From a virus: 64,000 bases of DNA. The stretch spans positions 1-64,000 of the IMG/VR virus record IMGVR_UViG_3300021197_001902. The stretch is one strand, 5' to 3'. Positions 1-64,000 of the stretch are shown here, one piece after another. A program made the translations under genes and the position numbers. Under the pieces are notes generated by a model. That model worked only from the letters and a program-made list of their open reading frames with translations. It ran no database searches and was not told the origin of the DNA. Position 1 is the first letter of the stretch, and each line of letters starts with the position of its first letter.

Positions 1-13
1 TTCCATAATATTT

Positions 14-640
14 TTATGTTACAGGCTCTACTTTAACCTTTCCTGAATGTTCGCCTGATTTTAGCTCTTGATCCATAACTACTTGAGATGTAACATCCCC
101 GAGTAAGGCGGCTATTGTGGTGTCCGGATCAATGCCGGAGCGGACTTCATTTTCAATTCTTTCTTTCATCTTTTTGAAGACTTCTATTTCGGGAACAGAT
201 GGCTTTACAATATCTGCCCCTTGAGTTTGAAGGTGCCTCATAAACATTGTTAAATGATCTTCTAAATCGAAATACGAAGCAGCGGTGCCGGTCGGGTAGG
301 ATCCATCTTCAATGTTAGCGAAAGATGTAACAGCGGCTACTAAAAGAGCTTCCACTACTTTTTCGGAAATTTGTGAGCCGGCTGCAGCGCCGATTGCGCC
401 GCCGATTTTAGTGCCCGAACCGCCCGAGGCGCCTCCGGTGGCCACATCGATTGCTGCGCCGGCGCCCATGCCTAGCACTTTGGCTGTAATGCCTCCATAC
501 TTGGCAGCAAGCTTTTTTAACTTCCCGGGTTCTTTTTCGGCGAAGTAGCCATGTAACTCGCCTATGGTTCTAATGTTAGCTGGGTCTTCCTTAAGTAAAT
601 AAGCATCCCACCTCTCCATTATGAGTTTCATTTCACTCAT
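14..640 (-). CDS. Putative head-core/cargo protein with MKLIMExW N-terminal tag
   Basis: This is a 208-residue protein of unrecognised family. Residues 4-15 read MKLIMERWDAYL, a short N-terminal helical motif that I recall at the start of several unrelated marine phage proteins. A start at the second ATG (position 631) would put this motif exactly at the N-terminus and has GAGTG six bases upstream, so 631 is a credible alternative start. Residues about 55-90 are rich in Gly and Ala (AAIDVATGGASGGSGTKIGG type), compatible with a membrane-interacting or flexible segment; the C-terminal half is charged and probably helical. It lies downstream of the portal gene, where T4-like phages keep head-core and protease genes. 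A core or internal head role is inferred from position and tag only. Confidence 0.55.
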   Translation of the reverse strand: MSEMKLIMERWDAYLLKEDPANIRTIGELHGYFAEKEPGKLKKLAAKYGGITAKVLGMGAGAAIDVATGGASGGSGTKIGGAIGAAAGSQISEKVVEALLVAAVTSFANIEDGSYPTGTAASYFDLEDHLTMFMRHLQTQGADIVKPSVPEIEVFKKMKERIENEVRSGIDPDTTIAALLGDVTSQVVMDQELKSGEHSGKVKVEPVT

Positions 641-643
641 GGT

Positions 644-1150
644 TTAATACCGATTGCGTAGGGGATGGTAGTAATAGCCCGGGCGCTGGGATCCCTTCTC
701 AGCATACTGTGGTACTTCGCCGTACTCGGTCGAATCACGATCAGTCGGGTGCGTGTACATGTTCTCAAGCTCTTTCTCGTACTCGTCGGCGATTTGTTCG
801 TGTTCTGCCTCAAGGCGAACAAACTCTGCTATCACGTATGTTGCGGCCTGCAGTGAGTTGATTTCATCGTTCTCGAAGACTTTACCCTCCAATGAACGGA
901 ACACGTTGCCGCCACGAATTGATGATCGGTCAATAATGCCCTTATCCGCTAACAATTCCAACAAACGGTCCTGATAGGGATAAACGTCTTCAGATGTGTT
1001 TGACTTAGGCATAGTTGTAATCTTCATCTGCGCTGGCATTACAGCTATATCGATCTTATTGTGATCCATGATTAACAAAGATCCATCAAGGGCCCTACGG
1101 GCTTTAAGTTCTACAGTTGCTTGTGGCCCGCCGATCGTAATATTAATCAT
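644..1150 (-). CDS. Hypothetical protein near portal (168 aa)
   Basis: I do not recognise the family of this 168-residue product. It begins with a beta-rich stretch (INITIGGPQATVELKARRAL), has a helical acidic segment at about residues 95-130 (AEFVRLEAEHEQIADEYEKELE) and ends in a Tyr/Arg/Pro-rich tail (PGYYYHPLRNRY). Its ATG lies inside the end of the upstream gene, with an 8-base overlap and GAGGA upstream, indicating translational coupling in the portal-downstream operon. No signal peptide or membrane segment is visible. A head-completion or head-core role is possible from position alone. Confidence 0.6.
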   Translation of the reverse strand: MINITIGGPQATVELKARRALDGSLLIMDHNKIDIAVMPAQMKITTMPKSNTSEDVYPYQDRLLELLADKGIIDRSSIRGGNVFRSLEGKVFENDEINSLQAATYVIAEFVRLEAEHEQIADEYEKELENMYTHPTDRDSTEYGEVPQYAEKGSQRPGYYYHPLRNRY

Positions 1151-1955
1151 TTGCTGTAAGTTCCTCTACAAGCTCTTGTGTTTTAAGTATCTTATTCAGA
1201 TCGATGTCCGAGAATTCACGCTTGCGAAATCCCTCAAGGTACTCTGTAATTTCCTCAAGCCTTTGTGTAATAAGAGGCTCGGTGGCACTTTCGGTTGCAT
1301 TACCAATTAGACTCTTAAGTCTTCCTAGTTCTTCGTTCAAGTAAATACGCAACTCGAAACCGTCATCAGCAAAACTGGTGATATACTGGTTTAACAAGTC
1401 TTTCTGTTCTTTAAGAAGAGTTGTATACTTGTTATTAAACTTTTTGATAAATGAATTGTAAGTCAGGTTGTCTAAAGACTCCATCTTGTTGGTCGATGTA
1501 AGAGAAGTCTGAGCACTCATCGAATCTACGATGGACTGTTCGAATAGGACTTTACTCTTCAGTGAAGTCTTGGTATTAAAGATCGCGTTAACAGATGCAA
1601 GCGACTTGAAGTTGGGAACGAAATTAGACCATACGTCTTGCCCAAGTTGCTTATTAATTGATGCGATCACTTCGGACTGCGCTTCAAATACACTTAATGG
1701 ATTTAGCTGTGAGTGGGCATTCTTTGTTTCTTGGAGCATTCTTTCAGCGAGTTTTTGTTGAATATTCTTTGTATCAAGAAGAGTCTTATATAGAGAAAGT
1801 TCGCAAGCCAAAATAGACTCGCCGGAAAAGCTTTCCTTAATGATCGAAAGAACCGTCGCCTTTCTCTCATCATTTTTATCAACGATAGCCTTGGTTAGTT
1901 CTCTCGTAAGAGTCTCATAAATAAAAGCTGTGTTTCTTTTTTTATTATGCTTCAT
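1143..1955 (-). CDS. Hypothetical helical protein downstream of portal
   Basis: This is a 270-residue, strongly helical, Lys/Glu/Ser-rich protein with no family I can name. I chose the ATG at 1955 (MKHNKKRNTAF) over the upstream ATG at 1988 because AAGGGGAAAAGAAAG lies directly before it, and it gives an 11-base overlap with the portal stop instead of 44. The middle third is Ser/Thr/Asn-rich and the C-terminus is a likely coiled coil (LEEITEYLEGFRKREF). In T4 the genes after the portal encode prohead core and protease proteins, so a scaffold-like role is possible, but no protease motif is seen. Confidence 0.6.
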   Translation of the reverse strand: MKHNKKRNTAFIYETLTRELTKAIVDKNDERKATVLSIIKESFSGESILACELSLYKTLLDTKNIQQKLAERMLQETKNAHSQLNPLSVFEAQSEVIASINKQLGQDVWSNFVPNFKSLASVNAIFNTKTSLKSKVLFEQSIVDSMSAQTSLTSTNKMESLDNLTYNSFIKKFNNKYTTLLKEQKDLLNQYITSFADDGFELRIYLNEELGRLKSLIGNATESATEPLITQRLEEITEYLEGFRKREFSDIDLNKILKTQELVEELTAND

Positions 1956-3918
1956 CTTTCTTTTCCCCTTTTGATTCCATCTGCTCAACTAACATACGAA
2001 CTTTAGTTGTATTTTCAAAGAGAACCTGCTCATTTCTAGTATAAGTAGGTTTGTTATTCTCTTCCAGACCGACAAGTGATTTCAAGTCACGTACACTAAC
2101 AGCCCCGGCGCCATGACCTTTGAGTTTTCTGGATGTGCTGAACTCTGGCCCGCGGACCTGACGGTTCAATTCTCGCTTGGCGGGGCCCTGGGAATGACGA
2201 GTGGCACTTCCCTTACTCCGCTTGAACGGCCTCTTCTCATAAGGTGTGCCTTGCTGTAGGGTTGGTGCTTCTTCTAAATCCTCCCGACGACCCGGAGTGG
2301 TTAGGAGAACATCATCTGCGGCATCCTCGGGGCCCGTAGCAGGATCTTCCATACCTAGGTTATCGATCTCCGCGTCGAGGTCTCCTCCAAGGTCTCCTCC
2401 AAGGTCTCCTCCAAGGTCGCCACCCAGACCTGCGGCGCCTTCTTCCCCTACGTCAAAGCCATCATCAACAACTCCCTCTAGAGCTTGCTGGTACTTTCGA
2501 TCATAGAAAGTTTCGCGTTGATTGCGAAGGAACTCAGAGTCAGACATCCCAAGAATGTTAGAAGCAACCCAGCGTTTGCTGAACGTACCCTCGGGAACAG
2601 ACACAGCAGTCTCGAACTTAGTTTTCATGTACTCAAGCTGCTGCAATTCAGCAAGGCGGGAAGGGTTATTCAAGGTAATTTTGAATCCCAAAAGATCTTG
2701 GCCGCGGAACCCAAGTGTATAAAGATGTACAATAGCCATCTTTTCTAGCTCAGAAACGACTGATCTCTGCAGCCTGTGGATCGTTCTGGCGAAACGAATG
2801 TCTTTTTGCGCCAGGGTAGTCTTATCTTCAGAGCCGCCTTCAAGGTTTGTAAGATATGCCTGCGGGATCTTAATCGCTGCAAATAGTTTGTCGCGAAGAT
2901 ACTTAACATCCTCAATATCGTCCAAAGACTTGGCGCCCGGGAGTGATTTAATCTCTGATCCGACACCACCGCGCATTGGGATGAAGTAGTCTTCTTCAAG
3001 AGAGAGCGGGTTGTATCGCAGGTCAACACGACCAGTGTTGGCGTTAACTAGAGAGTTACGCTTCATCTCCGACTTTACCTTCTCCATATACTGTGGGATA
3101 TCCTGTGGTGGAATGTTACCCACATCAATCTTAAACACTCGGCGCTCTGGAGCGCGGACAACACGATAGGCGATCATCGCATCCTCAAGCAGTGTAAGCT
3201 GGCGCCAGATACGTCGAGCAGGGTCAAGCACGGATGTTCCGTATGGACTGTATTTATCGTTGCCCAGAATGCGGAAGTGTGCAACCTGCCAGTTCTCGAA
3301 GCTCATGCCGGCGCCGTTCCACTGATATTGAACATAGTTTGGATTGGTCTGATCCTGGCCTTCCAGGCGCTCGACTTCATTGTTTGGCATACCAATAACG
3401 GAGGTAATACCAATCCTCTCATCAATGTCCATATATAGAAAGAAGTCTCCGTACTTGCACATTGATCGAGCCCAGCCGAAGCAGTTAAACTCAATATTCA
3501 AAACATCATAAAACAGCGACTCTAGAATGGTTTTGATTTCATGATTAAGACAATCAATGTTTAACAAGCGATCATACTCGTTTGAAGTGGTCATCTCGTC
3601 AGCATAGATATCCAGCGCCGATGCTATCTCTGGCATGTACTCCATCTGCTCAAAGTCAATATATCTTTCTGCTCGATTCTGGTTGCGGAAAGCTGCTGAT
3701 GTAAACAGGTTATAGTTTTGGGACATGTTGGAATCATGCCTCTTAAACTCCTGTCCGGACATCGAGCGGAATTTATAGCGATATTTATCGAGGTCTGCTC
3801 TTCGCTCTTGTCTGGCAACTTGTGTGCGGTAGTTTACGATCGGGCCCGATAAAATTCTGGTCAATCGCTTAAACAGCGGAGATGCCGGGTTTCTTGTATT
3901 ATTTTTGCTTTTAGCCAT
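1945..3918 (-). CDS. gp20: Portal protein (T4 gp20 family)
   Basis: This 657-residue protein is the dodecameric portal ring at the head vertex, through which DNA is packaged and to which the tail attaches. It shows the gp20-type core: the FEQMEYMPEIASALDIYADE stretch near residues 90-110, RVVRAPERRVFKIDVGNIP near 255-275, and the IPQAYL / DKTTLAQKDIRFARTI region near 350-380. The C-terminus beyond about residue 500 is an extension rich in Gly, Asp and Glu with four GGDL units, then a basic segment; T4 gp20 is shorter (about 524 residues). It sits 8 bases after the terminase stop, with AGGATAG before its ATG, so packaging motor and portal are co-translated. Confidence 0.93.
   Translation of the reverse strand: MAKSKNNTRNPASPLFKRLTRILSGPIVNYRTQVARQERRADLDKYRYKFRSMSGQEFKRHDSNMSQNYNLFTSAAFRNQNRAERYIDFEQMEYMPEIASALDIYADEMTTSNEYDRLLNIDCLNHEIKTILESLFYDVLNIEFNCFGWARSMCKYGDFFLYMDIDERIGITSVIGMPNNEVERLEGQDQTNPNYVQYQWNGAGMSFENWQVAHFRILGNDKYSPYGTSVLDPARRIWRQLTLLEDAMIAYRVVRAPERRVFKIDVGNIPPQDIPQYMEKVKSEMKRNSLVNANTGRVDLRYNPLSLEEDYFIPMRGGVGSEIKSLPGAKSLDDIEDVKYLRDKLFAAIKIPQAYLTNLEGGSEDKTTLAQKDIRFARTIHRLQRSVVSELEKMAIVHLYTLGFRGQDLLGFKITLNNPSRLAELQQLEYMKTKFETAVSVPEGTFSKRWVASNILGMSDSEFLRNQRETFYDRKYQQALEGVVDDGFDVGEEGAAGLGGDLGGDLGGDLGGDLDAEIDNLGMEDPATGPEDAADDVLLTTPGRREDLEEAPTLQQGTPYEKRPFKRSKGSATRHSQGPAKRELNRQVRGPEFSTSRKLKGHGAGAVSVRDLKSLVGLEENNKPTYTRNEQVLFENTTKVRMLVEQMESKGEKKDEA
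2378..2425. repeat. 12-bp tandem repeat coding GGDL units in the portal C-terminus
   Basis: The unit aggtctcctcca occurs three times without change at 2378-2413, followed by one diverged copy to 2425. In the portal frame it encodes repeated Gly-Gly-Asp-Leu. Perfect tandem units suggest recent slippage expansion. Confidence 0.85.
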
Positions 3919-3926
3919 GTTCTATC

Positions 3927-5510
3927 CTAGCCTTTTATTAACCCAAAATATTCTTGATTAAATTCTTTTGCTTCTTCGATTCTTTCGGTTTCCTTGGTCA
4001 TCCTATGACCCAGCATACCAGGGATGGTCGTAGAAATGCTTGTTTTCGCAGTACTAATAGCCGATACAAACGACTTACTATACTCTACGTTTCTTTGACT
4101 TTCTACAATCACTGTATCCCTCACCCAACAACCAATAGCAAATGACATAGTTAAATCATCGTTGTAACTTCTCATCGCCTGTGGTCGCCCATGATGCCAA
4201 ATAAATGTTTTCATCTCCGACAACAAACGATTGGAGTTAATCGTAATTAGTTTATTTCTCATAAACTCTTCCATTTTAGCTACGATCAGCGGCCTTGTTT
4301 TTGAAGAGGTAGTAAAACCTGGGATTACATTTGACTGCCATTGTGCTGTCATCGGGTCCACATACCGGTGGTCATTCTTGGTTGCATAGTATAGGTTAGG
4401 ATACCCTTTATCTATCAATTTTTTAAGTACTGCATAACCTATATTGTTGTTTTCTATTACTAACATAGGATTACCGTATTCAGCTGCTACATTGGAAAGA
4501 ATGTCCGCAAAGTCGTCAGGTGTTGGTTTGCCAACATATTCGGCCACTTGTTCTAATGTAGTAAGCTCCAATATATGAAACGCACTGTTGTCCTTACCAT
4601 CGCCACGAGCAACGTCGGCAACAATTAAATAATGGTTTTCTGGATTGTATTGTTTCCAAATCCAATAGTTTCTATCAAACCCAGTGCGATATTCTGGGGA
4701 GGTCGTCTTTTCTAAGTACCACTGAATATCTTCAGGATGTATGACAGTCTCACCCGAGACATTGAAGTTACACTCAAGCTCCTGTGCAATTTGTCGCCTG
4801 GACATGTTGCGCGTCTCTTTTTCAAACCATTTCTTGTCACGGTCTGGGTGTGCATCCCACATCAAAGTGGTCATATGAAAATCGTTGGTGCCGGCTTCGG
4901 CCTCAACACAGTTTTGATGAAACCAGTTTCCCACACCATTAGGGGTAGAGAGCGCGATACAGCGTCCACCAGTAGATAGAGTAGGATAGAGAGCAGTCCA
5001 GAGTTCATCTAAGCGTTCCACGTGAGCAGCCTCATCGATGATAAGGAGCGATAGAGCTTCCGAACGACCAGCGTCTCCAGAGGTTGAAGAGCCCTTAATC
5101 TGAGATCCGTTGCTTAATTCAAACGAGGTTCTATTGTCTACAGCAATATCTGAAATCTGCATCCACTTTGGCAGATTCTTAATGATTGCTTTTACTTTTT
5201 TGACAAGGTTAGTGGCTGTCTGTAGTTTAGTGGCCACCACAAGAATGTTCTTGTCTTTGTGGAATAACATTAACCACGCAACATAAGCTGCGCTGATAGT
5301 TGATATGCCCAGCTGCCGGGCTTTTAGAATGATATTGAAACGATAATCGCGGAAGTCTTTTAACAGATCCTGCTGATAGTCATACGCTTTGAAAGGGATC
5401 AGGCCTCTCTGCGGGTGTGAGATGCGACAATAGTTTGTTGTAAAGTAAACCGGATCTTTGCCGGCTTTAACAATCTCTTTTAATATCTCTTGCTTTGTAA
5501 GAGCTGCCAT
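3927..5510 (-). CDS. terL: Terminase large subunit (T4 gp17 type)
   Basis: This 527-residue ATPase-nuclease drives DNA into the prohead and cuts the concatemer. The ATPase domain has a Walker A-like KARQLGIST at residues 63-71, Walker B LLIIDEAA ending at residues 159-160 (DE), and a coupling motif ALSTPNG near 185. The nuclease domain carries the acidic residues expected of an RNase H-like fold: VADVARGDGKD near 300, VIENNN near 355 and YNDDLTMSFAIG near 455. Length and motifs match T4 gp17-like headful packaging enzymes. No small terminase subunit gene is recognisable in the window. It is followed directly by the portal gene. Confidence 0.95.
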   Translation of the reverse strand: MAALTKQEILKEIVKAGKDPVYFTTNYCRISHPQRGLIPFKAYDYQQDLLKDFRDYRFNIILKARQLGISTISAAYVAWLMLFHKDKNILVVATKLQTATNLVKKVKAIIKNLPKWMQISDIAVDNRTSFELSNGSQIKGSSTSGDAGRSEALSLLIIDEAAHVERLDELWTALYPTLSTGGRCIALSTPNGVGNWFHQNCVEAEAGTNDFHMTTLMWDAHPDRDKKWFEKETRNMSRRQIAQELECNFNVSGETVIHPEDIQWYLEKTTSPEYRTGFDRNYWIWKQYNPENHYLIVADVARGDGKDNSAFHILELTTLEQVAEYVGKPTPDDFADILSNVAAEYGNPMLVIENNNIGYAVLKKLIDKGYPNLYYATKNDHRYVDPMTAQWQSNVIPGFTTSSKTRPLIVAKMEEFMRNKLITINSNRLLSEMKTFIWHHGRPQAMRSYNDDLTMSFAIGCWVRDTVIVESQRNVEYSKSFVSAISTAKTSISTTIPGMLGHRMTKETERIEEAKEFNQEYFGLIKG

Positions 5511-5511
5511 A

Positions 5512-6051
5512 TTAGATCTTCACATTTGAAGGCTTTTTGGCGTCTCTCCCTAGTGCAAGAAAATCTCTGATTGCGCTGTCGAGGCGGTCCTTCTCAGATC
5601 CGCCGTTTACTTCATCAACGTCCGTCAGGCCGCCAATGCGGTAATCACAGTGAGCCTGGACATCGGTGCGGTAGTTAGAGATACGCTGCACCAAAATGTG
5701 TGGCTCACCTTCCTTTGTTAAGGCTAGTGTGTTACCGGTGACGACTTTGTATTCTTTCTTCAGGAAACTAACAATGTCTTGCAGACGCTGCTCGATCTCA
5801 CCTTCAAAGCCTTTGTCTTTAACTTCTTTTAGTCTTGATTCTGCTTGATAAGTAATACGCAGGATAGGACCGTGGAACTTGACACCGAAGCCATCCATCA
5901 CTCGTCGGTCATGAATATAATGTCCGTCTTCTCTTTCAAGACCTGCTGTGCGGGCCTTGCCATCAGCCTGAAGGGTCGCGTCGTGCGCTCCGTCATAGGC
6001 GTTTGCAGCTGCTTGGTTGATTCCTTGTACAATGTCGTATACTGATGCCAT
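5512..6051 (-). CDS. Hypothetical protein upstream of terminase (179 aa)
   Basis: I do not recognise this family. The 179-residue product starts with a helical ASVYDIVQGINQAAANAYDGAHD stretch, has a central segment FHGPILRITYQAESRLKEV followed by a likely coiled coil, and contains a region around residues 100-135 that could be a small alpha/beta fold (ALTKEGEPHILVQRISNYRTDVQAH). It lies one base from the terminase start and so is tightly coupled to packaging genes. A connector, head-completion or small-terminase-like role would fit the position, but no sequence motif supports any one of these. Confidence 0.6.
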   Translation of the reverse strand: MASVYDIVQGINQAAANAYDGAHDATLQADGKARTAGLEREDGHYIHDRRVMDGFGVKFHGPILRITYQAESRLKEVKDKGFEGEIEQRLQDIVSFLKKEYKVVTGNTLALTKEGEPHILVQRISNYRTDVQAHCDYRIGGLTDVDEVNGGSEKDRLDSAIRDFLALGRDAKKPSNVKI

Positions 6052-6054
6052 TTT

Positions 6055-6438
6055 TTATTGTTCCCTGTTCGGTCTCCACCCGTCTGTCCATCGGTCTTCT
6101 CGATCTTCGATATATTGTATGTAACAGTTGAAGCAAGCTTCGAACTTGTTCATATACAAATCATCGCGTGGATGAAAAGAATATTTTTGACAAACAGGAC
6201 AAGTCCTATTATTATCTCTATTAAGTAGTTTTTTGTTTATTAAAAAACCATCTGCTTCAACTTTGTCTTGAGATTCGGCAAGTTTTGCAAATTTACGCTG
6301 CTCTTCCTGAGACTGTTGGATGTATTCTTTTTCCTTATCCTCATCCCAAAAGCGTTTAGGATTATACGTTGCCTCCTCGCCATACTTCTGCGAAATGGCC
6401 TTTTCAAGTTTCACTATATAGTCCTGATCTTTACTCAC
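6055..6438 (-). CDS. Small zinc-ribbon-like protein (127 aa)
   Basis: This 127-residue protein has a helical, charged N-terminal half and a C-terminal pair of CxxC knuckles, CPVC near residue 80 and CFNC near residue 103, which should bind one zinc ion. No other domain is recognised. Its start overlaps the end of the spanin-like gene by 8 bases. The role is unknown; zinc ribbons of this size in phages are often nucleic-acid or protein-binding accessory factors. The C-terminus is acidic then Trp/Arg-rich (DREDRWTDGWRPNRE). Confidence 0.6.
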   Translation of the reverse strand: MSKDQDYIVKLEKAISQKYGEEATYNPKRFWDEDKEKEYIQQSQEEQRKFAKLAESQDKVEADGFLINKKLLNRDNNRTCPVCQKYSFHPRDDLYMNKFEACFNCYIQYIEDREDRWTDGWRPNREQ

Positions 6439-6913
6439 GTACTATCTCCGTTGACAGTGCGAAGATCCCCAACGAAGTAAGTGTGCCGATACCAAAGCCA
6501 AGTCCAACCATAAATGGCGCTTTGTCAGGGGGCTGACTCATAACTAATTTTGTTAGGCGGTCAACCTCAGTAGCCCTCAGAATCATCATTGATTCGTGCT
6601 TATCTTTCCAGGCAGCAATTTCTATATCTTTATAATCAAGCTGAATTTCATAGTTCTCTTTTTGTACTTGTAGTTCGTACTCCAAGCGAAGACCACATTC
6701 AGCATCTTCGAACCTTTGCTCATTGATAATTTTTGCCGCGGCATCCAGTGATAGCAGAACCCCATCAAACGGCACAATATCACCAGCCTCAATCGGTAGT
6801 ATTGTGTAGTCAGGCAATCTGACATCTGTTTCATCAACAGCTTGCGCAGAAGCAATTGGGGTGCCCACAACCATGAATAGTGCTAGGTATAATGTTATTG
6901 TTCTTTTAATCAT
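6431..6913 (-). CDS. Exported coiled-coil membrane protein, spanin-like
   Basis: The ATG at 6913 gives a 160-residue protein with a clear N-terminal signal sequence (IKRTITLYLALFMVVGTPIASAQA) and a possible signal peptidase cut after AQA. An upstream TTG at 6937 exists but would overlap the previous gene. Residues about 65-130 form a charged, probably coiled-coil region. A hydrophobic segment near the C-terminus (FMVGLGFGIGTLTSLGIFAL) looks like a second membrane anchor. With the neighbouring holin-like and single-pass coiled-coil genes this suggests a lysis cassette, and the protein could be part of an outer-membrane disruption (spanin) unit. There is no lipobox cysteine, so an o-spanin assignment is not supported. 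Confidence 0.5.
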   Translation of the reverse strand: MIKRTITLYLALFMVVGTPIASAQAVDETDVRLPDYTILPIEAGDIVPFDGVLLSLDAAAKIINEQRFEDAECGLRLEYELQVQKENYEIQLDYKDIEIAAWKDKHESMMILRATEVDRLTKLVMSQPPDKAPFMVGLGFGIGTLTSLGIFALSTEIVRE

Positions 6914-6914
6914 A

Positions 6915-7313
6915 TTACAGTCCAAAGGCGTCAGCAATTTGTTTTGCTAACTTCTCTGGGTCATTATACCCTTCGTCCACCATCTTTTTAAGCTCTGCTT
7001 CTTTTGCTTTGTCGAGACTGTCTCCTCTTTCTTCAAACTTTCTCTTTAGCTCCTCTTTTCTTTTAAGGTGCTCTTGCAGACGAAGGTTCTTTTCCGCTAC
7101 CTCTGTGTTATGTATATGTGAAATAGTTTCTAGCTCGGCGTCATGTTGGTCTTTTTTTGCATCGAGCAAATCAATCGCCTTAACCAACAGGCCGGCGTTT
7201 CGAGTACCCCAGCTTATCAGGCCGGCCACTAAAACCAATAGGCCCAGGACGAGGGCCCACCAAAACTTCTTAGCTAGCAACCATGCTTTTTTTGCAATTA
7301 GTTTAGCTTTCAC
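6915..7313 (-). CDS. Single-pass membrane coiled-coil protein, i-spanin-like
   Basis: This is a 132-residue protein starting at GTG, whose first bases overlap the holin stop (GGTGA). It has a short basic N-terminus, one membrane segment at about residues 18-35 (FWWALVLGLLVLVAGLISW), then a long charged coiled coil (about 55-110). This is the architecture of inner-membrane spanins (Rz-like), which bridge the periplasm at the last step of lysis in Gram-negative hosts. The family itself is not recognised. It is adjacent to a holin-like gene and an exported coiled-coil gene. Confidence 0.5.
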   Translation of the reverse strand: MKAKLIAKKAWLLAKKFWWALVLGLLVLVAGLISWGTRNAGLLVKAIDLLDAKKDQHDAELETISHIHNTEVAEKNLRLQEHLKRKEELKRKFEERGDSLDKAKEAELKKMVDEGYNDPEKLAKQIADAFGL

Positions 7314-7510
7314 CTTCCATACCCTTTCAGTTTAGCCACGGCGTCAATAACAGTCTGGCCACCAATATAAACTGTAGTAATAATCACCCAGTCGCTTGAA
7401 GCCAAATCAGCAAATAATAGTAGTGCTGTCGCGGTTCCCCAGGCCAGTAACTTTCTGGACACTAGCTTCTCTAGTCCTCTATCTAGTATATGTCTCTGTC
7501 GATCAGTCAT
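7310..7510 (-). CDS. Putative holin
   Basis: The ATG at 7510 (MTDRQRHILDRGLEKLV) is preceded by GGGAGAAATGAT, a strong ribosome binding site, and gives a 66-residue protein; an upstream in-frame start at 7576 would run into the divergent gene. Two hydrophobic stretches (LAWGTATALLLFADLA and WVIITTVYIGGQTVIDAVA) are separated by a short polar turn, and the N-terminus is charged. Small size, two membrane segments and neighbouring spanin-like genes fit a class II holin that permeabilises the inner membrane to time lysis. No holin family signature was recognised beyond this. Confidence 0.45.
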   Translation of the reverse strand: MTDRQRHILDRGLEKLVSRKLLAWGTATALLLFADLASSDWVIITTVYIGGQTVIDAVAKLKGYGR

Positions 7511-7524
7511 ATCATTTCTCCCAC

Positions 7525-7532
7525 TATAAATA
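7525..7532 (+). promoter_or_regulatory. Possible T4-type late promoter (TATAAATA)
   Basis: The octamer TATAAATA, the T4 late -10 consensus recognised by gp55-RNA polymerase, lies 15 bases before the ATG of the only plus-strand gene, in the 37-base divergent gap. A gp55-like protein is encoded in this window. The implied leader would be only about 10 bases, and the same octamer also occurs inside genes (for example 33474-33481 and 43409-43416), so chance is possible. Confidence 0.3.
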
Positions 7533-7547
7533 GGTTCAACACATATT

Positions 7548-8288
7548 ATGTCTAAGCGCACCGAGCTTAAATTCAAGAAAATGCTAAAGAAAGCTGACTT
7601 TGTACATGCCGACTTGGAATACCATGAAGAACTGGTTCATGAAGCTAAAATGGGTTTCAACAAATCTTTTATAGAGAAAATTAACAACATGTCAAGACTT
7701 CAAAAGAGACACTGGAAGCGACATGTAAAATTATTAAATGACGAGAAGGCTAAAAGGCTCCTTGAAGAGGCACAAAAAGATAAAGAAAAAGCAGAACAAG
7801 AGATTGAGGAAGACACCAGCTGTGCTGTGGGGGCCGTGAACAAAGAAACCTTTATAGATGGAATCACTGGAGAAGAGCGATATCTCAATCCCGAGGAGAT
7901 CGATGAGATGGATGTCGAGGATAAACAGGGTGTTATCAAAAAACTCTATCGCAGAATTGCAAATGTAACTCATCCGGATAAATTAATCGCGGCCGGAGTT
8001 GGGCCTCTAGAAGTTAACAAAAAAACAAAATTATTTAAGAAAGCCAAAGAAGCCTATGAACGTGACAATTGGTATACAATCTACTCTATTGCGATAGACT
8101 TGGGTATATCCCCCGGTGACATAAACGAAAAACAAATTGCTTGGATTGAAGAGGATATTAAACTCACGCTGGGTAGGATAACTTCAATCGGGGGCTTATT
8201 TACCTGGGTATGGTATATTTCTGACGAGGTGCAGAAGGAAGAAATTATGAAGCAATACTTCAAACAGGTTTACGACTGGGATGTATAG
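7548..8288 (+). CDS. J-domain protein (DnaJ-like co-chaperone domain)
   Basis: This 246-residue protein is the only gene on the plus strand. Its first half is a very charged, probably helical segment (about residues 45-90 rich in Lys/Glu). Residues about 125-175 resemble a J domain: KKLYRRIANVTHPDK contains the invariant HPD motif, followed by KLFKKAKEAYERDNW. J domains stimulate the ATPase of host Hsp70 (DnaK), so the likely role is recruiting the host chaperone to a phage process such as replication or head assembly. The C-terminus is hydrophobic and Trp-rich (GGLFTWVWYISDE). Neither the Gly/Phe region nor the zinc domain of full DnaJ is present. It sits divergent from the lysis genes and convergent with the recombination gene. 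Confidence 0.7.
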   Translation: MSKRTELKFKKMLKKADFVHADLEYHEELVHEAKMGFNKSFIEKINNMSRLQKRHWKRHVKLLNDEKAKRLLEEAQKDKEKAEQEIEEDTSCAVGAVNKETFIDGITGEERYLNPEEIDEMDVEDKQGVIKKLYRRIANVTHPDKLIAAGVGPLEVNKKTKLFKKAKEAYERDNWYTIYSIAIDLGISPGDINEKQIAWIEEDIKLTLGRITSIGGLFTWVWYISDEVQKEEIMKQYFKQVYDWDV

Positions 8289-8346
8289 TCCATCTCTCTT
8301 AGTTTTACAATTTGAGTCCAGCTAGCAGTGCTTCCCCAAAGTGTAT

Positions 8347-11300
8347 TTACTGACTTACTCGCGCAAAACCGTCTTTCTTATCAATCGTAATCTCAACATC
8401 TACGATGTCTTTAAGCGAATCCACATGCGAAATAAGAATAACTGTCTTGAAGTACATCTTAATTAACTGCAAGATGCGGATAAAGCCTTCCATATTGTCA
8501 GCATCTAAGGCAGTTCCGGGTTCGTCAAGAATAAAGACATTTCCCTTGGGAAGCGACGACACTGATAGAAGTGCCAAACGGATTGCCATGGCTGCGACTG
8601 TCTTCTCGGCGCCTGAGCCCATCTCAATGGGTCGGGGCTCGTGCGATGGGTGTTTGAGAAGCACGTTAAGCTTACGGCCATCTTCTTGAAAGAATACATC
8701 AAAGTCGACAATATTGGCCAGCACCTTTGCTATCTCTCCATTAATAACCGGAAGACGCTTTTTGATGATGTCATATGCAATACCATTAGTGTGCGTACAA
8801 CGCATAAACAAATCATATGCTGCATACTCCTCTCGGATCTCGGCCATCTCTTCCATTTTTTGTTGCAGACTGGAGACCTTCTGTTCCATCGACCCGAGTG
8901 TCCTATGATGGAGGCTAATTGCTAGCTCGATATCGTTGATTTCAGCCTCTGTTGTCTTAATATCAGCTTCCACCCTGCCGCGGGATTCAATCAGATTTTC
9001 AATGTTTTTGATTAAATCTTTCTTTTCTTCATACAAATCAATCTTCTCATTCGTCTCATTAAGGCTATTACGATAATTCTTAATCTTAGCGTACAGTCTT
9101 TCTATGGAAACTTTGTTATCTCTTTTTTCGATCTCGATATTATTCTTCTGAATTATTGTATTATTATACCGGTCAATAACTTCTATCATCTCAGATGAGT
9201 TTACTGATACTGTACGTGTCTTGTAGTCTTTCGCTTCTTGGATCTTCTCAACTATCTCAACTTCAAGCGCTGGTAAGTTTGCTGAGGCCGTATGGGCATC
9301 TTTTATAAATTGACACTGAGTATACTGATCTCCACAAGGGACTTCATCAAGCAACTGGAGCTTTTTTGACATTCCCTTATAATCGTTGTCCATGAGACGA
9401 GCTTTGTGAATTGTGTCCTCGTACTTCTGTCTGTTGTCATCATACTCTTTCTTTTGGGCTAGAAGATCTTCAATATCTATGGTGGTCAAGAAATCATCAT
9501 AATCCTTAAGCTTCACCTCATACGCATCGTTTTCCTGCTTAAGCTCTGATATGTTAGCTACAGTGTCCGAGACCTTTCTCTCTACAGATACTCGCGTCTC
9601 TAAGAGATTCTTAATGTCTAGTCGTTCAGCGGGTATTGATTCGATCTGGTTCGTAAGATCCATGCTCTGGTTTACTAGGCTGGTAAGCTTTTGTCGAAGA
9701 TCGTCATGCGTTTTCTTATCCACCTCTAGGTTTTTTGACGCCTCTTCAACCTCTACTTCTGCAACTGCGATATCAATTTTATAACTTACGTCTCCCGACC
9801 GTCTAATGACGGCCTTCAGGTCACGACTATCCTCATGAGCCAGTCTAAACTTTTTCTCAAAGATATCTAAATCTAGGAACTTAGCTAGGATTTCTTTTCG
9901 GCGAGTTGACCCTTCCTTAATGAAAGCTAAACTATCCAGCTGACTGGACATTGAAGTGAGTAAGAAGTCCTCCACCGTACCAAAACGCTTACGAATATGT
10001 GCATCAGTTTCGTTACGAGTTGTGCCATTAAGGCTTGTCTCTTCCTCCATCACCGGATCCAATCCAGTGAAATTCAAGAACGTGCGGGCCTCGTTGGTAA
10101 CCTCACCCTTGAGTTTCTTTGTATACTTTTCTGACGTACGTTCGATGGTATAGGTCTTATCGCCGACTTGCAACTCAACACGGCCCATACAATCCTTTTT
10201 ATTTTGATTGATAATATTATAATTCTTACGTTCGTTCTTAGATGTAGTGTTGAACATCGTGTACAATATACCATCAATAATACTGGATTTACCTGAGTAG
10301 TTCTTGCCAAAGATACCGACGATTCCGTTTAGACTGTTGAAATCTACGCTGTTGCCCTCTCCATAATTGAAGAGATTGTCCCACTCAAACTTGTTAATAT
10401 TCCAGTTGACATTGCGAGCCACTTCTTCAGTTTCCTCGATCTTGGAGTTATACTTGCGATTAAGATTATATACGCGTTCTAACATTTCTTCGGTAGGTTC
10501 GTAGTCCTTCAGGTACTCGCGGATCAGATTTTCCTGCACTCCCTTATCACGGAGATTCTCCACCTTGAATCCAGAACCAATCTCGACAGTACCTCGTTCG
10601 CCAGCTGCTCGATTAAGGAAAGAGATACTCTCAGGCTTAAACCGATGCTTTGCTACCTCAACGGCTTTACGCATAACGTCAAGGGGTAGATTGTTGTTAC
10701 TTACTAGACGCAAGCGTGCGCCCGGCGGCATCTTAGTGCCCTTTGGCATCCGGCCCTTCGGCGTAAGTTCAATAGTCATGAACGGCTTGGGGTTCAGAAG
10801 AACATGGTGTTTAACTGTGAAACTATTCTTATCTTCGATGTCCCAAATCAAGAACCCCTTGTCGTTGGTCTCTCCGTGGTTCTGTTGGACCGTGGAGCCA
10901 CAATAGCGTACGCGGCCTTCTGTGTCCAGAATCTGGTTTGTCTTATGGATGTCTCCGAGCATTGCAAAGTCGTGACCAGCGAAGACACCAATGTTATGGT
11001 CGCCATGATCCATCACCCAACCAACGTCTGTAGACACGCCACCGATTGCGCCATGATACAGAGCAACATTAATGCGCGAGTTGTCACTAGGCGCAACCCA
11101 GTTGTCCTCGTCAAACACGGATAGCACGTTGAGCGCGAGATCGGGCTCTAGGACGGTTTCACCTGCGTTCTTGAGTAGATGTAGGTCTGGTAGGTCCAGA
11201 GCCTTCACAATGGGCGACAGCGCGTCCTGACGGGTACTGTTCTTTAGGTTGCCGTCGTGGTTGCCCAAGATGATGTAGGTTGGTGCGATTTTCGCTAGAT

Positions 11301-11499
11301 TTGCAAAGAAGTCGGAGCAAAGCTCAACGAACTCTGGTGAAATCTGTGTCTTGGTATGGGCGATGTCGCCGCAGTGGACAATGTAGTCCACTTTCTCTTT
11401 ACGAAGGATATCGTAAAGTTGTTCGAATACCTTCTTGTACTCGTAATGAAATTTTAAGTTTTTTATATGCGTGTCCGCAAGGTGTGCGATTCTATACAC
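8347..11499 (-). CDS. Single-chain Mre11-Rad50 (gp47-gp46 / SbcD-SbcC) fusion
   Basis: This 1050-residue protein joins two normally separate subunits of the double-strand-break processing nuclease. Residues 1 to about 230 are an Mre11/SbcD metallophosphoesterase: HLADTHIK, VHCGDIAHT, ILGNHDG, LYHGAIGG and FAGHDFAMLGDIHK supply the metal ligands. From about residue 380 comes a Rad50/SbcC ATPase: Walker A FGKNYSGKSS near 396-404, two long coiled-coil arms around a CGDQYTQC sequence near 721 (the place of the zinc hook), the signature GSGAEKT near 960 and Walker B FILDEPGTALD near 990. In T4 the homologues gp47 and gp46 act in recombination-dependent replication. The start is GTG, with GGGATAA upstream and a sigma70-like promoter before it. 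Confidence 0.9.
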   Translation of the reverse strand: MYRIAHLADTHIKNLKFHYEYKKVFEQLYDILRKEKVDYIVHCGDIAHTKTQISPEFVELCSDFFANLAKIAPTYIILGNHDGNLKNSTRQDALSPIVKALDLPDLHLLKNAGETVLEPDLALNVLSVFDEDNWVAPSDNSRINVALYHGAIGGVSTDVGWVMDHGDHNIGVFAGHDFAMLGDIHKTNQILDTEGRVRYCGSTVQQNHGETNDKGFLIWDIEDKNSFTVKHHVLLNPKPFMTIELTPKGRMPKGTKMPPGARLRLVSNNNLPLDVMRKAVEVAKHRFKPESISFLNRAAGERGTVEIGSGFKVENLRDKGVQENLIREYLKDYEPTEEMLERVYNLNRKYNSKIEETEEVARNVNWNINKFEWDNLFNYGEGNSVDFNSLNGIVGIFGKNYSGKSSIIDGILYTMFNTTSKNERKNYNIINQNKKDCMGRVELQVGDKTYTIERTSEKYTKKLKGEVTNEARTFLNFTGLDPVMEEETSLNGTTRNETDAHIRKRFGTVEDFLLTSMSSQLDSLAFIKEGSTRRKEILAKFLDLDIFEKKFRLAHEDSRDLKAVIRRSGDVSYKIDIAVAEVEVEEASKNLEVDKKTHDDLRQKLTSLVNQSMDLTNQIESIPAERLDIKNLLETRVSVERKVSDTVANISELKQENDAYEVKLKDYDDFLTTIDIEDLLAQKKEYDDNRQKYEDTIHKARLMDNDYKGMSKKLQLLDEVPCGDQYTQCQFIKDAHTASANLPALEVEIVEKIQEAKDYKTRTVSVNSSEMIEVIDRYNNTIIQKNNIEIEKRDNKVSIERLYAKIKNYRNSLNETNEKIDLYEEKKDLIKNIENLIESRGRVEADIKTTEAEINDIELAISLHHRTLGSMEQKVSSLQQKMEEMAEIREEYAAYDLFMRCTHTNGIAYDIIKKRLPVINGEIAKVLANIVDFDVFFQEDGRKLNVLLKHPSHEPRPIEMGSGAEKTVAAMAIRLALLSVSSLPKGNVFILDEPGTALDADNMEGFIRILQLIKMYFKTVILISHVDSLKDIVDVEITIDKKDGFARVSQ

Positions 11500-11525
11500 G
11501 TAGTTATCCCCTAATCTATGTTACT

Positions 11526-11553
11526 AGTATACAGGATGTGTAGGTGGTGTCAA
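11526..11553 (-). promoter_or_regulatory. Sigma70-type promoter for the recombination gene
   Basis: On the minus strand, TTGACA (11548-11553) and TATACT (11526-11531) are separated by 16 bases, matching -35 fully and -10 at five of six positions. It lies in the 80-base gap 11500-11579 before the GTG at 11499. This looks like a host-polymerase (early) promoter. Confidence 0.7.
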
Positions 11554-11579
11554 GTGTTATTTTGACTTTTATTGCTCTC

Positions 11580-11897
11580 TCAATACCCGGGTTCGCCATA
11601 TATATCTCTAGGCTTAAACCCTAGTTTCTCGAAGGCATTCCATAAAGCCATAATTTCTGGATCCTCTAACGACTCGGGCTCCCAGTTGTCCAATGCAGCT
11701 ATGCGGTCCATAAGCGCCGACCTAGCTCCGGGCATGTCGGCTTTGGCAACCAACTCATATGCTTTCTCAATAACTTCACGGGTTTCGGGAGATAAGTCGG
11801 GCGATGTCTTGTGAATGCCGGAGTATGAAGCCTCTCCCATAATACTCGATATTTCTTCCTTGATGATCTGTCGTAGTTTTGCTTTTGAAATCTTCAT
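11580..11897 (-). CDS. Small tagged protein A (MKISK tag)
   Basis: This 105-residue acidic protein begins MKISKAKLRQIIKEE, which matches the N-terminal 15 residues of the next two genes although the rest of the proteins are unrelated. The remainder is a predicted helical domain (SPETREVIEKAYELVAKADMPGARSALMDRIAAL) that resembles helix repeats used for protein contacts, ending in FKPRDIYGEPGY. I12-K13-E14 fits the I/L-x-E recognition pattern known for T4 prohead protease gp21. Function is unknown; a tag for capsid entry or complex assembly is an inference from the shared N-terminus. Confidence 0.6.
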   Translation of the reverse strand: MKISKAKLRQIIKEEISSIMGEASYSGIHKTSPDLSPETREVIEKAYELVAKADMPGARSALMDRIAALDNWEPESLEDPEIMALWNAFEKLGFKPRDIYGEPGY

Positions 11898-11924
11898 GTT
11901 TTTGGTTATCCTATAATATTTTTA

Positions 11925-12320
11925 TTATTTAGAGAGCACTGGCTTCGGGTTATCAACGGGGCTACCGTCGTACACATTGACGCGGCCGGCAGTTTCAACT
12001 GCAGCCAATGCTTCTTCTGGAGTCTTAGCATCAGCTTTTGAAACCTTATCAACGCCCATATCACTGCCCACATACCAATGTCCGGTGCGGAGCGTCTCTC
12101 GGGATCCGATCTCTTGCTCTTCGCCAGGAAGAGGCGGTGTGATGCGCTTAGACTGATCTGCGGGGGGTGTACGCTTACGAGTGCGCACGGTCTTATCTAA
12201 AGGAACATTGATCTTCGTGGTTTTCCGGCCGCGAGGGGCTATCACTGTTCCTGTGCCGAACTCATAGTCTCCTATGACCTCTTGAATGATTTCTAACAAT
12301 CTGGTTTTGGAGATCTTCAT
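11925..12320 (-). CDS. Small tagged protein B (MKISK tag)
   Basis: This 131-residue protein begins MKISKTRLLEIIQEV, the same N-terminal tag as its neighbours. The rest is basic and Pro/Thr-rich up to about residue 70 (RGRKTTKINVPLDKTVRTRKRTPP), suggesting a disordered or DNA-binding middle, then a small C-terminal domain (WYVGSDMGVDKVSKADAKTPEEALAAV). The gene overlaps the previous one by a TAATG junction, so they are translationally coupled. I do not recognise a family. I12-Q13-E14 is a possible prohead-protease site. Confidence 0.6.
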   Translation of the reverse strand: MKISKTRLLEIIQEVIGDYEFGTGTVIAPRGRKTTKINVPLDKTVRTRKRTPPADQSKRITPPLPGEEQEIGSRETLRTGHWYVGSDMGVDKVSKADAKTPEEALAAVETAGRVNVYDGSPVDNPKPVLSK

Positions 12321-13123
12321 TATCGACTGCTGCCGTACGGACTTTTGCTGGGATCACCGCCGACTCGTCGGAGCTTGTCCACAACCTTATGGCGTTCCGT
12401 ACCATAATCATGTTCTCTATCTATTACTGCATGCGCATTGCCGTCACCGGGGTAGCTCCTCTTAAGAGCTTCCTTGTCCCAAGGGGCTGCTTCCTCCAGT
12501 CCGGATTCCTTATACATCTGGTTACCCAACAGGTCGTCCAGATAAGCTATGACTTCTTCGTCGTCGCCCAAACCGAGCTTCCTTGCTGCAGCGGCTCCGC
12601 CTTCTCCAACGCCAATGTTTGAAACGATCAAAAGTTTGTTTAGCAGGCGCTCCATCGGAGTGCCGCCTTCATGTCGTGGTTCGTCGGTTGCCATGGCTGC
12701 ATCGAAGTCAGCCTGCGAAAGTGCTGGCATCATCATATCTTCGCGTGAACCCTCTGCTGTGAGTTCTGCCTTAATAATCTCTTTTAGTCTTTGTTTGGTG
12801 ATTTTCATTTGGTTTGGGGATGTTCGTTTAACTAGTTTCTTTTGTCGCGCGAGATCGCTAGCTCGGCGTTTCAGTCCCTGGCGGCTTTTTACGACGCGCG
12901 CGCCGGCTGTACGATTGAAAGCGTTACTATAGGCCTTCTTATAGACGTCCGCGGCCGCGCCGTGGGGAGGAGTCGACGCTCTTCCGGCGGCGCCGTCTGC
13001 TTCGCCGGCGCGGTGCGCTTCTTCTTTATCTTCCTCATTCTGCCAGTCGGCATCAAAAGCTTCCTCAAATGTAGATAGCTCTTCCTTGATAATCTCTTTT
13101 AGTCTTTGTTTGGTGATTTTCAT
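12320..13123 (-). CDS. Double-tagged protein C (two MKITK tags in one frame)
   Basis: This 267-residue protein carries the tag MKITKQRLKEIIKEE at its start and again, nearly unchanged, at residues 106-120 (MKITKQRLKEIIKAE). The two parts differ otherwise. Residues 18-105 are Ala/Gly/Arg-rich, acidic then strongly basic; residues 122-267 are acidic with a helical domain (PMERLLNKLLIVSNI and EEVIAYLDDLLGNQ). The layout looks like two tagged genes fused in frame. Internal initiation at 12808 could yield the second part alone, but no clear ribosome binding site precedes that ATG, whereas AGGGA precedes the first. Family and function are not recognised. Confidence 0.6.
   Translation of the reverse strand: MKITKQRLKEIIKEELSTFEEAFDADWQNEEDKEEAHRAGEADGAAGRASTPPHGAAADVYKKAYSNAFNRTAGARVVKSRQGLKRRASDLARQKKLVKRTSPNQMKITKQRLKEIIKAELTAEGSREDMMMPALSQADFDAAMATDEPRHEGGTPMERLLNKLLIVSNIGVGEGGAAAARKLGLGDDEEVIAYLDDLLGNQMYKESGLEEAAPWDKEALKRSYPGDGNAHAVIDREHDYGTERHKVVDKLRRVGGDPSKSPYGSSR
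12774..12810 (-). repeat. Direct repeat copy 1 (37 bp, internal tag)
   Basis: These 37 bases are identical to 13089-13125 and encode the start of the internal tag at residue 106 of the double-tagged protein. Identity at the nucleotide level, with no similarity beyond, suggests recent copying of the tag sequence. Confidence 0.85.
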
Positions 13124-13125
13124 TT
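13089..13125 (-). repeat. Direct repeat copy 2 (37 bp, N-terminal tag)
   Basis: This is the second copy of the 37-base repeat, covering the start codon and first codons of the double-tagged gene. It is identical to 12774-12810 and lies 315 bases (105 codons) away, which keeps the two tags in one reading frame. Confidence 0.85.
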
Positions 13126-13135
13126 TGTATCCCTG

Positions 13136-14071
13136 TTACAGTGACATCGCAAGTGTCAACAATAAATAGTTGTCTGGAGTGATAAGGGTCGCACTTTCCA
13201 GACATTTCTGAAATTGCTGCTTATCCATCGAGCCAACATCTTCACTGTCACCGATATTAACCTTCCAGACCTCAATGTCAAAATCGAGTAATGTCTTTAT
13301 AATCTCAAGCTCTTTCGTCTTTGCGTCGGGGTCCAGTGCGATGTAAACGCCGGCATCTTCTTTGACTATGTTCTGAAGCAGGACAGAATTCTGATTTAGT
13401 GTAGACCCAAGGAGCGGAACCGAGTTTCGGCCTGCAACAATTGCATCGAATACACCTTCAACCAAAACAATGTCGGAACTCCAATCTACAAATAAATTAT
13501 TGAATACAATATTGCGGCTAGTTGGTGGGTTTTTATACTTTGGATATGCTTTGCCATCATATGCTCGGGACACAAAATAGGTTAAATCACCGTCCTCATC
13601 GAATGAGGGGACAATGACTCGGCCCTCGTACTCTCCGGTGGCGCAGTAGCCCATTTTCCACCATACAATGTCTTTCTTGTCGATTCCTCGCTTACGCAAA
13701 TAATTGCGGGCTGCGAAGCCTGTGGGCGGTATATCTTTATTGGCCAGGGATACAAACCCCTCTGGCATTTCGACTACTTGCTTCTCTTCTACTTTTTCAG
13801 CGAATAGATCTTCGAACTTGTCGAAGTCCACAGTATCCGTAAATTCTCGCCACTGTGCTTTATCATGACTGCTACCAAAGCGCCGAATAACACGATAGAT
13901 ATTTTTACCACGCGTGTCACATACCCAGCACTTGTAGTAGCCTTTATCCACATTGACAGAAAACTTACGCTTATGATGGTTGCAATAAGGGCACCTAAAT
14001 AGAAACTCATTATTGGATTTATATGCTGGTCCAAGGACGTTAGCTAATATTTTGAGTTTTTTGGTTTTCAC
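13136..14071 (-). CDS. DNA primase (gp61/DnaG type)
   Basis: This 311-residue protein makes RNA primers for lagging-strand synthesis. It has an N-terminal zinc-binding domain with Cys at 27, 30, 48 and 51 (CPYC and CWVC), then a catalytic core with FVSRAYDGKAYPKYKNPP and a TOPRIM domain (IVLVEGVFDAI near 200 and ALDPDAK near 245). Size fits compact phage primases such as T4 gp61. The GTG start at 14071 is preceded by AGGGCTGACAC and overlaps the end of the resolvase gene. A replicative helicase is not in the window. Confidence 0.88.
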   Translation of the reverse strand: MKTKKLKILANVLGPAYKSNNEFLFRCPYCNHHKRKFSVNVDKGYYKCWVCDTRGKNIYRVIRRFGSSHDKAQWREFTDTVDFDKFEDLFAEKVEEKQVVEMPEGFVSLANKDIPPTGFAARNYLRKRGIDKKDIVWWKMGYCATGEYEGRVIVPSFDEDGDLTYFVSRAYDGKAYPKYKNPPTSRNIVFNNLFVDWSSDIVLVEGVFDAIVAGRNSVPLLGSTLNQNSVLLQNIVKEDAGVYIALDPDAKTKELEIIKTLLDFDIEVWKVNIGDSEDVGSMDKQQFQKCLESATLITPDNYLLLTLAMSL

Positions 14072-14573
14072 GTGTCAGCCCTGCCTTTGCTACAACGTAA
14101 CTGTCTGCCCGGTCTGCATAGCCCGGGCGGGGATTACCTTGTCTAGTGTATTCTATAGCAAAGTCGGGTACCTTGTCAAGCATAAAGTTCATAACAACTT
14201 TTTTTGCCTTTTGGCCACGTGGAACCTTGATGTCGCAGAGCTTGCGAGCCTCTTGAGCCTTCAAATATTTCGGCTCCAAAGAAAATAAATTATAACATAT
14301 CCACGAAACAACGCCGTTGAATTTCTGCAATACTGCCATGGTAGCTGCGGACGAGCCGCCAGACTTAAAAAATACAAAGGGTTGCTCAATGTACACTGCT
14401 TCAATGTCAGGATATGCTGTTATATGAGTTAATGATTCCTGTACAAGTCGAGCCTTTCCGAAGAAGTTCTTCTCCTTGCGGAGATCAACGTGGCCACACT
14501 CAACTATCTTCCCTTTATGGTCCAATACGGTATAGCCAGTAATACTGGTTGAAACATCAATTCCTAAAATCAT
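14040..14573 (-). CDS. RuvC-like Holliday-junction resolvase
   Basis: This 177-residue protein has the RNase H-fold signature of the RuvC family: an N-terminal GIDVSTSITGY with the first catalytic Asp, VYIEQPF near residue 62 with Glu, and DRADSYVVAKAG near 160 with the C-terminal acidic residues. It probably cleaves branched DNA before packaging, the job done by endonuclease VII in T4. Its neighbours are primase and the Mre11-Rad50 fusion, so it belongs to the replication-recombination cluster. The ATG at 14573 lacks a good Shine-Dalgarno sequence. Confidence 0.85.
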   Translation of the reverse strand: MILGIDVSTSITGYTVLDHKGKIVECGHVDLRKEKNFFGKARLVQESLTHITAYPDIEAVYIEQPFVFFKSGGSSAATMAVLQKFNGVVSWICYNLFSLEPKYLKAQEARKLCDIKVPRGQKAKKVVMNFMLDKVPDFAIEYTRQGNPRPGYADRADSYVVAKAGLTRENQKTQNIS

Positions 14574-14585
14574 ATAAAGAGGATA

Positions 14586-15797
14586 TCAGATATCGAGCTT
14601 GATTTTAAACGTGAAATCTCGCTCAGTGGTCTTCTTGATCGGTGTTGCAACTTTAACAATGCCGATAAGATTCATGTCATCGTCGTAAACACCAACTTTC
14701 GAAATATACGTTGTTTTCTCAAAAGACCCTGTGGGGTCTGGGTACGAAGAGCTGACAATATTTTTAATTGAACGATTAGACAATTCAAGATAAGCTTGTG
14801 AACTGCTAGCAGCGTAGTTGTCTGTATTGTAAGTAACGTACGTTGGATTATTTGAGTGATTAAGTTCACCCTTTTGAGCAGTAGCAAACAGTGTGAGGGT
14901 CTGTGTCTCTGTTGTTCCGCTTATCTCCATAACGTATGCAGAATTCGGTGCTGTGACGGAGCCCGAGATCGACTGAGCATAATAAATCCATTTTGGGTTA
15001 TCATTGGCAGGCTTGTACGCGTCAACACTCGTATTTAGTGCTGTCGTACCTGTCAAGATAAGGAAACCCTCGTTATAAAGAGCGAGGCCAATTGGGCTTC
15101 CCAGGTCCTCGCCATATGTCGAATACAGTACACCGTCTTGGTTTTTGTCCTGTGCCCTTGCGATCAAGGTACCGGTATAATAATACTCAAGGTTTATTGA
15201 GCCCTTTTTAATCGCCGAGCCATAAAACACCGTTGGAATACTGAGAAGTCCAACCTGTGTCGAGTCAAAGTCTCTCTGTAGCATCGAAGAGGAGTACTCA
15301 AATTGTGGACTAATGTATCCATAGTGGTTGATCGTGTTTTTCAGGGCCCGAAGATGGGACACATAGCCGCCGTCCAGATCCGACACGACACCAACACGCG
15401 CAGTGGTTGTGTCATAAAATTCTTTGTCTATGCTAGATGTATACGGATATAGGGCGCCCGTGATAACAGTACCGTAGTCGGCTGCACTCCAATTAGCGGA
15501 CGTCTCGGTTCTGAAGTTTATTCGCGAACCATTCTTAATAGCAAAGGGATAGATGATTCCTAAATCATCGACTTGGCCTATATCTTTGCCAGTATCCGCC
15601 TGGACTCTATCAACATTGATTTCATATAGAGATATGTTTCCACCATCAGTTAGTCTGATCGGGTTAGCAAGAGCGCCAGAAATGTTTGGAGTGTTATTGT
15701 AGTATGCTGAGCCAGAGTAAACTACAAATTTAATACTTGGATAGGTTACTAAAGTATTGTTGTATACTTCATTCCGTTTAAACTTGTAGTAAGGCAT
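14586..15797 (-). CDS. Virion structural protein, paralogue 1
   Basis: This 403-residue, Ser/Thr/Tyr/Gly-rich, beta-type protein has no named family. Its C-terminus (VGVYDDDMNLIGIVKVATPIKK through FKIKLDI) matches that of the next gene (VGLYSPDNELLAVAKLSEPLRK through RVRLDY), and both share a KKGS(I/F)NL segment and a (H/Y)SxNPTY segment, so the two are paralogues. The composition fits a virion surface, collar or tail protein. It begins the long structural operon running to 43.4 kb. Confidence 0.65.
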   Translation of the reverse strand: MPYYKFKRNEVYNNTLVTYPSIKFVVYSGSAYYNNTPNISGALANPIRLTDGGNISLYEINVDRVQADTGKDIGQVDDLGIIYPFAIKNGSRINFRTETSANWSAADYGTVITGALYPYTSSIDKEFYDTTTARVGVVSDLDGGYVSHLRALKNTINHYGYISPQFEYSSSMLQRDFDSTQVGLLSIPTVFYGSAIKKGSINLEYYYTGTLIARAQDKNQDGVLYSTYGEDLGSPIGLALYNEGFLILTGTTALNTSVDAYKPANDNPKWIYYAQSISGSVTAPNSAYVMEISGTTETQTLTLFATAQKGELNHSNNPTYVTYNTDNYAASSSQAYLELSNRSIKNIVSSSYPDPTGSFEKTTYISKVGVYDDDMNLIGIVKVATPIKKTTERDFTFKIKLDI

Positions 15798-15817
15798 AAC
15801 ATGACCGCATCTTCACT

Positions 15818-16900
15818 TTAGTAGTCTAGTCTCACACGAATTGTAAATTCAGCGCTTGGATCTTTTCTCAAAGGCTCCGACAATTTAGCAACCGCAAGCA
15901 ACTCATTATCAGGTGAATAGAGACCAACAGCTGTTACATAGGATACTGGAAGATCCCGTGAGTTTGTTTTAACCACCATCTTACTGCTCGAAAGATATGT
16001 TGGGTTTGCGGAGTAGTTGAAATCAGTGTTGTTCACGCGGCAGAAGTAAACTGTCGAGTTCAATTCTGTCGTGTTGTTAAACGAGATGTTTTCAATTCTG
16101 TGTCGAATACCGTCTGCGTTGAGGTTAATCGAAGAGCCAGTGAGAACTGCATCTGCAATCTCGGTGGCCCTGTTTACCTGTGCGTTAATTCCAAGTAGGC
16201 CCTGGAAGACTGAAGCCGTAACAACAGCAATGCCGGCCTGATAGTAAAGCAGACCTGCTGGAACATTACCATTTTCGTCAGGAGTAGCATCACCACCGTG
16301 GAGTAAGTTACCTGTAGCATACAGAATTCCATACTCGCCGGCGGGGGAATTTACCTTGTAGCCGCTAGAACCACTATAGTCTCTAAGAGTGATCGACCCG
16401 GTACCAGTACCGAATGGAGTAGTAAACGAGGCGCTAACACCCAGTGTGAGGTTAAAGGAGCCCTTTTTAATCTCATCCTTTGTCAGGAGGCGTGTAAAGT
16501 TAAAGAAGTAAGCTTCGTCGATCTTAGTACCACCCGTAAGATCTCCGTCTTCGTCAAAGCGGCGGATGGCGCCATTTTCGTTATAGCCGACAAGAACTTG
16601 GGCCATTTGATTATAAATGTTAATTTTCTTAGCTTGCTGGGCTGCAGCTGGGTATTCAGTGCCCGAAAGTCCAGACACTGCCGAGTAACCTACAGTTAGA
16701 TCAACAATGTGGTTAGCCGAAGAACTAAGGAAAGGATAGTCGTAGACCGACTGGAACATTCCGTGCGAAAACTCTTTGATGTTCTCGTTGGCGTATGTGC
16801 CCGAGACGATGGATCCCGTGATCGGAATTGCCTCATGCAAGAGGTTCCTTGTTACTACGGAGTCTCGTCCGCTTTCTAACGCTTTAAATGAAGTTGCCAT
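15818..16900 (-). CDS. Virion structural protein, paralogue 2
   Basis: This 360-residue protein is paralogous to its downstream neighbour, with matching KKGSFNL, YSANPTY and C-terminal VGLYSPDNELLAVAKLSEP segments. It is beta-rich, with no signal sequence or membrane segment. Function is inferred as structural from composition and from the adjacent structural genes. There are only 20 bases between the two paralogues, consistent with tandem duplication followed by divergence of the N-terminal and middle parts. Confidence 0.65.
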   Translation of the reverse strand: MATSFKALESGRDSVVTRNLLHEAIPITGSIVSGTYANENIKEFSHGMFQSVYDYPFLSSSANHIVDLTVGYSAVSGLSGTEYPAAAQQAKKINIYNQMAQVLVGYNENGAIRRFDEDGDLTGGTKIDEAYFFNFTRLLTKDEIKKGSFNLTLGVSASFTTPFGTGTGSITLRDYSGSSGYKVNSPAGEYGILYATGNLLHGGDATPDENGNVPAGLLYYQAGIAVVTASVFQGLLGINAQVNRATEIADAVLTGSSINLNADGIRHRIENISFNNTTELNSTVYFCRVNNTDFNYSANPTYLSSSKMVVKTNSRDLPVSYVTAVGLYSPDNELLAVAKLSEPLRKDPSAEFTIRVRLDY

Positions 16901-16920
16901 TATTATATCCTTTTACTTAA

Positions 16921-17847
16921 CTAGTTTTGCTTCACAAATCTAACTGGAACATCCAATGTATATCCCGTCGAGACGCCAGTAATTCGAACGGTCGAATCAA
17001 TAAACTTGTAGTTTGCTGCAGCAAGACGCCCGATCGCCGTGACTCCATTGGAGCCTAGCTGTTCGAACAAGAAAGCGCTTGTTTTTAAATCAAGCGATGA
17101 CTGAACCTTAAGCTGAATTCTGGATCCTCTTGGCCCTCTTAGGATCGATGCTGCACCGGTACCAAGATCAGTAACAACCCTAGTATCGTCACTGCGACTA
17201 AAGATGTACGTTGCAATGCTATCATCATCAATAGAGGACGGACTAAACGATCCCTCACCAAATGCTGAACGGAGCCGGCCTAGGCGATTATCGATCTGAA
17301 CAAAGTACTGCGTCTCCACTAGGGTGTCATCTTCTGAAGCCAGACTCACCTCGTTGGAAAGCTCTGTGGTGTCAAGGCCCTGATCGGCTTCGATAAAGTT
17401 TGCACCTTGTGGTGGCCTAAATCCATTAAGAACCCCGCTGGCCAGCGCCTTCTGGCCTTGGGAAGAAACTGTATCCACCGTGGTCTGGTCAACCAAAACG
17501 ATATAGGAACTCAAGCCACTAAAGAATGGCTGTCCGCCGGCTGTTGTATTTGCAAGAATTACAGGTAAATAAAGCAGGTCGTTTCTGGAGTATGACAGAC
17601 ATCGCGACTTCATACTGGACACCTTGTTTGTGAACGATTCTAAGACTGGTGTCTGCAGAATGTTAAGATCGTAGTATGCAGAACCACTTGCGTGTGTTTT
17701 ATCGTAAAGACCGTAGTCAATCTCGTCGTCGCCCAAAGCGAACTTTGAGATGTTAAATCTACCGCTTCCTTCGGCTAATCTCTTTCTGCCTAGGTCGGTA
17801 AGTACAGCGTCCAAAATAATGTCGCCAGAATTGTCTAAGAAACCCAT
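16921..17847 (-). CDS. Virion structural protein with FLDNSG N-terminal module
   Basis: This 308-residue protein starts MGFLDNSGDIILDAVLT, continuing with LGRKRLAEGSGRFNISKFALGDDEIDY. I recall this N-terminal module from many marine phage structural proteins, although its function is not established. The later gene at 23329-24243 starts with a related module. The remainder is beta-rich (IQLKVQSSLDLKTSAFLFEQ) and ends in a likely Ig-like strand set (GVSTGYTLDVPVRFV). Probably a tail or neck protein. GAGGATAAC precedes its ATG. Confidence 0.65.
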   Translation of the reverse strand: MGFLDNSGDIILDAVLTDLGRKRLAEGSGRFNISKFALGDDEIDYGLYDKTHASGSAYYDLNILQTPVLESFTNKVSSMKSRCLSYSRNDLLYLPVILANTTAGGQPFFSGLSSYIVLVDQTTVDTVSSQGQKALASGVLNGFRPPQGANFIEADQGLDTTELSNEVSLASEDDTLVETQYFVQIDNRLGRLRSAFGEGSFSPSSIDDDSIATYIFSRSDDTRVVTDLGTGAASILRGPRGSRIQLKVQSSLDLKTSAFLFEQLGSNGVTAIGRLAAANYKFIDSTVRITGVSTGYTLDVPVRFVKQN

Positions 17848-17887
17848 ATTGTTATCCTCTTCCTTTAAATAGTTTTAATTTTGCTTA

Positions 17888-20629
17888 TTAGCTTGGATTT
17901 ATAACCCCTGAATTTTTAAAAGTTATATTTAGGTCCAACTTTTTGCCTGTCTTTTTGCTCGTAGCCCTAATCTTGAAAGTATTCTCCCAACAAGATTTCT
18001 CGTTTGTTGAGGCGCCCAGAAGGTTGTCCGGTGGTGGATTTTGCATATCTCCCGGGGCTGCAGGAGGTGATTCGAGGGCGACCTGATTAAAACTTGGCTC
18101 AACATAAATAAACCTTCGGCCGGTCATGCTATATGTCGGCTTTACTTTCTCAAAAGTAAATATCTGTTGTGTTAAGAATATTTGACCCTCATTGTTTATC
18201 ATTTCTATTTCAAAAATATATGTTGGGTTAGAAACATTATCATGAACATCCACTGATCTAGCACAGTAGTAATATTTATTGTTTGGCGCGATAGTATCTT
18301 GATAATATCCGGGGATACCCACATCCGGATCAATTTCGATGAATTCGTTACTAAAATCGCGATACGAGGTAGGCATGTTGCTAATTCTAAACAACTGATA
18401 CTTGTTTACTGGGTCATCTGACTTGAATGTTATCTTGAGGCCGTCCGAAGTAATTTCATCAAATGATTTGTTAAGTTCGGTTTGAGCAAAGTACTGCTCC
18501 TCAAAGTATGTTGAATCATCGTCTTGGATCTGTACGGGGCGATCTTCGTAGTCGCCCGTGTTAGCATTTAGCAAGATCTTAATATTTCTATCGTTGCCCT
18601 TTACGGGATAGAATGATATGTTTGGTGAGACAGGCGGCTTATCTTTCATTATGACTTCGAGGCCATGGCTACCCATTGCGTATGGCGCCAGGATAATCTT
18701 AATGGACATCTGGTTTGTTATCCCCTTGATCACTGTTGTTTGGCCTGGGAATATGAGGCTTCTCCTTGGGTATGTGTACTCGCTTCCGAACACAATAACC
18801 ATTTTCTTGATATCATATCGATATTTGGCACCATATTTAATCTGAGAATCATAGTATGTCGGGAGCGGTCCGGTAATGGGAGGCTTGTCAATTCTAGGAG
18901 AAATAAAGAATCTTTGGACCAACTCTTCGTTATCGCCGTCGATTCTATACTTCTCGACAACGTACATCAATGTCTCTGTATGACAAATCTTATTATTAAA
19001 TATTTCCTCTAGAGTTCGCTTAAAAGTGCTAACCAAAGGACCGGGGAGACCATTGGGGAAAATGGTGGTCATGGCGTGAACCATAGACACTGCAAGGTCG
19101 CCAGGATTAGCATTAAGAGTTTGTAAGTCTTTTCCGAAGTAATCTCGCAAGAATTTAACTGGTATTTGTGAGAGGATTCCGGATGGACCTGTTTTGTTTT
19201 GAGAAAACTTTACAAACTCTGTCACATTGGGCAACCCGTTCGTAAGAATATCTCCCAAATCCAAAAGAAGCGGCAATGTAATATCCGCGGAATCATATGT
19301 AAAGTCCGATAAGTCATTAACATCGTTAAGTCGCTTATACCTCGTAGCGAAATTCTGTGCCGGCAAGAAAGCTTGTATGTAGTAACTAAAGACGGCAGCT
19401 GCCTGCAGTATGTCGATGAAGTCTACTGTTGATGGATTAGTGGCCAGGGCGGCCAACAACGACGCTCCGGTTTGCGTTGAGTCGTCGTCGTCGCCAATTA
19501 CAATCTTGTTGTAGAATGGAATCTTGCTAAGATCGAGAGATTCTGGGTCTAGTACTGGGAGATCCGATCGAACAACGGCCAGGTCCCCGTTAAGTGTTTT
19601 GATCTGATCACTAGTTGTCTCATCCATGCTCTCAATAGCAGTTGTCCATCCATCGGAATATAGATTATAGTAAACTCCAATATTTGTTTCAGAGATACCG
19701 GTAACCGAAGTTTCAAACCAAGGCACCGGACCATCAGGGGTTAGCGCGCGAACAATCGCTGGGAATGTACTGTACGTTCCGCCAAATTGTACGGCAGGAA
19801 TATGATATGGGGCCAGTGGAGTAGAGGCAGTGTTTCTTAATTCTAACAGCAAGTAATAAGAGTTTGGAATCATGTGTTCTTTTACTCTAGGGTCGGCGAT
19901 GACATCCTCATAATCTGGATTCGAGTTAATGTAGAAGTTATAGGCTGGTTCAATTGTTGTTAAGACACCAGATCTTTCCCTAATTGTTTTGGATTTGGTT
20001 AGTAAGAAATGTCTAGATGTGTGGTCAAGGAAAGTTTTGTTCTCAAAGTTTAGCATATTGAGAACGCCCTCAAAGCTATACTGGTTTCCGTTGATTAAAT
20101 CGGTAACTGTTACCGGAGGGGTTGATAAATCAAAATCTCCTATATAATCAACTAAGTTATCTGTGAACCACTGTGCGCCATTGCCCTGTGCACTGTCCAC
20201 GGCCGGATATTGATCCCATGTAAGCGGAGCATAGTGCATCAACAGATCCGTATCGTTCGGTAAAAATTGAGGCTGAAAAACAATATTCGTACCGTTGTTG
20301 TTTCCCTCCAGTTGGTGTCTCAGTGCACCGATGCCGTTGGGGCCCTGATCTTGATCGTAAGCATTCACACTGCCGCCGACCCTTAGGGTATTCAAAGCAG
20401 ACGCATAGTTATATAGAGTTGGGCCGGCTGTACTCAGATATTGTGTATAATACGAACCTAGCAGTCCTCGCAAGGGGTCAGATGTCCCCCAATTGTCTCT
20501 AAACATTGGGTGGAAATTTACTGGGTTTCCGATAACGCTGGCGTTGTTCGTTACCACACCTCTGTTCTTAATTCCAACCAAGCTCTGGTCAACAATTAGT
20601 AATCTATCTTTATAGCTATCGTCTTGCAT
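17888..20629 (-). CDS. Large virion structural protein with C-terminal FnIII-like domain
   Basis: This 913-residue structural protein has no family I can name for the first 600 residues, which are rich in Asn, Asp, Tyr and Pro. The region about 720-850 reads like a fibronectin type III or Ig-like fold (LKITFKSDDPVNKYQLFRIS and NKYYYCARSVDVHDNVSNPTYIFE). Near residue 380 a run of Asp (DDDD) could bind metal ions. The gene sits between structural genes with 3 bases to the upstream stop. A tail fibre, collar or baseplate-peripheral role is likely but unproven. Confidence 0.6.
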   Translation of the reverse strand: MQDDSYKDRLLIVDQSLVGIKNRGVVTNNASVIGNPVNFHPMFRDNWGTSDPLRGLLGSYYTQYLSTAGPTLYNYASALNTLRVGGSVNAYDQDQGPNGIGALRHQLEGNNNGTNIVFQPQFLPNDTDLLMHYAPLTWDQYPAVDSAQGNGAQWFTDNLVDYIGDFDLSTPPVTVTDLINGNQYSFEGVLNMLNFENKTFLDHTSRHFLLTKSKTIRERSGVLTTIEPAYNFYINSNPDYEDVIADPRVKEHMIPNSYYLLLELRNTASTPLAPYHIPAVQFGGTYSTFPAIVRALTPDGPVPWFETSVTGISETNIGVYYNLYSDGWTTAIESMDETTSDQIKTLNGDLAVVRSDLPVLDPESLDLSKIPFYNKIVIGDDDDSTQTGASLLAALATNPSTVDFIDILQAAAVFSYYIQAFLPAQNFATRYKRLNDVNDLSDFTYDSADITLPLLLDLGDILTNGLPNVTEFVKFSQNKTGPSGILSQIPVKFLRDYFGKDLQTLNANPGDLAVSMVHAMTTIFPNGLPGPLVSTFKRTLEEIFNNKICHTETLMYVVEKYRIDGDNEELVQRFFISPRIDKPPITGPLPTYYDSQIKYGAKYRYDIKKMVIVFGSEYTYPRRSLIFPGQTTVIKGITNQMSIKIILAPYAMGSHGLEVIMKDKPPVSPNISFYPVKGNDRNIKILLNANTGDYEDRPVQIQDDDSTYFEEQYFAQTELNKSFDEITSDGLKITFKSDDPVNKYQLFRISNMPTSYRDFSNEFIEIDPDVGIPGYYQDTIAPNNKYYYCARSVDVHDNVSNPTYIFEIEMINNEGQIFLTQQIFTFEKVKPTYSMTGRRFIYVEPSFNQVALESPPAAPGDMQNPPPDNLLGASTNEKSCWENTFKIRATSKKTGKKLDLNITFKNSGVINPS

Positions 20630-20632
20630 TTA

Positions 20633-23329
20633 TCAATAACCTAACGTACGGGATGTCCTGTTACTAAGTAGCCGCGCGGCCGGATTATCTTGAATAGGAA
20701 CTTGGCGTGCTTGATTGCGCGGTTCTGCTGAAGTTATGCTTGATGTCGAGATTGTTTTAGCTGGTACATTTTTAGAGTATAGGATATTAACATTGTCTAG
20801 ATCAACATTCGGTGATTGGTTTATTAAGGTCTGTCGAACGCGAGCGACTGTTTGAGGGGGTGGCGCCGAAGTGTCAAGGCTCTGTGGCGTGCCAATAACA
20901 AACATACTAGACATTGGCTCAAGATTTAAAACGTCGGGGGTACCTAAAGCACTAGAAACCTTAACCATTTTGCATACTATGGGCTGCTGCCGGGCGCTGC
21001 GAGCGTCAAATATTTCAGTCGTCAATAAACTCCAATTTTGTTTGGTTATCCCTTCCTTAGTATTATAAGTGTCTAAGAATTGCACTTGGACAACAGAGTT
21101 AAAGTTAATGGCGTTTGACAGTGCAGATCCCGATGCAATCACGGTCGAGTCTTCGTTTAACTTCTGGAGGGCCGGAGATCCTTGAAGGGCCTCTGATTCA
21201 ACAATCTTTGTAACCCTGTTAAATGACGTCACACTTCGGTCAATGAATGCTTGCACCAAAGGCGCCTGTAACACACTTGGTGCTTTGGCTTCGGCGATGT
21301 TTGAGCCTTTAGAACCGGAAGTTGGAATATTGGTTTTGTCTTCATAAACGAAATCAGAGGTCTCTGACAAGAACTCGGCCGAGTCTATTATCTCTCTGGC
21401 CATTTGTCTAGTCGGGCCATTTGTAAGCTGCCGAAGTGGGACGCTAGCGCGCTCAACACTAACGTTTAATGAATTTAGAACGTTTCTTGTTGTGGTTGTT
21501 GGCTTTTCCTGTTTATTTACGTCCAACACTCTTCTTTGTTGTGTGTTGCTTTGTATTAGCGGCAATGCCTTTGCTGTGGGAGTGTTTAATTGATCCATGC
21601 TAACACGCATGGGATTTGGGGTAAAATTAATTGATTGAGCTGATAGGAATCCCACCGGATTCAACGCGGCTGCTTGAGTGTTAACAATTTCATACTTTTG
21701 CACCTCTCGGTTGGCGCGCGATCGATAATTATTAAAAGTAATTGTAGGTACCGATACGCTTGAAATCTCAACTTCGCTATCAATGATGTTTAAGCCAAAG
21801 TCCCTGGTACCTGTGAAAGCATACTTGTTAACGAAGGTTTTTCTTGCAGTGAGGACACTCTCTTTCTTAGAGATATATATTGCGGAGTTAACATTGAATA
21901 CATCCGTCTTTTGTGCCTCTTTGCTTCGGGCCGACTGCAACTTGGCAACAAAATCATTGATAGTTTTGATAAACAGCTGTTTGTCTTGATCGTAATTTGG
22001 ATTAAACTTGTTAACTAGGGCGAGCAGATTCTTCCTCCAAAACTTTTGCGAAAACACCGAAAATGGTTCAGAACCAAAGATAGTTGTAACTGCTGTGAGA
22101 TATTCAACAACGGCTGCGTCATAGACAGCCAAGCTATCTTCAATTTGTAGGACGTTATTGATCTTGTCCATCTGTGTGTTGATTCTGGAAATTAAGTCTT
22201 GTAGTATTTCGTCTGTTCTGTCTTCTAGGGTCACCTCAGCTTTGTACCCTGCGGCGCCGGAATTTACCTCTGTCGTGGTGTCATCAACAAAAAAGACCTC
22301 TAACAAAGACCCATCCTCAGTGGTATTAGTTACAATAGAACAATTATTATTTAAATCTGCCACCCTTCTCATTGTGTTTGATTCTTCTAGTCCACATTTT
22401 GTTGATTTGCCTGTAGTTAAGGCATTACTGCCGATGTCTCTACCGGATATCTTTTGATAAATCACGACATCTTTAATGTTGACAGCTGCTAGTAATGTCT
22501 CATCGTTCTTAATAAGGCCGCCGTACTTACTAACATTCTCAGAAAACGCCTGTCGATTAAACGTAAACGAGCCATTGATGTTTCCAGAAGGTCGGCGTGA
22601 TAAAGTTACTGGAGAAAAATACGGTGCCTTGGTCTTTTCGAACTCATAGTTTAAAGAGTTTGCAGCTTTTATGACCCGCAGATCCTTTAGTCGAACATTA
22701 AGAACGGTCCTGGGTGTCAAGTCCGGGTGTTGCTTATTAACATGTGTATTACCGGCCATGTATTGATTGTTGTGAAGGTGTACAGAGCCCGGCCATACCG
22801 TGTTCTTAGCTCCATATGTCTCCACTGTTTCATCTAAACTGTAGACTGTTGCATCAATCGGGGTCACATTATTGGTGATAATGGTTTCTTTTGCAACATT
22901 ACCAATAACAAATGCGTTATTTGTCTCAACATAAGAACAAACAAGAACAAAAAGCTGCGGTACACTTTGCAAAACAAAGCGTTTTCTATTCAAATAGCTG
23001 TATATGTGGTTGCTTTTTTCTGCTGTGGCTTTTAAGGTAAATTGGTCAACGGTCGGCCGCAGGTTAAAGCAGTTCTTAGCTTCCGATTTGAGGGCCCCAA
23101 GCAGTGCTGCCTGGGAACTACTTAAAGAATCAATTTCTGATTTATTGTCGGAGAAGTATATAAAGTTACCAAAACTAGTCTCGTGGGGGGTTGAACCGTT
23201 TTCAATCACCTTTTCGTTTGCCACACCTAGCTCAACTATATATTGCCCTTGTTCGTTCACATCAAACCTAATGTCTTGAATACTTACGAAAGGGATTGGC
23301 CTTTCATATGGGCCGAGAGAAATTGTCAT
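20633..23329 (-). CDS. Large virion structural protein (898 aa)
   Basis: The ATG at 23329 (MTISLGPYERPIPF) overlaps the preceding stop in a TAATG junction and is preferred to a TTG two codons upstream. The product is about 898 residues, rich in Asn, Thr, Ser and Val, with a predicted helical part near residues 370-480 (DEILQDLISRINTQMDKINNVL). I do not recognise a family. No Cys-rich, signal or membrane features are seen. Its position between two proteins with known phage structural modules makes a tail or baseplate structural role likely. Confidence 0.6.
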   Translation of the reverse strand: MTISLGPYERPIPFVSIQDIRFDVNEQGQYIVELGVANEKVIENGSTPHETSFGNFIYFSDNKSEIDSLSSSQAALLGALKSEAKNCFNLRPTVDQFTLKATAEKSNHIYSYLNRKRFVLQSVPQLFVLVCSYVETNNAFVIGNVAKETIITNNVTPIDATVYSLDETVETYGAKNTVWPGSVHLHNNQYMAGNTHVNKQHPDLTPRTVLNVRLKDLRVIKAANSLNYEFEKTKAPYFSPVTLSRRPSGNINGSFTFNRQAFSENVSKYGGLIKNDETLLAAVNIKDVVIYQKISGRDIGSNALTTGKSTKCGLEESNTMRRVADLNNNCSIVTNTTEDGSLLEVFFVDDTTTEVNSGAAGYKAEVTLEDRTDEILQDLISRINTQMDKINNVLQIEDSLAVYDAAVVEYLTAVTTIFGSEPFSVFSQKFWRKNLLALVNKFNPNYDQDKQLFIKTINDFVAKLQSARSKEAQKTDVFNVNSAIYISKKESVLTARKTFVNKYAFTGTRDFGLNIIDSEVEISSVSVPTITFNNYRSRANREVQKYEIVNTQAAALNPVGFLSAQSINFTPNPMRVSMDQLNTPTAKALPLIQSNTQQRRVLDVNKQEKPTTTTRNVLNSLNVSVERASVPLRQLTNGPTRQMAREIIDSAEFLSETSDFVYEDKTNIPTSGSKGSNIAEAKAPSVLQAPLVQAFIDRSVTSFNRVTKIVESEALQGSPALQKLNEDSTVIASGSALSNAINFNSVVQVQFLDTYNTKEGITKQNWSLLTTEIFDARSARQQPIVCKMVKVSSALGTPDVLNLEPMSSMFVIGTPQSLDTSAPPPQTVARVRQTLINQSPNVDLDNVNILYSKNVPAKTISTSSITSAEPRNQARQVPIQDNPAARLLSNRTSRTLGY

Positions 23330-24243
23330 TAACAAGGCTCCTCATTGTTCGTTGAATACAGATCTCTATTCAGTTTAACTCTATCCACGTTTATACGGAC
23401 TGCATCTTCATTAATATTTAGTTCTTCAAGAACTTCGGTTGGAATATCTCCGTCTGTTACAATGTTCATATAGTATTCTATGTTGTTGATTGTCGGAGCA
23501 ATAAACTCAATATCGCTTTTTGGTGCAAAACTTAACTGAGTGTATTCGCCGTTGGTACCTGAGAGAAATACTTCAAACTCAAAGTTTTCCTTTTCAAATG
23601 GTGTGTTGTCCTCTTTTAATTCTAACATTAGATAATTATCTTTTAAAGAAAGGAATATATTGGTTCCGTCAAGGTGTTGTGTTATTGACTCAAGTGTTAA
23701 CTCTCCCGTCTCATAAAAAGTTTCATAATCAATAGTTATATCAATTTGTGGGATGGGTTGAATAAAATCATCCTCATTTAGTGTGCGGCTAGCAACTGAC
23801 GCCGTAGGGTTTGAAAGCAGCTCCAACTGCCACGCTGGGGCATATTCCTTATTTAAAGACGACCTTCCAAGTGGGTATGCATCGAGCTTGCCCTTGTCAC
23901 CGTACGGTTGTTGTTGAAATATCTCCACGTAGTCTGCCGGGTCTGATGTATGACCGCCGATTGTTCCATTAAAAGAAGATGACACTTGATCAACAAATCT
24001 TCCTACTCTTGTCTCAGCTCCTTCGCGGGTGGGAATCACTCTTATCTTGGGAGTGTCACTTTGAATTCTACCCTCTGCGCTATTTTGGGTTTCCTGAAAT
24101 CCAGAGCCACTAACATCATACAACACATCGTCATCAAAGAATGCATAATATGTTGGGTTTAGCTGCCCGGCGGCGAGGCGGTCTTTACCATAGTTGGTGA
24201 GTTTAATCTCAAGAACTTCTTCTTTTTTGTTGAAAAATTCCAT
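23329..24243 (-). CDS. Virion structural protein with FDDD N-terminal module
   Basis: This 304-residue acidic protein begins MEFFNKKEEVLEIKLTNYG, followed by KDRLAAGQLNPTYYAFFDDDVLYD. This N-terminal module is related to that of the 308-residue protein at 16921-17847 (shared LT-x2-G-(R/K)-x-RLA-x-G and a DD-x-(I/L)-(D/L)-Y end). The middle lists acidic loops (GDKGKLDAYPLGRSSLN) and the C-terminus is helical (GDIPTEVLEELNINEDAVRIN). It is coupled at both ends by TAATG junctions. Function is probably structural. Confidence 0.65.
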   Translation of the reverse strand: MEFFNKKEEVLEIKLTNYGKDRLAAGQLNPTYYAFFDDDVLYDVSGSGFQETQNSAEGRIQSDTPKIRVIPTREGAETRVGRFVDQVSSSFNGTIGGHTSDPADYVEIFQQQPYGDKGKLDAYPLGRSSLNKEYAPAWQLELLSNPTASVASRTLNEDDFIQPIPQIDITIDYETFYETGELTLESITQHLDGTNIFLSLKDNYLMLELKEDNTPFEKENFEFEVFLSGTNGEYTQLSFAPKSDIEFIAPTINNIEYYMNIVTDGDIPTEVLEELNINEDAVRINVDRVKLNRDLYSTNNEEPC

Positions 24244-27200
24244 TAGTCGTTGTCATCCATAAGATCCTGTGACGCGTACTGCATGGTTTCGTCTAGATGA
24301 ACTAGCTCCACCAATGAGAAATAATCGTACGGCCAATTGTAAGAGTAATTACCAACTTCATCTGGGAGCGCACTGGTGTCGCTTGTAACTAGAGACCTTC
24401 TGAACTTGTTGAACGACTTGGCGCCACGTTTTTTGACCTTAAAAACAAGCCATTGAATATCCTCGGAGTTGTTGATGAGCAGATCAAGAACTTGTTGGTC
24501 GTCAATAATCACTTCTTTCTTTTCAAACTTTTCGCCGATGGTTGGTGGTAAATTCTGCCACATGTCAGTAATATCCTTGCTGCTAACTGATTGGGAGAAT
24601 TCAAAACCATACATAAGAATTGGGTCCACCGTAGCGTTGATAACAAAATCAAATCGTGGTGGGAAGATATATTTCTGCATGAGTGCTGTAAGGTTGTCGA
24701 GATCTCGCACCTCCAAGTCGACTGGAAAGAATTTTCTACGGTTATTAACGGTCTTGAACGGAATTGCAATCACCGCTTCTTCAAGCAAATTTGCTTCTTT
24801 TGGTTGACCAATTCTTACTGGCTTACCAGTTTGAAAACCAACGATGTCTGCCAACGATTCAAAGCCAGCTGAAGCTGCGCCTTCGCGAACCTTCATAAAG
24901 ATACCTTCGTTGCCTGCTGTTGGGGCTGTACCGTACTGGTGCCACATGCCGTTGATCTTAATATCTGCAGAACTTGAGAGACCCGTAGGGACACTACTCG
25001 CAGCTGGTTGTGTATATGATACGTTAGCAAAGTTTAGGACAGGCGTCTCAAATTTAGACTGTATGAGCCATACCTTCTTTTGTTCAACCGTATTTTCTGG
25101 TACCTCTGTGAAGAAATCTGTTAGATTTACTGAATCTCCAACGTTCACCGTTACCTCATCGATGACATCGTGTGGATATTCTGTGGCGAAAGTAACCGCT
25201 GTATTTGCGAGGATGTCGTCTAGTGTTGGGCGCCCTGAACCTGTTGCTGTAAAGACATAGTCGACCGTGCCCCGACCATGATAATAAGGTGGAACAACAT
25301 GATTAAAGGATGCAGACTGTGCGGTACTGTTGGCAGCACCCTGTCCAAGCGGATATCCGAATGCAGACTCGCGGCCGTAGAGATCAAAGGCCGACCGGTC
25401 GACGCGTAGATCAGCGTCCAGTGTGCGGAACATGTCAATTCGCATCCTATATGAGGTCCCGCTCACCACAGTGGTAAATTGATCCTCTCGATTGGAGCGG
25501 AAGTGTGCTAGTCCATCCATAAAGAAGTTAGTGGTTTCACACAAAAAGTTATCGATGGCCAATTCGTAAAGCTTCTTACCGTTGTTGATCTTAATATAAT
25601 CTGTGCCTTCAATAGCGCCTAGGCCGAAGTTTGGAAGTGCATCAGAACCTGTCGAAATGCCAGTGTCATAAAACGCTCCAGAACCAGAAAGGCGACCAGT
25701 ATCCATGAATGCCAATGGGCGCTGTAATGTTTCAAACGGTAGTTTTTGAATTAGGTAACCAAGGTTTTCGCCAAGATCAGGATTATTGCTTTTTGGATTC
25801 AGCAGCTCTTTATATCTGACTGCACCTTCAGGTAACTGAGTGATTGTCCCGCTGCAGATTGGGGCAGCAAGTCCTGTGCGCACTGTATCAGCGTTACTGC
25901 CTGTATTAGTCATAACGTAATTACTCACTGCAATACCGCTTTTAACTGTGTTAAACAGGATTCCTGGGGCGACCAGTGGCTCTAGGAAAGCTCTCAACGT
26001 CATGGAACGAGCGGTATCAACTCCTGTGCCAGCGATTTCAATGTATTCACCATATGATTGAGACAGAATTGTCGCGAGTTCAATAGTTCTTTCCGCGGGG
26101 TAAAAGCCCTTATACGGCAAGAATTTAGAAATTACATTGCATCGTAGCGATACTTTATCCCTCTTAATCTTGAGGTCCCCGGAGCGCTGGTCATTTAGGT
26201 CATCGTCAATAACCGAGAAGTATTTAAGGAAGTCAGAGTTCGTATATGTCTTATAGAAATTGTCTTTTGAGCTATCGTTAATTGTGGCGCCAGTCAAATT
26301 AAATACATTGTCAACTTTCGCTAAGAAATCACCTGATTCAGTATTAAGATATGTCTCCATCAATTCACTTATTCGGAATTCTGGTATGATAGAATGGTCT
26401 TTCCCTGCCAATGCAATTCTTTCTGCATAGGTGGTATACGATTGATGTGGTGACTTTCCTGACTGTTCGGCCGCTTCCCACAAAGCGTCACCAGCATAAA
26501 CATCTTGTATAGCGGCGGTATAGGAGCTACCTGAGCCGGCCGGGACACGGGCATTATAAAGCGCGGCGGCCTTAACCATCATAGGTTTGACTGCTACGTT
26601 ATCGGCTCTCCTTTGTGTGGTGTATCTGTTATAGCCATTCTGAAGTTCACCAGTTTGTTTACTATCGGCAAAGCCGGTGATTGTCAAAGTGCCGGAGGGG
26701 ATTGTGGCTAATTGAGTAGTAAAATCTAAGCGCGCATCCAATGGGAAAATCGATGCGCTAGCAACAAGTACATCCTGTGAATTGGTGCGGCCGCTGATGG
26801 TAACAGGACCATCGGGGTTGATACCTATCTCGCGACTAAGTGTTCGACGTAGTGTGGCGTTGTCATTCCAAATATCATCAATGGTGAATGTGGTCCTTCT
26901 TCTTACTCGATCATCAAACATATTGATATTGGACGGATATAGACTTTCTGTATACGATATCACCACACTCAAACTACTGCTCAATGTAAAATCAAGAATT
27001 GTATTATATGAGTTTAGAATATTAGGGTCAGATTTCAAGTTATAGAAGTTGTTCAACTCATTGTGCGAGAAGTAATCAATCTGGTTTCTGAATGGAACGG
27101 TAGCGATCATATTGTTCGAAGGATCAGAGTTCGCCGTGTTATCTTCCAGTGCGAAGATAATTGGTGAAGAATTGATTGAAATTGGTGACTCTGTAAGATC

Positions 27201-30200
27201 CACAAACGTGCTTGGTCGCAAACCCTGAACTGGTTGTGTGCGTCTTGGACCAGATGGCAGCCTTTCTGGCATTGGCAGGTATCCAATTTGATTATTCTTT
27301 ACCAGCGAGCGAGCGACTTTAGTCTCTCCAGCACGGATCTGCTTCCAAGTTGGGTAGCCGAAAGCTCCATTCCGCATAGTGGTTAACACATTAAGCAAAT
27401 CAGCTTCATTGTCCAGCGGAGCGCCGGGGAAGAAGTCAGCATTGATATAAGAGGAACTAGCGTTCGAACTTGATGGGAAACCAAGAATATGTGTAGTCGT
27501 AAATACTGGATCAATCAATCGCGTGTTCAGGCCGATAAATGTTACGTTTGAATAAGACCCTGTCTGGATCAGCTCATCTAGTGAACTGGCACTGAAATAT
27601 GTTGGCCTATTATTAGTGTAAATTATCTGATTCTGCCCCAGAGAAGCTGTTACCCAAGTATACTGCTGGAGCGACTGAGGTATAGCATGTTGGACATACA
27701 AGTTATCGAAGTGCGAACCCGTGAAGAGCGTATGTGTTCCTGACAACTCTGGACGGCGGCTTCTGTTTCGATTTGTTTTGTGCCATGATGGGACGGTTAC
27801 ATAACCTGCTGCTGGTACGGACCCGTACGCAGCATCGGAACCAAAGGGCCCACAGTGGAGGGTTGCCAGCTGGTTTAACCCACGATTCTTGCTGATTTGA
27901 TCAACGACAGCGATGGTATTCACCTCGCTTATGTCGAGAGATGCAGAACCCGACATACCGTGAGAAATAACGCCTCGATTGCGATATGGGCTTGCGTTGT
28001 ATACCGACAGCTCCTCATGAGCAGGGTCGAGGTAGCCTCTTGATAATACCTTGTAAGAACCAGGGGAGGAGAACAAGTTGACAAATACTGTCTCGTTAGA
28101 TCCTGTGACACCGGTTCTATCTGGAAGAGCGAAATCAATATCCCCTCCAGTATTTGCTGTTGAGGCTGTGGCCGTGCCCAGTGGGAAGCGCCCTCGTGTT
28201 GCAGTTGTCTCCGGGTTGGGTGCAAAAGTGAATGACTGATCTTTAAAAAATAGATCGTTAATTGTACGGCCTGCGGTCTGGATCACTTGATAGTTCTTCT
28301 GATAGTTTCCGATTTGGTTGTGTGTCACAGTACCGGAAAGCTTTGTGCCGACCGATGCAGTGGACATCAAAATGTTCTTGAGGTTAACCGGTCGCTTGGC
28401 AGTCTCATCGCGGAAGCGTTGGGCCGTTGGTGTCGCTGGTAAAAAGCCGTCAGGCGCGGAGTCGCTGGGTGAGTCGGCAAATGGATAGTTTGGTGCTACG
28501 ATACCTAGCGCACCAGAAGCACCCACAGGTACCTCAGCAGTCGGAGGATACCCAAGGCCCAGGAGAAGACGAAAACCTTCGGCCCTGTTTGTTCTGGTAT
28601 CAGTGCCGGCGTTTAGTTCTGTATGCCGGTAGAAACGGCCACCAACAAACTTCTCTGTGAACGGGCCCTGGAGGCCCGTGTCTGTGTCATTAACGAAGTC
28701 GTTATGCAGGTTTGTGATTATGACGCCGGAGGTGTAACTTTCAACGACAGCCGCATTGTAGCCGGTTTGGACGGACGAGCTATACAAACTGAATGGCGCA
28801 TACATGTTACCATCAAATTTCAGGTCCTCAGAACCGCTCCGGTTTTGCGATGGGTTCAGACCAAATCCAAGGCGCTGCTTTTGGTTAGGAAAGAAGACAT
28901 CTGGAGTATCAATAAGCTGTTCGACATCAGTGTCAAAGGATAGCATGATGTTAACTGGAATATTGGTAGTCGGCTGATCGACGTTCGGACCATATGGGGC
29001 AGCTGCAGCAAACGTGAAGTTTGGTTTATTGCTCGGGTGTCGCCCGGTACCAGCAACCGACGATGCGCCGTCGACGGTAATACTGACCGCATCCCCCATT
29101 ATTCGTCTATAACCAGAATCAACGGCTGCTAGAATTCCTGCGCGGGCGTCTGAGACGCTCCCTGTGCCCTGTCTGTACCTCTGCCATGGCAGATGCTCAT
29201 TGGCTCCCGAAAGTGGCGCGTGCAAGAATTCCCATTTTTTAGTTTGAGTATAGTTTGACGAACCAATTTGTCGTTTTGTTGATGTCCCGTTGAAGACATA
29301 ATACATTGAAGCTGGTAGAGACGGTCCGCCCGGTCTTCCGTCCGCGTCTCCACTAGAAGCATATGAACATGAGGCAATTGCAAAAAGTGTATTGCCACCC
29401 TCTCTCTGGAAGAATGGGAACTTGCGCTGGTACTTAGGTCTTTCCAACACATGGTTTTCAACCACCGTTCTAACCGTATCTGCAAAGTCTGCGGACGCAG
29501 GGACCAATTGGCCCAGCATTAAAGACAGAGAGGTGTCAAACCACTTATAGAATTCATAGAACTTGTCAAAGTCAAGTTCATCATTACCCACCTTCTCAAA
29601 GAACTTCCGGCGCATATATGCTAATTGCTTATAGTCAGTTCTATATTTCTCGACGGGATCGCCGATCAGGTTGTGGAGATCTCTTAGGGTCGCAAAATAA
29701 TTGATCATCTCTTCCGAGATGGACTGATACATACTCTTTTCGAAGGCGAAGAAGTAATTGATCGGCCTTGATTCGGTAGTGAAGACATCTTGCTCTTGAG
29801 CATTCAGCACTCTAACCATATCTTGCGACTGCACATTCTCTGGCAGGTTTAACTTAGTGGAAACAACAAAGTCTTTATCAATGGCCTCTGTGGAGGATGC
29901 CTTGAAGAAGTCACCTCGTGCAGTATATTGCTTGTTTAGGATATTTCCTAGCTCTCCGAATCTAGTCAGTGAGGTAGAACCGGAGCTAAGATCGTCAACT
30001 ATAAATTGCCCACTGGCATCCGAGCCAGTATTTGTCAGGAACTCCCAATTGAATGCAAGCGTATCAAACTTGGAGATATCCATGTTGGAGCCTGACATCT
30101 TAAATTCATACGCATACAAGTGTGGCTGCAGCGATCCGTAGTTCTCGGTGTCGAGCACATGGCCCTGAAGTGCTTCATCATTAATATAGTCGAGCCAATA

Positions 30201-32768
30201 TCGGCAAGAGTTAACCTTAACATCAGATGATTGCAGCACAGTACCAGTGAAGTTTGTTCTATGTGCACCGACATAGACGCGCTTACTGCCAGTAACAAAG
30301 CCGGCTGGGGGTGATGTCACCGTTCCAGAGACAGTAAATTCCTGTAGGATCTCGCCGGCTTCGGCCTGAACACCATGAAGCTCGACAACATAGTCAGAAT
30401 CTGTCCCGTGTACAAGGTTTGTGAGCGGGTATTGCTCTGGCCTGATACGTACGGAGAGGTTCCAGCGTGTATTATTATAGATGTCTTGGTATAAATCAGA
30501 CTCCAGTGAGGGGACAAATCCGCCGGCGGTGCCAGTTAATACAAACTTAACATTTGTTGAGGATTCTTCATCGCGGACAGCGTATACTTGGAAGTTAACC
30601 CTGTCGAGTGGATCCCAAGTTGTCTCTGTTCCCGAATAGACTGTGCCGTGAGTACCGAAAAGTGATGCACTAATTGTGTTCGTGGCCACAAATGCCCGGG
30701 AATCCCGAGAAAGCTTGAGTGGAAACAGTACCTCGGTCTCCAGAGTAGATGCGTAACCATTCGTTAAGTCGGAACTAGCGGTTATAAATCCAACGGAGTT
30801 GGTGTTTGTAGTATCCTTATAATTGTAGATAACGGCCGTTTGACCGTTAGATGTGTTAAAATTAGCAAATTTATCGGCAACAACGATGTTTCTTCTGTTG
30901 TTGTCCAGCTCGTACTTGATGTTATCGGCATACATATTGAGCTTAACCAGCTCATCGTCAATACCAAAGCAGCGAATCAGGTTTCTAAATGCCTTTTCGG
31001 TGCCTTTTGACTTATAGATATAGCTTAAGTTGTTGTAAATATTCTGATAAATTGTATTCTTAATATCGTGAAGTGACTTCTCGTAGACTTTATCTTCACT
31101 TCTATCAGCGAGCTTTTCCAATACATCTGAATCTAGGAAGATTTCTGGTGCAACAAAACCATACGAGTTCAAAAGTCTCTCGGCAAAAGGTAACGGCTTG
31201 TTACTACCACTAGGGTATTCTATATTCTTAAGATTGTTTAAGCTGTCGATCTGTAAATGAAGAGTATCAAAGTAACTTGAGATAATCTGAGTAAGATACT
31301 TAACGTTTTTTGGACCTTCAGTATCCTCTTCGGTAATCCACGAAGGAATCGTATTGTAAATTGCAGCATTGTTCTCGTTATCGTGCGCCGAGCCAGATCT
31401 TTGAAGTCCAGTTGCCAAAAACTCAACATCCGGATGAAAAGCGTAAATAATCGGATCTTTGAACTCTTTGCTAGCAGCATTAGAGAGAACAATTGCTGAT
31501 CCTGTCTGTCTATGACCTGCGGCATATCCGGTCCAAGAGCCATTTGAGAACCGGCCAGAGTAGTCCAGCACTGTGCTATCGGTTGAGCTAGTTCCCGTGA
31601 TTCCCTCATTAAATTTGAAATATACGCCAAGATCGATGTTGGCGGATTCTTCAGTTGTTGTAAAGGGAGTAGGGTCAGTGTTAACCCCACCGCCCACTTG
31701 TGTAAACCAAAAGCGGCCGATTTCTTCGGAGCTTCTCTGTGTCTTCCAATATCTTAATTCATCAAGAGATGCAGATAGTTTACCGGCGGATGCAACAGCG
31801 AGGGATGCTGAGGGAGGAGCAATCAAAGCACCAATATAGGCTTGATGTGAGGAACCATCAGTATCATTGATAGAGTCGGGGATTATTTGCTGCCTATTCA
31901 GGTTGCCGTCAACATAAAACCTTGTTTCAACGCCATCCGAGACGGACTTGAGAGTAACAGCGTAATGGTGCCAGTTGCTGTCTGCAACAGACGCAGTTGT
32001 AATATTAGACGCAGCAATCGAAACTGTCTGGAATCCAAACGTTCCCGAAAGTATTGTGAGGAGCCATGGGTCTGCGCCGGAAGTTGCGCCTGACAGCTCT
32101 AGCCTAAATCGAAGATGATCCGCAGATGATGACGGTTCACCGTTCCACAAATCGAAAACTACCTCTTTTTCCGTTGATCCAGTGATAAATTCTGTTTTAT
32201 TCATCCAGAATTCTAATGATGCACCCTTGCTTAACAAATCAAATTCTAGGTTTGATGCCCTATTCTTTGATGGCTCATAGTAGTTTGAGCCCGTGAATTG
32301 GGTTGATTTGGGCGACATCCCATCTGGATTTGTATTTGGGCCGCCCTTTACGAAAATGTATTCGTCATCCTCTGGATCACCATAACCGTCTGTCATTGCG
32401 CTACGGGCGCCCCAGCCATTAGCTGAGATTTCTACATATCCATTTGTTCTTGGGTATAAATTATCAAATACATGCAGATCAATATAAGTTGACTGGTTTC
32501 TCCACTCTAGCTTTTCTCTCAGCGAACCATCATAAGGATACTCGTTGTAAACTCTTTTTATTGATTGGTCATAGTATTCTTCAGCGGAGCCATAACGAGC
32601 AAAATTCTTCGGGTCGGAGAAGTCCACTCTTGGAATAAACCTTTCCTCTTCGATGATATCTTGTTCATGGTAAGCGGCGGACTCAACTTGTGAGCCAATT
32701 TCTTGCGCCGTTTTACCGGAAAGAGATTTGATATTCTCAGTGATCTCAAAATACTTTTTAAGGCTCAT
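24243..32768 (-). CDS. Giant LamG-domain virion protein (2841 aa)
   Basis: This 2841-residue protein is the largest in the window and very likely a tail-associated adhesin or baseplate-peripheral protein. After an acidic helical N-terminus, residues about 170-350 form a laminin-G/concanavalin-like domain: LEFDLLSKGASLEFWMNK, SNWHHYAVTLK and a FYVDG strand are typical. A second concanavalin-like region lies at about 640-880 (WNLSVRIRPEQYPL and VYVGAHRTNF). The following long part is rich in Gly, Ser, Asn and Thr, with repeated SGS-type loops, and near residue 2000 has a TITGFAD sequence followed by RADNVAVKP, vaguely OmpA-like. LamG domains bind carbohydrate in other proteins, which would suit receptor recognition. 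Confidence 0.75.
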   Translation of the reverse strand: MSLKKYFEITENIKSLSGKTAQEIGSQVESAAYHEQDIIEEERFIPRVDFSDPKNFARYGSAEEYYDQSIKRVYNEYPYDGSLREKLEWRNQSTYIDLHVFDNLYPRTNGYVEISANGWGARSAMTDGYGDPEDDEYIFVKGGPNTNPDGMSPKSTQFTGSNYYEPSKNRASNLEFDLLSKGASLEFWMNKTEFITGSTEKEVVFDLWNGEPSSSADHLRFRLELSGATSGADPWLLTILSGTFGFQTVSIAASNITTASVADSNWHHYAVTLKSVSDGVETRFYVDGNLNRQQIIPDSINDTDGSSHQAYIGALIAPPSASLAVASAGKLSASLDELRYWKTQRSSEEIGRFWFTQVGGGVNTDPTPFTTTEESANIDLGVYFKFNEGITGTSSTDSTVLDYSGRFSNGSWTGYAAGHRQTGSAIVLSNAASKEFKDPIIYAFHPDVEFLATGLQRSGSAHDNENNAAIYNTIPSWITEEDTEGPKNVKYLTQIISSYFDTLHLQIDSLNNLKNIEYPSGSNKPLPFAERLLNSYGFVAPEIFLDSDVLEKLADRSEDKVYEKSLHDIKNTIYQNIYNNLSYIYKSKGTEKAFRNLIRCFGIDDELVKLNMYADNIKYELDNNRRNIVVADKFANFNTSNGQTAVIYNYKDTTNTNSVGFITASSDLTNGYASTLETEVLFPLKLSRDSRAFVATNTISASLFGTHGTVYSGTETTWDPLDRVNFQVYAVRDEESSTNVKFVLTGTAGGFVPSLESDLYQDIYNNTRWNLSVRIRPEQYPLTNLVHGTDSDYVVELHGVQAEAGEILQEFTVSGTVTSPPAGFVTGSKRVYVGAHRTNFTGTVLQSSDVKVNSCRYWLDYINDEALQGHVLDTENYGSLQPHLYAYEFKMSGSNMDISKFDTLAFNWEFLTNTGSDASGQFIVDDLSSGSTSLTRFGELGNILNKQYTARGDFFKASSTEAIDKDFVVSTKLNLPENVQSQDMVRVLNAQEQDVFTTESRPINYFFAFEKSMYQSISEEMINYFATLRDLHNLIGDPVEKYRTDYKQLAYMRRKFFEKVGNDELDFDKFYEFYKWFDTSLSLMLGQLVPASADFADTVRTVVENHVLERPKYQRKFPFFQREGGNTLFAIASCSYASSGDADGRPGGPSLPASMYYVFNGTSTKRQIGSSNYTQTKKWEFLHAPLSGANEHLPWQRYRQGTGSVSDARAGILAAVDSGYRRIMGDAVSITVDGASSVAGTGRHPSNKPNFTFAAAAPYGPNVDQPTTNIPVNIMLSFDTDVEQLIDTPDVFFPNQKQRLGFGLNPSQNRSGSEDLKFDGNMYAPFSLYSSSVQTGYNAAVVESYTSGVIITNLHNDFVNDTDTGLQGPFTEKFVGGRFYRHTELNAGTDTRTNRAEGFRLLLGLGYPPTAEVPVGASGALGIVAPNYPFADSPSDSAPDGFLPATPTAQRFRDETAKRPVNLKNILMSTASVGTKLSGTVTHNQIGNYQKNYQVIQTAGRTINDLFFKDQSFTFAPNPETTATRGRFPLGTATASTANTGGDIDFALPDRTGVTGSNETVFVNLFSSPGSYKVLSRGYLDPAHEELSVYNASPYRNRGVISHGMSGSASLDISEVNTIAVVDQISKNRGLNQLATLHCGPFGSDAAYGSVPAAGYVTVPSWHKTNRNRSRRPELSGTHTLFTGSHFDNLYVQHAIPQSLQQYTWVTASLGQNQIIYTNNRPTYFSASSLDELIQTGSYSNVTFIGLNTRLIDPVFTTTHILGFPSSSNASSSYINADFFPGAPLDNEADLLNVLTTMRNGAFGYPTWKQIRAGETKVARSLVKNNQIGYLPMPERLPSGPRRTQPVQGLRPSTFVDLTESPISINSSPIIFALEDNTANSDPSNNMIATVPFRNQIDYFSHNELNNFYNLKSDPNILNSYNTILDFTLSSSLSVVISYTESLYPSNINMFDDRVRRRTTFTIDDIWNDNATLRRTLSREIGINPDGPVTISGRTNSQDVLVASASIFPLDARLDFTTQLATIPSGTLTITGFADSKQTGELQNGYNRYTTQRRADNVAVKPMMVKAAALYNARVPAGSGSSYTAAIQDVYAGDALWEAAEQSGKSPHQSYTTYAERIALAGKDHSIIPEFRISELMETYLNTESGDFLAKVDNVFNLTGATINDSSKDNFYKTYTNSDFLKYFSVIDDDLNDQRSGDLKIKRDKVSLRCNVISKFLPYKGFYPAERTIELATILSQSYGEYIEIAGTGVDTARSMTLRAFLEPLVAPGILFNTVKSGIAVSNYVMTNTGSNADTVRTGLAAPICSGTITQLPEGAVRYKELLNPKSNNPDLGENLGYLIQKLPFETLQRPLAFMDTGRLSGSGAFYDTGISTGSDALPNFGLGAIEGTDYIKINNGKKLYELAIDNFLCETTNFFMDGLAHFRSNREDQFTTVVSGTSYRMRIDMFRTLDADLRVDRSAFDLYGRESAFGYPLGQGAANSTAQSASFNHVVPPYYHGRGTVDYVFTATGSGRPTLDDILANTAVTFATEYPHDVIDEVTVNVGDSVNLTDFFTEVPENTVEQKKVWLIQSKFETPVLNFANVSYTQPAASSVPTGLSSSADIKINGMWHQYGTAPTAGNEGIFMKVREGAASAGFESLADIVGFQTGKPVRIGQPKEANLLEEAVIAIPFKTVNNRRKFFPVDLEVRDLDNLTALMQKYIFPPRFDFVINATVDPILMYGFEFSQSVSSKDITDMWQNLPPTIGEKFEKKEVIIDDQQVLDLLINNSEDIQWLVFKVKKRGAKSFNKFRRSLVTSDTSALPDEVGNYSYNWPYDYFSLVELVHLDETMQYASQDLMDDND

Positions 32769-32775
32769 ACTTTAA

Positions 32776-34305
32776 TTATTCTTCAACTCTAAATTTGAAC
32801 GTTTGTGATTGTTCCTGCCAGTCTCCTATACTGTCATTATAGTATGCAAGTCTTATTTCATACATGTAGTCAGTCTCTAGAAGGGACATATCTAAGTCCA
32901 AGTAGTTTCCTTCCTTATCGTAGGATAGATAAGTGCTAAAATCAGATCCTGTACCATATGACACAGCTGGGGTGTTATCAATCACTCTGTACACACTATA
33001 TGATGCACTTTCAATAATCTCGGTTGGATTATTGGCAGTTGCGACTGTGTAGAGAGTCGGGGACCAGTCTTTGTCGCGAATAAAAAATCTAAATCTTGCT
33101 GTGTCTTGCTTGGAATAAGATTTCTTGAGGTTTTTACAAGATGTAATTCTGTTAAACGTTGGGGCACTGTCATAACTTGGAAGAGTCTCGGGATAGAACG
33201 AACCAGTAAAGTATTCGACCCCTCCGGAATGCCAGACGTCATGAATCTCTTGGAGCGCCGTAGCGGCCGATGTAAGGGCCACAGAGCATGAATAGATACC
33301 AGTGCTCACAAAACTCGCCGTAGTGTTCAGATCGGCAGCTGCGGCCGTTGTACCGCCAAGTGAGATTGCCAATTTAGAACCGGTTGGGGTTCCAAAAGAA
33401 CTTGAATAGAAAGAAACCAACAGATCGCTTGTTCCAACATTTGGAAGATTTCGCAAGCCGCCTCGAACGTAGTTATAAATATAAAGATTGTTTATATTAA
33501 AGTCTGCCTCAGCGCGGGATGATGAGTAATAGAAATTTTCTCTGTCGTCTGTAACCCGGGAATCATGCCGGGCCTCAATGACCGGTCGCTTGAAAAAGAA
33601 CTCTGTAGACCGAGCGAAGAACTTTTTGGTGTAGTAGGACTGTTTGGAACCATTAATGTTCTGCAACACAGATCCCGAAGTTATACCTAACGATGAAGAA
33701 AAGTAAGCTTCCTGAGAAGCAGTCAGGCGAAGGCCAAAACCATAATTCTCATATTTTCCGCCTACAGCGCCTAGGATCCAGTTTTCAACCACCGTTGTGA
33801 CGTCAACTTCTAAGTCTTCATAACCTTGTTGAAATCTAATGTTGTAGTTATCAGATGATAGATAATCACCACCTATATTAGTCCAGCCGGTCGTTGAACT
33901 AGCAGAGCCCCAGTTTGAAAACCCAAGGTCCTGATAATTATCCATATCCAGGCCGGTGCCCTCATTCCAAGATTGTGAAATAGGAGCGACAACCAAATTA
34001 AAGTCTTGAGGCAGCGTAAACGGATGCTCGGCGTTGTACATCTTAAGATAGAATGAAACTGATCCAGACGCTGGGATTGTGCCGGCTGTCCTATCAGCCT
34101 TAATTGTTGCAACCGGGAACTCAATCAGAATTCTCGATAATTCAGACGATTGACCATTAGAGCCAGACTCTTGACCATAGATCGAGAAGACTTCCAGAGA
34201 ATCAGCGAAGCCCATGTTTGAACCCGAACCTCTGTACACTAGGTTCGCTTCGAAGGCATTTGTGATAGTATTATCAGCGCTTGCTGTATATCTTGTGATT
34301 GCCAT
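32776..34305 (-). CDS. Virion protein with DNRLRE-like N-terminal domain
   Basis: This 509-residue protein starts with a beta-rich domain (residues about 1-190) of the kind called DNRLRE: TRYTASADNTITNAF, SELSRILIEFPV, SFYLKMYNAEHPF and the SWNEGTGLDMDNY strand. Such domains are found in extracellular adhesins and marine phage tail proteins. The C-terminal part (about 370-509) resembles Ig-like folds (RFRFFIRDKDWSPTLYTVAT and YMYEIRLAYYNDS). It overlaps the upstream gp6-like gene by a single base. A tail fibre or baseplate-attached role is inferred. Confidence 0.6.
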   Translation of the reverse strand: MAITRYTASADNTITNAFEANLVYRGSGSNMGFADSLEVFSIYGQESGSNGQSSELSRILIEFPVATIKADRTAGTIPASGSVSFYLKMYNAEHPFTLPQDFNLVVAPISQSWNEGTGLDMDNYQDLGFSNWGSASSTTGWTNIGGDYLSSDNYNIRFQQGYEDLEVDVTTVVENWILGAVGGKYENYGFGLRLTASQEAYFSSSLGITSGSVLQNINGSKQSYYTKKFFARSTEFFFKRPVIEARHDSRVTDDRENFYYSSSRAEADFNINNLYIYNYVRGGLRNLPNVGTSDLLVSFYSSSFGTPTGSKLAISLGGTTAAAADLNTTASFVSTGIYSCSVALTSAATALQEIHDVWHSGGVEYFTGSFYPETLPSYDSAPTFNRITSCKNLKKSYSKQDTARFRFFIRDKDWSPTLYTVATANNPTEIIESASYSVYRVIDNTPAVSYGTGSDFSTYLSYDKEGNYLDLDMSLLETDYMYEIRLAYYNDSIGDWQEQSQTFKFRVEE

Positions 34306-36104
34306 TACTGAATTGCTCCCTTAATATCCACGTTAGGGAACTTAAGTTCGAAGATCGCGTTGTTTTGTGCTTGGATTCTTCGACCATCAGCTGACAGTGC
34401 ACCTTCAAAACTAAAGGACGACTGGCTATACGATGCGCCAGTACGTTCAACTATCTCTAAATCTACAACATCAATGATGCCCTCGACTTTTTGAAGAACC
34501 TTATAAAAATCAGTTATAAGGATAGACTCGCCAATTTCATATTGATTTTTCAACAAGTACTCTCTCAACGCAGCGGTCGCACGACTAATGACGGTAAAGC
34601 GATTAGCACTTAAATCAACAGCTGCGACATAATTGATACCAAAATTAACAACCTCGGCGTCCAGAATATCAATTGTATCATTTACAACCTTATATTGTAA
34701 GAGCCAATTTCTTAAGTTATTTTTGAGACTTGTGTTCGCGGCAAGCAGTTTTCCGCTTGTATCCTGGGAAATAACATAAATATTTAAGTTTCTTCTGAAC
34801 TCGTCAAAGTCTCTAACCACAGCAGCTCTTTTAACAGACCCAAACTTGGCTGGCATGCCATAGCAAATAGACTGATAATCTTGAATCGTAACAGCTCTGT
34901 TTTGCGTTGCATAAAAACCAAACACTCTTTGCTTGATTTCCTCAGACGATGGCAGTGAGACATCACCAACAAAAGGCTCCTCATTAAGAACCTCCAGCGA
35001 ACTGACTACCCCGTTACGAAGCGTCTGCGACAGGGATCCCTGGGATGTAAAACGTATCAGTGGACGGTCCACACCTGTAATAGAGTTAACACCAGCGTTA
35101 ACATCGTTTGTAAGATTAACCCTATATCCAATTCTTAAAGTCGTGTTAGACGGAGCGATACCAAACTTGTCAGTGCTGATTAATTTTGTTGGATCAAAAT
35201 CTATATCGGTGGTATAGTCGCGGCCGTTGAGATCCAAAATAAGGTTAGTTGGATCTGTGATCGAATTAGACAGGAGTTCCGAGTCTGATCCGTATCCAAA
35301 CTGTAGGAAGCACTTGTCACCCTCACGCTCAACCGTAAAGCGTCGAGCGACCGGAACTGCCTTCAAGATATTCGTGACTGTCGAGTTAGTCGCTGTGTTG
35401 GTGTTTTGCACACCCTTATAAACAACGTTCTGAGACAGATGGTCGACCTCAATGTATTCATGACCTTCAGAATCTGTAACTGAAATAACCTCTGCAACTC
35501 TATTGTTCTGCAGCTCGACTCTAAGAAACCTCTGGAAGTTCCCCACTTCCGCTTCTTTAAACAGTGTTCTGCCGGAGACGGCGCGTCCTTGGGCTCTAAT
35601 AACAAAGTTGGTAGGGTTACCTGTCGAGGTGTCAACTGTTCCCACCACAACTTGATTCGTGGAGGCTGCAAAGTCTACATCTTCAATGAGAGTATACAAA
35701 CCGCCTCCGGTGGAGGAGAAGATTGAGCCAGCTCTAAGGACGGGCGCATAACTTAAGTTTGGGCCGGCCGTTGAACTGTCGCTTGGGACCTGAATATAAA
35801 ATGTTAGTAAACCATATGAGGAAGGGCTTGTGTTTAGCTTAAAGCCCATCTGGCGTGCGAGGCGAACGACATTGTTGTACTCGATAGAAGTCTCTAGAAA
35901 CGACTCATTTGTCTGATAATCTAAGTAAAACGACAGGATGTCACCGATATAGGACACGGTGTCTAGCATCAAAGAACCAAACGATGCTTGATTAAAATCC
36001 TTGTATGTATCGGGGTAGTACCGCTTCGCGTAGTTTTCCAGATCCTTACGAATGGAATCAAAGTCGCGGCTTGTATAATCAATCGGTTGTAGTTTTTTGG
36101 CCAT
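34305..36104 (-). CDS. gp6: Baseplate wedge protein, T4 gp6 / phage J type
   Basis: This 599-residue protein has the baseplate-J/gp6 pattern. The start (PIDYTSRDFDSIRKDLENYA), DTVSYIGDILSFYLDYQTNESFL near residue 55-75, the ARQMGFK segment and the LPSSEEIKQRVFGFYATQNRAVTIQDYQ region near 390-415 are typical of this family. gp6 forms the wedge ring that links the baseplate hub to the tail fibres and expands on contraction. The neighbouring gp25-like gene supports this call. Coupling to the gene downstream is through an overlapping base. Confidence 0.85.
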   Translation of the reverse strand: MAKKLQPIDYTSRDFDSIRKDLENYAKRYYPDTYKDFNQASFGSLMLDTVSYIGDILSFYLDYQTNESFLETSIEYNNVVRLARQMGFKLNTSPSSYGLLTFYIQVPSDSSTAGPNLSYAPVLRAGSIFSSTGGGLYTLIEDVDFAASTNQVVVGTVDTSTGNPTNFVIRAQGRAVSGRTLFKEAEVGNFQRFLRVELQNNRVAEVISVTDSEGHEYIEVDHLSQNVVYKGVQNTNTATNSTVTNILKAVPVARRFTVEREGDKCFLQFGYGSDSELLSNSITDPTNLILDLNGRDYTTDIDFDPTKLISTDKFGIAPSNTTLRIGYRVNLTNDVNAGVNSITGVDRPLIRFTSQGSLSQTLRNGVVSSLEVLNEEPFVGDVSLPSSEEIKQRVFGFYATQNRAVTIQDYQSICYGMPAKFGSVKRAAVVRDFDEFRRNLNIYVISQDTSGKLLAANTSLKNNLRNWLLQYKVVNDTIDILDAEVVNFGINYVAAVDLSANRFTVISRATAALREYLLKNQYEIGESILITDFYKVLQKVEGIIDVVDLEIVERTGASYSQSSFSFEGALSADGRRIQAQNNAIFELKFPNVDIKGAIQ

Positions 36105-36115
36105 AGTTTGTTTCT

Positions 36116-36514
36116 CTAAATAGGTTGATCGACATCAATTTGCAGTAATGTTGATAGCTGAAGGGGCAATATAGTAAAAGATATAGAGACTGACAAGTTG
36201 TGAGGGTACAGGTCTGGATTTTGTTCTGGAATTTGGAACCGAATATCGTCTATCTGAATATATTTTAAGTATCTTCTGACCTGTTCTCGGATTTTGCTCT
36301 CTATGGTGGTGTAAGTATTCGAGTTATTCTGCTCAAACAAATACGCTTTGAGGCCGACACCGAATCTTAGATCCATTATTCTCTCGCCAGGGATTGTCAG
36401 GATGAGCATTTTTAAATTTTGCTTGGCTAAATCTTCAAAGTTGGTGTTTAGATCGTAGGGGCCAAACACCTCGCTAACCACAAGCGGTAGCTTTGGTGAT
36501 AATCCTGATGCCAT
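36116..36514 (-). CDS. gp25: Baseplate wedge protein (gp25 family)
   Basis: This 132-residue protein has the size and the core motif of the GPW/gp25 family: LKMLILTIPGERIMDLRFGVGL near residues 34-55, then LFEQN, IREQVRRYLKYIQID and the final beta strands NLSVSISFTIL. gp25 sits at the inner baseplate and contacts the tail sheath to start contraction. It stands immediately before the gp6-like gene, the usual partner. Confidence 0.9.
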   Translation of the reverse strand: MASGLSPKLPLVVSEVFGPYDLNTNFEDLAKQNLKMLILTIPGERIMDLRFGVGLKAYLFEQNNSNTYTTIESKIREQVRRYLKYIQIDDIRFQIPEQNPDLYPHNLSVSISFTILPLQLSTLLQIDVDQPI

Positions 36515-36516
36515 CT

Positions 36517-38019
36517 TTATTCCTCCTCCGTCTCAGCGTCGTCGCTACACTCGTTTGCTAGTGCGTTTTCAGCGCTAGCATTTGCAACATTTTCGTTTTG
36601 GTTGTCAATCTCACTCATAAGTAGTTCTAACAGCAGATAAATTATGCCTAGCGGGCTTGGCGGCATCATTAACATTCCAGAAATCGTTCCTGTGAAGTCA
36701 ATACCGTCAATAGACACCCTAGGGAAGAAGTTCTCGGGTACACCAGGGTTCCCATCGCCAGGAGGAGGCTGAATAGCATCGAGGCCGGTTCGCATCCCCT
36801 CTTGCATAGCATAATCAATCAGACACAATAACAGCTTCGCTAGATCTTCCCCATTGAGGGTTGGATTAAGGCCCAGACCAGTAAGAGTTTCGTTTACACC
36901 CTCTGCAATACCCTCCTCCTCCATTACCTCGGCTAGGGAGTTAAAAGCTTTACCAGTGCCAATCTTGATACCCTTAGTGATTGCAACGTGAGGATCTGCT
37001 AGTTCAACGATACCTTTAAGAATATCTATAGGTGTTTTGATTAGCATCTTGAGAATAAAGTCTCGGGCTGACGAATTAAATGCCGTTGTCTGGTCTTGTC
37101 CTGTTGAGCTCGCAATTGCCAAAGCACTTGCTGGACGGGTCATATTTGGGGACGAGTTAAAGTTATTGTCGTTTGCTATAGTGGACAGCAAAATATCTAT
37201 TACCCTATCTTTGGGAGTTTGAAAGGCTCGGTTAAGGTCTGGGAAATATTGTGCTGTCAGGTAGAAGTTGTAAATTAATGGTATTAACGAAATTGAATTG
37301 GAATCGAACGTGGTTGAAAAGAACCTTGAGTACTCTTCATTGCCAAGAATGAAACTAACATCGTTTGGTGTAAAATCAATTCCCGTGGTGTTGAGGATAT
37401 ATTCTTCGGCTGCCGCTGCAGCGTCTCGCGAGTCTTCTCTTAAGGTTAATTCTCGGTCAAGAACGAATATTAGATCTCGTACACGTGACAGGGACCATCG
37501 TCCCAAAACTCCATCTGTGGGGAAGGCACGTGGATCCAGATTTGGAAATGGATTATAGCCTGCGGCGCCGAAGAGGGCGTGATACAGCAAAATTGTGTTC
37601 TTTACTGTATAACTCTCGGGGCCAAGAAGCTCATTCCAGAAAAACCGCTCTGCATTCGCGCGGGTATAACCCTCAAAAGCGCTGGTATCATTATATTGAA
37701 AAATACTGCTCAAGTCAACATACGGTGAGGATAACACTGGGAAATATACGGATTTTAACTGACTGGAAGTGTTACCAAAAATGCCTGCTGCTCTTTGAAT
37801 AAGTGTATTCATATTCGTGAGTTCATCTGCCCACTCGGACCGGAGATTGCTATTTGTGTCACCCAGGTTGCCGTCAGCCAAAGGATTACTCAGGAGTCCA
37901 TCTGGCTTGGGGCTCCATCCGGGCCCACCATTACTGGTTGAGGACAATGGGAGGCCGGCGTCATCGAGTATATCATCGATAGCTTGATTGGCAATGGATC
38001 CTAGTGTATAAGTCGGCAT
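36517..38019 (-). CDS. Hypothetical baseplate-region protein (500 aa)
   Basis: This 500-residue protein is rich in Ala, Asn, Leu and Pro, with a mixed helical content and an acidic C-terminus (NECSDDAETEEE). No family is recognised. The segment about 425-465 (FTGTISGMLMMPPSPLGIIYLLLELLM) is hydrophobic but interrupted by Pro and may be a buried core rather than a membrane span. It lies between the gp25-like gene and the 1780-residue structural gene. A baseplate wedge or hub role is possible. Confidence 0.55.
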   Translation of the reverse strand: MPTYTLGSIANQAIDDILDDAGLPLSSTSNGGPGWSPKPDGLLSNPLADGNLGDTNSNLRSEWADELTNMNTLIQRAAGIFGNTSSQLKSVYFPVLSSPYVDLSSIFQYNDTSAFEGYTRANAERFFWNELLGPESYTVKNTILLYHALFGAAGYNPFPNLDPRAFPTDGVLGRWSLSRVRDLIFVLDRELTLREDSRDAAAAAEEYILNTTGIDFTPNDVSFILGNEEYSRFFSTTFDSNSISLIPLIYNFYLTAQYFPDLNRAFQTPKDRVIDILLSTIANDNNFNSSPNMTRPASALAIASSTGQDQTTAFNSSARDFILKMLIKTPIDILKGIVELADPHVAITKGIKIGTGKAFNSLAEVMEEEGIAEGVNETLTGLGLNPTLNGEDLAKLLLCLIDYAMQEGMRTGLDAIQPPPGDGNPGVPENFFPRVSIDGIDFTGTISGMLMMPPSPLGIIYLLLELLMSEIDNQNENVANASAENALANECSDDAETEEE

Positions 38020-38031
38020 ATTATTCTTTCT

Positions 38032-41000
38032 CTATGGTTCAAACGGGACCGGGTCTTCAGATGTTTCAGTTTCGCTGGTCGTGAACGAAGTGACTCCAAT
38101 TGGTGGTGGTGTTGAAAAGGGATCCCCTGAATATTGTGTGTTCCCGGCAGCATCTTGGACGGGTGGCATCGGCTGTGGTGGGGATCCCGCGGGTGTATAC
38201 CCCAGATCCAACAGCAAATAAACATCTGTTCCTTTCTTAAGCCAGACTTTGAAGTGCCTGTTTGAACCGATCGGGTCGCCAAGCGCTTCTTCCAGCGTCT
38301 CGCTAGTACTTGGTTGCTCCTGTGTTATGTCTAAGCGACCATTAATTTGGTACCCATAGAACTCAGGGCCCTCGGGGACGTTGAGCTGCACGTTGTAGTT
38401 TTGATATCTAACTTGGGGCACCACATTTCTCAGCTCTGCATTGGGATATTGGCTGGCGAGATTAATGGCGGCAAGGCTCATAACTGTGAACTCACTATCA
38501 TCAATATCATTAACTCCCAGATAGACCGAAATGGCATTTGTTGAAGCGTTGGTGGATACATGGCCATTGAGGTATCTCAATTGACTGTTGCTGTACGGTG
38601 GATCAATTCGTGTAAAATCACTCGTGTCGTATTCTAGAGCATCAAGCCCTTGGTCGCTTCTCTGCAGAGTTGTTAGGTTTTCATAGGTCTCTTGAACCTC
38701 CTGTGAGGCTGTTTCTCCACCTTCATAAATGTTCTCAACCCTCAGTGTCATCATTAGTCCCACTTCCGGAATGCCTAGGACTTCTGCTGTTAGTGTACTC
38801 TGGTCGAGATTTTGCAGTATCTGACTAATAGCAGCAGCCGTATCTGTCTCGACTGTGAGTCCGGGGAGTGTTCGTAGCAGCGATTCATCAAAAGACAACT
38901 GATTGGTATCAGGGAGTGCTTTGCGAAGAGCATTGTTGATTGTCTCACGACTACGTTCAATTCTGTCTGTGATAATAAAGTCCAGAATCTCATCGAAGCC
39001 AAAAAAGGTATCTTCGGTGGTAACCGAAAATTCCGTGCCGTCTGGTATTGCGACCGTACCATCCTGATAGAGAATGCCACCCTGTGAGATAACACTCGGT
39101 CTCTTGGTCTTTATGTTAAAGTATGAAACCAAGTCCATGCGCGTCATCATCCTGCCCGCGGGGCCGTTGACGTCGAAATAGACCAACAATGATTGTAATA
39201 TTTGCCCTCTAATGAAAGCAAACACAAAGTTATCTCGGTCTAAAAGGCTATCGATGTTGTAGGCCGACATAACAAAAATGTTTTTGATGATGACCTCAGC
39301 AATGTGGATCTGAACCAAAAGCTGGTACATACCAAACTTAATCACATTCCTGATCTTTGAACTCAGCGGGATCTGATCAGCACAGCCTTCTTTATATTCG
39401 TCCAACATCTGTTCAATAATGCCATTTATGTCTAAGAAATCACCTAGTTCGCTAGGGGGACAATTCTCGGTAGGAGTGAAAAAGTTTAGTGACTGAAGAG
39501 TTGCTGCATCAAAAATACCATTGTTTAAGACATATTCAAATGCATTATCAACTAACTGGCCGTACGCTCTAGGAAAATCGCTGTAATATACCTCCAACGC
39601 GTCTTCTGTCGCAGGAGACGATAGCTCACTGATCACGGCCTCTGCAAACCTGTACACAAAAGCATTTGCGGTATTGCCTAGGCTATTGATCGAGGAGTCA
39701 TTATATGAGATCTCAGAAGTGGTTGCGGTTTTTTCGCCGCCGATGACTTCGTCCTCTGCATTGTTACGAAAAAATCTCTGTAGATTAAAGTCAGCTAACA
39801 ACTGGGGGTCATTGTAGGATTCTGGCTTGGCCGGATATGTCAGCAACAGCGAATTTGGCATGCCCAGCGTTTCAGAAGGTTCTATGCCGAAGGGTGAATC
39901 TTCTATCGTATTAGTAATGGGGTTAACCGACAATGTGGAGAAGCCGACCTGTGTAGGGCTTTGTAGAGTCGATGGGCCGAGAGAAAGGTGTGCAGGGTGG
40001 ATATGGCTTGGAGTGTAGAGTCCAGTAACCAAGTCGTGGACGCCGTCGCCTTCGGAGGGATCAGGGGGTGGAGGGTCCAGTGTTATATCTAGGCGACCAT
40101 TAATCTGGTATCCATAGAACTCGGGGCCAGTAGGAACGTTATACTGCATATCATAGTTTTGGTACCTAACGCGTGGCACCACGTTTCTTAACTCAACGTT
40201 AGGATATTGGTTCATGACGAAGAGGTTGGCTTCTTCCAAGACATAATATTCATCTTTATCATCAAGATCATTAAACGATAGGTAGATCGATATGGCGTTT
40301 GTCGAAGTGTTGGTAGATACATGACTATTAATATATCTTAGTTGGCTATTGCTATATGGAGGGTCAATTCGTATAAAATCAGTTATGTCGTATTCAAAAG
40401 CGTCGATGCCTTGATCAAATCTCTGCAGGGTTGTAGATGCTATATTCAGCAGAGAAATTAATTCGTCATCCTGATGTATAACATAGGGCAGCGACTCTTC
40501 CGCGGAGACGGCAGGGTCGGTGTAATAGTGATAGTGTTGTCCCGTTGAATTGAAAAAAGGTGCAAGTGGAAGATCCGGATCTTCTGCAAACTTAAACAGT
40601 AGCTGTAAATCCTTGTACTCATCTGCTTGGCCAGCTGAAACAAGGTACGAGCTGTAAAACCTTTGTGTGATTGTCTGGAGTGTTTGCGGGTCATATGTAA
40701 ATTCCGGAGTTATGTAGTCTCTGAGCGCACTAACGAAATTTTGGTTAAATACATACGAGGTAAAAACTGGGTTTCCGGTAGAGTCGGGATTACTTAAGCC
40801 TTGGATATTGTTTATAACATTCTGAATTGCGGCTTGAAAATTAGGATCTGCAGATGCAGTTGTAATTGCTCCTGCCATTGTGGAGACAGCGCCAACGGCC
40901 GCGGCCTGGTCCGTGCCCAGAACGCGGGCTATATCGACATCACACTCTTCCAGTCTAGTCTCCAGTCCATCAAAACCATCCTTAACTTCCTGCAAAACCT

Positions 41001-43374
41001 CTACAATTTTGTTTAAAAAGCCCGGAGCTACGACAGAGCCACTTCCGCGGTCGATGTCCCTAAGTTCATCAGCGTACTGGATACCGTCGAGTAGTCCGGA
41101 CTCGTTCCTCAGTACTGGCTGCAACATAATTTCTTTTACAGAATCGCCCGATGCGATGAACTGAAGCTGTACTGTTTCTGCCAGTGCATTAAACGTCTCT
41201 GGGACCGACTTGCCGATCGTTGGGTCCAGAAACTCAGAATCCGGGCATTCATTATATAAGCGAGGAAGATCGACCACCAACCCATCTTCTATCAGCGCAA
41301 GAAGTTGGCTAATATTCTCATCATCAAAAAGGCCCGGATCCAAGCAAACATTGTCCTGATTTAGGGCGTAGAGATCATTGGCAATCTGATTACAGAGGTC
41401 TGTTACGTCAACGGTTGCGGACAAATCCTCAAAGAACCCCATAATATCCGTGACAGTATCTAGTCGGTCACCAACTGCCGTGTCTGAGTATTGCGCATTA
41501 AAATCCAGTATCTTATCCAGTAAGTCTGGGGATATATCGTTTCTATTCATAAACAAGATGCAAATATCAATTGAACTCAGTATGGTTGAAAGTGCGCTCA
41601 AGTAGTCCAGTGTCTGTTGGGTTGAAAGGCCGTTCTTCGCTGACAACTGATCAAGCTGTGATATCGCTCCAACCTGTGGTAATCCATTCAGTTGCGGGTT
41701 GAGATTATCATTAATAAAACTTGTTATATCATTCTGACCGTAGTCAGTAGATCGTGGTGATGTTGTCGGGCAGTTCTCCCTCAACAAGTCAGCCAACTGC
41801 TTAATAATTTCTAAAACAATCTGTTGAACTGTGTCAATCAGAGCTTTTTCGATCTGTTTCCACAAGTCTCCAGAGATTGTAAACGGCTTAAAGTTTTTAA
41901 AATCGATTGGCGGCAGACTAATAGGCGATCGCTTGGGTAAGTCAGGAGGAATATAAATTGAAGCTGCAGCATTGGTCAAAGCGTTTGTCGTAGCGCGGCC
42001 AACTCGCACGGCTGCAGCTGAGGCTCCAAAAGTTAAACACAAGAATGCTTCTTTTGCGATCTCATCAATCCCAAATTGCCGCATAATGTAAGCAACCTTT
42101 GGATTTTTTTTCTGAATTAGTCCCAATGGGCCAGCTTCAATAACGTTTGCAATGGTATTCGAGACATCTGCTGCAGTTGTCAATGCCTTGACGGCTTGTG
42201 CGGCGGCGACTTTTCGGAAAACCTCTGGATTATCAGCGATCTCCTGTTTGAGCTTTCTGTACTCTTCGGACGTAAAGTAGTCTTTAAAGCCTTTTTCCAA
42301 GTCATCGACATTGTTAAAGTCTATAAGACCCTGGTCTGCGGCCACTCTCAACAACTCGTTGGTCATGTCCTTCTTGGGTTGGAGCTGGAAGTTCTCTATT
42401 AGGTCCCCTTCGAGCCCCAGTGAATCTCTAACTGAGTCATCATTCAAAAAATCAAAGAAAGAATATGGATTTTGTGTATCAATATTGAGCTGAAATGACG
42501 TCAGTAGGTTTTGGTAGTTCCTTAAAATTGCTAGAGTTAGCGGGTCTTTTAGTAACCTGTTGTTCTTGATGATCGAGAAATAGCCCACACGCAGAGGTTG
42601 GCTTTCAATCTCGTCTTCAACCAGCAAGTAGTCTATTCTTGATACGGCTAGCTTTCCTCGCTTTTTACCAAACACTATTGTAATTGTATCAGCTTCAGAG
42701 AAATTATAGCTAGGGGACTGAATCTTTGTCTGCTCCGACAAAATAGCCACAAGTACATTGAGAATGGTAGTCGCCTGCACTTGCAGAGGTCCAAAAGCAA
42801 CATTAATATTTATTTGTCCCTCAAATCCACCATACTGCGTATCAAACATTTTAAGGCCATTATTCAACAGATTGTTCTGCTGGCCAAGTGTACCAACCAC
42901 AAGAGTAGTTTCTGAAATTTCTCCTTCAATACCTTGCTGTTCGTTGAAGAAGGCCAAGTTTGCGTCGAAGTCAGGCATCGTTTCGTCTGCCAGCAACTCT
43001 TCCCTCTTCGCATCAAAATCATAAAGAGACCTTAGTATAACGATTGTCCTATTGGAGGGAGGTGATGTTTGGTAGAACGTCTCAAGTGAAACCGAGCGCG
43101 CTATAGCCTCTTTTATCTCATTTGCCAGATCTAGGTCGCCACCCGCAGAGTCCTGAAAATATTCCTCATCATACAGGTAGGAATAAAACTCTGGTAGATA
43201 TGACGTTATGAATTCAGCTGTGGCTATTCTTTTCGTGTCGGGGTTATCGAGGATTTCGCTAAAGTCGTTAGCTCTGTCGAGCTTTAATTTGATTTTGCTA
43301 GACTGACTAGAGCGTTCATAGAACGGAACATTGAAAGTCTTACTCAGATATTTTTTTGTTATGATGGCAGCCAT
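38032..43374 (-). CDS. Giant structural protein with duplicated module (1780 aa)
   Basis: This 1780-residue protein belongs to the baseplate gene block and has no family I can name. It contains two copies of a module of about 115 residues, at about 982-1098 and 1569-1684, with shared IDPPYSNSQLRY, VSTN(T/A)STNAIS and PEFYGYQINGRLDIT. Helical stretches occur near 510-545 (IEKALIDTVQQIVLEIIKQLADLL) and 1375-1410 (VIKFGMYQLLVQIHIAEVII). The C-terminus is Pro-rich. Asp and Asn are abundant. Candidates are a tail-hub, tape-measure-like or adhesive baseplate protein, but none is proven. Confidence 0.6.
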   Translation of the reverse strand: MAAIITKKYLSKTFNVPFYERSSQSSKIKLKLDRANDFSEILDNPDTKRIATAEFITSYLPEFYSYLYDEEYFQDSAGGDLDLANEIKEAIARSVSLETFYQTSPPSNRTIVILRSLYDFDAKREELLADETMPDFDANLAFFNEQQGIEGEISETTLVVGTLGQQNNLLNNGLKMFDTQYGGFEGQININVAFGPLQVQATTILNVLVAILSEQTKIQSPSYNFSEADTITIVFGKKRGKLAVSRIDYLLVEDEIESQPLRVGYFSIIKNNRLLKDPLTLAILRNYQNLLTSFQLNIDTQNPYSFFDFLNDDSVRDSLGLEGDLIENFQLQPKKDMTNELLRVAADQGLIDFNNVDDLEKGFKDYFTSEEYRKLKQEIADNPEVFRKVAAAQAVKALTTAADVSNTIANVIEAGPLGLIQKKNPKVAYIMRQFGIDEIAKEAFLCLTFGASAAAVRVGRATTNALTNAAASIYIPPDLPKRSPISLPPIDFKNFKPFTISGDLWKQIEKALIDTVQQIVLEIIKQLADLLRENCPTTSPRSTDYGQNDITSFINDNLNPQLNGLPQVGAISQLDQLSAKNGLSTQQTLDYLSALSTILSSIDICILFMNRNDISPDLLDKILDFNAQYSDTAVGDRLDTVTDIMGFFEDLSATVDVTDLCNQIANDLYALNQDNVCLDPGLFDDENISQLLALIEDGLVVDLPRLYNECPDSEFLDPTIGKSVPETFNALAETVQLQFIASGDSVKEIMLQPVLRNESGLLDGIQYADELRDIDRGSGSVVAPGFLNKIVEVLQEVKDGFDGLETRLEECDVDIARVLGTDQAAAVGAVSTMAGAITTASADPNFQAAIQNVINNIQGLSNPDSTGNPVFTSYVFNQNFVSALRDYITPEFTYDPQTLQTITQRFYSSYLVSAGQADEYKDLQLLFKFAEDPDLPLAPFFNSTGQHYHYYTDPAVSAEESLPYVIHQDDELISLLNIASTTLQRFDQGIDAFEYDITDFIRIDPPYSNSQLRYINSHVSTNTSTNAISIYLSFNDLDDKDEYYVLEEANLFVMNQYPNVELRNVVPRVRYQNYDMQYNVPTGPEFYGYQINGRLDITLDPPPPDPSEGDGVHDLVTGLYTPSHIHPAHLSLGPSTLQSPTQVGFSTLSVNPITNTIEDSPFGIEPSETLGMPNSLLLTYPAKPESYNDPQLLADFNLQRFFRNNAEDEVIGGEKTATTSEISYNDSSINSLGNTANAFVYRFAEAVISELSSPATEDALEVYYSDFPRAYGQLVDNAFEYVLNNGIFDAATLQSLNFFTPTENCPPSELGDFLDINGIIEQMLDEYKEGCADQIPLSSKIRNVIKFGMYQLLVQIHIAEVIIKNIFVMSAYNIDSLLDRDNFVFAFIRGQILQSLLVYFDVNGPAGRMMTRMDLVSYFNIKTKRPSVISQGGILYQDGTVAIPDGTEFSVTTEDTFFGFDEILDFIITDRIERSRETINNALRKALPDTNQLSFDESLLRTLPGLTVETDTAAAISQILQNLDQSTLTAEVLGIPEVGLMMTLRVENIYEGGETASQEVQETYENLTTLQRSDQGLDALEYDTSDFTRIDPPYSNSQLRYLNGHVSTNASTNAISVYLGVNDIDDSEFTVMSLAAINLASQYPNAELRNVVPQVRYQNYNVQLNVPEGPEFYGYQINGRLDITQEQPSTSETLEEALGDPIGSNRHFKVWLKKGTDVYLLLDLGYTPAGSPPQPMPPVQDAAGNTQYSGDPFSTPPPIGVTSFTTSETETSEDPVPFEP
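38321..38670 (-). repeat. Internal duplicated module, copy B
   Basis: This stretch of about 350 bases encodes the second copy of the PPYSNSQLRY to GYQINGRLDIT module in the 1780-residue protein. Nucleotide identity to the copy at about 40081-40430 is visibly high in places, for example around the GRLDIT codons. Confidence 0.7.
40081..40430 (-). repeat. Internal duplicated module, copy A
   Basis: This is the first copy (in protein order) of the module of about 115 residues repeated at about 38321-38670. The copies differ most where copy A has DKDEYYVLEEANLFVMN and copy B has DSEFTVMSLAAINLAS. Boundaries are approximate. Confidence 0.7.
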
Positions 43375-43381
43375 GTCTTAA

Positions 43382-44368
43382 TTAATTCGTATTGTTATAT
43401 TTGCTTAATATAAATAAGCCTTTATCGTCTGTAGTTGTCTCCGCTCCACCGGGGACTTCGAGATATGTTCTCTTGATTCCACTAACTTTCTGCATGTGCA
43501 GCATCAATTGTGCCTCAACATTTGTGAGGTTATTGACAATAGTCTCTACTCCCGCGGGGAGCAGAATTTCAAAGTCTGGTGCTGTGAGTTGCCCGTAGAA
43601 CGGAGATCTGTGAGTGTGAGTCATTAATGCTCTTGTGAATTGTCGATTATACTCCAAAAAGTTCTTAAATAACTCTCTGAGGTCATGGACTGCATCACAC
43701 GTTTCTATCAAGCACTGTTGTAGATTTGTTCCCTTTACCAATGGCTGCATATCACCATCATCATTCATGGCGATAAGATCAATACCGTAACCGATTGTTG
43801 TTGCGTTTGTGAGGTCGCCGCCTTGTGAGTTTTTCTTATCTGTTCGAGTCACAAGCTTAATATTCTCACGCGCGATGAGGCGAAGCGTGTCGGCCTTAAG
43901 AGCCACGGTACTACGGGGAGAATCAGGAGTGGTGTTCCCTACCGTCCCAGCAGACAACCCGAAGTATGAATCAGGATCTGACTTCTGCGACACATAGATC
44001 CGTGCTGCGTCCAGTTTAAAGTTAGGATCAACATTAAGGCGCTTGCCTCTCTTGTCGCGGCTTTTTGCTCTGTAACCTAGTCTACCTGCCACAATATCGA
44101 TGGCAGCACAGTGAGTATCTTTTGAGCCTCCAAATCCGGACAAGATATTGTTCGGACGGTCTAGACCAAGAACAATTCCGGCATTGCCCTTTTGGATGGG
44201 ATATTCCTCCTCTAACGCGATGTAACGAGGAGAATCGAAGTCATCCCTGGTGCCTTCGCCAAAGCCAAGGAATTCAGCCTTCTCCTGCTCTGACATGCCA
44301 TCATAGGCTTGTCGGTCTGTAGGGGAAAGAAGACTCAGATCAATTGCTAATTTTTTACGTGATGCCAT
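43382..44368 (-). CDS. Hypothetical baseplate protein with spike-like strand segment
   Basis: This 328-residue protein is unrecognised overall. A segment near residues 155-185 (VALKADTLRLIARENIKLVTR) resembles the repeated beta-strands of phage central spike and VgrG-like proteins. The C-terminal part includes a helical bundle with FKNFLEYNRQFTRALMTHTH. The gene overlaps the peptidase-bearing spike-like gene by 14 bases, so the two products may form the baseplate hub or spike complex together. Cys is rare and there is no signal peptide. Confidence 0.55.
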   Translation of the reverse strand: MASRKKLAIDLSLLSPTDRQAYDGMSEQEKAEFLGFGEGTRDDFDSPRYIALEEEYPIQKGNAGIVLGLDRPNNILSGFGGSKDTHCAAIDIVAGRLGYRAKSRDKRGKRLNVDPNFKLDAARIYVSQKSDPDSYFGLSAGTVGNTTPDSPRSTVALKADTLRLIARENIKLVTRTDKKNSQGGDLTNATTIGYGIDLIAMNDDGDMQPLVKGTNLQQCLIETCDAVHDLRELFKNFLEYNRQFTRALMTHTHRSPFYGQLTAPDFEILLPAGVETIVNNLTNVEAQLMLHMQKVSGIKRTYLEVPGGAETTTDDKGLFILSKYNNTN

Positions 44369-45530
44369 CTAGTTGATATCCTTCAATTCTACCCTCTTTA
44401 AGTAGTTTTTTTGCTTCCTTCTGAGCTTCTTTACCTTGCGTGCCTTCCTTATAGGAAAAATCAAAATGTGGACCATTTGCTGACGCGCTGAGGTTTGAGT
44501 ACTCATCGACGAGGCGGAACGGCCCATTAGAGGCACTAAATCCCTGTAAGATCTTTAGTATGGCTGCTTTCGCCGCTTTGCGATCAACTACACCGCCAAA
44601 GACAAAATCTAGGGCTAGACCGAAAGTGTGTCGGCTGCTGTACATGCCCGCCGACTTAATGACTTGGTGGTATTTATCATTACCGCCGGTCACGACGATC
44701 TCAACATTTGGTACTAGTTCCTTAATCTTTTTAAACACTTGTATACCCACACTGGCCATTACTTCAGTGATATCACCACCATTCGACAACTCATTGCCCT
44801 TCTCTTTGTAACCCAAGCGTGTCAGCTCTGCACGGAGTTTGTCGGCGTTAGGCGTATCTCCTGTAAAGTCGGCCCGGCGCGCCGAGTATAGTTCGATCTC
44901 TTTGGTGGAAAGCTTTCTCGACGGGATGGCGTCCCGAAGTGGGATCGCTTTTTTACTATTAAATCTTTTTCTTAAACCTTGCGATTTTTCGTATCCTGCC
45001 AATTGAACCGGTGGGCCCACTACCGCAGAGATTCTCGGGCCATAAAGACTTCCCACATCCTCGTAAATCACTCTAACTAGAGTACCAATAGGAAGTCCAT
45101 TCTCGACATTGTTAACGTCCGAATGAACATCGGCATACGTGGCTAATATTGGATCGTCAGTGCCTCTCGGAATTGGCCGCGGTTCAATTTCGGGGATGTA
45201 TACCTTGTAAACAAATGTGGGATAATCATCAGTTTCATCTGGGTCGCCGACTGCGGCTTCTTCTTTATTTTGTGCTTCCTTGAGAACAAACTCTCGAAAC
45301 AGTGCTGATTTGTTTCTTACACTTGGGTAAGTTATCAACTTTTTAGATACTATAATCCCTTCGAAGGAGTCTTTATTTCTTAGAGCGTTTCTGCTGTAGG
45401 CTTCCTCAGTGGATAGACGCAAGAACTCCAACGGGTCAGTTCTCCTCCGGTCGGTGGAGGGTCCACCAGCATCAGATATATTATTTAATGTACCAAATGG
45501 TATCTGATCAAGCTTAAGTTTACCGGCCAT
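44355..45530 (-). CDS. Baseplate spike-like protein with C-terminal M15 peptidase domain
   Basis: This 391-residue protein (start MAGKLKLDQIP at 45530; an upstream ATG at 45545 adds five residues) appears to have an N-terminal structural part with a probable OB-like barrel at about residues 110-175 (FVYKVYIPEIEP and GTLVRVIYED). The C-terminal part at about 235-370 resembles the M15/VanY D-Ala-D-Ala peptidase family: SSRHTFGLALDF supplies the HxxxxxxxD zinc ligands and GPHFDFSY the final His. It should cut cell-wall peptide cross-links during infection, much as the lysozyme domain of T4 gp5 cuts the glycan strands. No separate endolysin gene is visible in the window. Confidence 0.75.
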   Translation of the reverse strand: MAGKLKLDQIPFGTLNNISDAGGPSTDRRRTDPLEFLRLSTEEAYSRNALRNKDSFEGIIVSKKLITYPSVRNKSALFREFVLKEAQNKEEAAVGDPDETDDYPTFVYKVYIPEIEPRPIPRGTDDPILATYADVHSDVNNVENGLPIGTLVRVIYEDVGSLYGPRISAVVGPPVQLAGYEKSQGLRKRFNSKKAIPLRDAIPSRKLSTKEIELYSARRADFTGDTPNADKLRAELTRLGYKEKGNELSNGGDITEVMASVGIQVFKKIKELVPNVEIVVTGGNDKYHQVIKSAGMYSSRHTFGLALDFVFGGVVDRKAAKAAILKILQGFSASNGPFRLVDEYSNLSASANGPHFDFSYKEGTQGKEAQKEAKKLLKEGRIEGYQLDGIT

Positions 45531-45831
45531 CTTCGTTGTTCTCATTCAAAAGATCAAACAGCTGCTCTTTATCATCCGCTGATAGGCCGGTGTTTCCAGT
45601 TTTTTGCCTCTGAAGGATGGCCGCGAGCTTTACCATCTGTTCGTTTGAACGCTGAAGGTTTTCCACAAATTTTGCTGCTAGAGGGCCCATCTCTCGACGG
45701 TCCGTTGTGGACTGGGCCATGTCTGCCATCACATCCATTAAGAGGGTTTTGGCCATGGCCCGATCTTCTTTAATGTTTTGCGTGGTTTCTTCGATGTAGG
45801 TTTCTAAACTTAGATCTCGCTGTTTTCCCAT
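45520..45831 (-). CDS. Small helical protein next to the late sigma factor gene (103 aa)
   Basis: This 103-residue charged, helical protein is unrecognised. It overlaps the end of the gp55-like gene by 22 bases and the start of the spike-like gene by 11. The C-terminus ends in EQLFDLLNENNEDGR; short hydrophobic-acidic ends of this sort are used by T4 gp33 and gp55 to bind the sliding clamp, so a gp33-like co-activator is a possibility. That is a weak inference, and a structural role is equally possible. Confidence 0.55.
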   Translation of the reverse strand: MGKQRDLSLETYIEETTQNIKEDRAMAKTLLMDVMADMAQSTTDRREMGPLAAKFVENLQRSNEQMVKLAAILQRQKTGNTGLSADDKEQLFDLLNENNEDGR

Positions 45832-46496
45832 TTTACTTTAAACGTCCTGTATCTCTTTCGGAGTTTATTCAAGTTGTTAACCACTTGCTTGGTGTTTAAC
45901 CCCGTGATCTCCCGAAGGTATAAGTAAATAGCTTTTTTATTGAAAATTTCTATTTGATCAGCGGAGTCCAATAGGATACGAACTGCCATCAATACTTTTT
46001 TCTCGTTTTCTTTAATCATAAAAGAGTCCCAAGTCTTGATCTCGGTATTAAGAGAAGTCCAAAATTCTATCTCTGCTCTTTTATCAAAGTAGGTTGGCTC
46101 ATGTGATATAAGATCCTCGTCTAATTCATTCAGAACGTCCTCCATAAAAACTTCTGTCTGAAGACGCTTTTTGGTTCTCTTAACCTTATGAATAAACCAG
46201 TTCTTAGTCACCACCGAGAAGTACGAGAATGCTTTAGATCCCTTGTTAGGGTCGTACTTATTTAAAATCGTTGTGAGCCACACCTTACAGTCGGCCCTCA
46301 AATAATCTATATTGGGTAGCGTCGTAAAACGATAGGTGTAGATAATCTTATCTACCATGTGATCAAATGCAGGTTGAATGTACTCTTCGTACAGCTTAGA
46401 TCGCAACTCCCTGTCAGTTGACAGGGCATACTTAACTATTGCGTCCTCATGGACCTGCGTAAAATAATGATTTTTCTTACTCTTCTTCCTCGGCAT
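45810..46496 (-). CDS. gp55: Late-gene sigma factor, T4 gp55-like
   Basis: This 228-residue basic protein resembles T4 gp55, which directs host RNA polymerase to late promoters. The most telling stretch, about residues 80-115 (YDPNKGSKAFSYFSVVTKNWFIHKVKR), matches the sigma region 2 pattern in gp55 homologues, in which a Phe/Tyr-Asp-x3-K start, a Pro/Ala-Tyr-Ile/Phe helix and a Lys/Arg-rich end are conserved. The C-terminal part (LYLREITGLNTKQVVNNLNKLRKRY) looks like a helix-turn-helix, unlike the short tail of T4 gp55. If correct, it implies NATAAATA-type late promoters, for which one candidate is seen before the J-domain gene. Confidence 0.65.
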   Translation of the reverse strand: MPRKKSKKNHYFTQVHEDAIVKYALSTDRELRSKLYEEYIQPAFDHMVDKIIYTYRFTTLPNIDYLRADCKVWLTTILNKYDPNKGSKAFSYFSVVTKNWFIHKVKRTKKRLQTEVFMEDVLNELDEDLISHEPTYFDKRAEIEFWTSLNTEIKTWDSFMIKENEKKVLMAVRILLDSADQIEIFNKKAIYLYLREITGLNTKQVVNNLNKLRKRYRTFKVKWENSEI

Positions 46497-46803
46497 TTAA
46501 AGCTTCCTCTAATTCTTCCTCTAGCTCTTCGTCTATTGTGTACTCGAATACATCCCTAAAGTTCTGCATCTCATCATTGACCTGCCTAATACGGCTAAGG
46601 AGTTCCTGTATTATAGGCTCTCCATGGTATGAGTCCATGCCATACATGTCTTTAACAAACACCTGAAATGCTTTTGTCATCAAATACAAATCAGATATAG
46701 TGTTTGACAGGTATAGAAACTTTTGCAGTAACCGAGTAACATACCAAGCTAGCAGTATATTCACTACGATTGAAATAGCAATAAAACTATAAATTGTCAA
46801 CAT
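46477..46803 (-). CDS. Small membrane-anchored acidic protein (108 aa)
   Basis: This 108-residue protein has an N-terminal membrane anchor (IYSFIAISIVVNILLAWYVTRLL), a helical middle and a very acidic C-terminus (EELEEELEEALNAEEEE). It overlaps the gp55-like gene start by 20 bases. No family is recognised. A cytoplasmic acidic tail on a single-pass anchor suggests docking of another protein at the host membrane, but there is no direct evidence for a role. Confidence 0.6.
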   Translation of the reverse strand: MLTIYSFIAISIVVNILLAWYVTRLLQKFLYLSNTISDLYLMTKAFQVFVKDMYGMDSYHGEPIIQELLSRIRQVNDEMQNFRDVFEYTIDEELEEELEEALNAEEEE

Positions 46804-47052
46804 TTATCTATCTTTATCCAGTTTTTTTCTTTGCTGTTGAAGTTCTTGTCTTGAATCTTCTATAAATCGCTCGGTTATGTGACCAACTTTTTTCTTTTGT
46901 GTTCCCGATTTGTTGGTTCTAAATTGCGTTAGCATTTTTACTAACGTGTTCTTTTTATCACACTCAGAGCAATCTGTTTCAACTTCGTTAGAAGCGTGAC
47001 TTATAACGGAAACCTTATCACAGATTGTGCAACGATATGGGTATCGTGGCAT
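46804..47052 (-). CDS. Small zinc-ribbon protein (FmdB-like)
   Basis: This 82-residue basic protein starts MPRYPYRCTICDK and contains CTIC at residues 8-11 and CSEC at 31-34, a zinc-ribbon arrangement resembling the FmdB-type regulatory protein family. The remainder is Lys/Arg/Gln-rich and helical (DSRQELQQQRKKLDKDR). Its ATG overlaps the previous stop in a TAATG junction. Role unknown; the family is often associated with nucleic-acid binding or translation. Confidence 0.6.
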   Translation of the reverse strand: MPRYPYRCTICDKVSVISHASNEVETDCSECDKKNTLVKMLTQFRTNKSGTQKKKVGHITERFIEDSRQELQQQRKKLDKDR

Positions 47053-47210
47053 TACTTCCTGTTTTTTTCGAGCTGCCTTAAGCGCTTGTCGATGTCAAGA
47101 AGGTGTTTCTCAAGGTCTCTAGCTTGCTGTCCTACTGCTTCACGGATCTGTGAGTCAATAAGTTCTGTTGTTTCAAGTTTGGTAATAAAATCTGATTTTT
47201 TCTTTAGCAT
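47052..47210 (-). CDS. Very small helical protein (52 aa)
   Basis: This reading frame of 52 residues runs from ATG at 47210 to TAA at 47052, joined to the next gene by TAATG and separated from the previous stop by one base. It begins MLKKKSDFITKLE and is strongly helical, probably coiled coil (AVGQQARDLEKHLLDIDKRLRQLEKN). It fills an otherwise empty 160-base gap in a gene-dense operon, which supports it as a real gene. No function can be assigned. Confidence 0.6.
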   Translation of the reverse strand: MLKKKSDFITKLETTELIDSQIREAVGQQARDLEKHLLDIDKRLRQLEKNRK

Positions 47211-47211
47211 G

Positions 47212-47430
47212 TTATTCGTCTCCTTCTAAAGGTAGTGTTGCTTCTTCAACGGCGATGTCGTCCAAATTAATCGAGGGGGGATTGGTTACCACCAACTCGG
47301 AATGCGAGTTATCGTCTGGATTAACTTGAAAATCCATCTGCTGAAGGGTTGGAACAATGTCACTCTGTTCCATGAGGGATCGCTGGAGGGCCATCATCAA
47401 TGCGCCCACTGCTTGGTTTGATAGTTTCAT
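47212..47430 (-). CDS. Hypothetical protein (72 aa)
   Basis: This 72-residue protein begins MKLSNQAVGALMMALQRSL. I recall similar small proteins from uncultured marine phages, with no known role. The N-terminus is a helix and the C-terminus is acidic (INLDDIAVEEATLPLEGDE). A strong ribosome binding site, AAGGAG, lies 7 bases before the ATG, suggesting high expression. It is the first gene after the glycan block and may start a translational unit. Confidence 0.6.
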   Translation of the reverse strand: MKLSNQAVGALMMALQRSLMEQSDIVPTLQQMDFQVNPDDNSHSELVVTNPPSINLDDIAVEEATLPLEGDE

Positions 47431-47431
47431 C

Positions 47432-48268
47432 TTATGTCTCCTTATTAATAAAGCAATCTTTAATCGCTTCTCTTGAATCTATTGTAGCAGACCAACCGAT
47501 ATTTTTTAATTTGGTCGTATCTGCTTTTGTTGTTTTTACGTCACCCATACGCTCAGGTACGTAAGAGAACTTAACCTGATTGTTCTCTTCTACAATTTGT
47601 TTTATATCATTCAAAGAAATAACGTCGCCCGAACCAACGTCGAACCACTCACCGTTAAAATCTTCATCATAGTTCATACAAAAGACGTTGGCCCTAACAA
47701 TGTCGTCTACATGGACAAAGTCTCTACTCTGTGTTCCGTCTCCGTCTAGTCGTAGCGGCAGACTTTTGTCAATCATCTCCATCCATGCACACACAACTGT
47801 CGAGTAGGACCCACCATATTCTTGGTCTTCGGAGAAAACGTTAAAGTAACGTAAGCAAACTGTGTCCAGTCCATATAATTGTGAATAAAGCTTGCACTCT
47901 TGCTCAGAGATTAGCTTGTGAAGGCCATATGGAGAGTTTGGACCCTCTCCGTCGCCAAGAACCGCGGAAGATGAGCTGAAGATTACTCTTCTTACTCCAT
48001 GGTTTTTGGCCCACTCTAGTAGGACCGATGTAACATAAGCATTATGCCTGAATGTATAACTTGGCTTCTCCACTGAGTAATTCACTCTTGGCAGCGCAGC
48101 CATGTGAAAAACATAATCATAATCGTCATCAGGCAGACAACTAACTATGTCTTCTCCTTCTTTAAGATCAATCCCTCGGATATATGTTTCCGACGAGCAG
48201 TTTTCCTTAAGGCTAGAAAACAGGTGTGAACCAATGTATCCTTTATGGCCCGTGATTAAGATCTTCAT
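47432..48268 (-). CDS. NAD-dependent sugar-nucleotide epimerase/dehydratase
   Basis: The start MKILITGHKGYIGSHL at 48268 gives a 278-residue extended short-chain dehydrogenase. GxxGYIG binds NAD, FSSSSAV gives the catalytic Ser region and YGLHK the Tyr-x3-Lys pair. It changes the configuration of a nucleotide sugar, but UDP-glucose 4-epimerase, GDP-fucose synthase-type or other epimerase activity cannot be separated by eye. It is next to the Gmd gene, so GDP-linked 6-deoxy sugars are plausible substrates. An upstream extension to 48295 would overlap Gmd and lacks support. Confidence 0.85.
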   Translation of the reverse strand: MKILITGHKGYIGSHLFSSLKENCSSETYIRGIDLKEGEDIVSCLPDDDYDYVFHMAALPRVNYSVEKPSYTFRHNAYVTSVLLEWAKNHGVRRVIFSSSSAVLGDGEGPNSPYGLHKLISEQECKLYSQLYGLDTVCLRYFNVFSEDQEYGGSYSTVVCAWMEMIDKSLPLRLDGDGTQSRDFVHVDDIVRANVFCMNYDEDFNGEWFDVGSGDVISLNDIKQIVEENNQVKFSYVPERMGDVKTTKADTTKLKNIGWSATIDSREAIKDCFINKET

Positions 48269-48269
48269 T

Positions 48270-49244
48270 TTAGAGTTCGTTTTGCCATCTATCAATCATG
48301 TCGTCCAGCAGTGTCGAAAAAGTAAACTCTGGTTTCCACCCTAGGACCTCTCTGGACTTGGTGGAGTCACCCTTGAGGTATTTGAGTTCCTCCGGTCGCA
48401 TATATTTGGGGTTCTGCTCGACATAATCACGATAGTCCATTCCCAACTTAGTGAAAACTGTTTCACACAAGTCTCTAACGGAGTGGGCCTCGCCGGTGGC
48501 AACAATAAATTCATCAGCTACATTGTGATTCGTAATCAAGTGCATAGCTCGAACATAATCTTGGGAGTGTCCCCAGTCACGGTAGGAATCCATATTACCA
48601 AGCTCTAACTTGTCTTGCAGCCCCTTTTTGATAGCTACAGCTCCCTTGACAACCTTGTTGGTGACGAAGTTCGAACCTCTACGCGGTGACTCGTGATTAA
48701 AAAGAATACCGTTGCATGCATGAAGGCCGTAGGCGTGCCTGTAGTGTCTTACAAGATTGTATCCCATAACTTTAGCACAGCCATAGGGACTGACGGGATT
48801 CATGGGCGTTGTGAGCCTCTGGAAGCCATCGTCATCGACGGAGTTGCCAAACATCTCAGAGGAACTAGCCTGATAGAATTTGGCATTCGGACAGATGGTT
48901 CGGTAGACCTCTAGGAGATGCAGCACGCCAAGAGCGTTTGTCTGAATGGTAAAGGAAGGCATATCGAAACTGACACGAACATGACTCATGGCACCAAGGT
49001 TATAAATCTCATCTGGCATTACCTGCGACACGATTCTAACGAGTGAAGGATAGTCCAGAAGGTCTCCATAATAAGCATGAACGTTTTCCCCCAGTCCATA
49101 TTTGTGGAGTCTGTGGTTCTGGTTTTCCGCGACCGAGTGGCGGCGGACAATGCCATGGACTTCATATCCCAACGACAGCAGGTGCTCCGTCAAATAGCTG
49201 CCGTCTTGGCCAGCGATTCCTGTAATCAGTGCTTTCTTCTTCAT
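48270..49244 (-). CDS. gmd: GDP-mannose 4,6-dehydratase
   Basis: This 324-residue enzyme converts GDP-mannose to GDP-4-keto-6-deoxymannose, precursor of fucose, rhamnose and perosamine. It has the cofactor motif ITGIAGQDGSYL, the family-typical EIYNLGAMSHVRVSF, QASSSEMFG with catalytic residues, and SPYGCAKVMGYN with Tyr-x3-Lys, then NHESPRRG. These are canonical for Gmd. A related activity on GDP-heptose is known in bacteria, which the SIS-HAD gene nearby makes worth keeping in mind. It overlaps the epimerase gene start closely. Confidence 0.95.
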   Translation of the reverse strand: MKKKALITGIAGQDGSYLTEHLLSLGYEVHGIVRRHSVAENQNHRLHKYGLGENVHAYYGDLLDYPSLVRIVSQVMPDEIYNLGAMSHVRVSFDMPSFTIQTNALGVLHLLEVYRTICPNAKFYQASSSEMFGNSVDDDGFQRLTTPMNPVSPYGCAKVMGYNLVRHYRHAYGLHACNGILFNHESPRRGSNFVTNKVVKGAVAIKKGLQDKLELGNMDSYRDWGHSQDYVRAMHLITNHNVADEFIVATGEAHSVRDLCETVFTKLGMDYRDYVEQNPKYMRPEELKYLKGDSTKSREVLGWKPEFTFSTLLDDMIDRWQNEL

Positions 49245-49840
49245 TTCTTAAAAATCTCCAATTTTGTAAGGTCAGGCCAATCTGTAACGACCCATTTGTG
49301 CGGCTTTGTCGCGATGGCTTCTGGAAGCTTCTCTAAACCAGTTGTAGCTACTTCTGGTGTCATATAGTAGTGAAGCCCAAAGGTATCAATGTTTTGCTCT
49401 CTCCACGGCACATCTGGTATTCTACCATCGTATGACATCTTTTTTAATTGTATCGCATCGTTTTCGTCATCTAAAAGAATGACTCCTCCCCGGCCTAGGC
49501 TCAAATGCTTTGCAAACTGAAAACTCACGCACATGAATGTCCCAGGAATATAACTATTCTCTGTCCAGAGCACAGCTGCATCATAGATTGGCTTTGGTTC
49601 ATCGTTTATCTTATAACAGTCTTGCCATGCTTCGTCTCTCCATTCGAGACCTATGTTTAATTTGTTAGCCAAGAACGGAACGGACAGGTATGTTCTTTTT
49701 GGAACATTTATTTTGTCGAGCTTCTGATATCGTATGCAAAGCTCTATGCCGTGTGTGCAGCTGTCCACCGCAACAGCGTATGGACAGCCAAAGAACTCGG
49801 CCAACTGATTTTCAAACTTTCTTACGGGCTCAAAACTCAT
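49241..49840 (-). CDS. Short DegT/DnrJ/EryC1-type sugar aminotransferase
   Basis: This 199-residue protein resembles the pyridoxal-phosphate sugar aminotransferases, but it is about half their usual length (350-400). It keeps AVAVDSCTHGIEL near the start, an Asp in IYDAAVLW in the place of the cofactor-binding Asp, and SFQFAKHLSLGRGGVI with the Lys that would form the internal aldimine. Most of the C-terminal small domain is missing. It could act on the 4-keto sugar made by Gmd (to give an amino sugar such as perosamine), or it could be an inactive binding protein. It overlaps Gmd by 4 bases. Confidence 0.7.
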   Translation of the reverse strand: MSFEPVRKFENQLAEFFGCPYAVAVDSCTHGIELCIRYQKLDKINVPKRTYLSVPFLANKLNIGLEWRDEAWQDCYKINDEPKPIYDAAVLWTENSYIPGTFMCVSFQFAKHLSLGRGGVILLDDENDAIQLKKMSYDGRIPDVPWREQNIDTFGLHYYMTPEVATTGLEKLPEAIATKPHKWVVTDWPDLTKLEIFKK

Positions 49841-50667
49841 TTATTTATCAATCCTTTTTCTTCAGCAAATTGCTTAATACCATAATCCCAGTATATCTGA
49901 TCTAGGGTCAGGTCTTTAGCTAAGTTGTAATTCTCTTCCACCACATCCAGCTTGCTATTGTAGTGCTCCTCAGAGACAACGTTATTCAGAATATCTTTCA
50001 GCTCGTCTATTGTCTGAAAGAACAAGGCACCTTCCGTGTTGTAAAAATCGTGGATGTTCGAATCTTCATTGCCCCAGTATATGGGGATGGACCCACAACA
50101 GAATGCATCATTGACCTTTTCACTAGCATAACCACCTTCTTCATTTTCAACCACGATATGGTATCGATAATCTGCTAGGCCTTCTGTTTTTGTTTCAATG
50201 GGATTATACGCTCTGCCATACAAATCCATCAGCTCCGAGCCCTGGAGGGCATTGACAATTTCATGTCGAAGTCGGTGACCTTGAGTATTGTTCTGCGCAG
50301 AAAAGATGGCGGATGTCATCTTAGACTTATCGTATATTTTTCTATCTTCCTTGGGGATCCAAATCTTTGGCCATATTGGATAGTATACAAACTTATCGGA
50401 TGGAGTGGATGCTAGTTGTTTGTTGTGGGTCATGATCAAATCGAAATATGAGTGATTCTGATATACCCACTCGTATACGGGCGCCATAACTGGGTGTGGC
50501 TCAATCAATAGCGCAATCTTATACTTACTATTGTGGCCCGGAGCATGTCCCGTGACCGTATCAACATACACTGCGATGTCTGTCTCACCTTGATCCTTTG
50601 TAAAAAGATCACCATAAACACTCGGGCCCAGTGAGGTTTGGGCCATAAAAACTTTTATATCATACAT
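49837..50667 (-). CDS. GT10-type glycosyltransferase (fucosyltransferase-like)
   Basis: Starting at ATG 50667 after AAGGAG with 7-base spacing, this 276-residue protein contains the alpha-1,3-fucosyltransferase motif of CAZy family GT10: YHIVVENEEGGYASEKVNDAF followed by CGSIPIYWGN, near residues 170-205, very like the Helicobacter enzymes. These enzymes use GDP-fucose, which would fit the Gmd gene nearby. The N-terminal part is the acceptor domain. Linkage and acceptor cannot be inferred. The start overlaps the cupin gene. Confidence 0.8.
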   Translation of the reverse strand: MYDIKVFMAQTSLGPSVYGDLFTKDQGETDIAVYVDTVTGHAPGHNSKYKIALLIEPHPVMAPVYEWVYQNHSYFDLIMTHNKQLASTPSDKFVYYPIWPKIWIPKEDRKIYDKSKMTSAIFSAQNNTQGHRLRHEIVNALQGSELMDLYGRAYNPIETKTEGLADYRYHIVVENEEGGYASEKVNDAFCCGSIPIYWGNEDSNIHDFYNTEGALFFQTIDELKDILNNVVSEEHYNSKLDVVEENYNLAKDLTLDQIYWDYGIKQFAEEKGLINK

Positions 50668-51073
50668 CAATAAACTCCTTGTCTAGCTCCTGGCCATAAT
50701 ATGGACCGGTCTTATACTCATACACCACTGTATCGTCTTCGAGACAAAGATAGTTGTGGCCACCCCTAAATGAGATGGTGCAATCACCCTGGTTTAGTAC
50801 CTCTTCAGTCAACAACGTCTGGTCAACGTCATACAGGAACACTTTTACAGAACCCTTGACGACAACCCAAGATTCTTGGGTTATGTTAGCAAGCTTCCGA
50901 CATTCAATGTGCTGGTGCGCTTTAAATGTTTTGCCCTCGTTTAAACGAAAGACTGACACTTGTAGAAATTCCTCTTCGGGGCTTAGGTCTGTTCTTTTTT
51001 CCGTAATCTCACCATAGCGGTTGATGGTGTGCATCAGGAGGCCTTCTTCTACTTTTGAAAAGATCTTTTTCAC
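50660..51073 (-). CDS. Cupin-fold protein in glycan block
   Basis: This 137-residue protein has a cupin beta-barrel pattern: KAHQHIECRKL supplies two His near residues 53-55, followed by QESWVVVKGSVKVFLYD, and a later GGHNY. Cupins in sugar clusters act as epimerases or isomerases of nucleotide sugars or as small binding proteins, but activity cannot be read here. It lies 3 bases from the sulfotransferase gene and overlaps the GT10-type gene, so it is part of the same operon. Confidence 0.7.
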   Translation of the reverse strand: MKKIFSKVEEGLLMHTINRYGEITEKRTDLSPEEEFLQVSVFRLNEGKTFKAHQHIECRKLANITQESWVVVKGSVKVFLYDVDQTLLTEEVLNQGDCTISFRGGHNYLCLEDDTVVYEYKTGPYYGQELDKEFIDV

Positions 51074-51075
51074 TT

Positions 51076-51768
51076 TTAATCCTCAAATTTGTAACTAAAG
51101 TATTCTACATCATTTTTGAACTTTTGTCCAACCATGTTTCTAAGTTCATCGTCATAAAAGCACTCATATGATGGCATGTTGTCGACATTAAACTCTTTCG
51201 GCGGCAAATCACTGACGTTTATCTTGTTTACTGTCTCAAGTGTCTTATTGGGATTGCGGAAATCTCTTGTCTGAATGCCAAGATGGTCACATACTAGATT
51301 CATTCCGGTAGCATAGTCCTCTAGTTTCACAATCTGATCAAACTTTATGGCACCCAGTTCACTGGTTTGGCTTTGCAGATGTTGTTCCAAGTACTGGTCA
51401 GGTGTGTCGCACACAAAGGTTACCAAATCCCTGAATGTAAAGTCTTCACTATTCATATCCTGGCGTCGGGTGTCTATTGGCCAGGTGGAGTTTTTCCACC
51501 AGACAGCAACTTTCTTGTTTTTGTAATAACTAACAATCCTCTTCCATGGATTTCTACAAACTATGAACTTATAGTAGTCTCTCCAGAATTCTTCCATTTG
51601 ATCGGGGGTAGGCTTCAGTTGTCTCTGCCCCAGAAAAACATGTGGATTTACGGTGGTTGGATCTATCCCTATTGTCTCTAGATACCACCTTTTTACTGCG
51701 GTGCATCCAGCCTTGGCGTTCCAACATACTATGAACTTTTGTTCGTGATTAATTAAAGGAAAAAGCAT
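51076..51768 (-). CDS. Sulfotransferase
   Basis: This 230-residue protein has the two cofactor motifs of PAPS-dependent sulfotransferases: WNAKAGCTAVKRW (residues 16-28, 5'-phosphosulfate loop) and CRNPWKRIVSYY (near 72-82, 3'-phosphate binding). It would transfer sulfate to a sugar hydroxyl. Its place among glycosyltransferases suggests sulfation of the phage-encoded glycan. PAPS would have to come from the host. Length is in the range of carbohydrate sulfotransferases. Confidence 0.85.
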   Translation of the reverse strand: MLFPLINHEQKFIVCWNAKAGCTAVKRWYLETIGIDPTTVNPHVFLGQRQLKPTPDQMEEFWRDYYKFIVCRNPWKRIVSYYKNKKVAVWWKNSTWPIDTRRQDMNSEDFTFRDLVTFVCDTPDQYLEQHLQSQTSELGAIKFDQIVKLEDYATGMNLVCDHLGIQTRDFRNPNKTLETVNKINVSDLPPKEFNVDNMPSYECFYDDELRNMVGQKFKNDVEYFSYKFED

Positions 51769-51784
51769 CTTGTCTATCTTCTCT

Positions 51785-52255
51785 CTATGCTGTTAGGGCT
51801 GCTGGCACTATGTTGATTCCTGATCTTAAGAGTGCAACCGAGCGATGTAGACCGTCGATTAGCTGACCTTGTTGGTTTATGATAATGTATTTATCTTGGT
51901 GCGGGGAATCTAGATAAGCAGCTGTAGTGTTTAGGATTTTATCGAACTTGTCGAACATGTATTGCATGTCCAAGTGTTCTTCGTTTATCGCTGCTCGGGC
52001 CCAAGTGATATGCTTACACTTTTCTAGATACTCCTCATATGGCTTTATATTTCCCATCGCGTACTGAAAGTGAGGAGTGTCTTTTATTAGGGTTGGCTTC
52101 AAAGAAAGAATTTTCAAATTCTGGCGATCAACTCGATCAACAATCCCATCGCGAATGTGGTTCAAATCAACTTTGACAATTCGATGCGCAACAGAATGGT
52201 AGCCTGGGGGCCACCAGCACTCACCACTCAAAGGATTGGTGGTAATACTTTTCAT
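51785..52255 (-). CDS. Hypothetical ParB-like domain protein
   Basis: This 156-residue protein has a C-terminal stretch, YIIINQQGQLIDGLHRSVALLRSGI near residues 123-147, that resembles the ParB/sulfiredoxin-like fold motif (a G-x-LIDG-x-HR pattern), which binds nucleotide. The N-terminal part is unrecognised. It overlaps the methyltransferase gene by 4 bases and is in the glycan block, so a metabolic rather than partition role is likely. Confidence 0.5.
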   Translation of the reverse strand: MKSITTNPLSGECWWPPGYHSVAHRIVKVDLNHIRDGIVDRVDRQNLKILSLKPTLIKDTPHFQYAMGNIKPYEEYLEKCKHITWARAAINEEHLDMQYMFDKFDKILNTTAAYLDSPHQDKYIIINQQGQLIDGLHRSVALLRSGINIVPAALTA

Positions 52256-52824
52256 TTTTTCTCACAGACCACATTCAGTGCTAAATGCAGCCCTGACTCA
52301 TCCATGTGTGGAATATAAGCTCTGGAGTAATCATCATAACCTTCTGGTAAGAACTCTCGCCAATCATATCTTTCAACATTTTCGAACCCATTGTCCACAA
52401 GTATTTTTTGGAGGGACGAAAAGTCATAGGCTGTTCTCTGGTAGATCACCTCGTTGAGGCCAACTTCATTGACAATCTCCCAGCGGCCGAACAATGGCCC
52501 TAGAAGGCCCTGAGCGTCGAGATCCTTACCGTTGGTTAAATAGTTCTCTACCATCATCTCAAAGTCCGCCAGAGACGTTCTCAGCAGCCCACCAGGCTTG
52601 AGAACTCGTCGCCATTCGGCCAGAACATCGACAACCTCATATCTATCAAAATAGATAATGACGCCACAGGAGTAGATCTCATCCACACTTTCATCTTCAA
52701 AGGCTGACAGATCCTTGATGTCCATCACCTGATCTACATGATCTAAGTGGTCTTGGTCAATATTAATAAACCCTGGGAGATATCTGTGACCACTTCCTAA
52801 ATGTAATCGGACTTTATCACTCAC
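52252..52824 (-). CDS. SAM-dependent methyltransferase
   Basis: This 190-residue class I methyltransferase has the SAM motif LHLGSGHRYLPGF at its start, INIDQDH as the acidic loop after strand 2, VDEIYSCGVIIYF and the typical WRRVLKPGGLLRTSL near residues 90-105. Substrate is unknown; neighbours suggest a sugar or a sugar-linked acyl group. It overlaps genes on both sides by a few bases. Confidence 0.85.
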   Translation of the reverse strand: MSDKVRLHLGSGHRYLPGFINIDQDHLDHVDQVMDIKDLSAFEDESVDEIYSCGVIIYFDRYEVVDVLAEWRRVLKPGGLLRTSLADFEMMVENYLTNGKDLDAQGLLGPLFGRWEIVNEVGLNEVIYQRTAYDFSSLQKILVDNGFENVERYDWREFLPEGYDDYSRAYIPHMDESGLHLALNVVCEKK

Positions 52825-53236
52825 CTTTTACAGCTCCAATAATGTTTCCGACAATTCTGATCGTATCACTCTCATAATCTGCGCCTCCTCGAAGGCCCTC
52901 GCTGAATACAATAAATTCGTTATCAACGGTGATGTTCAGTGCATGCACCTCGTACGGAGGCGTTGAAAGAATATCACCCTCATTCAGTACTATGCAGGTT
53001 GCATCATCAAGAGAGTCTAGATTGGCGTACCAATACTCCAGAGATCCCTTTGTAATCAACATGTGTTGAGTTGAAACCTCATGGTAGTGGTTTCCTCTAA
53101 CTGCACCAGCGTTAGACCTGATGATGGCAACGTGATCAATGCCACTTTTATAAAAGATGTCGGCAATAATTCCTCGATCATCTTCGTGTCTCTCCAGAGG
53201 AGCTTCGACATCTTCGTAAACGTTTTTCTTTTGCAT
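52817..53236 (-). CDS. Cupin protein (dTDP-sugar isomerase-like)
   Basis: This 139-residue cupin has DDRGIIADIF near its N-terminus and RGNHYHEVSTQHMLITKG near residues 47-64, with the two His typical of the sugar-nucleotide isomerase (WxcM/FdtA-like) and related cupins, then GDILSTPPYEVHAL. It probably acts on a nucleotide sugar intermediate for the methyltransferase gene just upstream. A simple binding role is the alternative. Confidence 0.7.
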   Translation of the reverse strand: MQKKNVYEDVEAPLERHEDDRGIIADIFYKSGIDHVAIIRSNAGAVRGNHYHEVSTQHMLITKGSLEYWYANLDSLDDATCIVLNEGDILSTPPYEVHALNITVDNEFIVFSEGLRGGADYESDTIRIVGNIIGAVKGE

Positions 53237-53249
53237 TTATAAATTCTCC

Positions 53250-54473
53250 CTAAAAATCACTAAAAACTAAAAACTTAATCTTAGGATTTATTTCATTCAA
53301 TTTCTGTTTAATTTTGTCAGAGATATTCCATGACAAGATTATTGCATACACCTCATCGTATTCAGAAAATACCTCGTCTCCGCGGATAGGAATACTTGTT
53401 AACGGAGTGAGTTTGCCCTGCTTGTACTCTGACGCGTCAGTTACATAATCAATTATCGAATTGTCTAAGTTCAGTAAGGTCAAGAAGGTATTCCCCTTCG
53501 CTGCGGCTCCAACAGCGACCAAGGAGCCGCCTTCGGCCTTAATTTCATAAATCCTCTTCAAGAAATTAAACTTTGACTCTTGCAGTCGATTTGTTAAGTT
53601 CTCGTATGTGCTTAGATTATAGAGGCCAATGCGGTCCTCTTCTTCAATCATGGTATTCACAAGCTCTGATTCTGCGGCGCCGGTCTTCTGAGCGTATACT
53701 CGCAGGGAACCTCCATGATAATCAACCACCTGAACATCTACTATAACCATGCCTGCACGGCGGAGCATCTCTCGGGCGGCCTTAACAGTTAGGTATGTAA
53801 CGTGTTCGTGGTAGACCTGATCGATCTTCTCAGATTCAATGGAACATTTCCAGTAGGGAGCTTCAAATACGAAGGTACCGTCATCAGTCAATAAGGTAGA
53901 GGCTGCTTTGGCAAAGTCAACAGGATCCTCTGAGTGATTAAAAACATTGTTCGCCACTACTAAGTCAGCACTACCATAATCTGTTAAAACAAGCTCGGCA
54001 ATTTGACTATCAAAAACTGCAACCTTAGTTTCTACACCATTTACAGTCTGTGCAATCTGAGAAACATGAGGTGAGGCGTCAACGCCAAGAGTCCTAGCGG
54101 AACGGTCGTCCTTAAACTGTTTGAGAAGGAACCCATCATTAGAACCAACCTCAACCACGAAAGCGTCTTCTGATAAGGATACATTGTCAGACACCTCTAA
54201 ACAAAAGTTGATCCAATGTCTTTTAGAGGTATTGGAGTTAGAAGATGTGTAAGAATATTCGTACAGAGACGCATAACGATCATGAGGCTCCGTTTTAGAT
54301 AATGTCTGTACATTTCCACATGACTCGCAAAGTACGCATGAAAGGTTGTACGTCACCAGCGGGTCGTACTTTTTGTCCATAGGGACAAATGTGTCAGCAT
54401 ATGCGTGGGCCCCTAAATCTAGGATACACTCCATTTTAGTAGATTGGCATACAAGGCAGTGATTTCTTCTCAA
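53250..54473 (-). CDS. Sugar C-methyltransferase (NovU/TylC3-like)
   Basis: This 407-residue protein has three parts typical of NDP-sugar C-methyltransferases: an N-terminal zinc-binding region with CLVC at residues 6-9 and CVLCESC near 46, a SAM-binding core (VVEVGSNDGFLLKQF near 107) and the YHEHVTYLT motif near 220 with likely catalytic His, and a C-terminal domain (VGAAAKGNTFL near 318). Such enzymes methylate 4-keto-6-deoxy sugars at C3 or C5. It is coupled to the cytidylyltransferase gene by a 4-base overlap. The sugar could be the product of Gmd or a related intermediate. Confidence 0.85.
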   Translation of the reverse strand: MRRNHCLVCQSTKMECILDLGAHAYADTFVPMDKKYDPLVTYNLSCVLCESCGNVQTLSKTEPHDRYASLYEYSYTSSNSNTSKRHWINFCLEVSDNVSLSEDAFVVEVGSNDGFLLKQFKDDRSARTLGVDASPHVSQIAQTVNGVETKVAVFDSQIAELVLTDYGSADLVVANNVFNHSEDPVDFAKAASTLLTDDGTFVFEAPYWKCSIESEKIDQVYHEHVTYLTVKAAREMLRRAGMVIVDVQVVDYHGGSLRVYAQKTGAAESELVNTMIEEEDRIGLYNLSTYENLTNRLQESKFNFLKRIYEIKAEGGSLVAVGAAAKGNTFLTLLNLDNSIIDYVTDASEYKQGKLTPLTSIPIRGDEVFSEYDEVYAIILSWNISDKIKQKLNEINPKIKFLVFSDF

Positions 54474-55135
54474 TTTAGATCTCCATAAATCTTGTTGTAT
54501 ATGACCTCAGCAATCATAAAATCAAATTCAGTATCGATATCAACTGATTCTATTTCATCTAGGATTTTGAAGGTAGGGTTTGAAGTAACAACATTGCGGC
54601 ACCCGATCATGTCCTCTTTTGATACAATACAGACTCCGTAAGTTACGGCATAGATATCAGGAAGGTCTTGGCTATTTGGTGAGTTTTCCAGATCGTAGTT
54701 GAGTGGTTCTCCATCATGCCACAAATGATGTTTGACAGGTGACACTGTCACCAAGTTAGTGACCTCTGGATTTTCTTTAAACGTTTTAATACAATCGTGA
54801 TAAGTCTCAAGTGAAATCAGTGGGCAAGTCACTGGACTATACATAAGATATTCACCGTCGATGGCTTGTCCCAGGTTTTCAAAAAACTCCGAATTTGTTG
54901 CCGCAGATGAAGCAAAGTATTCGTCGCGGAGATGCGTCTCCACTCCTAACTCTGCTGCTAGGGCCAGCATGTCATCGCAGTCGGAACTTACGACAATGTT
55001 ATCAACAAGGCTTACTTGCTTCAACTGCTCAATCTTAATCTGCAGAAGTGTTTTGTCAGCAAAAGGCTTAAGGTTCTTGTTCTTTACTCTTACGGATCCC
55101 TTGCGTACAGGGACAACAGCTGTGATACTTCTCAT
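54470..55135 (-). CDS. CMP-sugar synthetase (NeuA/KdsB type)
   Basis: This 221-residue nucleotidyltransferase begins with VPVRKGSVRVKNKNLKPF, the CTP-binding signature of the acylneuraminate cytidylyltransferase family, followed by DNIVVSSDCDDMLALA. It should activate a 3-deoxy sugar acid (sialic acid, legionaminic acid or Kdo-like) as CMP-sugar. A GT29-like sialyltransferase is encoded two genes upstream, which supports a CMP-nonulosonate product. Genes for making the sugar acid itself are not seen, so it may be drawn from the host. Confidence 0.85.
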   Translation of the reverse strand: MRSITAVVPVRKGSVRVKNKNLKPFADKTLLQIKIEQLKQVSLVDNIVVSSDCDDMLALAAELGVETHLRDEYFASSAATNSEFFENLGQAIDGEYLMYSPVTCPLISLETYHDCIKTFKENPEVTNLVTVSPVKHHLWHDGEPLNYDLENSPNSQDLPDIYAVTYGVCIVSKEDMIGCRNVVTSNPTFKILDEIESVDIDTEFDFMIAEVIYNKIYGDLN

Positions 55136-56112
55136 TTCAGGCGCTCCAGAATTTCTGGCCAGTTGTTGGTGAACTCAATAGCCTTATCATCAATATAGTG
55201 CTGAGCACGAGGCTTTTCATGGGTAATTTCAGCTACTAGGTCCCGGACGCCATGGTCCTGTAGCCATTCGTCCACAAGCTCGTAGCCTGTTTTGCCGGCA
55301 ACTAATGGACGGTCAGGACGAACCTTTGCAGAGAAAACGATAATGTTCCAGTCCTCAGCCAATGTGCGGATGGCATCCAATGCGTTCGGGAGGGGGTCAC
55401 CATAACAGGTGCCATCGTGCCAACCCTTATCAAAATTATGAATAACTCCATCGAAGTCAATGGCCAGGTTGTTGAGCTGGGTTTCCATTCCTGGCGGCAC
55501 GTGCTGATCATGGGTCTCAACCTCTGATTCAATTCCAAGCTTCTCGAAGCGGCGTTGTTGAGCTTTGGTAGAGATTGCAGGGCACATAAAGCCGGCACCA
55601 TGAATCAACTCATAGGTCATTGTTAGAGAGATGATTTCCGAAGTGTGGTAGTATTTGGTGTGCTGAATAATCTGGTTGACTTGAGGATGGATACCCTTCT
55701 CTTTTGGTTGTGCGGCCCAGAGGCACGCCGGCATGCCATTCTCAGCAGCCCAATTGAGAGCAGTGGAAAGACAATCGGAGGAGATGCCGTTGGTGGAGCA
55801 AGAAATCCCAATAGCCAAGCACTCACTCTTATCTAAACCGCGTGTACGAATGTCCAGCCAGTTCATAATCCAATCATTAAAACTGGTATCTCCCTGGATT
55901 GATGTGACAATGACTCCCCCTCCTGGGGCGAACACGTTCTTGTCTGTGAGGCGTGAGTGATCAATGGCTGCGTGTTCTGCCACGCCCATGTTGCCACCAT
56001 GGCCAAAGAAGAATACATACTTTGCCTTGTTATACACCTCCTGCAGTTGGGTGTATTGTTCGCTATTAACGATAGCTCGGTACTTTCTTTCAAAATCTTC
56101 AATATCTAACAT
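55132..56112 (-). CDS. SIS-domain isomerase fused to HAD-like phosphatase
   Basis: This 326-residue protein joins two domains. Residues about 1-200 are a SIS sugar-phosphate isomerase domain with the GmhA-like VFFFGHGGNMGVAEHAA near 33-49, and ISCSTNGIS near 105. Residues about 215-326 start LAIDFDGVIHNFDKGW, the HAD motif with nucleophile Asp, and include VFSAKVRPDRP and YIDDKAIEF with further acidic residues. GmhA and GmhB-like activities are consecutive steps of heptose-phosphate synthesis, so the fusion could couple both. The HAD part is short and the substrate is not determined. Confidence 0.75.
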   Translation of the reverse strand: MLDIEDFERKYRAIVNSEQYTQLQEVYNKAKYVFFFGHGGNMGVAEHAAIDHSRLTDKNVFAPGGGVIVTSIQGDTSFNDWIMNWLDIRTRGLDKSECLAIGISCSTNGISSDCLSTALNWAAENGMPACLWAAQPKEKGIHPQVNQIIQHTKYYHTSEIISLTMTYELIHGAGFMCPAISTKAQQRRFEKLGIESEVETHDQHVPPGMETQLNNLAIDFDGVIHNFDKGWHDGTCYGDPLPNALDAIRTLAEDWNIIVFSAKVRPDRPLVAGKTGYELVDEWLQDHGVRDLVAEITHEKPRAQHYIDDKAIEFTNNWPEILERLK

Positions 56113-56162
56113 ATTCCTAAACCTTTGTATTCATTTTACAGCATGAACAAATATTTTACAGA
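56113..56162 (-). other. 50-base gap in the glycan operon with a repeated 9-mer
   Basis: This is the largest gap inside the glycan block. On the minus strand CTGTAAAAT occurs twice (56153-56161 and 56133-56141), 20 bases apart, upstream of the SIS-HAD gene, whose ATG is preceded by AGGAAT. The repeat could be an operator or promoter element, or chance in AT-rich sequence. Confidence 0.3.
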
Positions 56163-56897
56163 CTAATCAACAAATAAGTTTGCCAAATCTTCATACTTTT
56201 CGTCCTGCAGGAAGGTCTCGAAGATAGGATCAACAACTATTCTATCGTCCTTGAGATACATATTGTGTTTAAAGTATTTAAAGGCGCTGTCTGGATCGTG
56301 TCTATCGGGGCCGTCATATTCAAGATTGATAAAATCTTGTTTTCTCTTCTCAGTCCATTGGCAATTATAACCATCATAATACCCTTGCCCACCCTCCAAG
56401 CCTGCACTACGGTAAAAATCAATGCCAACTATATAAAGTTCCTTCAAATCTGACGATAATAAGTCGATTATGGCAGAGAATCCCGTGTTGGGTCTGGAAT
56501 TGGTTGACGTCTTAATCTGCCAGTAGGGATCCTCTGGGAGTGTAACTGTAGTGAAATAGGGCACTGTTCTTAGTGCGTCGACATTGCGTGCCATACGTTC
56601 TTCAAAGAACCACTCATTTTTTGGATAAGATGAGGACAAGTATTTGACTCTGTTCCTAACACATGTTTGTGCCATTATGTGAGGAGGGTCATCGAGAGTG
56701 GCATATACCACATCGGTCCTGCTACCCAGATATTTCTGGTATTCCTTTTCGACTTCTAGCATGTTGTTAAGTCGCACCACGACATCGCATGCCTCTATTT
56801 TTGCACCGTTCTCTTGCATAGTTGCTGTCTTTGATGGACCAACAACTGCAACAGTCTTATTCTCTAGAAATTTCTTATACTGCATTTCTCTAGACAT
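56163..56897 (-). CDS. GT29-like glycosyltransferase (sialyltransferase-like)
   Basis: This 244-residue protein shows the two sialylmotifs of CAZy family GT29. The L motif is VAVVGPSKTATMQENGAKIE through DVVVRLNN near residues 16-45; the S motif is RPNTGFSAIIDLL through ELYIVGIDFY near 135-163, followed by a His-rich segment (DGPDRHDPDSAFKYFKHN) in the place of motif VS. Family members transfer CMP-activated sialic acid. A CMP-sugar synthetase is encoded two genes downstream. Donor and acceptor remain unproven. Confidence 0.75.
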   Translation of the reverse strand: MSREMQYKKFLENKTVAVVGPSKTATMQENGAKIEACDVVVRLNNMLEVEKEYQKYLGSRTDVVYATLDDPPHIMAQTCVRNRVKYLSSSYPKNEWFFEERMARNVDALRTVPYFTTVTLPEDPYWQIKTSTNSRPNTGFSAIIDLLSSDLKELYIVGIDFYRSAGLEGGQGYYDGYNCQWTEKRKQDFINLEYDGPDRHDPDSAFKYFKHNMYLKDDRIVVDPIFETFLQDEKYEDLANLFVD

Positions 56898-57591
56898 CGA
56901 CTTTTCTTATCTCCTCTTCGTCTTTAGCCACAGTAGTAATAATTCTATCATCACTAAATTGATCAATCCACGGGAAGTGCGCATCTGTTGGGTAACAATA
57001 TCTGGGATCTAGGACGAGTGTTGGTGGAAACTGTTTTAGCTGGCGATTCCAGTGGGACTCGTCGTGCCACACCGCCATAACGCTGTTTTTATCATCAGTA
57101 TCTATTCTTTCCTTCATTAGACGGGCCGCTTCCAAGTAAAACTCTGTGCGGCCTCCTTGAACTCCTCCACAGTAATACGGATGATACATCTGTGGCGGGA
57201 CATAAGCAGTCGAGGTTCCGCGGCGTTCAAAGGTACCATCACTTCTTCTGTAGAAGCCAGGGTGTTCGCAGGCCACAATATCAGACACTATCTCTTCGCC
57301 TATAGGTTTTTCTATGTTTAGGTCGACATCTAAGTAAAATAAGAAATCATAATCTTTCAAGACTTCTTCGGCCAACAGAAAATAGTGATATCTATACAAG
57401 GTGTCTCCGGGGAAGCCCTTTCTTTCTATTTGATATTTCTTGACGTTTTCGCCGAACTCCTTATCGCTGTCGGTAAAAAGAAAAATATCTACATCATGGT
57501 CTATCATGAAGTTCTTGTTTAGACTCTTGTGGAGGTTTTCTGCTAGCTCAACGTAGCCCCCGGTCGCGACGTTTAAAACTGCTACTTTCAT
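56890..57591 (-). CDS. GT6-type glycosyltransferase (ABO/alpha-Gal-like)
   Basis: This 233-residue protein (ATG at 57591 overlapping the upstream TGA; the earlier TTG at 57606 is rejected) has the GT6 signature: FLFYLDVDLNI with the metal-binding DVD near residues 85-95, YYCGGVQGGRTEFYLEAARLM near 138-158 and WHDESHWNRQL near 174-184. Animal members are the blood group A/B and alpha-1,3-galactosyl transferases; a GT6 member is known from cyanophage P-SSM2. It transfers Gal or GalNAc from a UDP donor in known members. It probably caps the glycan. Confidence 0.85.
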   Translation of the reverse strand: MKVAVLNVATGGYVELAENLHKSLNKNFMIDHDVDIFLFTDSDKEFGENVKKYQIERKGFPGDTLYRYHYFLLAEEVLKDYDFLFYLDVDLNIEKPIGEEIVSDIVACEHPGFYRRSDGTFERRGTSTAYVPPQMYHPYYCGGVQGGRTEFYLEAARLMKERIDTDDKNSVMAVWHDESHWNRQLKQFPPTLVLDPRYCYPTDAHFPWIDQFSDDRIITTVAKDEEEIRKVDV

Positions 57592-58400
57592 CCCATTATC
57601 TCCCAAGTTGGTGGAATTATCTCGTGATCCTCAAGGTGAGCGTTCTTTTCGCCGTACCACCTTCTCGGAGCGACTACTCTCTTGTTTTCATTCTGATTCA
57701 ACCAGGCGCCCCAAAATGAAAATGTGGAGTTGCCAATAATATTATCATTAAGCAATGACATAAAGTACAAGTCTATGACGTCTGTCTCGCCCTCAATAAA
57801 TTTAACATTCTCAGCTTTGTCACTGAAATTAAGCTTACACCATTCAATATCATCGCTGAAGAATACAAAGGTGGAGGTTGTGTCGAAGGTGGCCATTGCA
57901 TTGATATAGTACTCTGGCTTCTGTGAATAGTGATACTGGCTAAGTCTAGGCGTCAGGAAGTCTCCTCGCCTAACGTGGACAGCCACTGTGTTGTTGAGCG
58001 CTAGAATGTCAGAATACTTAGATTCGATGTGTTCTTTAATCTCCACCGGGATCGAGAAGGTCTCTAGAATCAAGTCTCTCCGGTGTTCAAAGTACGCGTA
58101 TGATTGAAAATATCCATCCAGGCATAAATTGGGCGCATATGGGAGTTTTTGGTGTTTCCAGCTGCGTTCTGAGTACAGATGCTTGGAAAACGATTTATCA
58201 CCTTCAATATTCAAATTTCTAAATATTGTATCCACGTATGGGCCAAACCACTCTCTGTTTTGTAGATCGGGGAAGACGGCCTCGTCGTTATTATCCGCTG
58301 CATGCGCAAGGGTAGCCGCAATTGTAAATATCTGATTACCTAAACCAGCAAGATAATGTCCGTCAATCTTGCTAGGACCTTTAACGTGACATGTTATCAT
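57588..58400 (-). CDS. GT11-type glycosyltransferase (alpha-1,2-fucosyltransferase-like)
   Basis: This 270-residue protein has the GT11 landmarks: GLGNQIFTIA near residues 20-29, VAVHVRRGDFL near 139-149, FVFFSDDIEWCKLNF near 177-191 and NSTFSFWGAWLN near 222-233. These bind GDP-fucose and are strongly diagnostic. Together with Gmd and the GT10-type gene this points to a GDP-fucose or related 6-deoxyhexose route. It is fused at its end to the GT6-type gene by an overlapping TGA/ATG. Confidence 0.9.
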   Translation of the reverse strand: MITCHVKGPSKIDGHYLAGLGNQIFTIAATLAHAADNNDEAVFPDLQNREWFGPYVDTIFRNLNIEGDKSFSKHLYSERSWKHQKLPYAPNLCLDGYFQSYAYFEHRRDLILETFSIPVEIKEHIESKYSDILALNNTVAVHVRRGDFLTPRLSQYHYSQKPEYYINAMATFDTTSTFVFFSDDIEWCKLNFSDKAENVKFIEGETDVIDLYFMSLLNDNIIGNSTFSFWGAWLNQNENKRVVAPRRWYGEKNAHLEDHEIIPPTWEIMG

Positions 58401-59155
58401 TTGTTCTCCAGTTTATTATATTTGGCTTTAGATCTTATCTCAGCCTCCAGCCTCAATTGAAGCTGATGGTTTGTTTTGTGATCGTTTAGTGGATTGGATA
58501 AGTTATAGACATACAACATTTTCTCTATATAACGACTCTTTTCGGCGGCGCACATTTCAAGCATTGGGAACATAAAGGATAAATCCCAGGCCATTCTATA
58601 AAAGTTACCCTCAGTATCTTTCAGGTCTGAAGTTTCTATCTTTGCCCACAAGTGGTATTTAAAGGTTCTGAGGTGTGACGAGTACCATTCACTAACCCTG
58701 TAAGCATTATTCTGCATTACAGATGCTGGAATTTGTCGAGCAAACTTTCCTCTAGTTCCTGCTGGATATTCAATATAGCTACCATACGTTAGCCAACAAT
58801 CTTCGCGATTGTAAAAATCATTCAAATAAGATAGGACTCCAGCCGACGAGAGCCAATCATCGCCGTCAAGAGTAACGATAATATCCTCTGGTTGGGGGTC
58901 TGCTTCAAGAATACCTTCATAGATATTTCTAAGGGCAAACTTCTTTTCTTGGTTTCTAACAAGAATAAACCGGTCATCGCCGGCTATTTCTTTCTCGATG
59001 ATTTGCGCTGTCTGGTCCGTTGAAATATCATCTACCAATACGCATGTAAAGTTACTATAATCCTGTTTTTTTACAGATCTTAAATTAAACTTAATCCAAT
59101 CTTGCACATTATAGAATGGAACAACAACAATAAATCGATTTTGCTCAGAGTTCAC
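58397..59155 (-). CDS. GT2 family glycosyltransferase
   Basis: This 252-residue GT-A fold enzyme begins VVVPFYNVQDWI, has LVDDISTDQT near residue 40-49 and the metal-binding TLDGDDWLS near 95-103. It probably adds a hexose to the growing chain. The start is GTG (GTG AAC TCT), within the end of the upstream gene. Substrate is unknown. Confidence 0.9.
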   Translation of the reverse strand: MNSEQNRFIVVVPFYNVQDWIKFNLRSVKKQDYSNFTCVLVDDISTDQTAQIIEKEIAGDDRFILVRNQEKKFALRNIYEGILEADPQPEDIIVTLDGDDWLSSAGVLSYLNDFYNREDCWLTYGSYIEYPAGTRGKFARQIPASVMQNNAYRVSEWYSSHLRTFKYHLWAKIETSDLKDTEGNFYRMAWDLSFMFPMLEMCAAEKSRYIEKMLYVYNLSNPLNDHKTNHQLQLRLEAEIRSKAKYNKLENK

Positions 59156-59984
59156 CGGTCACCTCCAATATAGTGTCTACTATCTCGTCTCTTTTGTTAG
59201 TCATGTGATCAATTAATTCTTCACCCTTAAGCGAAAACCATGGCTCACTACGGGCCCCAACTAGTTTGTTTAGTACAACACTCATATTCATCATGCGCGC
59301 TTCAACACAAACTCTGGAAAGTGTCTCCGGTGTTTGTGGGAAGAAAACAAATTTCTTGTTCTTACCAAGTTTGTTAAGGAAAGTCAGATACTCCCTATCA
59401 GACACCAACTGATACTTCTCGTTCTTAGCCACACAATAGCGAATTGCGTCTTTAGTGTTTTTATGTGGGATATTAGAGGCCATAACGGCCACGAAATCAT
59501 TTTTTTCTTGGCCGGCAATCGTTCGCATGTGTTCTAGGGACTTCAAGTCCCACATGTTGCCACCTAGGTTTATTAGGTTGTCGAGGCGAGTATTCTTCTG
59601 GACTATGTCAAAATGAAACTTGGACTGACATAGCACTCCTAGGGCGTTCTGGTATAGCTCTAAATTGACAACGTCATCTTCCGGGGCAAGAAAGTCTGCA
59701 TACAGTGCCGGATTTCTTCTTCTCAAATATTTGTGGTCATGCTCGTAGATCACATATTTATGATCTTTCATGCTTTTCAAAGTTTTTGGAGGTAGATTTA
59801 AAAAATTAGACACCACATAACACGTGTCTTGTGTAAGATTAGCCGTGCTAAGTAGATGGCTATGAATCCTCGATGTGGAGTAACCTCTGTTCTCAAGCTG
59901 ATTTTTTACCTCGTAATCGTTAAGCTCGCCGCCTCCGACCAGCTGATCCACGAAAACATCAGCCACAAACGTGTAGTCACTCAT
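59145..59984 (-). CDS. GT-B glycosyltransferase (family 1/4-like)
   Basis: The ATG at 59984 is preceded by GAGGAAT and gives a 279-residue protein; a TTG at 60014 is an alternative. It shows a GT-B pattern, with LVGGGELNDYEVKNQL at the N-terminal domain, VAVMASNIPHKNT near 180, and FFPQTPETLSRVCVEARMMNM near 225 with the donor-binding Glu. It is shorter than typical family 4 enzymes. It overlaps the upstream gene by 8 bases, so translation is coupled. Confidence 0.75.
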   Translation of the reverse strand: MSDYTFVADVFVDQLVGGGELNDYEVKNQLENRGYSTSRIHSHLLSTANLTQDTCYVVSNFLNLPPKTLKSMKDHKYVIYEHDHKYLRRRNPALYADFLAPEDDVVNLELYQNALGVLCQSKFHFDIVQKNTRLDNLINLGGNMWDLKSLEHMRTIAGQEKNDFVAVMASNIPHKNTKDAIRYCVAKNEKYQLVSDREYLTFLNKLGKNKKFVFFPQTPETLSRVCVEARMMNMSVVLNKLVGARSEPWFSLKGEELIDHMTNKRDEIVDTILEVTGEL

Positions 59985-61245
59985 ATTCCTCAATGCCGTC
60001 TTGCAAATCAACAAGCCAGTTATTCATCTCTTCTGCATCGGCATTTGTAAACTCGACAGCTTCGATAAAATCGTTATAGATCTTTTCATCTGTAAAGTTT
60101 GCCAAAACATGATTCATAAGAGTTGTTGCTTCTTTCTTCCAGTGCGTCTCTTTTTCCAGGCACTCATCTAGAGCCCTCTTGAAAGAAGCCTCCTTTGCAA
60201 AGGCCCAACTTGAATCTTTCTGAATGATGCCGTCCCAGACAGCTTCTTGCTGCACTGGCAGTACATCGTAGTCAACCTTCAGAACGCGCGGGACTTGCTT
60301 GCCCTTTTTGTTTGGCTTTGTAATAAAGTCCATTTGGCCAGACCAAGTTGTTGTGATGAGAGGAAGCCCATTATAAACAGCCTCAAACATAGGAAGACCA
60401 TAGCCTTCGCCATGGCCAATGTTAATCAACGCCTTCATTGTGGGATGTTGGTAGAGCCACGTAAGTGCTCCAGGCTCCATCTCACCGTGAATTAGGTATA
60501 TGGAGCACTTCTTGTCCCCAAGCGTGTTTAGAATGGCTTCCATGCGCTTCTGAGTGTATATTCTATCCATAACAGAATCCGAGGCCATGTTGGTCTTGAT
60601 AACGAGCCCGACATCTTCACGATCTCTAAAGTTATCAACGAACCACCTGATTGTATTGTCTAAATTCTTTCGGGGGCCCCACTGGGACACAGCCAGGAAG
60701 TTTTCAGTTGTCTTGAAGTTAATGTCAACTTCAACGGGTTCGGAGGTGCGCACTGGGTAATTGACAGCATCAATCGGGACGGTCACGCCCCAGTTATCTA
60801 TCTTATTGCCGTTACCATCTTGAATGTTGTAAGTTGTCTGTTCAAATACTCGCTTAGAATGATTTGATACAACAACAACTTTATCAACACAGGTATTCGT
60901 CTTTTCAATCCATTGGGGTGATACTTTGGTAGTCTCGATGCCCGCAGTATAACCGATGTTAATTGGACATAACTTCTCAAACTCGTTTGGAACTGTGACT
61001 TGTAGAGATACCTCAAAGGTGCCTCCACTTTGAGTGTGGACGGACGTTTTAAGGAGTGTTTGCTGGATCCATTGCGTTTCTTCAGAAGTATCTGAAATCT
61101 GGCCCGTCCTCCCCCAGGCCGTATTGATCATATAAATATCATACAAATCTGGTCGTGATCGAAGCGCTCTAAGAGCAAATCTAGACTGTTCTCCGTATCC
61201 GGATCGTGATAGGAGAGGCCCTTTAACTAAAATTCTTTTCAACAT
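59977..61245 (-). CDS. GT4 family glycosyltransferase
   Basis: This 422-residue GT-B enzyme has the start LVKGPLLSRSGYGEQSR, VVVSNHSKRVFE near residue 125 and the donor-site INIGHGEGYGLPMFEAVYNGLPLIT near 280-305 (E-x7-E type). It would extend the glycan using a nucleotide sugar. It overlaps the next GT4-type gene by one base. Confidence 0.88.
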   Translation of the reverse strand: MLKRILVKGPLLSRSGYGEQSRFALRALRSRPDLYDIYMINTAWGRTGQISDTSEETQWIQQTLLKTSVHTQSGGTFEVSLQVTVPNEFEKLCPINIGYTAGIETTKVSPQWIEKTNTCVDKVVVVSNHSKRVFEQTTYNIQDGNGNKIDNWGVTVPIDAVNYPVRTSEPVEVDINFKTTENFLAVSQWGPRKNLDNTIRWFVDNFRDREDVGLVIKTNMASDSVMDRIYTQKRMEAILNTLGDKKCSIYLIHGEMEPGALTWLYQHPTMKALINIGHGEGYGLPMFEAVYNGLPLITTTWSGQMDFITKPNKKGKQVPRVLKVDYDVLPVQQEAVWDGIIQKDSSWAFAKEASFKRALDECLEKETHWKKEATTLMNHVLANFTDEKIYNDFIEAVEFTNADAEEMNNWLVDLQDGIEEYE

Positions 61246-62495
61246 TAAAATACCTTTACTTCATAAGAACTATAATTTTTACGATCGTCCCAGGAACCCT
61301 TCTCATCACAAATCGAAGTGAAAAGATCATCCCATCTTTGAACGTAATCATCAAAATTAAACTGCTTCTGGGTCCAGGCTCGGCCCTTAGCTCCCAGCTC
61401 AATGCGTTGATCGCGGGTCATCTCATACATTTTAACCAAAGCGTCAACAAATACTTCCTCACTAAGCCGGTCCTCATAAATAAAGGGAACCTGCTGAGAT
61501 CCAATAACAGCCTTTGAGACTGGCTGGAGACCTAGGCCAAAGAATTCTTCACCGTCCGTCACTTGGTCTTGAAGGCCACCTGTCATATTAACAATGATCG
61601 GTGTACCGCAAGAAAGAGATTCTAAAGTTGACAGACCAAAACCCTCTGCATCTGAGATACAGCAGGTTACGTCAGACATATTGTACATAATGGCTAGATC
61701 TTTTGAATCCACCTTCTGACGAGAGAACATTACTTCCCCGTTGGTTAGCCCAAGCTCGTTAATAATCGCCTCTAGATCTTGGCCGTGCACATCTTTAGTG
61801 TCTGTATGCATGATCAGAGTGGCGTTTTCGGGCCCGACTTTGTCAAGGAAGCCTTTGAACCACCAAATCAAACTACCGGAAAGCTTACGGCGGGCATTAC
61901 GGCTATTCCAGAAAATAACAAATTTGTCATTAAGACCTTTTTCTTTTCTCCATTGAATGATTTGCTCGTCATCGTATGGAGTGAAAACATCAGCATCAAC
62001 TGCGTGTGGGATATATGATGAATCCGTGTTTGGTGCTACTGTCTGGACAATGTCATGAGTAAGTTTTGAGATGCATGCAACGTGATCATTTGATTGATAA
62101 AAAGGGCTGTTGAAACTTGGGTAGGGATAGTTATCCCACACATGATAATAGACCATAGGGACATGAGGTCGAATTTCGTTCTCGATGGCCCAGAGCCAGT
62201 CATAAAAACGGGGGTCTGTCATAAACCATAAGATATCAGGCTTCTGCTGCTGAATCATGGCTCTAACCATGTCTTGATTTCCATAACCGTCAACAGGCCA
62301 AATAACCCAGTCTTCCCCCCACTGCTCGGTTCTCTGAGGCTCATGTTTGGGGTGTTTAATAGCACCTCCAAAGGAAACAAACTGGTATTTACCCGTCTTT
62401 AGCATTCCTTCGATCATATATTTTGTTTGTGTTCCGACACCACTCGGAGATAGCGGATGGTCGCTAATGGTAAAGATCTTAATCTTATCTGACAT
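61245..62495 (-). CDS. GT4 family glycosyltransferase
   Basis: This 416-residue GT-B enzyme begins FTISDHPLSPSGVGTQTK, has YIPHAVDADVFTP near 165, VIFWNSRNARRKL near 195 and CCISDAEGFGLSTLESLSCGTPIIV near 280-305 with the EGFGL-x4-E donor motif. It is probably an early-acting transferase of the glycan block, of which it is the first gene in transcription order. Confidence 0.9.
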   Translation of the reverse strand: MSDKIKIFTISDHPLSPSGVGTQTKYMIEGMLKTGKYQFVSFGGAIKHPKHEPQRTEQWGEDWVIWPVDGYGNQDMVRAMIQQQKPDILWFMTDPRFYDWLWAIENEIRPHVPMVYYHVWDNYPYPSFNSPFYQSNDHVACISKLTHDIVQTVAPNTDSSYIPHAVDADVFTPYDDEQIIQWRKEKGLNDKFVIFWNSRNARRKLSGSLIWWFKGFLDKVGPENATLIMHTDTKDVHGQDLEAIINELGLTNGEVMFSRQKVDSKDLAIMYNMSDVTCCISDAEGFGLSTLESLSCGTPIIVNMTGGLQDQVTDGEEFFGLGLQPVSKAVIGSQQVPFIYEDRLSEEVFVDALVKMYEMTRDQRIELGAKGRAWTQKQFNFDDYVQRWDDLFTSICDEKGSWDDRKNYSSYEVKVF

Positions 62496-62503
62496 TTAAA
62501 TTC

Positions 62504-63286
62504 CTAACTGCAGTGTTCCGTTTTATACAGTGAACAGGGATAGGGCTTTCGACAATTCAATTTATTCTTGATTGTAAAGCCTTTTTTAATATTATAAATT
62601 GCTTGGTATAAAACTTTAAGCGCGTTTTCCGTTTTCTTTGGGCCGCTCGTCACTCTAAATATTTCCACACGGTCTTTTTTGGCCGTTCTTTTTAAGAGAG
62701 CAAAGTGTGTTTCTACGTTTTTGGGATCAAGATTGTGCTTCTGACAGAAGAAATGTTTGTATAATGTAAGCTGGTACGTCACCATTTTCTCTGCTTTTTT
62801 GCGTGAGTCCCACCCCCATGAGCACGTTTTCCAGTCAAAAAGATGATAGGTATTACCCACTTTGACTACAGCATCAACAAATCCCTTAAAGTTGTGCCCA
62901 AAGTTTTCGATCTCCTCATATAAAAGTTCCTCAGAGGAGTAAACTTCATAATCTCCAAAATAATCATCCAAAGCATTTTCTACTTCAGCAAGAATTTCAG
63001 GACCTGCTGTTCGCATTTGCTCGACATTTTTATCATTTACTTCAACATTTTTTTCGGCAAGTTTTTGCAACTCTTTATCGAAGCCAATTTGAAACACCTT
63101 TTTTTGGTCTATGTTTTCTCTGAGTAATTTCTTTTCACAGACATCGTGAATGGCTGTGCCAAAAGCAGTATACTCGTTGCCATCAAATGAAGCGACTTTT
63201 TCAACCCAGCTCTTTTTGTGATAGTGAGGACAATGTACCCAGTCTTTAAGTTCGGAGTAAGATATGTGTGTTTTTTTATTGGTCAT
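62504..63286 (-). CDS. Cas4/RecB-like PD-(D/E)XK nuclease
   Basis: This 260-residue protein fits the Cas4/AddB-type nuclease group. It has SYSELKDWVHCP at the start, GTAIHDVCE near residue 43-51 with an active-site His, GFVDAVVKV near 133 and FDWKTCSW near 149 (the D...DxK pattern). The last residues carry three Cys (NCRKPYPCSLYKTEHC), which with the N-terminal Cys-19 make the 1+3 iron-sulfur cluster arrangement of that family. It probably has a 5'-3' exonuclease role in recombination or DNA processing. Its position beside the glycan block gives no further hint. Confidence 0.8.
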   Translation of the reverse strand: MTNKKTHISYSELKDWVHCPHYHKKSWVEKVASFDGNEYTAFGTAIHDVCEKKLLRENIDQKKVFQIGFDKELQKLAEKNVEVNDKNVEQMRTAGPEILAEVENALDDYFGDYEVYSSEELLYEEIENFGHNFKGFVDAVVKVGNTYHLFDWKTCSWGWDSRKKAEKMVTYQLTLYKHFFCQKHNLDPKNVETHFALLKRTAKKDRVEIFRVTSGPKKTENALKVLYQAIYNIKKGFTIKNKLNCRKPYPCSLYKTEHCS

Positions 63287-63902
63287 TGAGGGTTGCTACA
63301 ACTTTCTGATAGAGTATCGGACTTATACTTTTAACATATTCTGGGTTCTCTGTAAAGTATTTTTCGAATCCATTAGCAAAATACTCTTGGATTGATGTTG
63401 CTCCGTAGGGAGAACAAAACAACCCCATCGTAAGACTTAGAAGAGTTGGGTAGCCAACTACATTTGCTAGAAAATCATCAAAGGGTTTATTGTACTCTGC
63501 GTTTGCATACATTCTTTCTGGTATCTGTTCGTACCCCTCAGCCTGAAGCAGGTGATACAACTTTCTCCTCTTGCCCAGAAACTCCATCTGCATTCTTTCG
63601 TCGTATATAAAATATGGACGATCAGTCTCGGCAGCATGTGCGACTTCGTGAATAAAGTTCTCAACCATATCGTCGTTAGTCGGCTCGGAGAGCTTCATAT
63701 AGATAGCACCCTCAGCGTATGCTGCATTACGACCATCTAAAATGGGATTGTCAGCAATATAACAGACCTCCACATTGCGTAGGACCGATAGAGGAAGCGT
63801 GTTTTCAATTTCAGTGCAGAAGCCGGGGATGTTTACACTTGGTTCGGCTTCTCCAAATACAAATACAGGAATGTGATAGATATAATATTCACGGCTGTAC
63901 AT
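63276..63902 (-). CDS. Putative HExxH metallopeptidase
   Basis: This 208-residue protein contains NFIHEVAHAAE near residue 83-93 with the zinc-binding HExxH motif, followed some 75 residues later by SIQEYFANGFEKYFT, whose Glu could be the third ligand. The spacing and E-x-FA-x2-FE pattern recall the catalytic domains of anthrax lethal factor-like metallopeptidases. There is no signal peptide. It overlaps the nuclease gene by 11 bases. Target unknown; a host-directed protein is possible. Confidence 0.6.
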   Translation of the reverse strand: MYSREYYIYHIPVFVFGEAEPSVNIPGFCTEIENTLPLSVLRNVEVCYIADNPILDGRNAAYAEGAIYMKLSEPTNDDMVENFIHEVAHAAETDRPYFIYDERMQMEFLGKRRKLYHLLQAEGYEQIPERMYANAEYNKPFDDFLANVVGYPTLLSLTMGLFCSPYGATSIQEYFANGFEKYFTENPEYVKSISPILYQKVVATLNDQ

Positions 63903-63999
63903 TGTTTTTGTTTTCTACGGTTTCAACATCCGTAAGGGCCTGCTCATATCCTCGAAGAAAGTTTTCCTCCGCAACCGCAAGCAAGAAATCGGGGAATTC
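63889..63999 (-). CDS. C-terminal end of a gene cut by the window edge
   Basis: An open frame enters from the right edge and ends at TGA 63889, giving the last 36 residues (beginning EFPDFLLAVAEENFLRGYEQ). It is helical and acidic and overlaps the metallopeptidase start by 14 bases, as is common in this operon. No family can be assigned from this fragment. Confidence 0.5.
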   Translation of the reverse strand, partial: EFPDFLLAVAEENFLRGYEQALTDVETVENKNNVQP

Positions 64000-64000
64000 T

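Follow-up and report, generated by a model that had tools for sequence, protein, structure and literature searches.

What is the role of a near-identical start on adjacent phage proteins whose remainders are unrelated? The question is raised by three minus-strand genes at 11580–13123 of the stretch of DNA analysed (the window, bases 1–64,000 of a 90,732-base IMG/VR virus record that is itself a fragment), from a record whose terminase is 46–47% identical to the terminases of Flavobacterium phage immuto and Microcystis phage Mel-JY01. We consider it probable that this start, and a second one found in the same genome, are capsid-targeting propeptides specific to the lineage, which the prohead protease would remove. 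The most likely picture is one of marine T4 relatives in which two interchangeable 14-residue tags would load cargo into the head for injection into the next host.

Three tagged proteins, one of them a fusion

The start common to the three proteins, MKI[ST]KxxLxxIIxE, is here called tag A. The genes, their tags and their neighbours are listed below, slashes within or after sequences marking known or putative cut sites.

8347..11499, minus strand: SbcC/SbcD-like recombination protein (function read from sequence), one border of the island holding the tagged genes
11580..11897, minus strand: tagged protein 1, 105 aa, starting MKISKAKLRQIIKEE
11856-11897, minus strand: tag A of tagged protein 1, MKISKAKLRQIIKE/E
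11925..12320, minus strand: tagged protein 2, 131 aa, starting MKISKTRLLEIIQEV
12279-12320, minus strand: tag A of tagged protein 2, MKISKTRLLEIIQE/V
12320..13123, minus strand: tagged protein 3, 267 aa, two tagged genes fused into one, starting MKITKQRLKEIIKEE
12767..12808, minus strand: internal tag copy in tagged protein 3, MKITKQRLKEIIKA
13082-13123, minus strand: tag A of tagged protein 3, MKITKQRLKEIIKE/E
13136..14071, minus strand: DnaG-type primase (DNAG_N, Zn_ribbon_DnaG), other border of the island

A sequence-only reading had described three adjacent proteins with near-identical starts and otherwise unrelated bodies, one with a second copy of the start inside, and each of these points was borne out. 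All three reading frames and tags were recovered, with I-x-E at residues 12–14 of every N-terminal tag; protein 1 has in addition a possible second cut site, MGE/A, at residues 20–22. By phmmer, no body found a match in either of the others. None of the three proteins matched Pfam, and PHROGs returned only the uncharacterised phrog_3323, on the tag-containing start of protein 3, protein 1 matching neither collection. The sole homologue found for protein 2, in contig L042, looks untagged and is cut by the contig end, so is uninformative on tag loss. The internal copy in protein 3 (MKITKQRLKEIIKAE, from 12808) has lost E14, which breaks its triplet (IKA at its residues 12–14). Because this copy aligns with the start of separate genes of 82–102 aa in relatives, the 267-aa protein is taken to be a fusion of two tagged genes.

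Tagged genes were found elsewhere in the same genome. The tag profile detected a fourth A-tagged protein outside the window, at 76220–76549 of the record (tag copy at 76,490–76,549), whose tag (MKISKNALRQLIKKE) has no triplet at residue 14. A second recurrent N-terminus, tag B (MKLLLENWRKF-type; consensus MKLLxENWRxxLxE), begins the following genes, and the record as a whole shows a distant cluster of tagged genes at 76–81 kb.

14..640 of the window, minus strand: B-tagged gene, third downstream of the portal, tag MSEMKLIMERWDAYLLKE/D
77547-78665 of the record: B-tagged gene
78662-79117 of the record: B-tagged gene
79650-80684 of the record: B-tagged gene

On another part of the window's minus strand, 47432–62495, a long run of sugar epimerase, aminotransferase-like, methyltransferase and glycosyltransferase-like genes suggests surface-glycan modification.

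Two tags on hundreds of unrelated bodies

When 2.9 million viral contigs were scanned for the DNA pattern of either tag, each pattern gave at least 120 stretches, the counts derived from them being lower bounds. From the loci fetched, at least 313 A-tagged and at least 241 B-tagged non-redundant proteins were collected; once the tags had been removed, at least 535 bodies fell into at least 374 families among the proteins collected (309 singletons), and seven of the 374 families carried both tags. Alignments of 109 B-tagged and 110 A-tagged proteins, all taken from different families, showed conservation of essentially the tag alone. The tag A profile found copies in most long relatives, with seven in one 25.8-kb contig. 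The sequence-only reading had proposed asking whether the tag is carried by unrelated proteins of related phages or belongs to one conserved family: it is found on hundreds of unrelated bodies.

The A motif was counted in 5,772 called proteins (1.34 million residues): it started 293 times at residues 1–20, 17 times at residues 21–60 and 17 times beyond these, and occurred once in shuffled proteins; given 293 near-N-terminal occurrences against that single one, the tag is not due to chance. A search of 257 Gb of prokaryote genomes with the DNA pattern of tag A gave only six stretches; each came from a metagenome-assembled contig, and a prohead protease was present in two of the three assemblies of this kind that were checked. 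The tags are N-terminal and almost confined to phages. A tblastn search of annotated phages with a 23-residue tag, a query too short for the purpose, gave no match even at E = 10. Among the papers searched, all from the PubMed Central open subset, none was found to describe these tags or their swapping.

Most tagged bodies had no Pfam match. The matches among B-tagged bodies were scattered (Zeta-toxin-like kinases, DUF192, Peptidase_M23, NUDIX, GDSL, LigT, ART-PolyVal, HNH), and those among A-tagged bodies comprised pentapeptide repeats, GNAT and TseH-like proteins. A mixed-tag family modelled with AlphaFold (pLDDT 78) had no PDB match below E = 0.001; its top structural matches, mostly ADP-ribosyltransferases led by the anti-CRISPR protein 6kyf, are suggestive only. 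In contig L239 (13270–14400), a 377-aa protein combines a W-type tag and a domain of unknown kind with a C-terminal domain that is related to this ADP-ribosyltransferase-like cargo; it resembles a polyvalent protein.

Tag anatomy and the putative cut site

In the T4 capsid-targeting sequence (CTS), carried by IPI, IPII and IPIII, residues 4 and 7 carry targeting and residues 8 and 10 processing, and the prohead protease gp21 cuts at a consensus L/I-x-E (PMC9026906). IPII and IPIII start MKTYQEFIAE/A, and tags A and B have the same spacing: the layout hydrophobic-x-x-hydrophobic-[IL]-x-E reads Y4-F7-I8-E10 in T4, W8-F/Y11-L12-E14 in B and L8-I11-I12-E14 in A, with the targeting positions six and three residues before the final E. 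As in T4, short N-terminal peptides occur on unrelated proteins, at varied cargo loci, in phages with T4-type head genes. The T4 peptide differs in having 10 residues with aromatics, whereas B has 14 with W8 and F/Y11 and A has L8 and I11, aliphatic where the T4 tag is aromatic; furthermore, two tags occur together and replace each other here, across hundreds of body families known from sequence alone. Tag B resembles the T4 CTS by spacing only, the tags being too short to prove descent, and the tag A profile found no tag in T4, Mel-JY01 or DSL-LC01. Leaving aside descent from the T4 sequence, every CTS feature of T4 that sequence can test is present in the tags.

In a subset of 141 A tags not selected for residues 13–15, [ILV]xE ended at residue 14 in 126 (residue 12 was I in 90%, residue 14 E in 89%), as it did (W+6) in 193 of 241 B tags. 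Conservation of tag B collapses right after E14; that of tag A runs to residue 16 (E15, hydrophobic 16), the residue after E14 being nearly always E. Given this extended conservation, and a second [LIVM]xE that ends at residues 20–23 in about half of A tags (162/307, against 15–18 in windows further along), the cut in tag A may fall later, at 20–23. The capsid protein of these phages aligns at the T4 cut site FLTE65/A as LLRE/S, LLKE/A or IVSE/A ([LIV]xE/[AST]), so their protease probably keeps the L/I-x-E preference; the capsid site is followed by A, S or T, unlike E15 of tag A. The proteases themselves start with a related stretch ending L-[TSN]-E.

These details could also be accommodated by a virion-sorting signal that stays on the mature protein, binding core, shell or tail, with I-x-E incidental to an amphipathic helix; such a signal would account for the conservation of tag A past E14 and for E15, which is unusual after a cut site. 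It is at odds with tag B, in which conservation stops at E14 and the next residue is variable, with the retention of the triplet at the same residue in two chemically different tags and with the same triplet in the capsid protein of the same phages, and we regard it as unlikely. Our confidence in capsid-targeting propeptides is higher for tag B than for tag A.

Association with head assembly genes

Peptidase_S77 (the gp21 family; PF03420) was present in 26/40 long tag-bearing records and Gp23 (PF07068) in 25/40, those missing either gene being shorter and possibly partial (the window's own record ends before that region); both were present in every tag-bearing record of ≥139 kb (17/17). Of 25 neutral-pattern contigs (31–129 kb, on average shorter than the tag-bearing records) none passed the PF03420 cut-off and none had the tag, and at roughly similar sizes the protease was found in 0/11 neutral contigs (57–129 kb) against 6/17 tag-bearing records (64–110 kb).

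Tagged genes also lie within the head module. In relatives, B-tagged genes occur between portal and prohead protease, where T4 has its genes 67 and 68: 30 of 56 such intervals held a B-tagged gene and 11 an A-tagged one. A third shared N-terminus, MARRKN[VT]KRIDPRYFL[NHD]ETVNRNDDGS, was seen between portal and protease on proteins of 93–422 aa (L019, L021, L027, L035, L037, L047 twice, L048, L283, L289 and L316); FL-x-E is contained in it as well, and it is a possible third type of tag.

A putative cargo island and the exchange of tags

The island between the primase and the SbcCD-like gene holds from 0 to 7 tagged genes in relatives, A and B mixed, and in several of them it is empty, the flanking genes almost abutting. 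The position of the window's three genes between two such neighbours is what might be expected if the tag docked proteins onto a replication or recombination complex, an alternative that the sequence-only reading had entertained for a replication complex. Docking does not fit the empty islands, the tagged genes beside portal and protease or those of the 76–81 kb cluster, and it gives the conserved triplet and the co-occurrence with the protease no role; since tagged genes lie in the head module, we reject docking to replication proteins as very improbable.

At three loci, one of them beside the prohead protease, homologous bodies carry tag A in one case and tag B in another. Within the island, MKITKQRLKKIIKEEMDAMRGADRPGA (A, genome G001) and MKLILENFKKFINEEEDAMRGSDRLGA (B, genome G004) head homologous bodies (z = 19); an A protein of 74 aa matches a B protein of 76 aa over nearly the whole body (z = 39); and the gene directly after the protease is A-tagged in G001 and B-tagged in L349 (z = 17) and L236 (z = 9). 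The post-protease genes of L348 (z = 0.9) and L234 (z = 3) gave no convincing alignment with that of G001 and were left out of the swaps. Most relatives have after the protease a small protein (L096 41797–42246 and equivalents) starting MKKSELKKILKPLVxECIKESLLEDGLISGIIAEVVKG, which resembles tag A, yet here the whole protein is conserved.

Tag DNA is identical at 43–44 of 45 positions between different phages on unrelated bodies, which points to exchange by recombination at the tag, and the window's 267-aa protein is, on its sequence, a product of such recombination. That near-identity might also mark a stretch that is mainly a DNA-level recombination or expression module for gene swaps, its peptide having no targeting role. 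Codons at every conserved tag residue are synonymously diverse across the set, however, indicating that conservation acts on the protein; A and B differ in DNA and protein yet replace each other; and the peptide features match the mapped T4 determinants. A purely DNA-level role is accordingly hardly credible. The T4 late promoter TATAAATA was not enriched upstream of tagged genes (2/547 against 12/2892), a comparison that is uninformative.

Equivalent starts on packaged proteins of other phages

The virion proteome of the T4-like cyanophage S-CREM2, an independent data set, lists packaged non-structural proteins (PMC10665884). Among these a common start, MKxFxxFLxE, was recognised in a SAM hydrolase (MKDFDSFLEE), a kinase (KRFDAFLTE), a cytidylyltransferase (MKNFSSFLTE), gp13 (MKDLHSFLTE) and gp136 (MQTFSMFFSE). 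The motif occurred in 5/50 virion-detected against 1/183 undetected proteins (p = 0.002), a comparison that is supportive rather than a blind test, the motif having been settled after inspection of the proteins; the authors also allow for co-purification of abundant proteins (PMC10665884). The cytidylyltransferases of P-SSM2, S-SZBM1 and S-SM1 start in the same way. Among the virion proteins listed, gp156, gp160 and gp137 have domains in common with bodies that carry tag A or tag B, and a gp160-like motif is also present in the tagged protein at 79650–80684 of the window's record. S-CREM2 gp12 (L497 7704–10313), a Cas9-like nuclease detected in S-CREM2 virions, has RFASFMAE at residues 18–25, a T4-like tag set back from the annotated start.

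The cargo of these four phages is like that described here in comprising unrelated enzymes with a common N-terminal tag ending [LI]xE; it is unlike it in that the tag is almost T4's own and in that S-CREM2 proteins were detected in virions by mass spectrometry, where the present evidence is from genes. The sections of the S-CREM2 paper drawn upon do not discuss a targeting tag (PMC10665884).

Other systems are more distant. In phage P1, an N-terminal segment of DarB, of which 30 residues are sufficient, directs a reporter into the capsid (PMC9024508); this too is N-terminal capsid targeting, but of one large protein family rather than by a tag across hundreds of bodies. In SPN3US and phiKZ-type phages, packaged proteins lose N-terminal propeptides to the prohead protease (PMC10052503), although these are mostly long (111–254 residues) and on specific head proteins. 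Flavobacterium phage immuto (L092), the closest cultured isolate found, has recurrent starts, FDLKKFLVENKLTxNSxLLKE and SEQFRRMQKLAGIITE, on unrelated proteins (4772–5320, 18597–19598, 19598–19897 and 12641–13105), ending [LI]xE, as well as protein starts of MKKSQLR-type and FDLKKFLVENKL-type; the recurrent starts are likely to be tags of a Bacteroidota phage lineage.

A probable capsid address in marine T4 relatives

The capsid-targeting role that the sequence-only reading had proposed is strengthened by the hundreds of unrelated bodies, the regular triplet at residue 14, the protease and capsid gene in every long tag-bearing record, the swaps with the more T4-like tag B and the equivalent tag on packaged cyanophage cargo. 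Packaging and cleavage of tagged proteins in this lineage are predictions. The tag would form an amphipathic segment, hydrophobic at 8, 11 and 12, which would bind the internal core or scaffold and so draw the tagged protein into the prohead during assembly. A T4-type prohead protease would then cut after [ILV]-x-E (at E14, and in many A tags possibly also or instead near 20–23), and the freed cargo, if present in the virion and injected, would leave the head together with the DNA when a cell is infected. The window's three genes would represent one version of a variable cargo island in which tagged bodies are gained, lost and fused.

More tentatively, and with the odds somewhat against it, the T4 superfamily as a whole may have a capsid address code that is general but takes a different form in each lineage. 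It would consist of many short peptides at protein N-termini, alike only in how their hydrophobic residues are spaced and in ending with [IL]-x-E; two chemically distinct tags would operate within a single virion, perhaps through different core partners. Being small, diverse and for the most part without annotation, the proteins that phages inject along with their DNA are difficult to recognise; if such a code exists, sequence alone would list those of most large T4-like phages. Even as an address label of this lineage, the tag would make tagged genes in hundreds of uncultured marine phages readable as head cargo, including NUDIX, GDSL, LigT phosphoesterase, GNAT, kinase, pentapeptide and ADP-ribosyltransferase-like families. 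It would explain how cargo genes are swapped with delivery kept, and would extend the T4 capsid-targeting mechanism well beyond the T-even phages.
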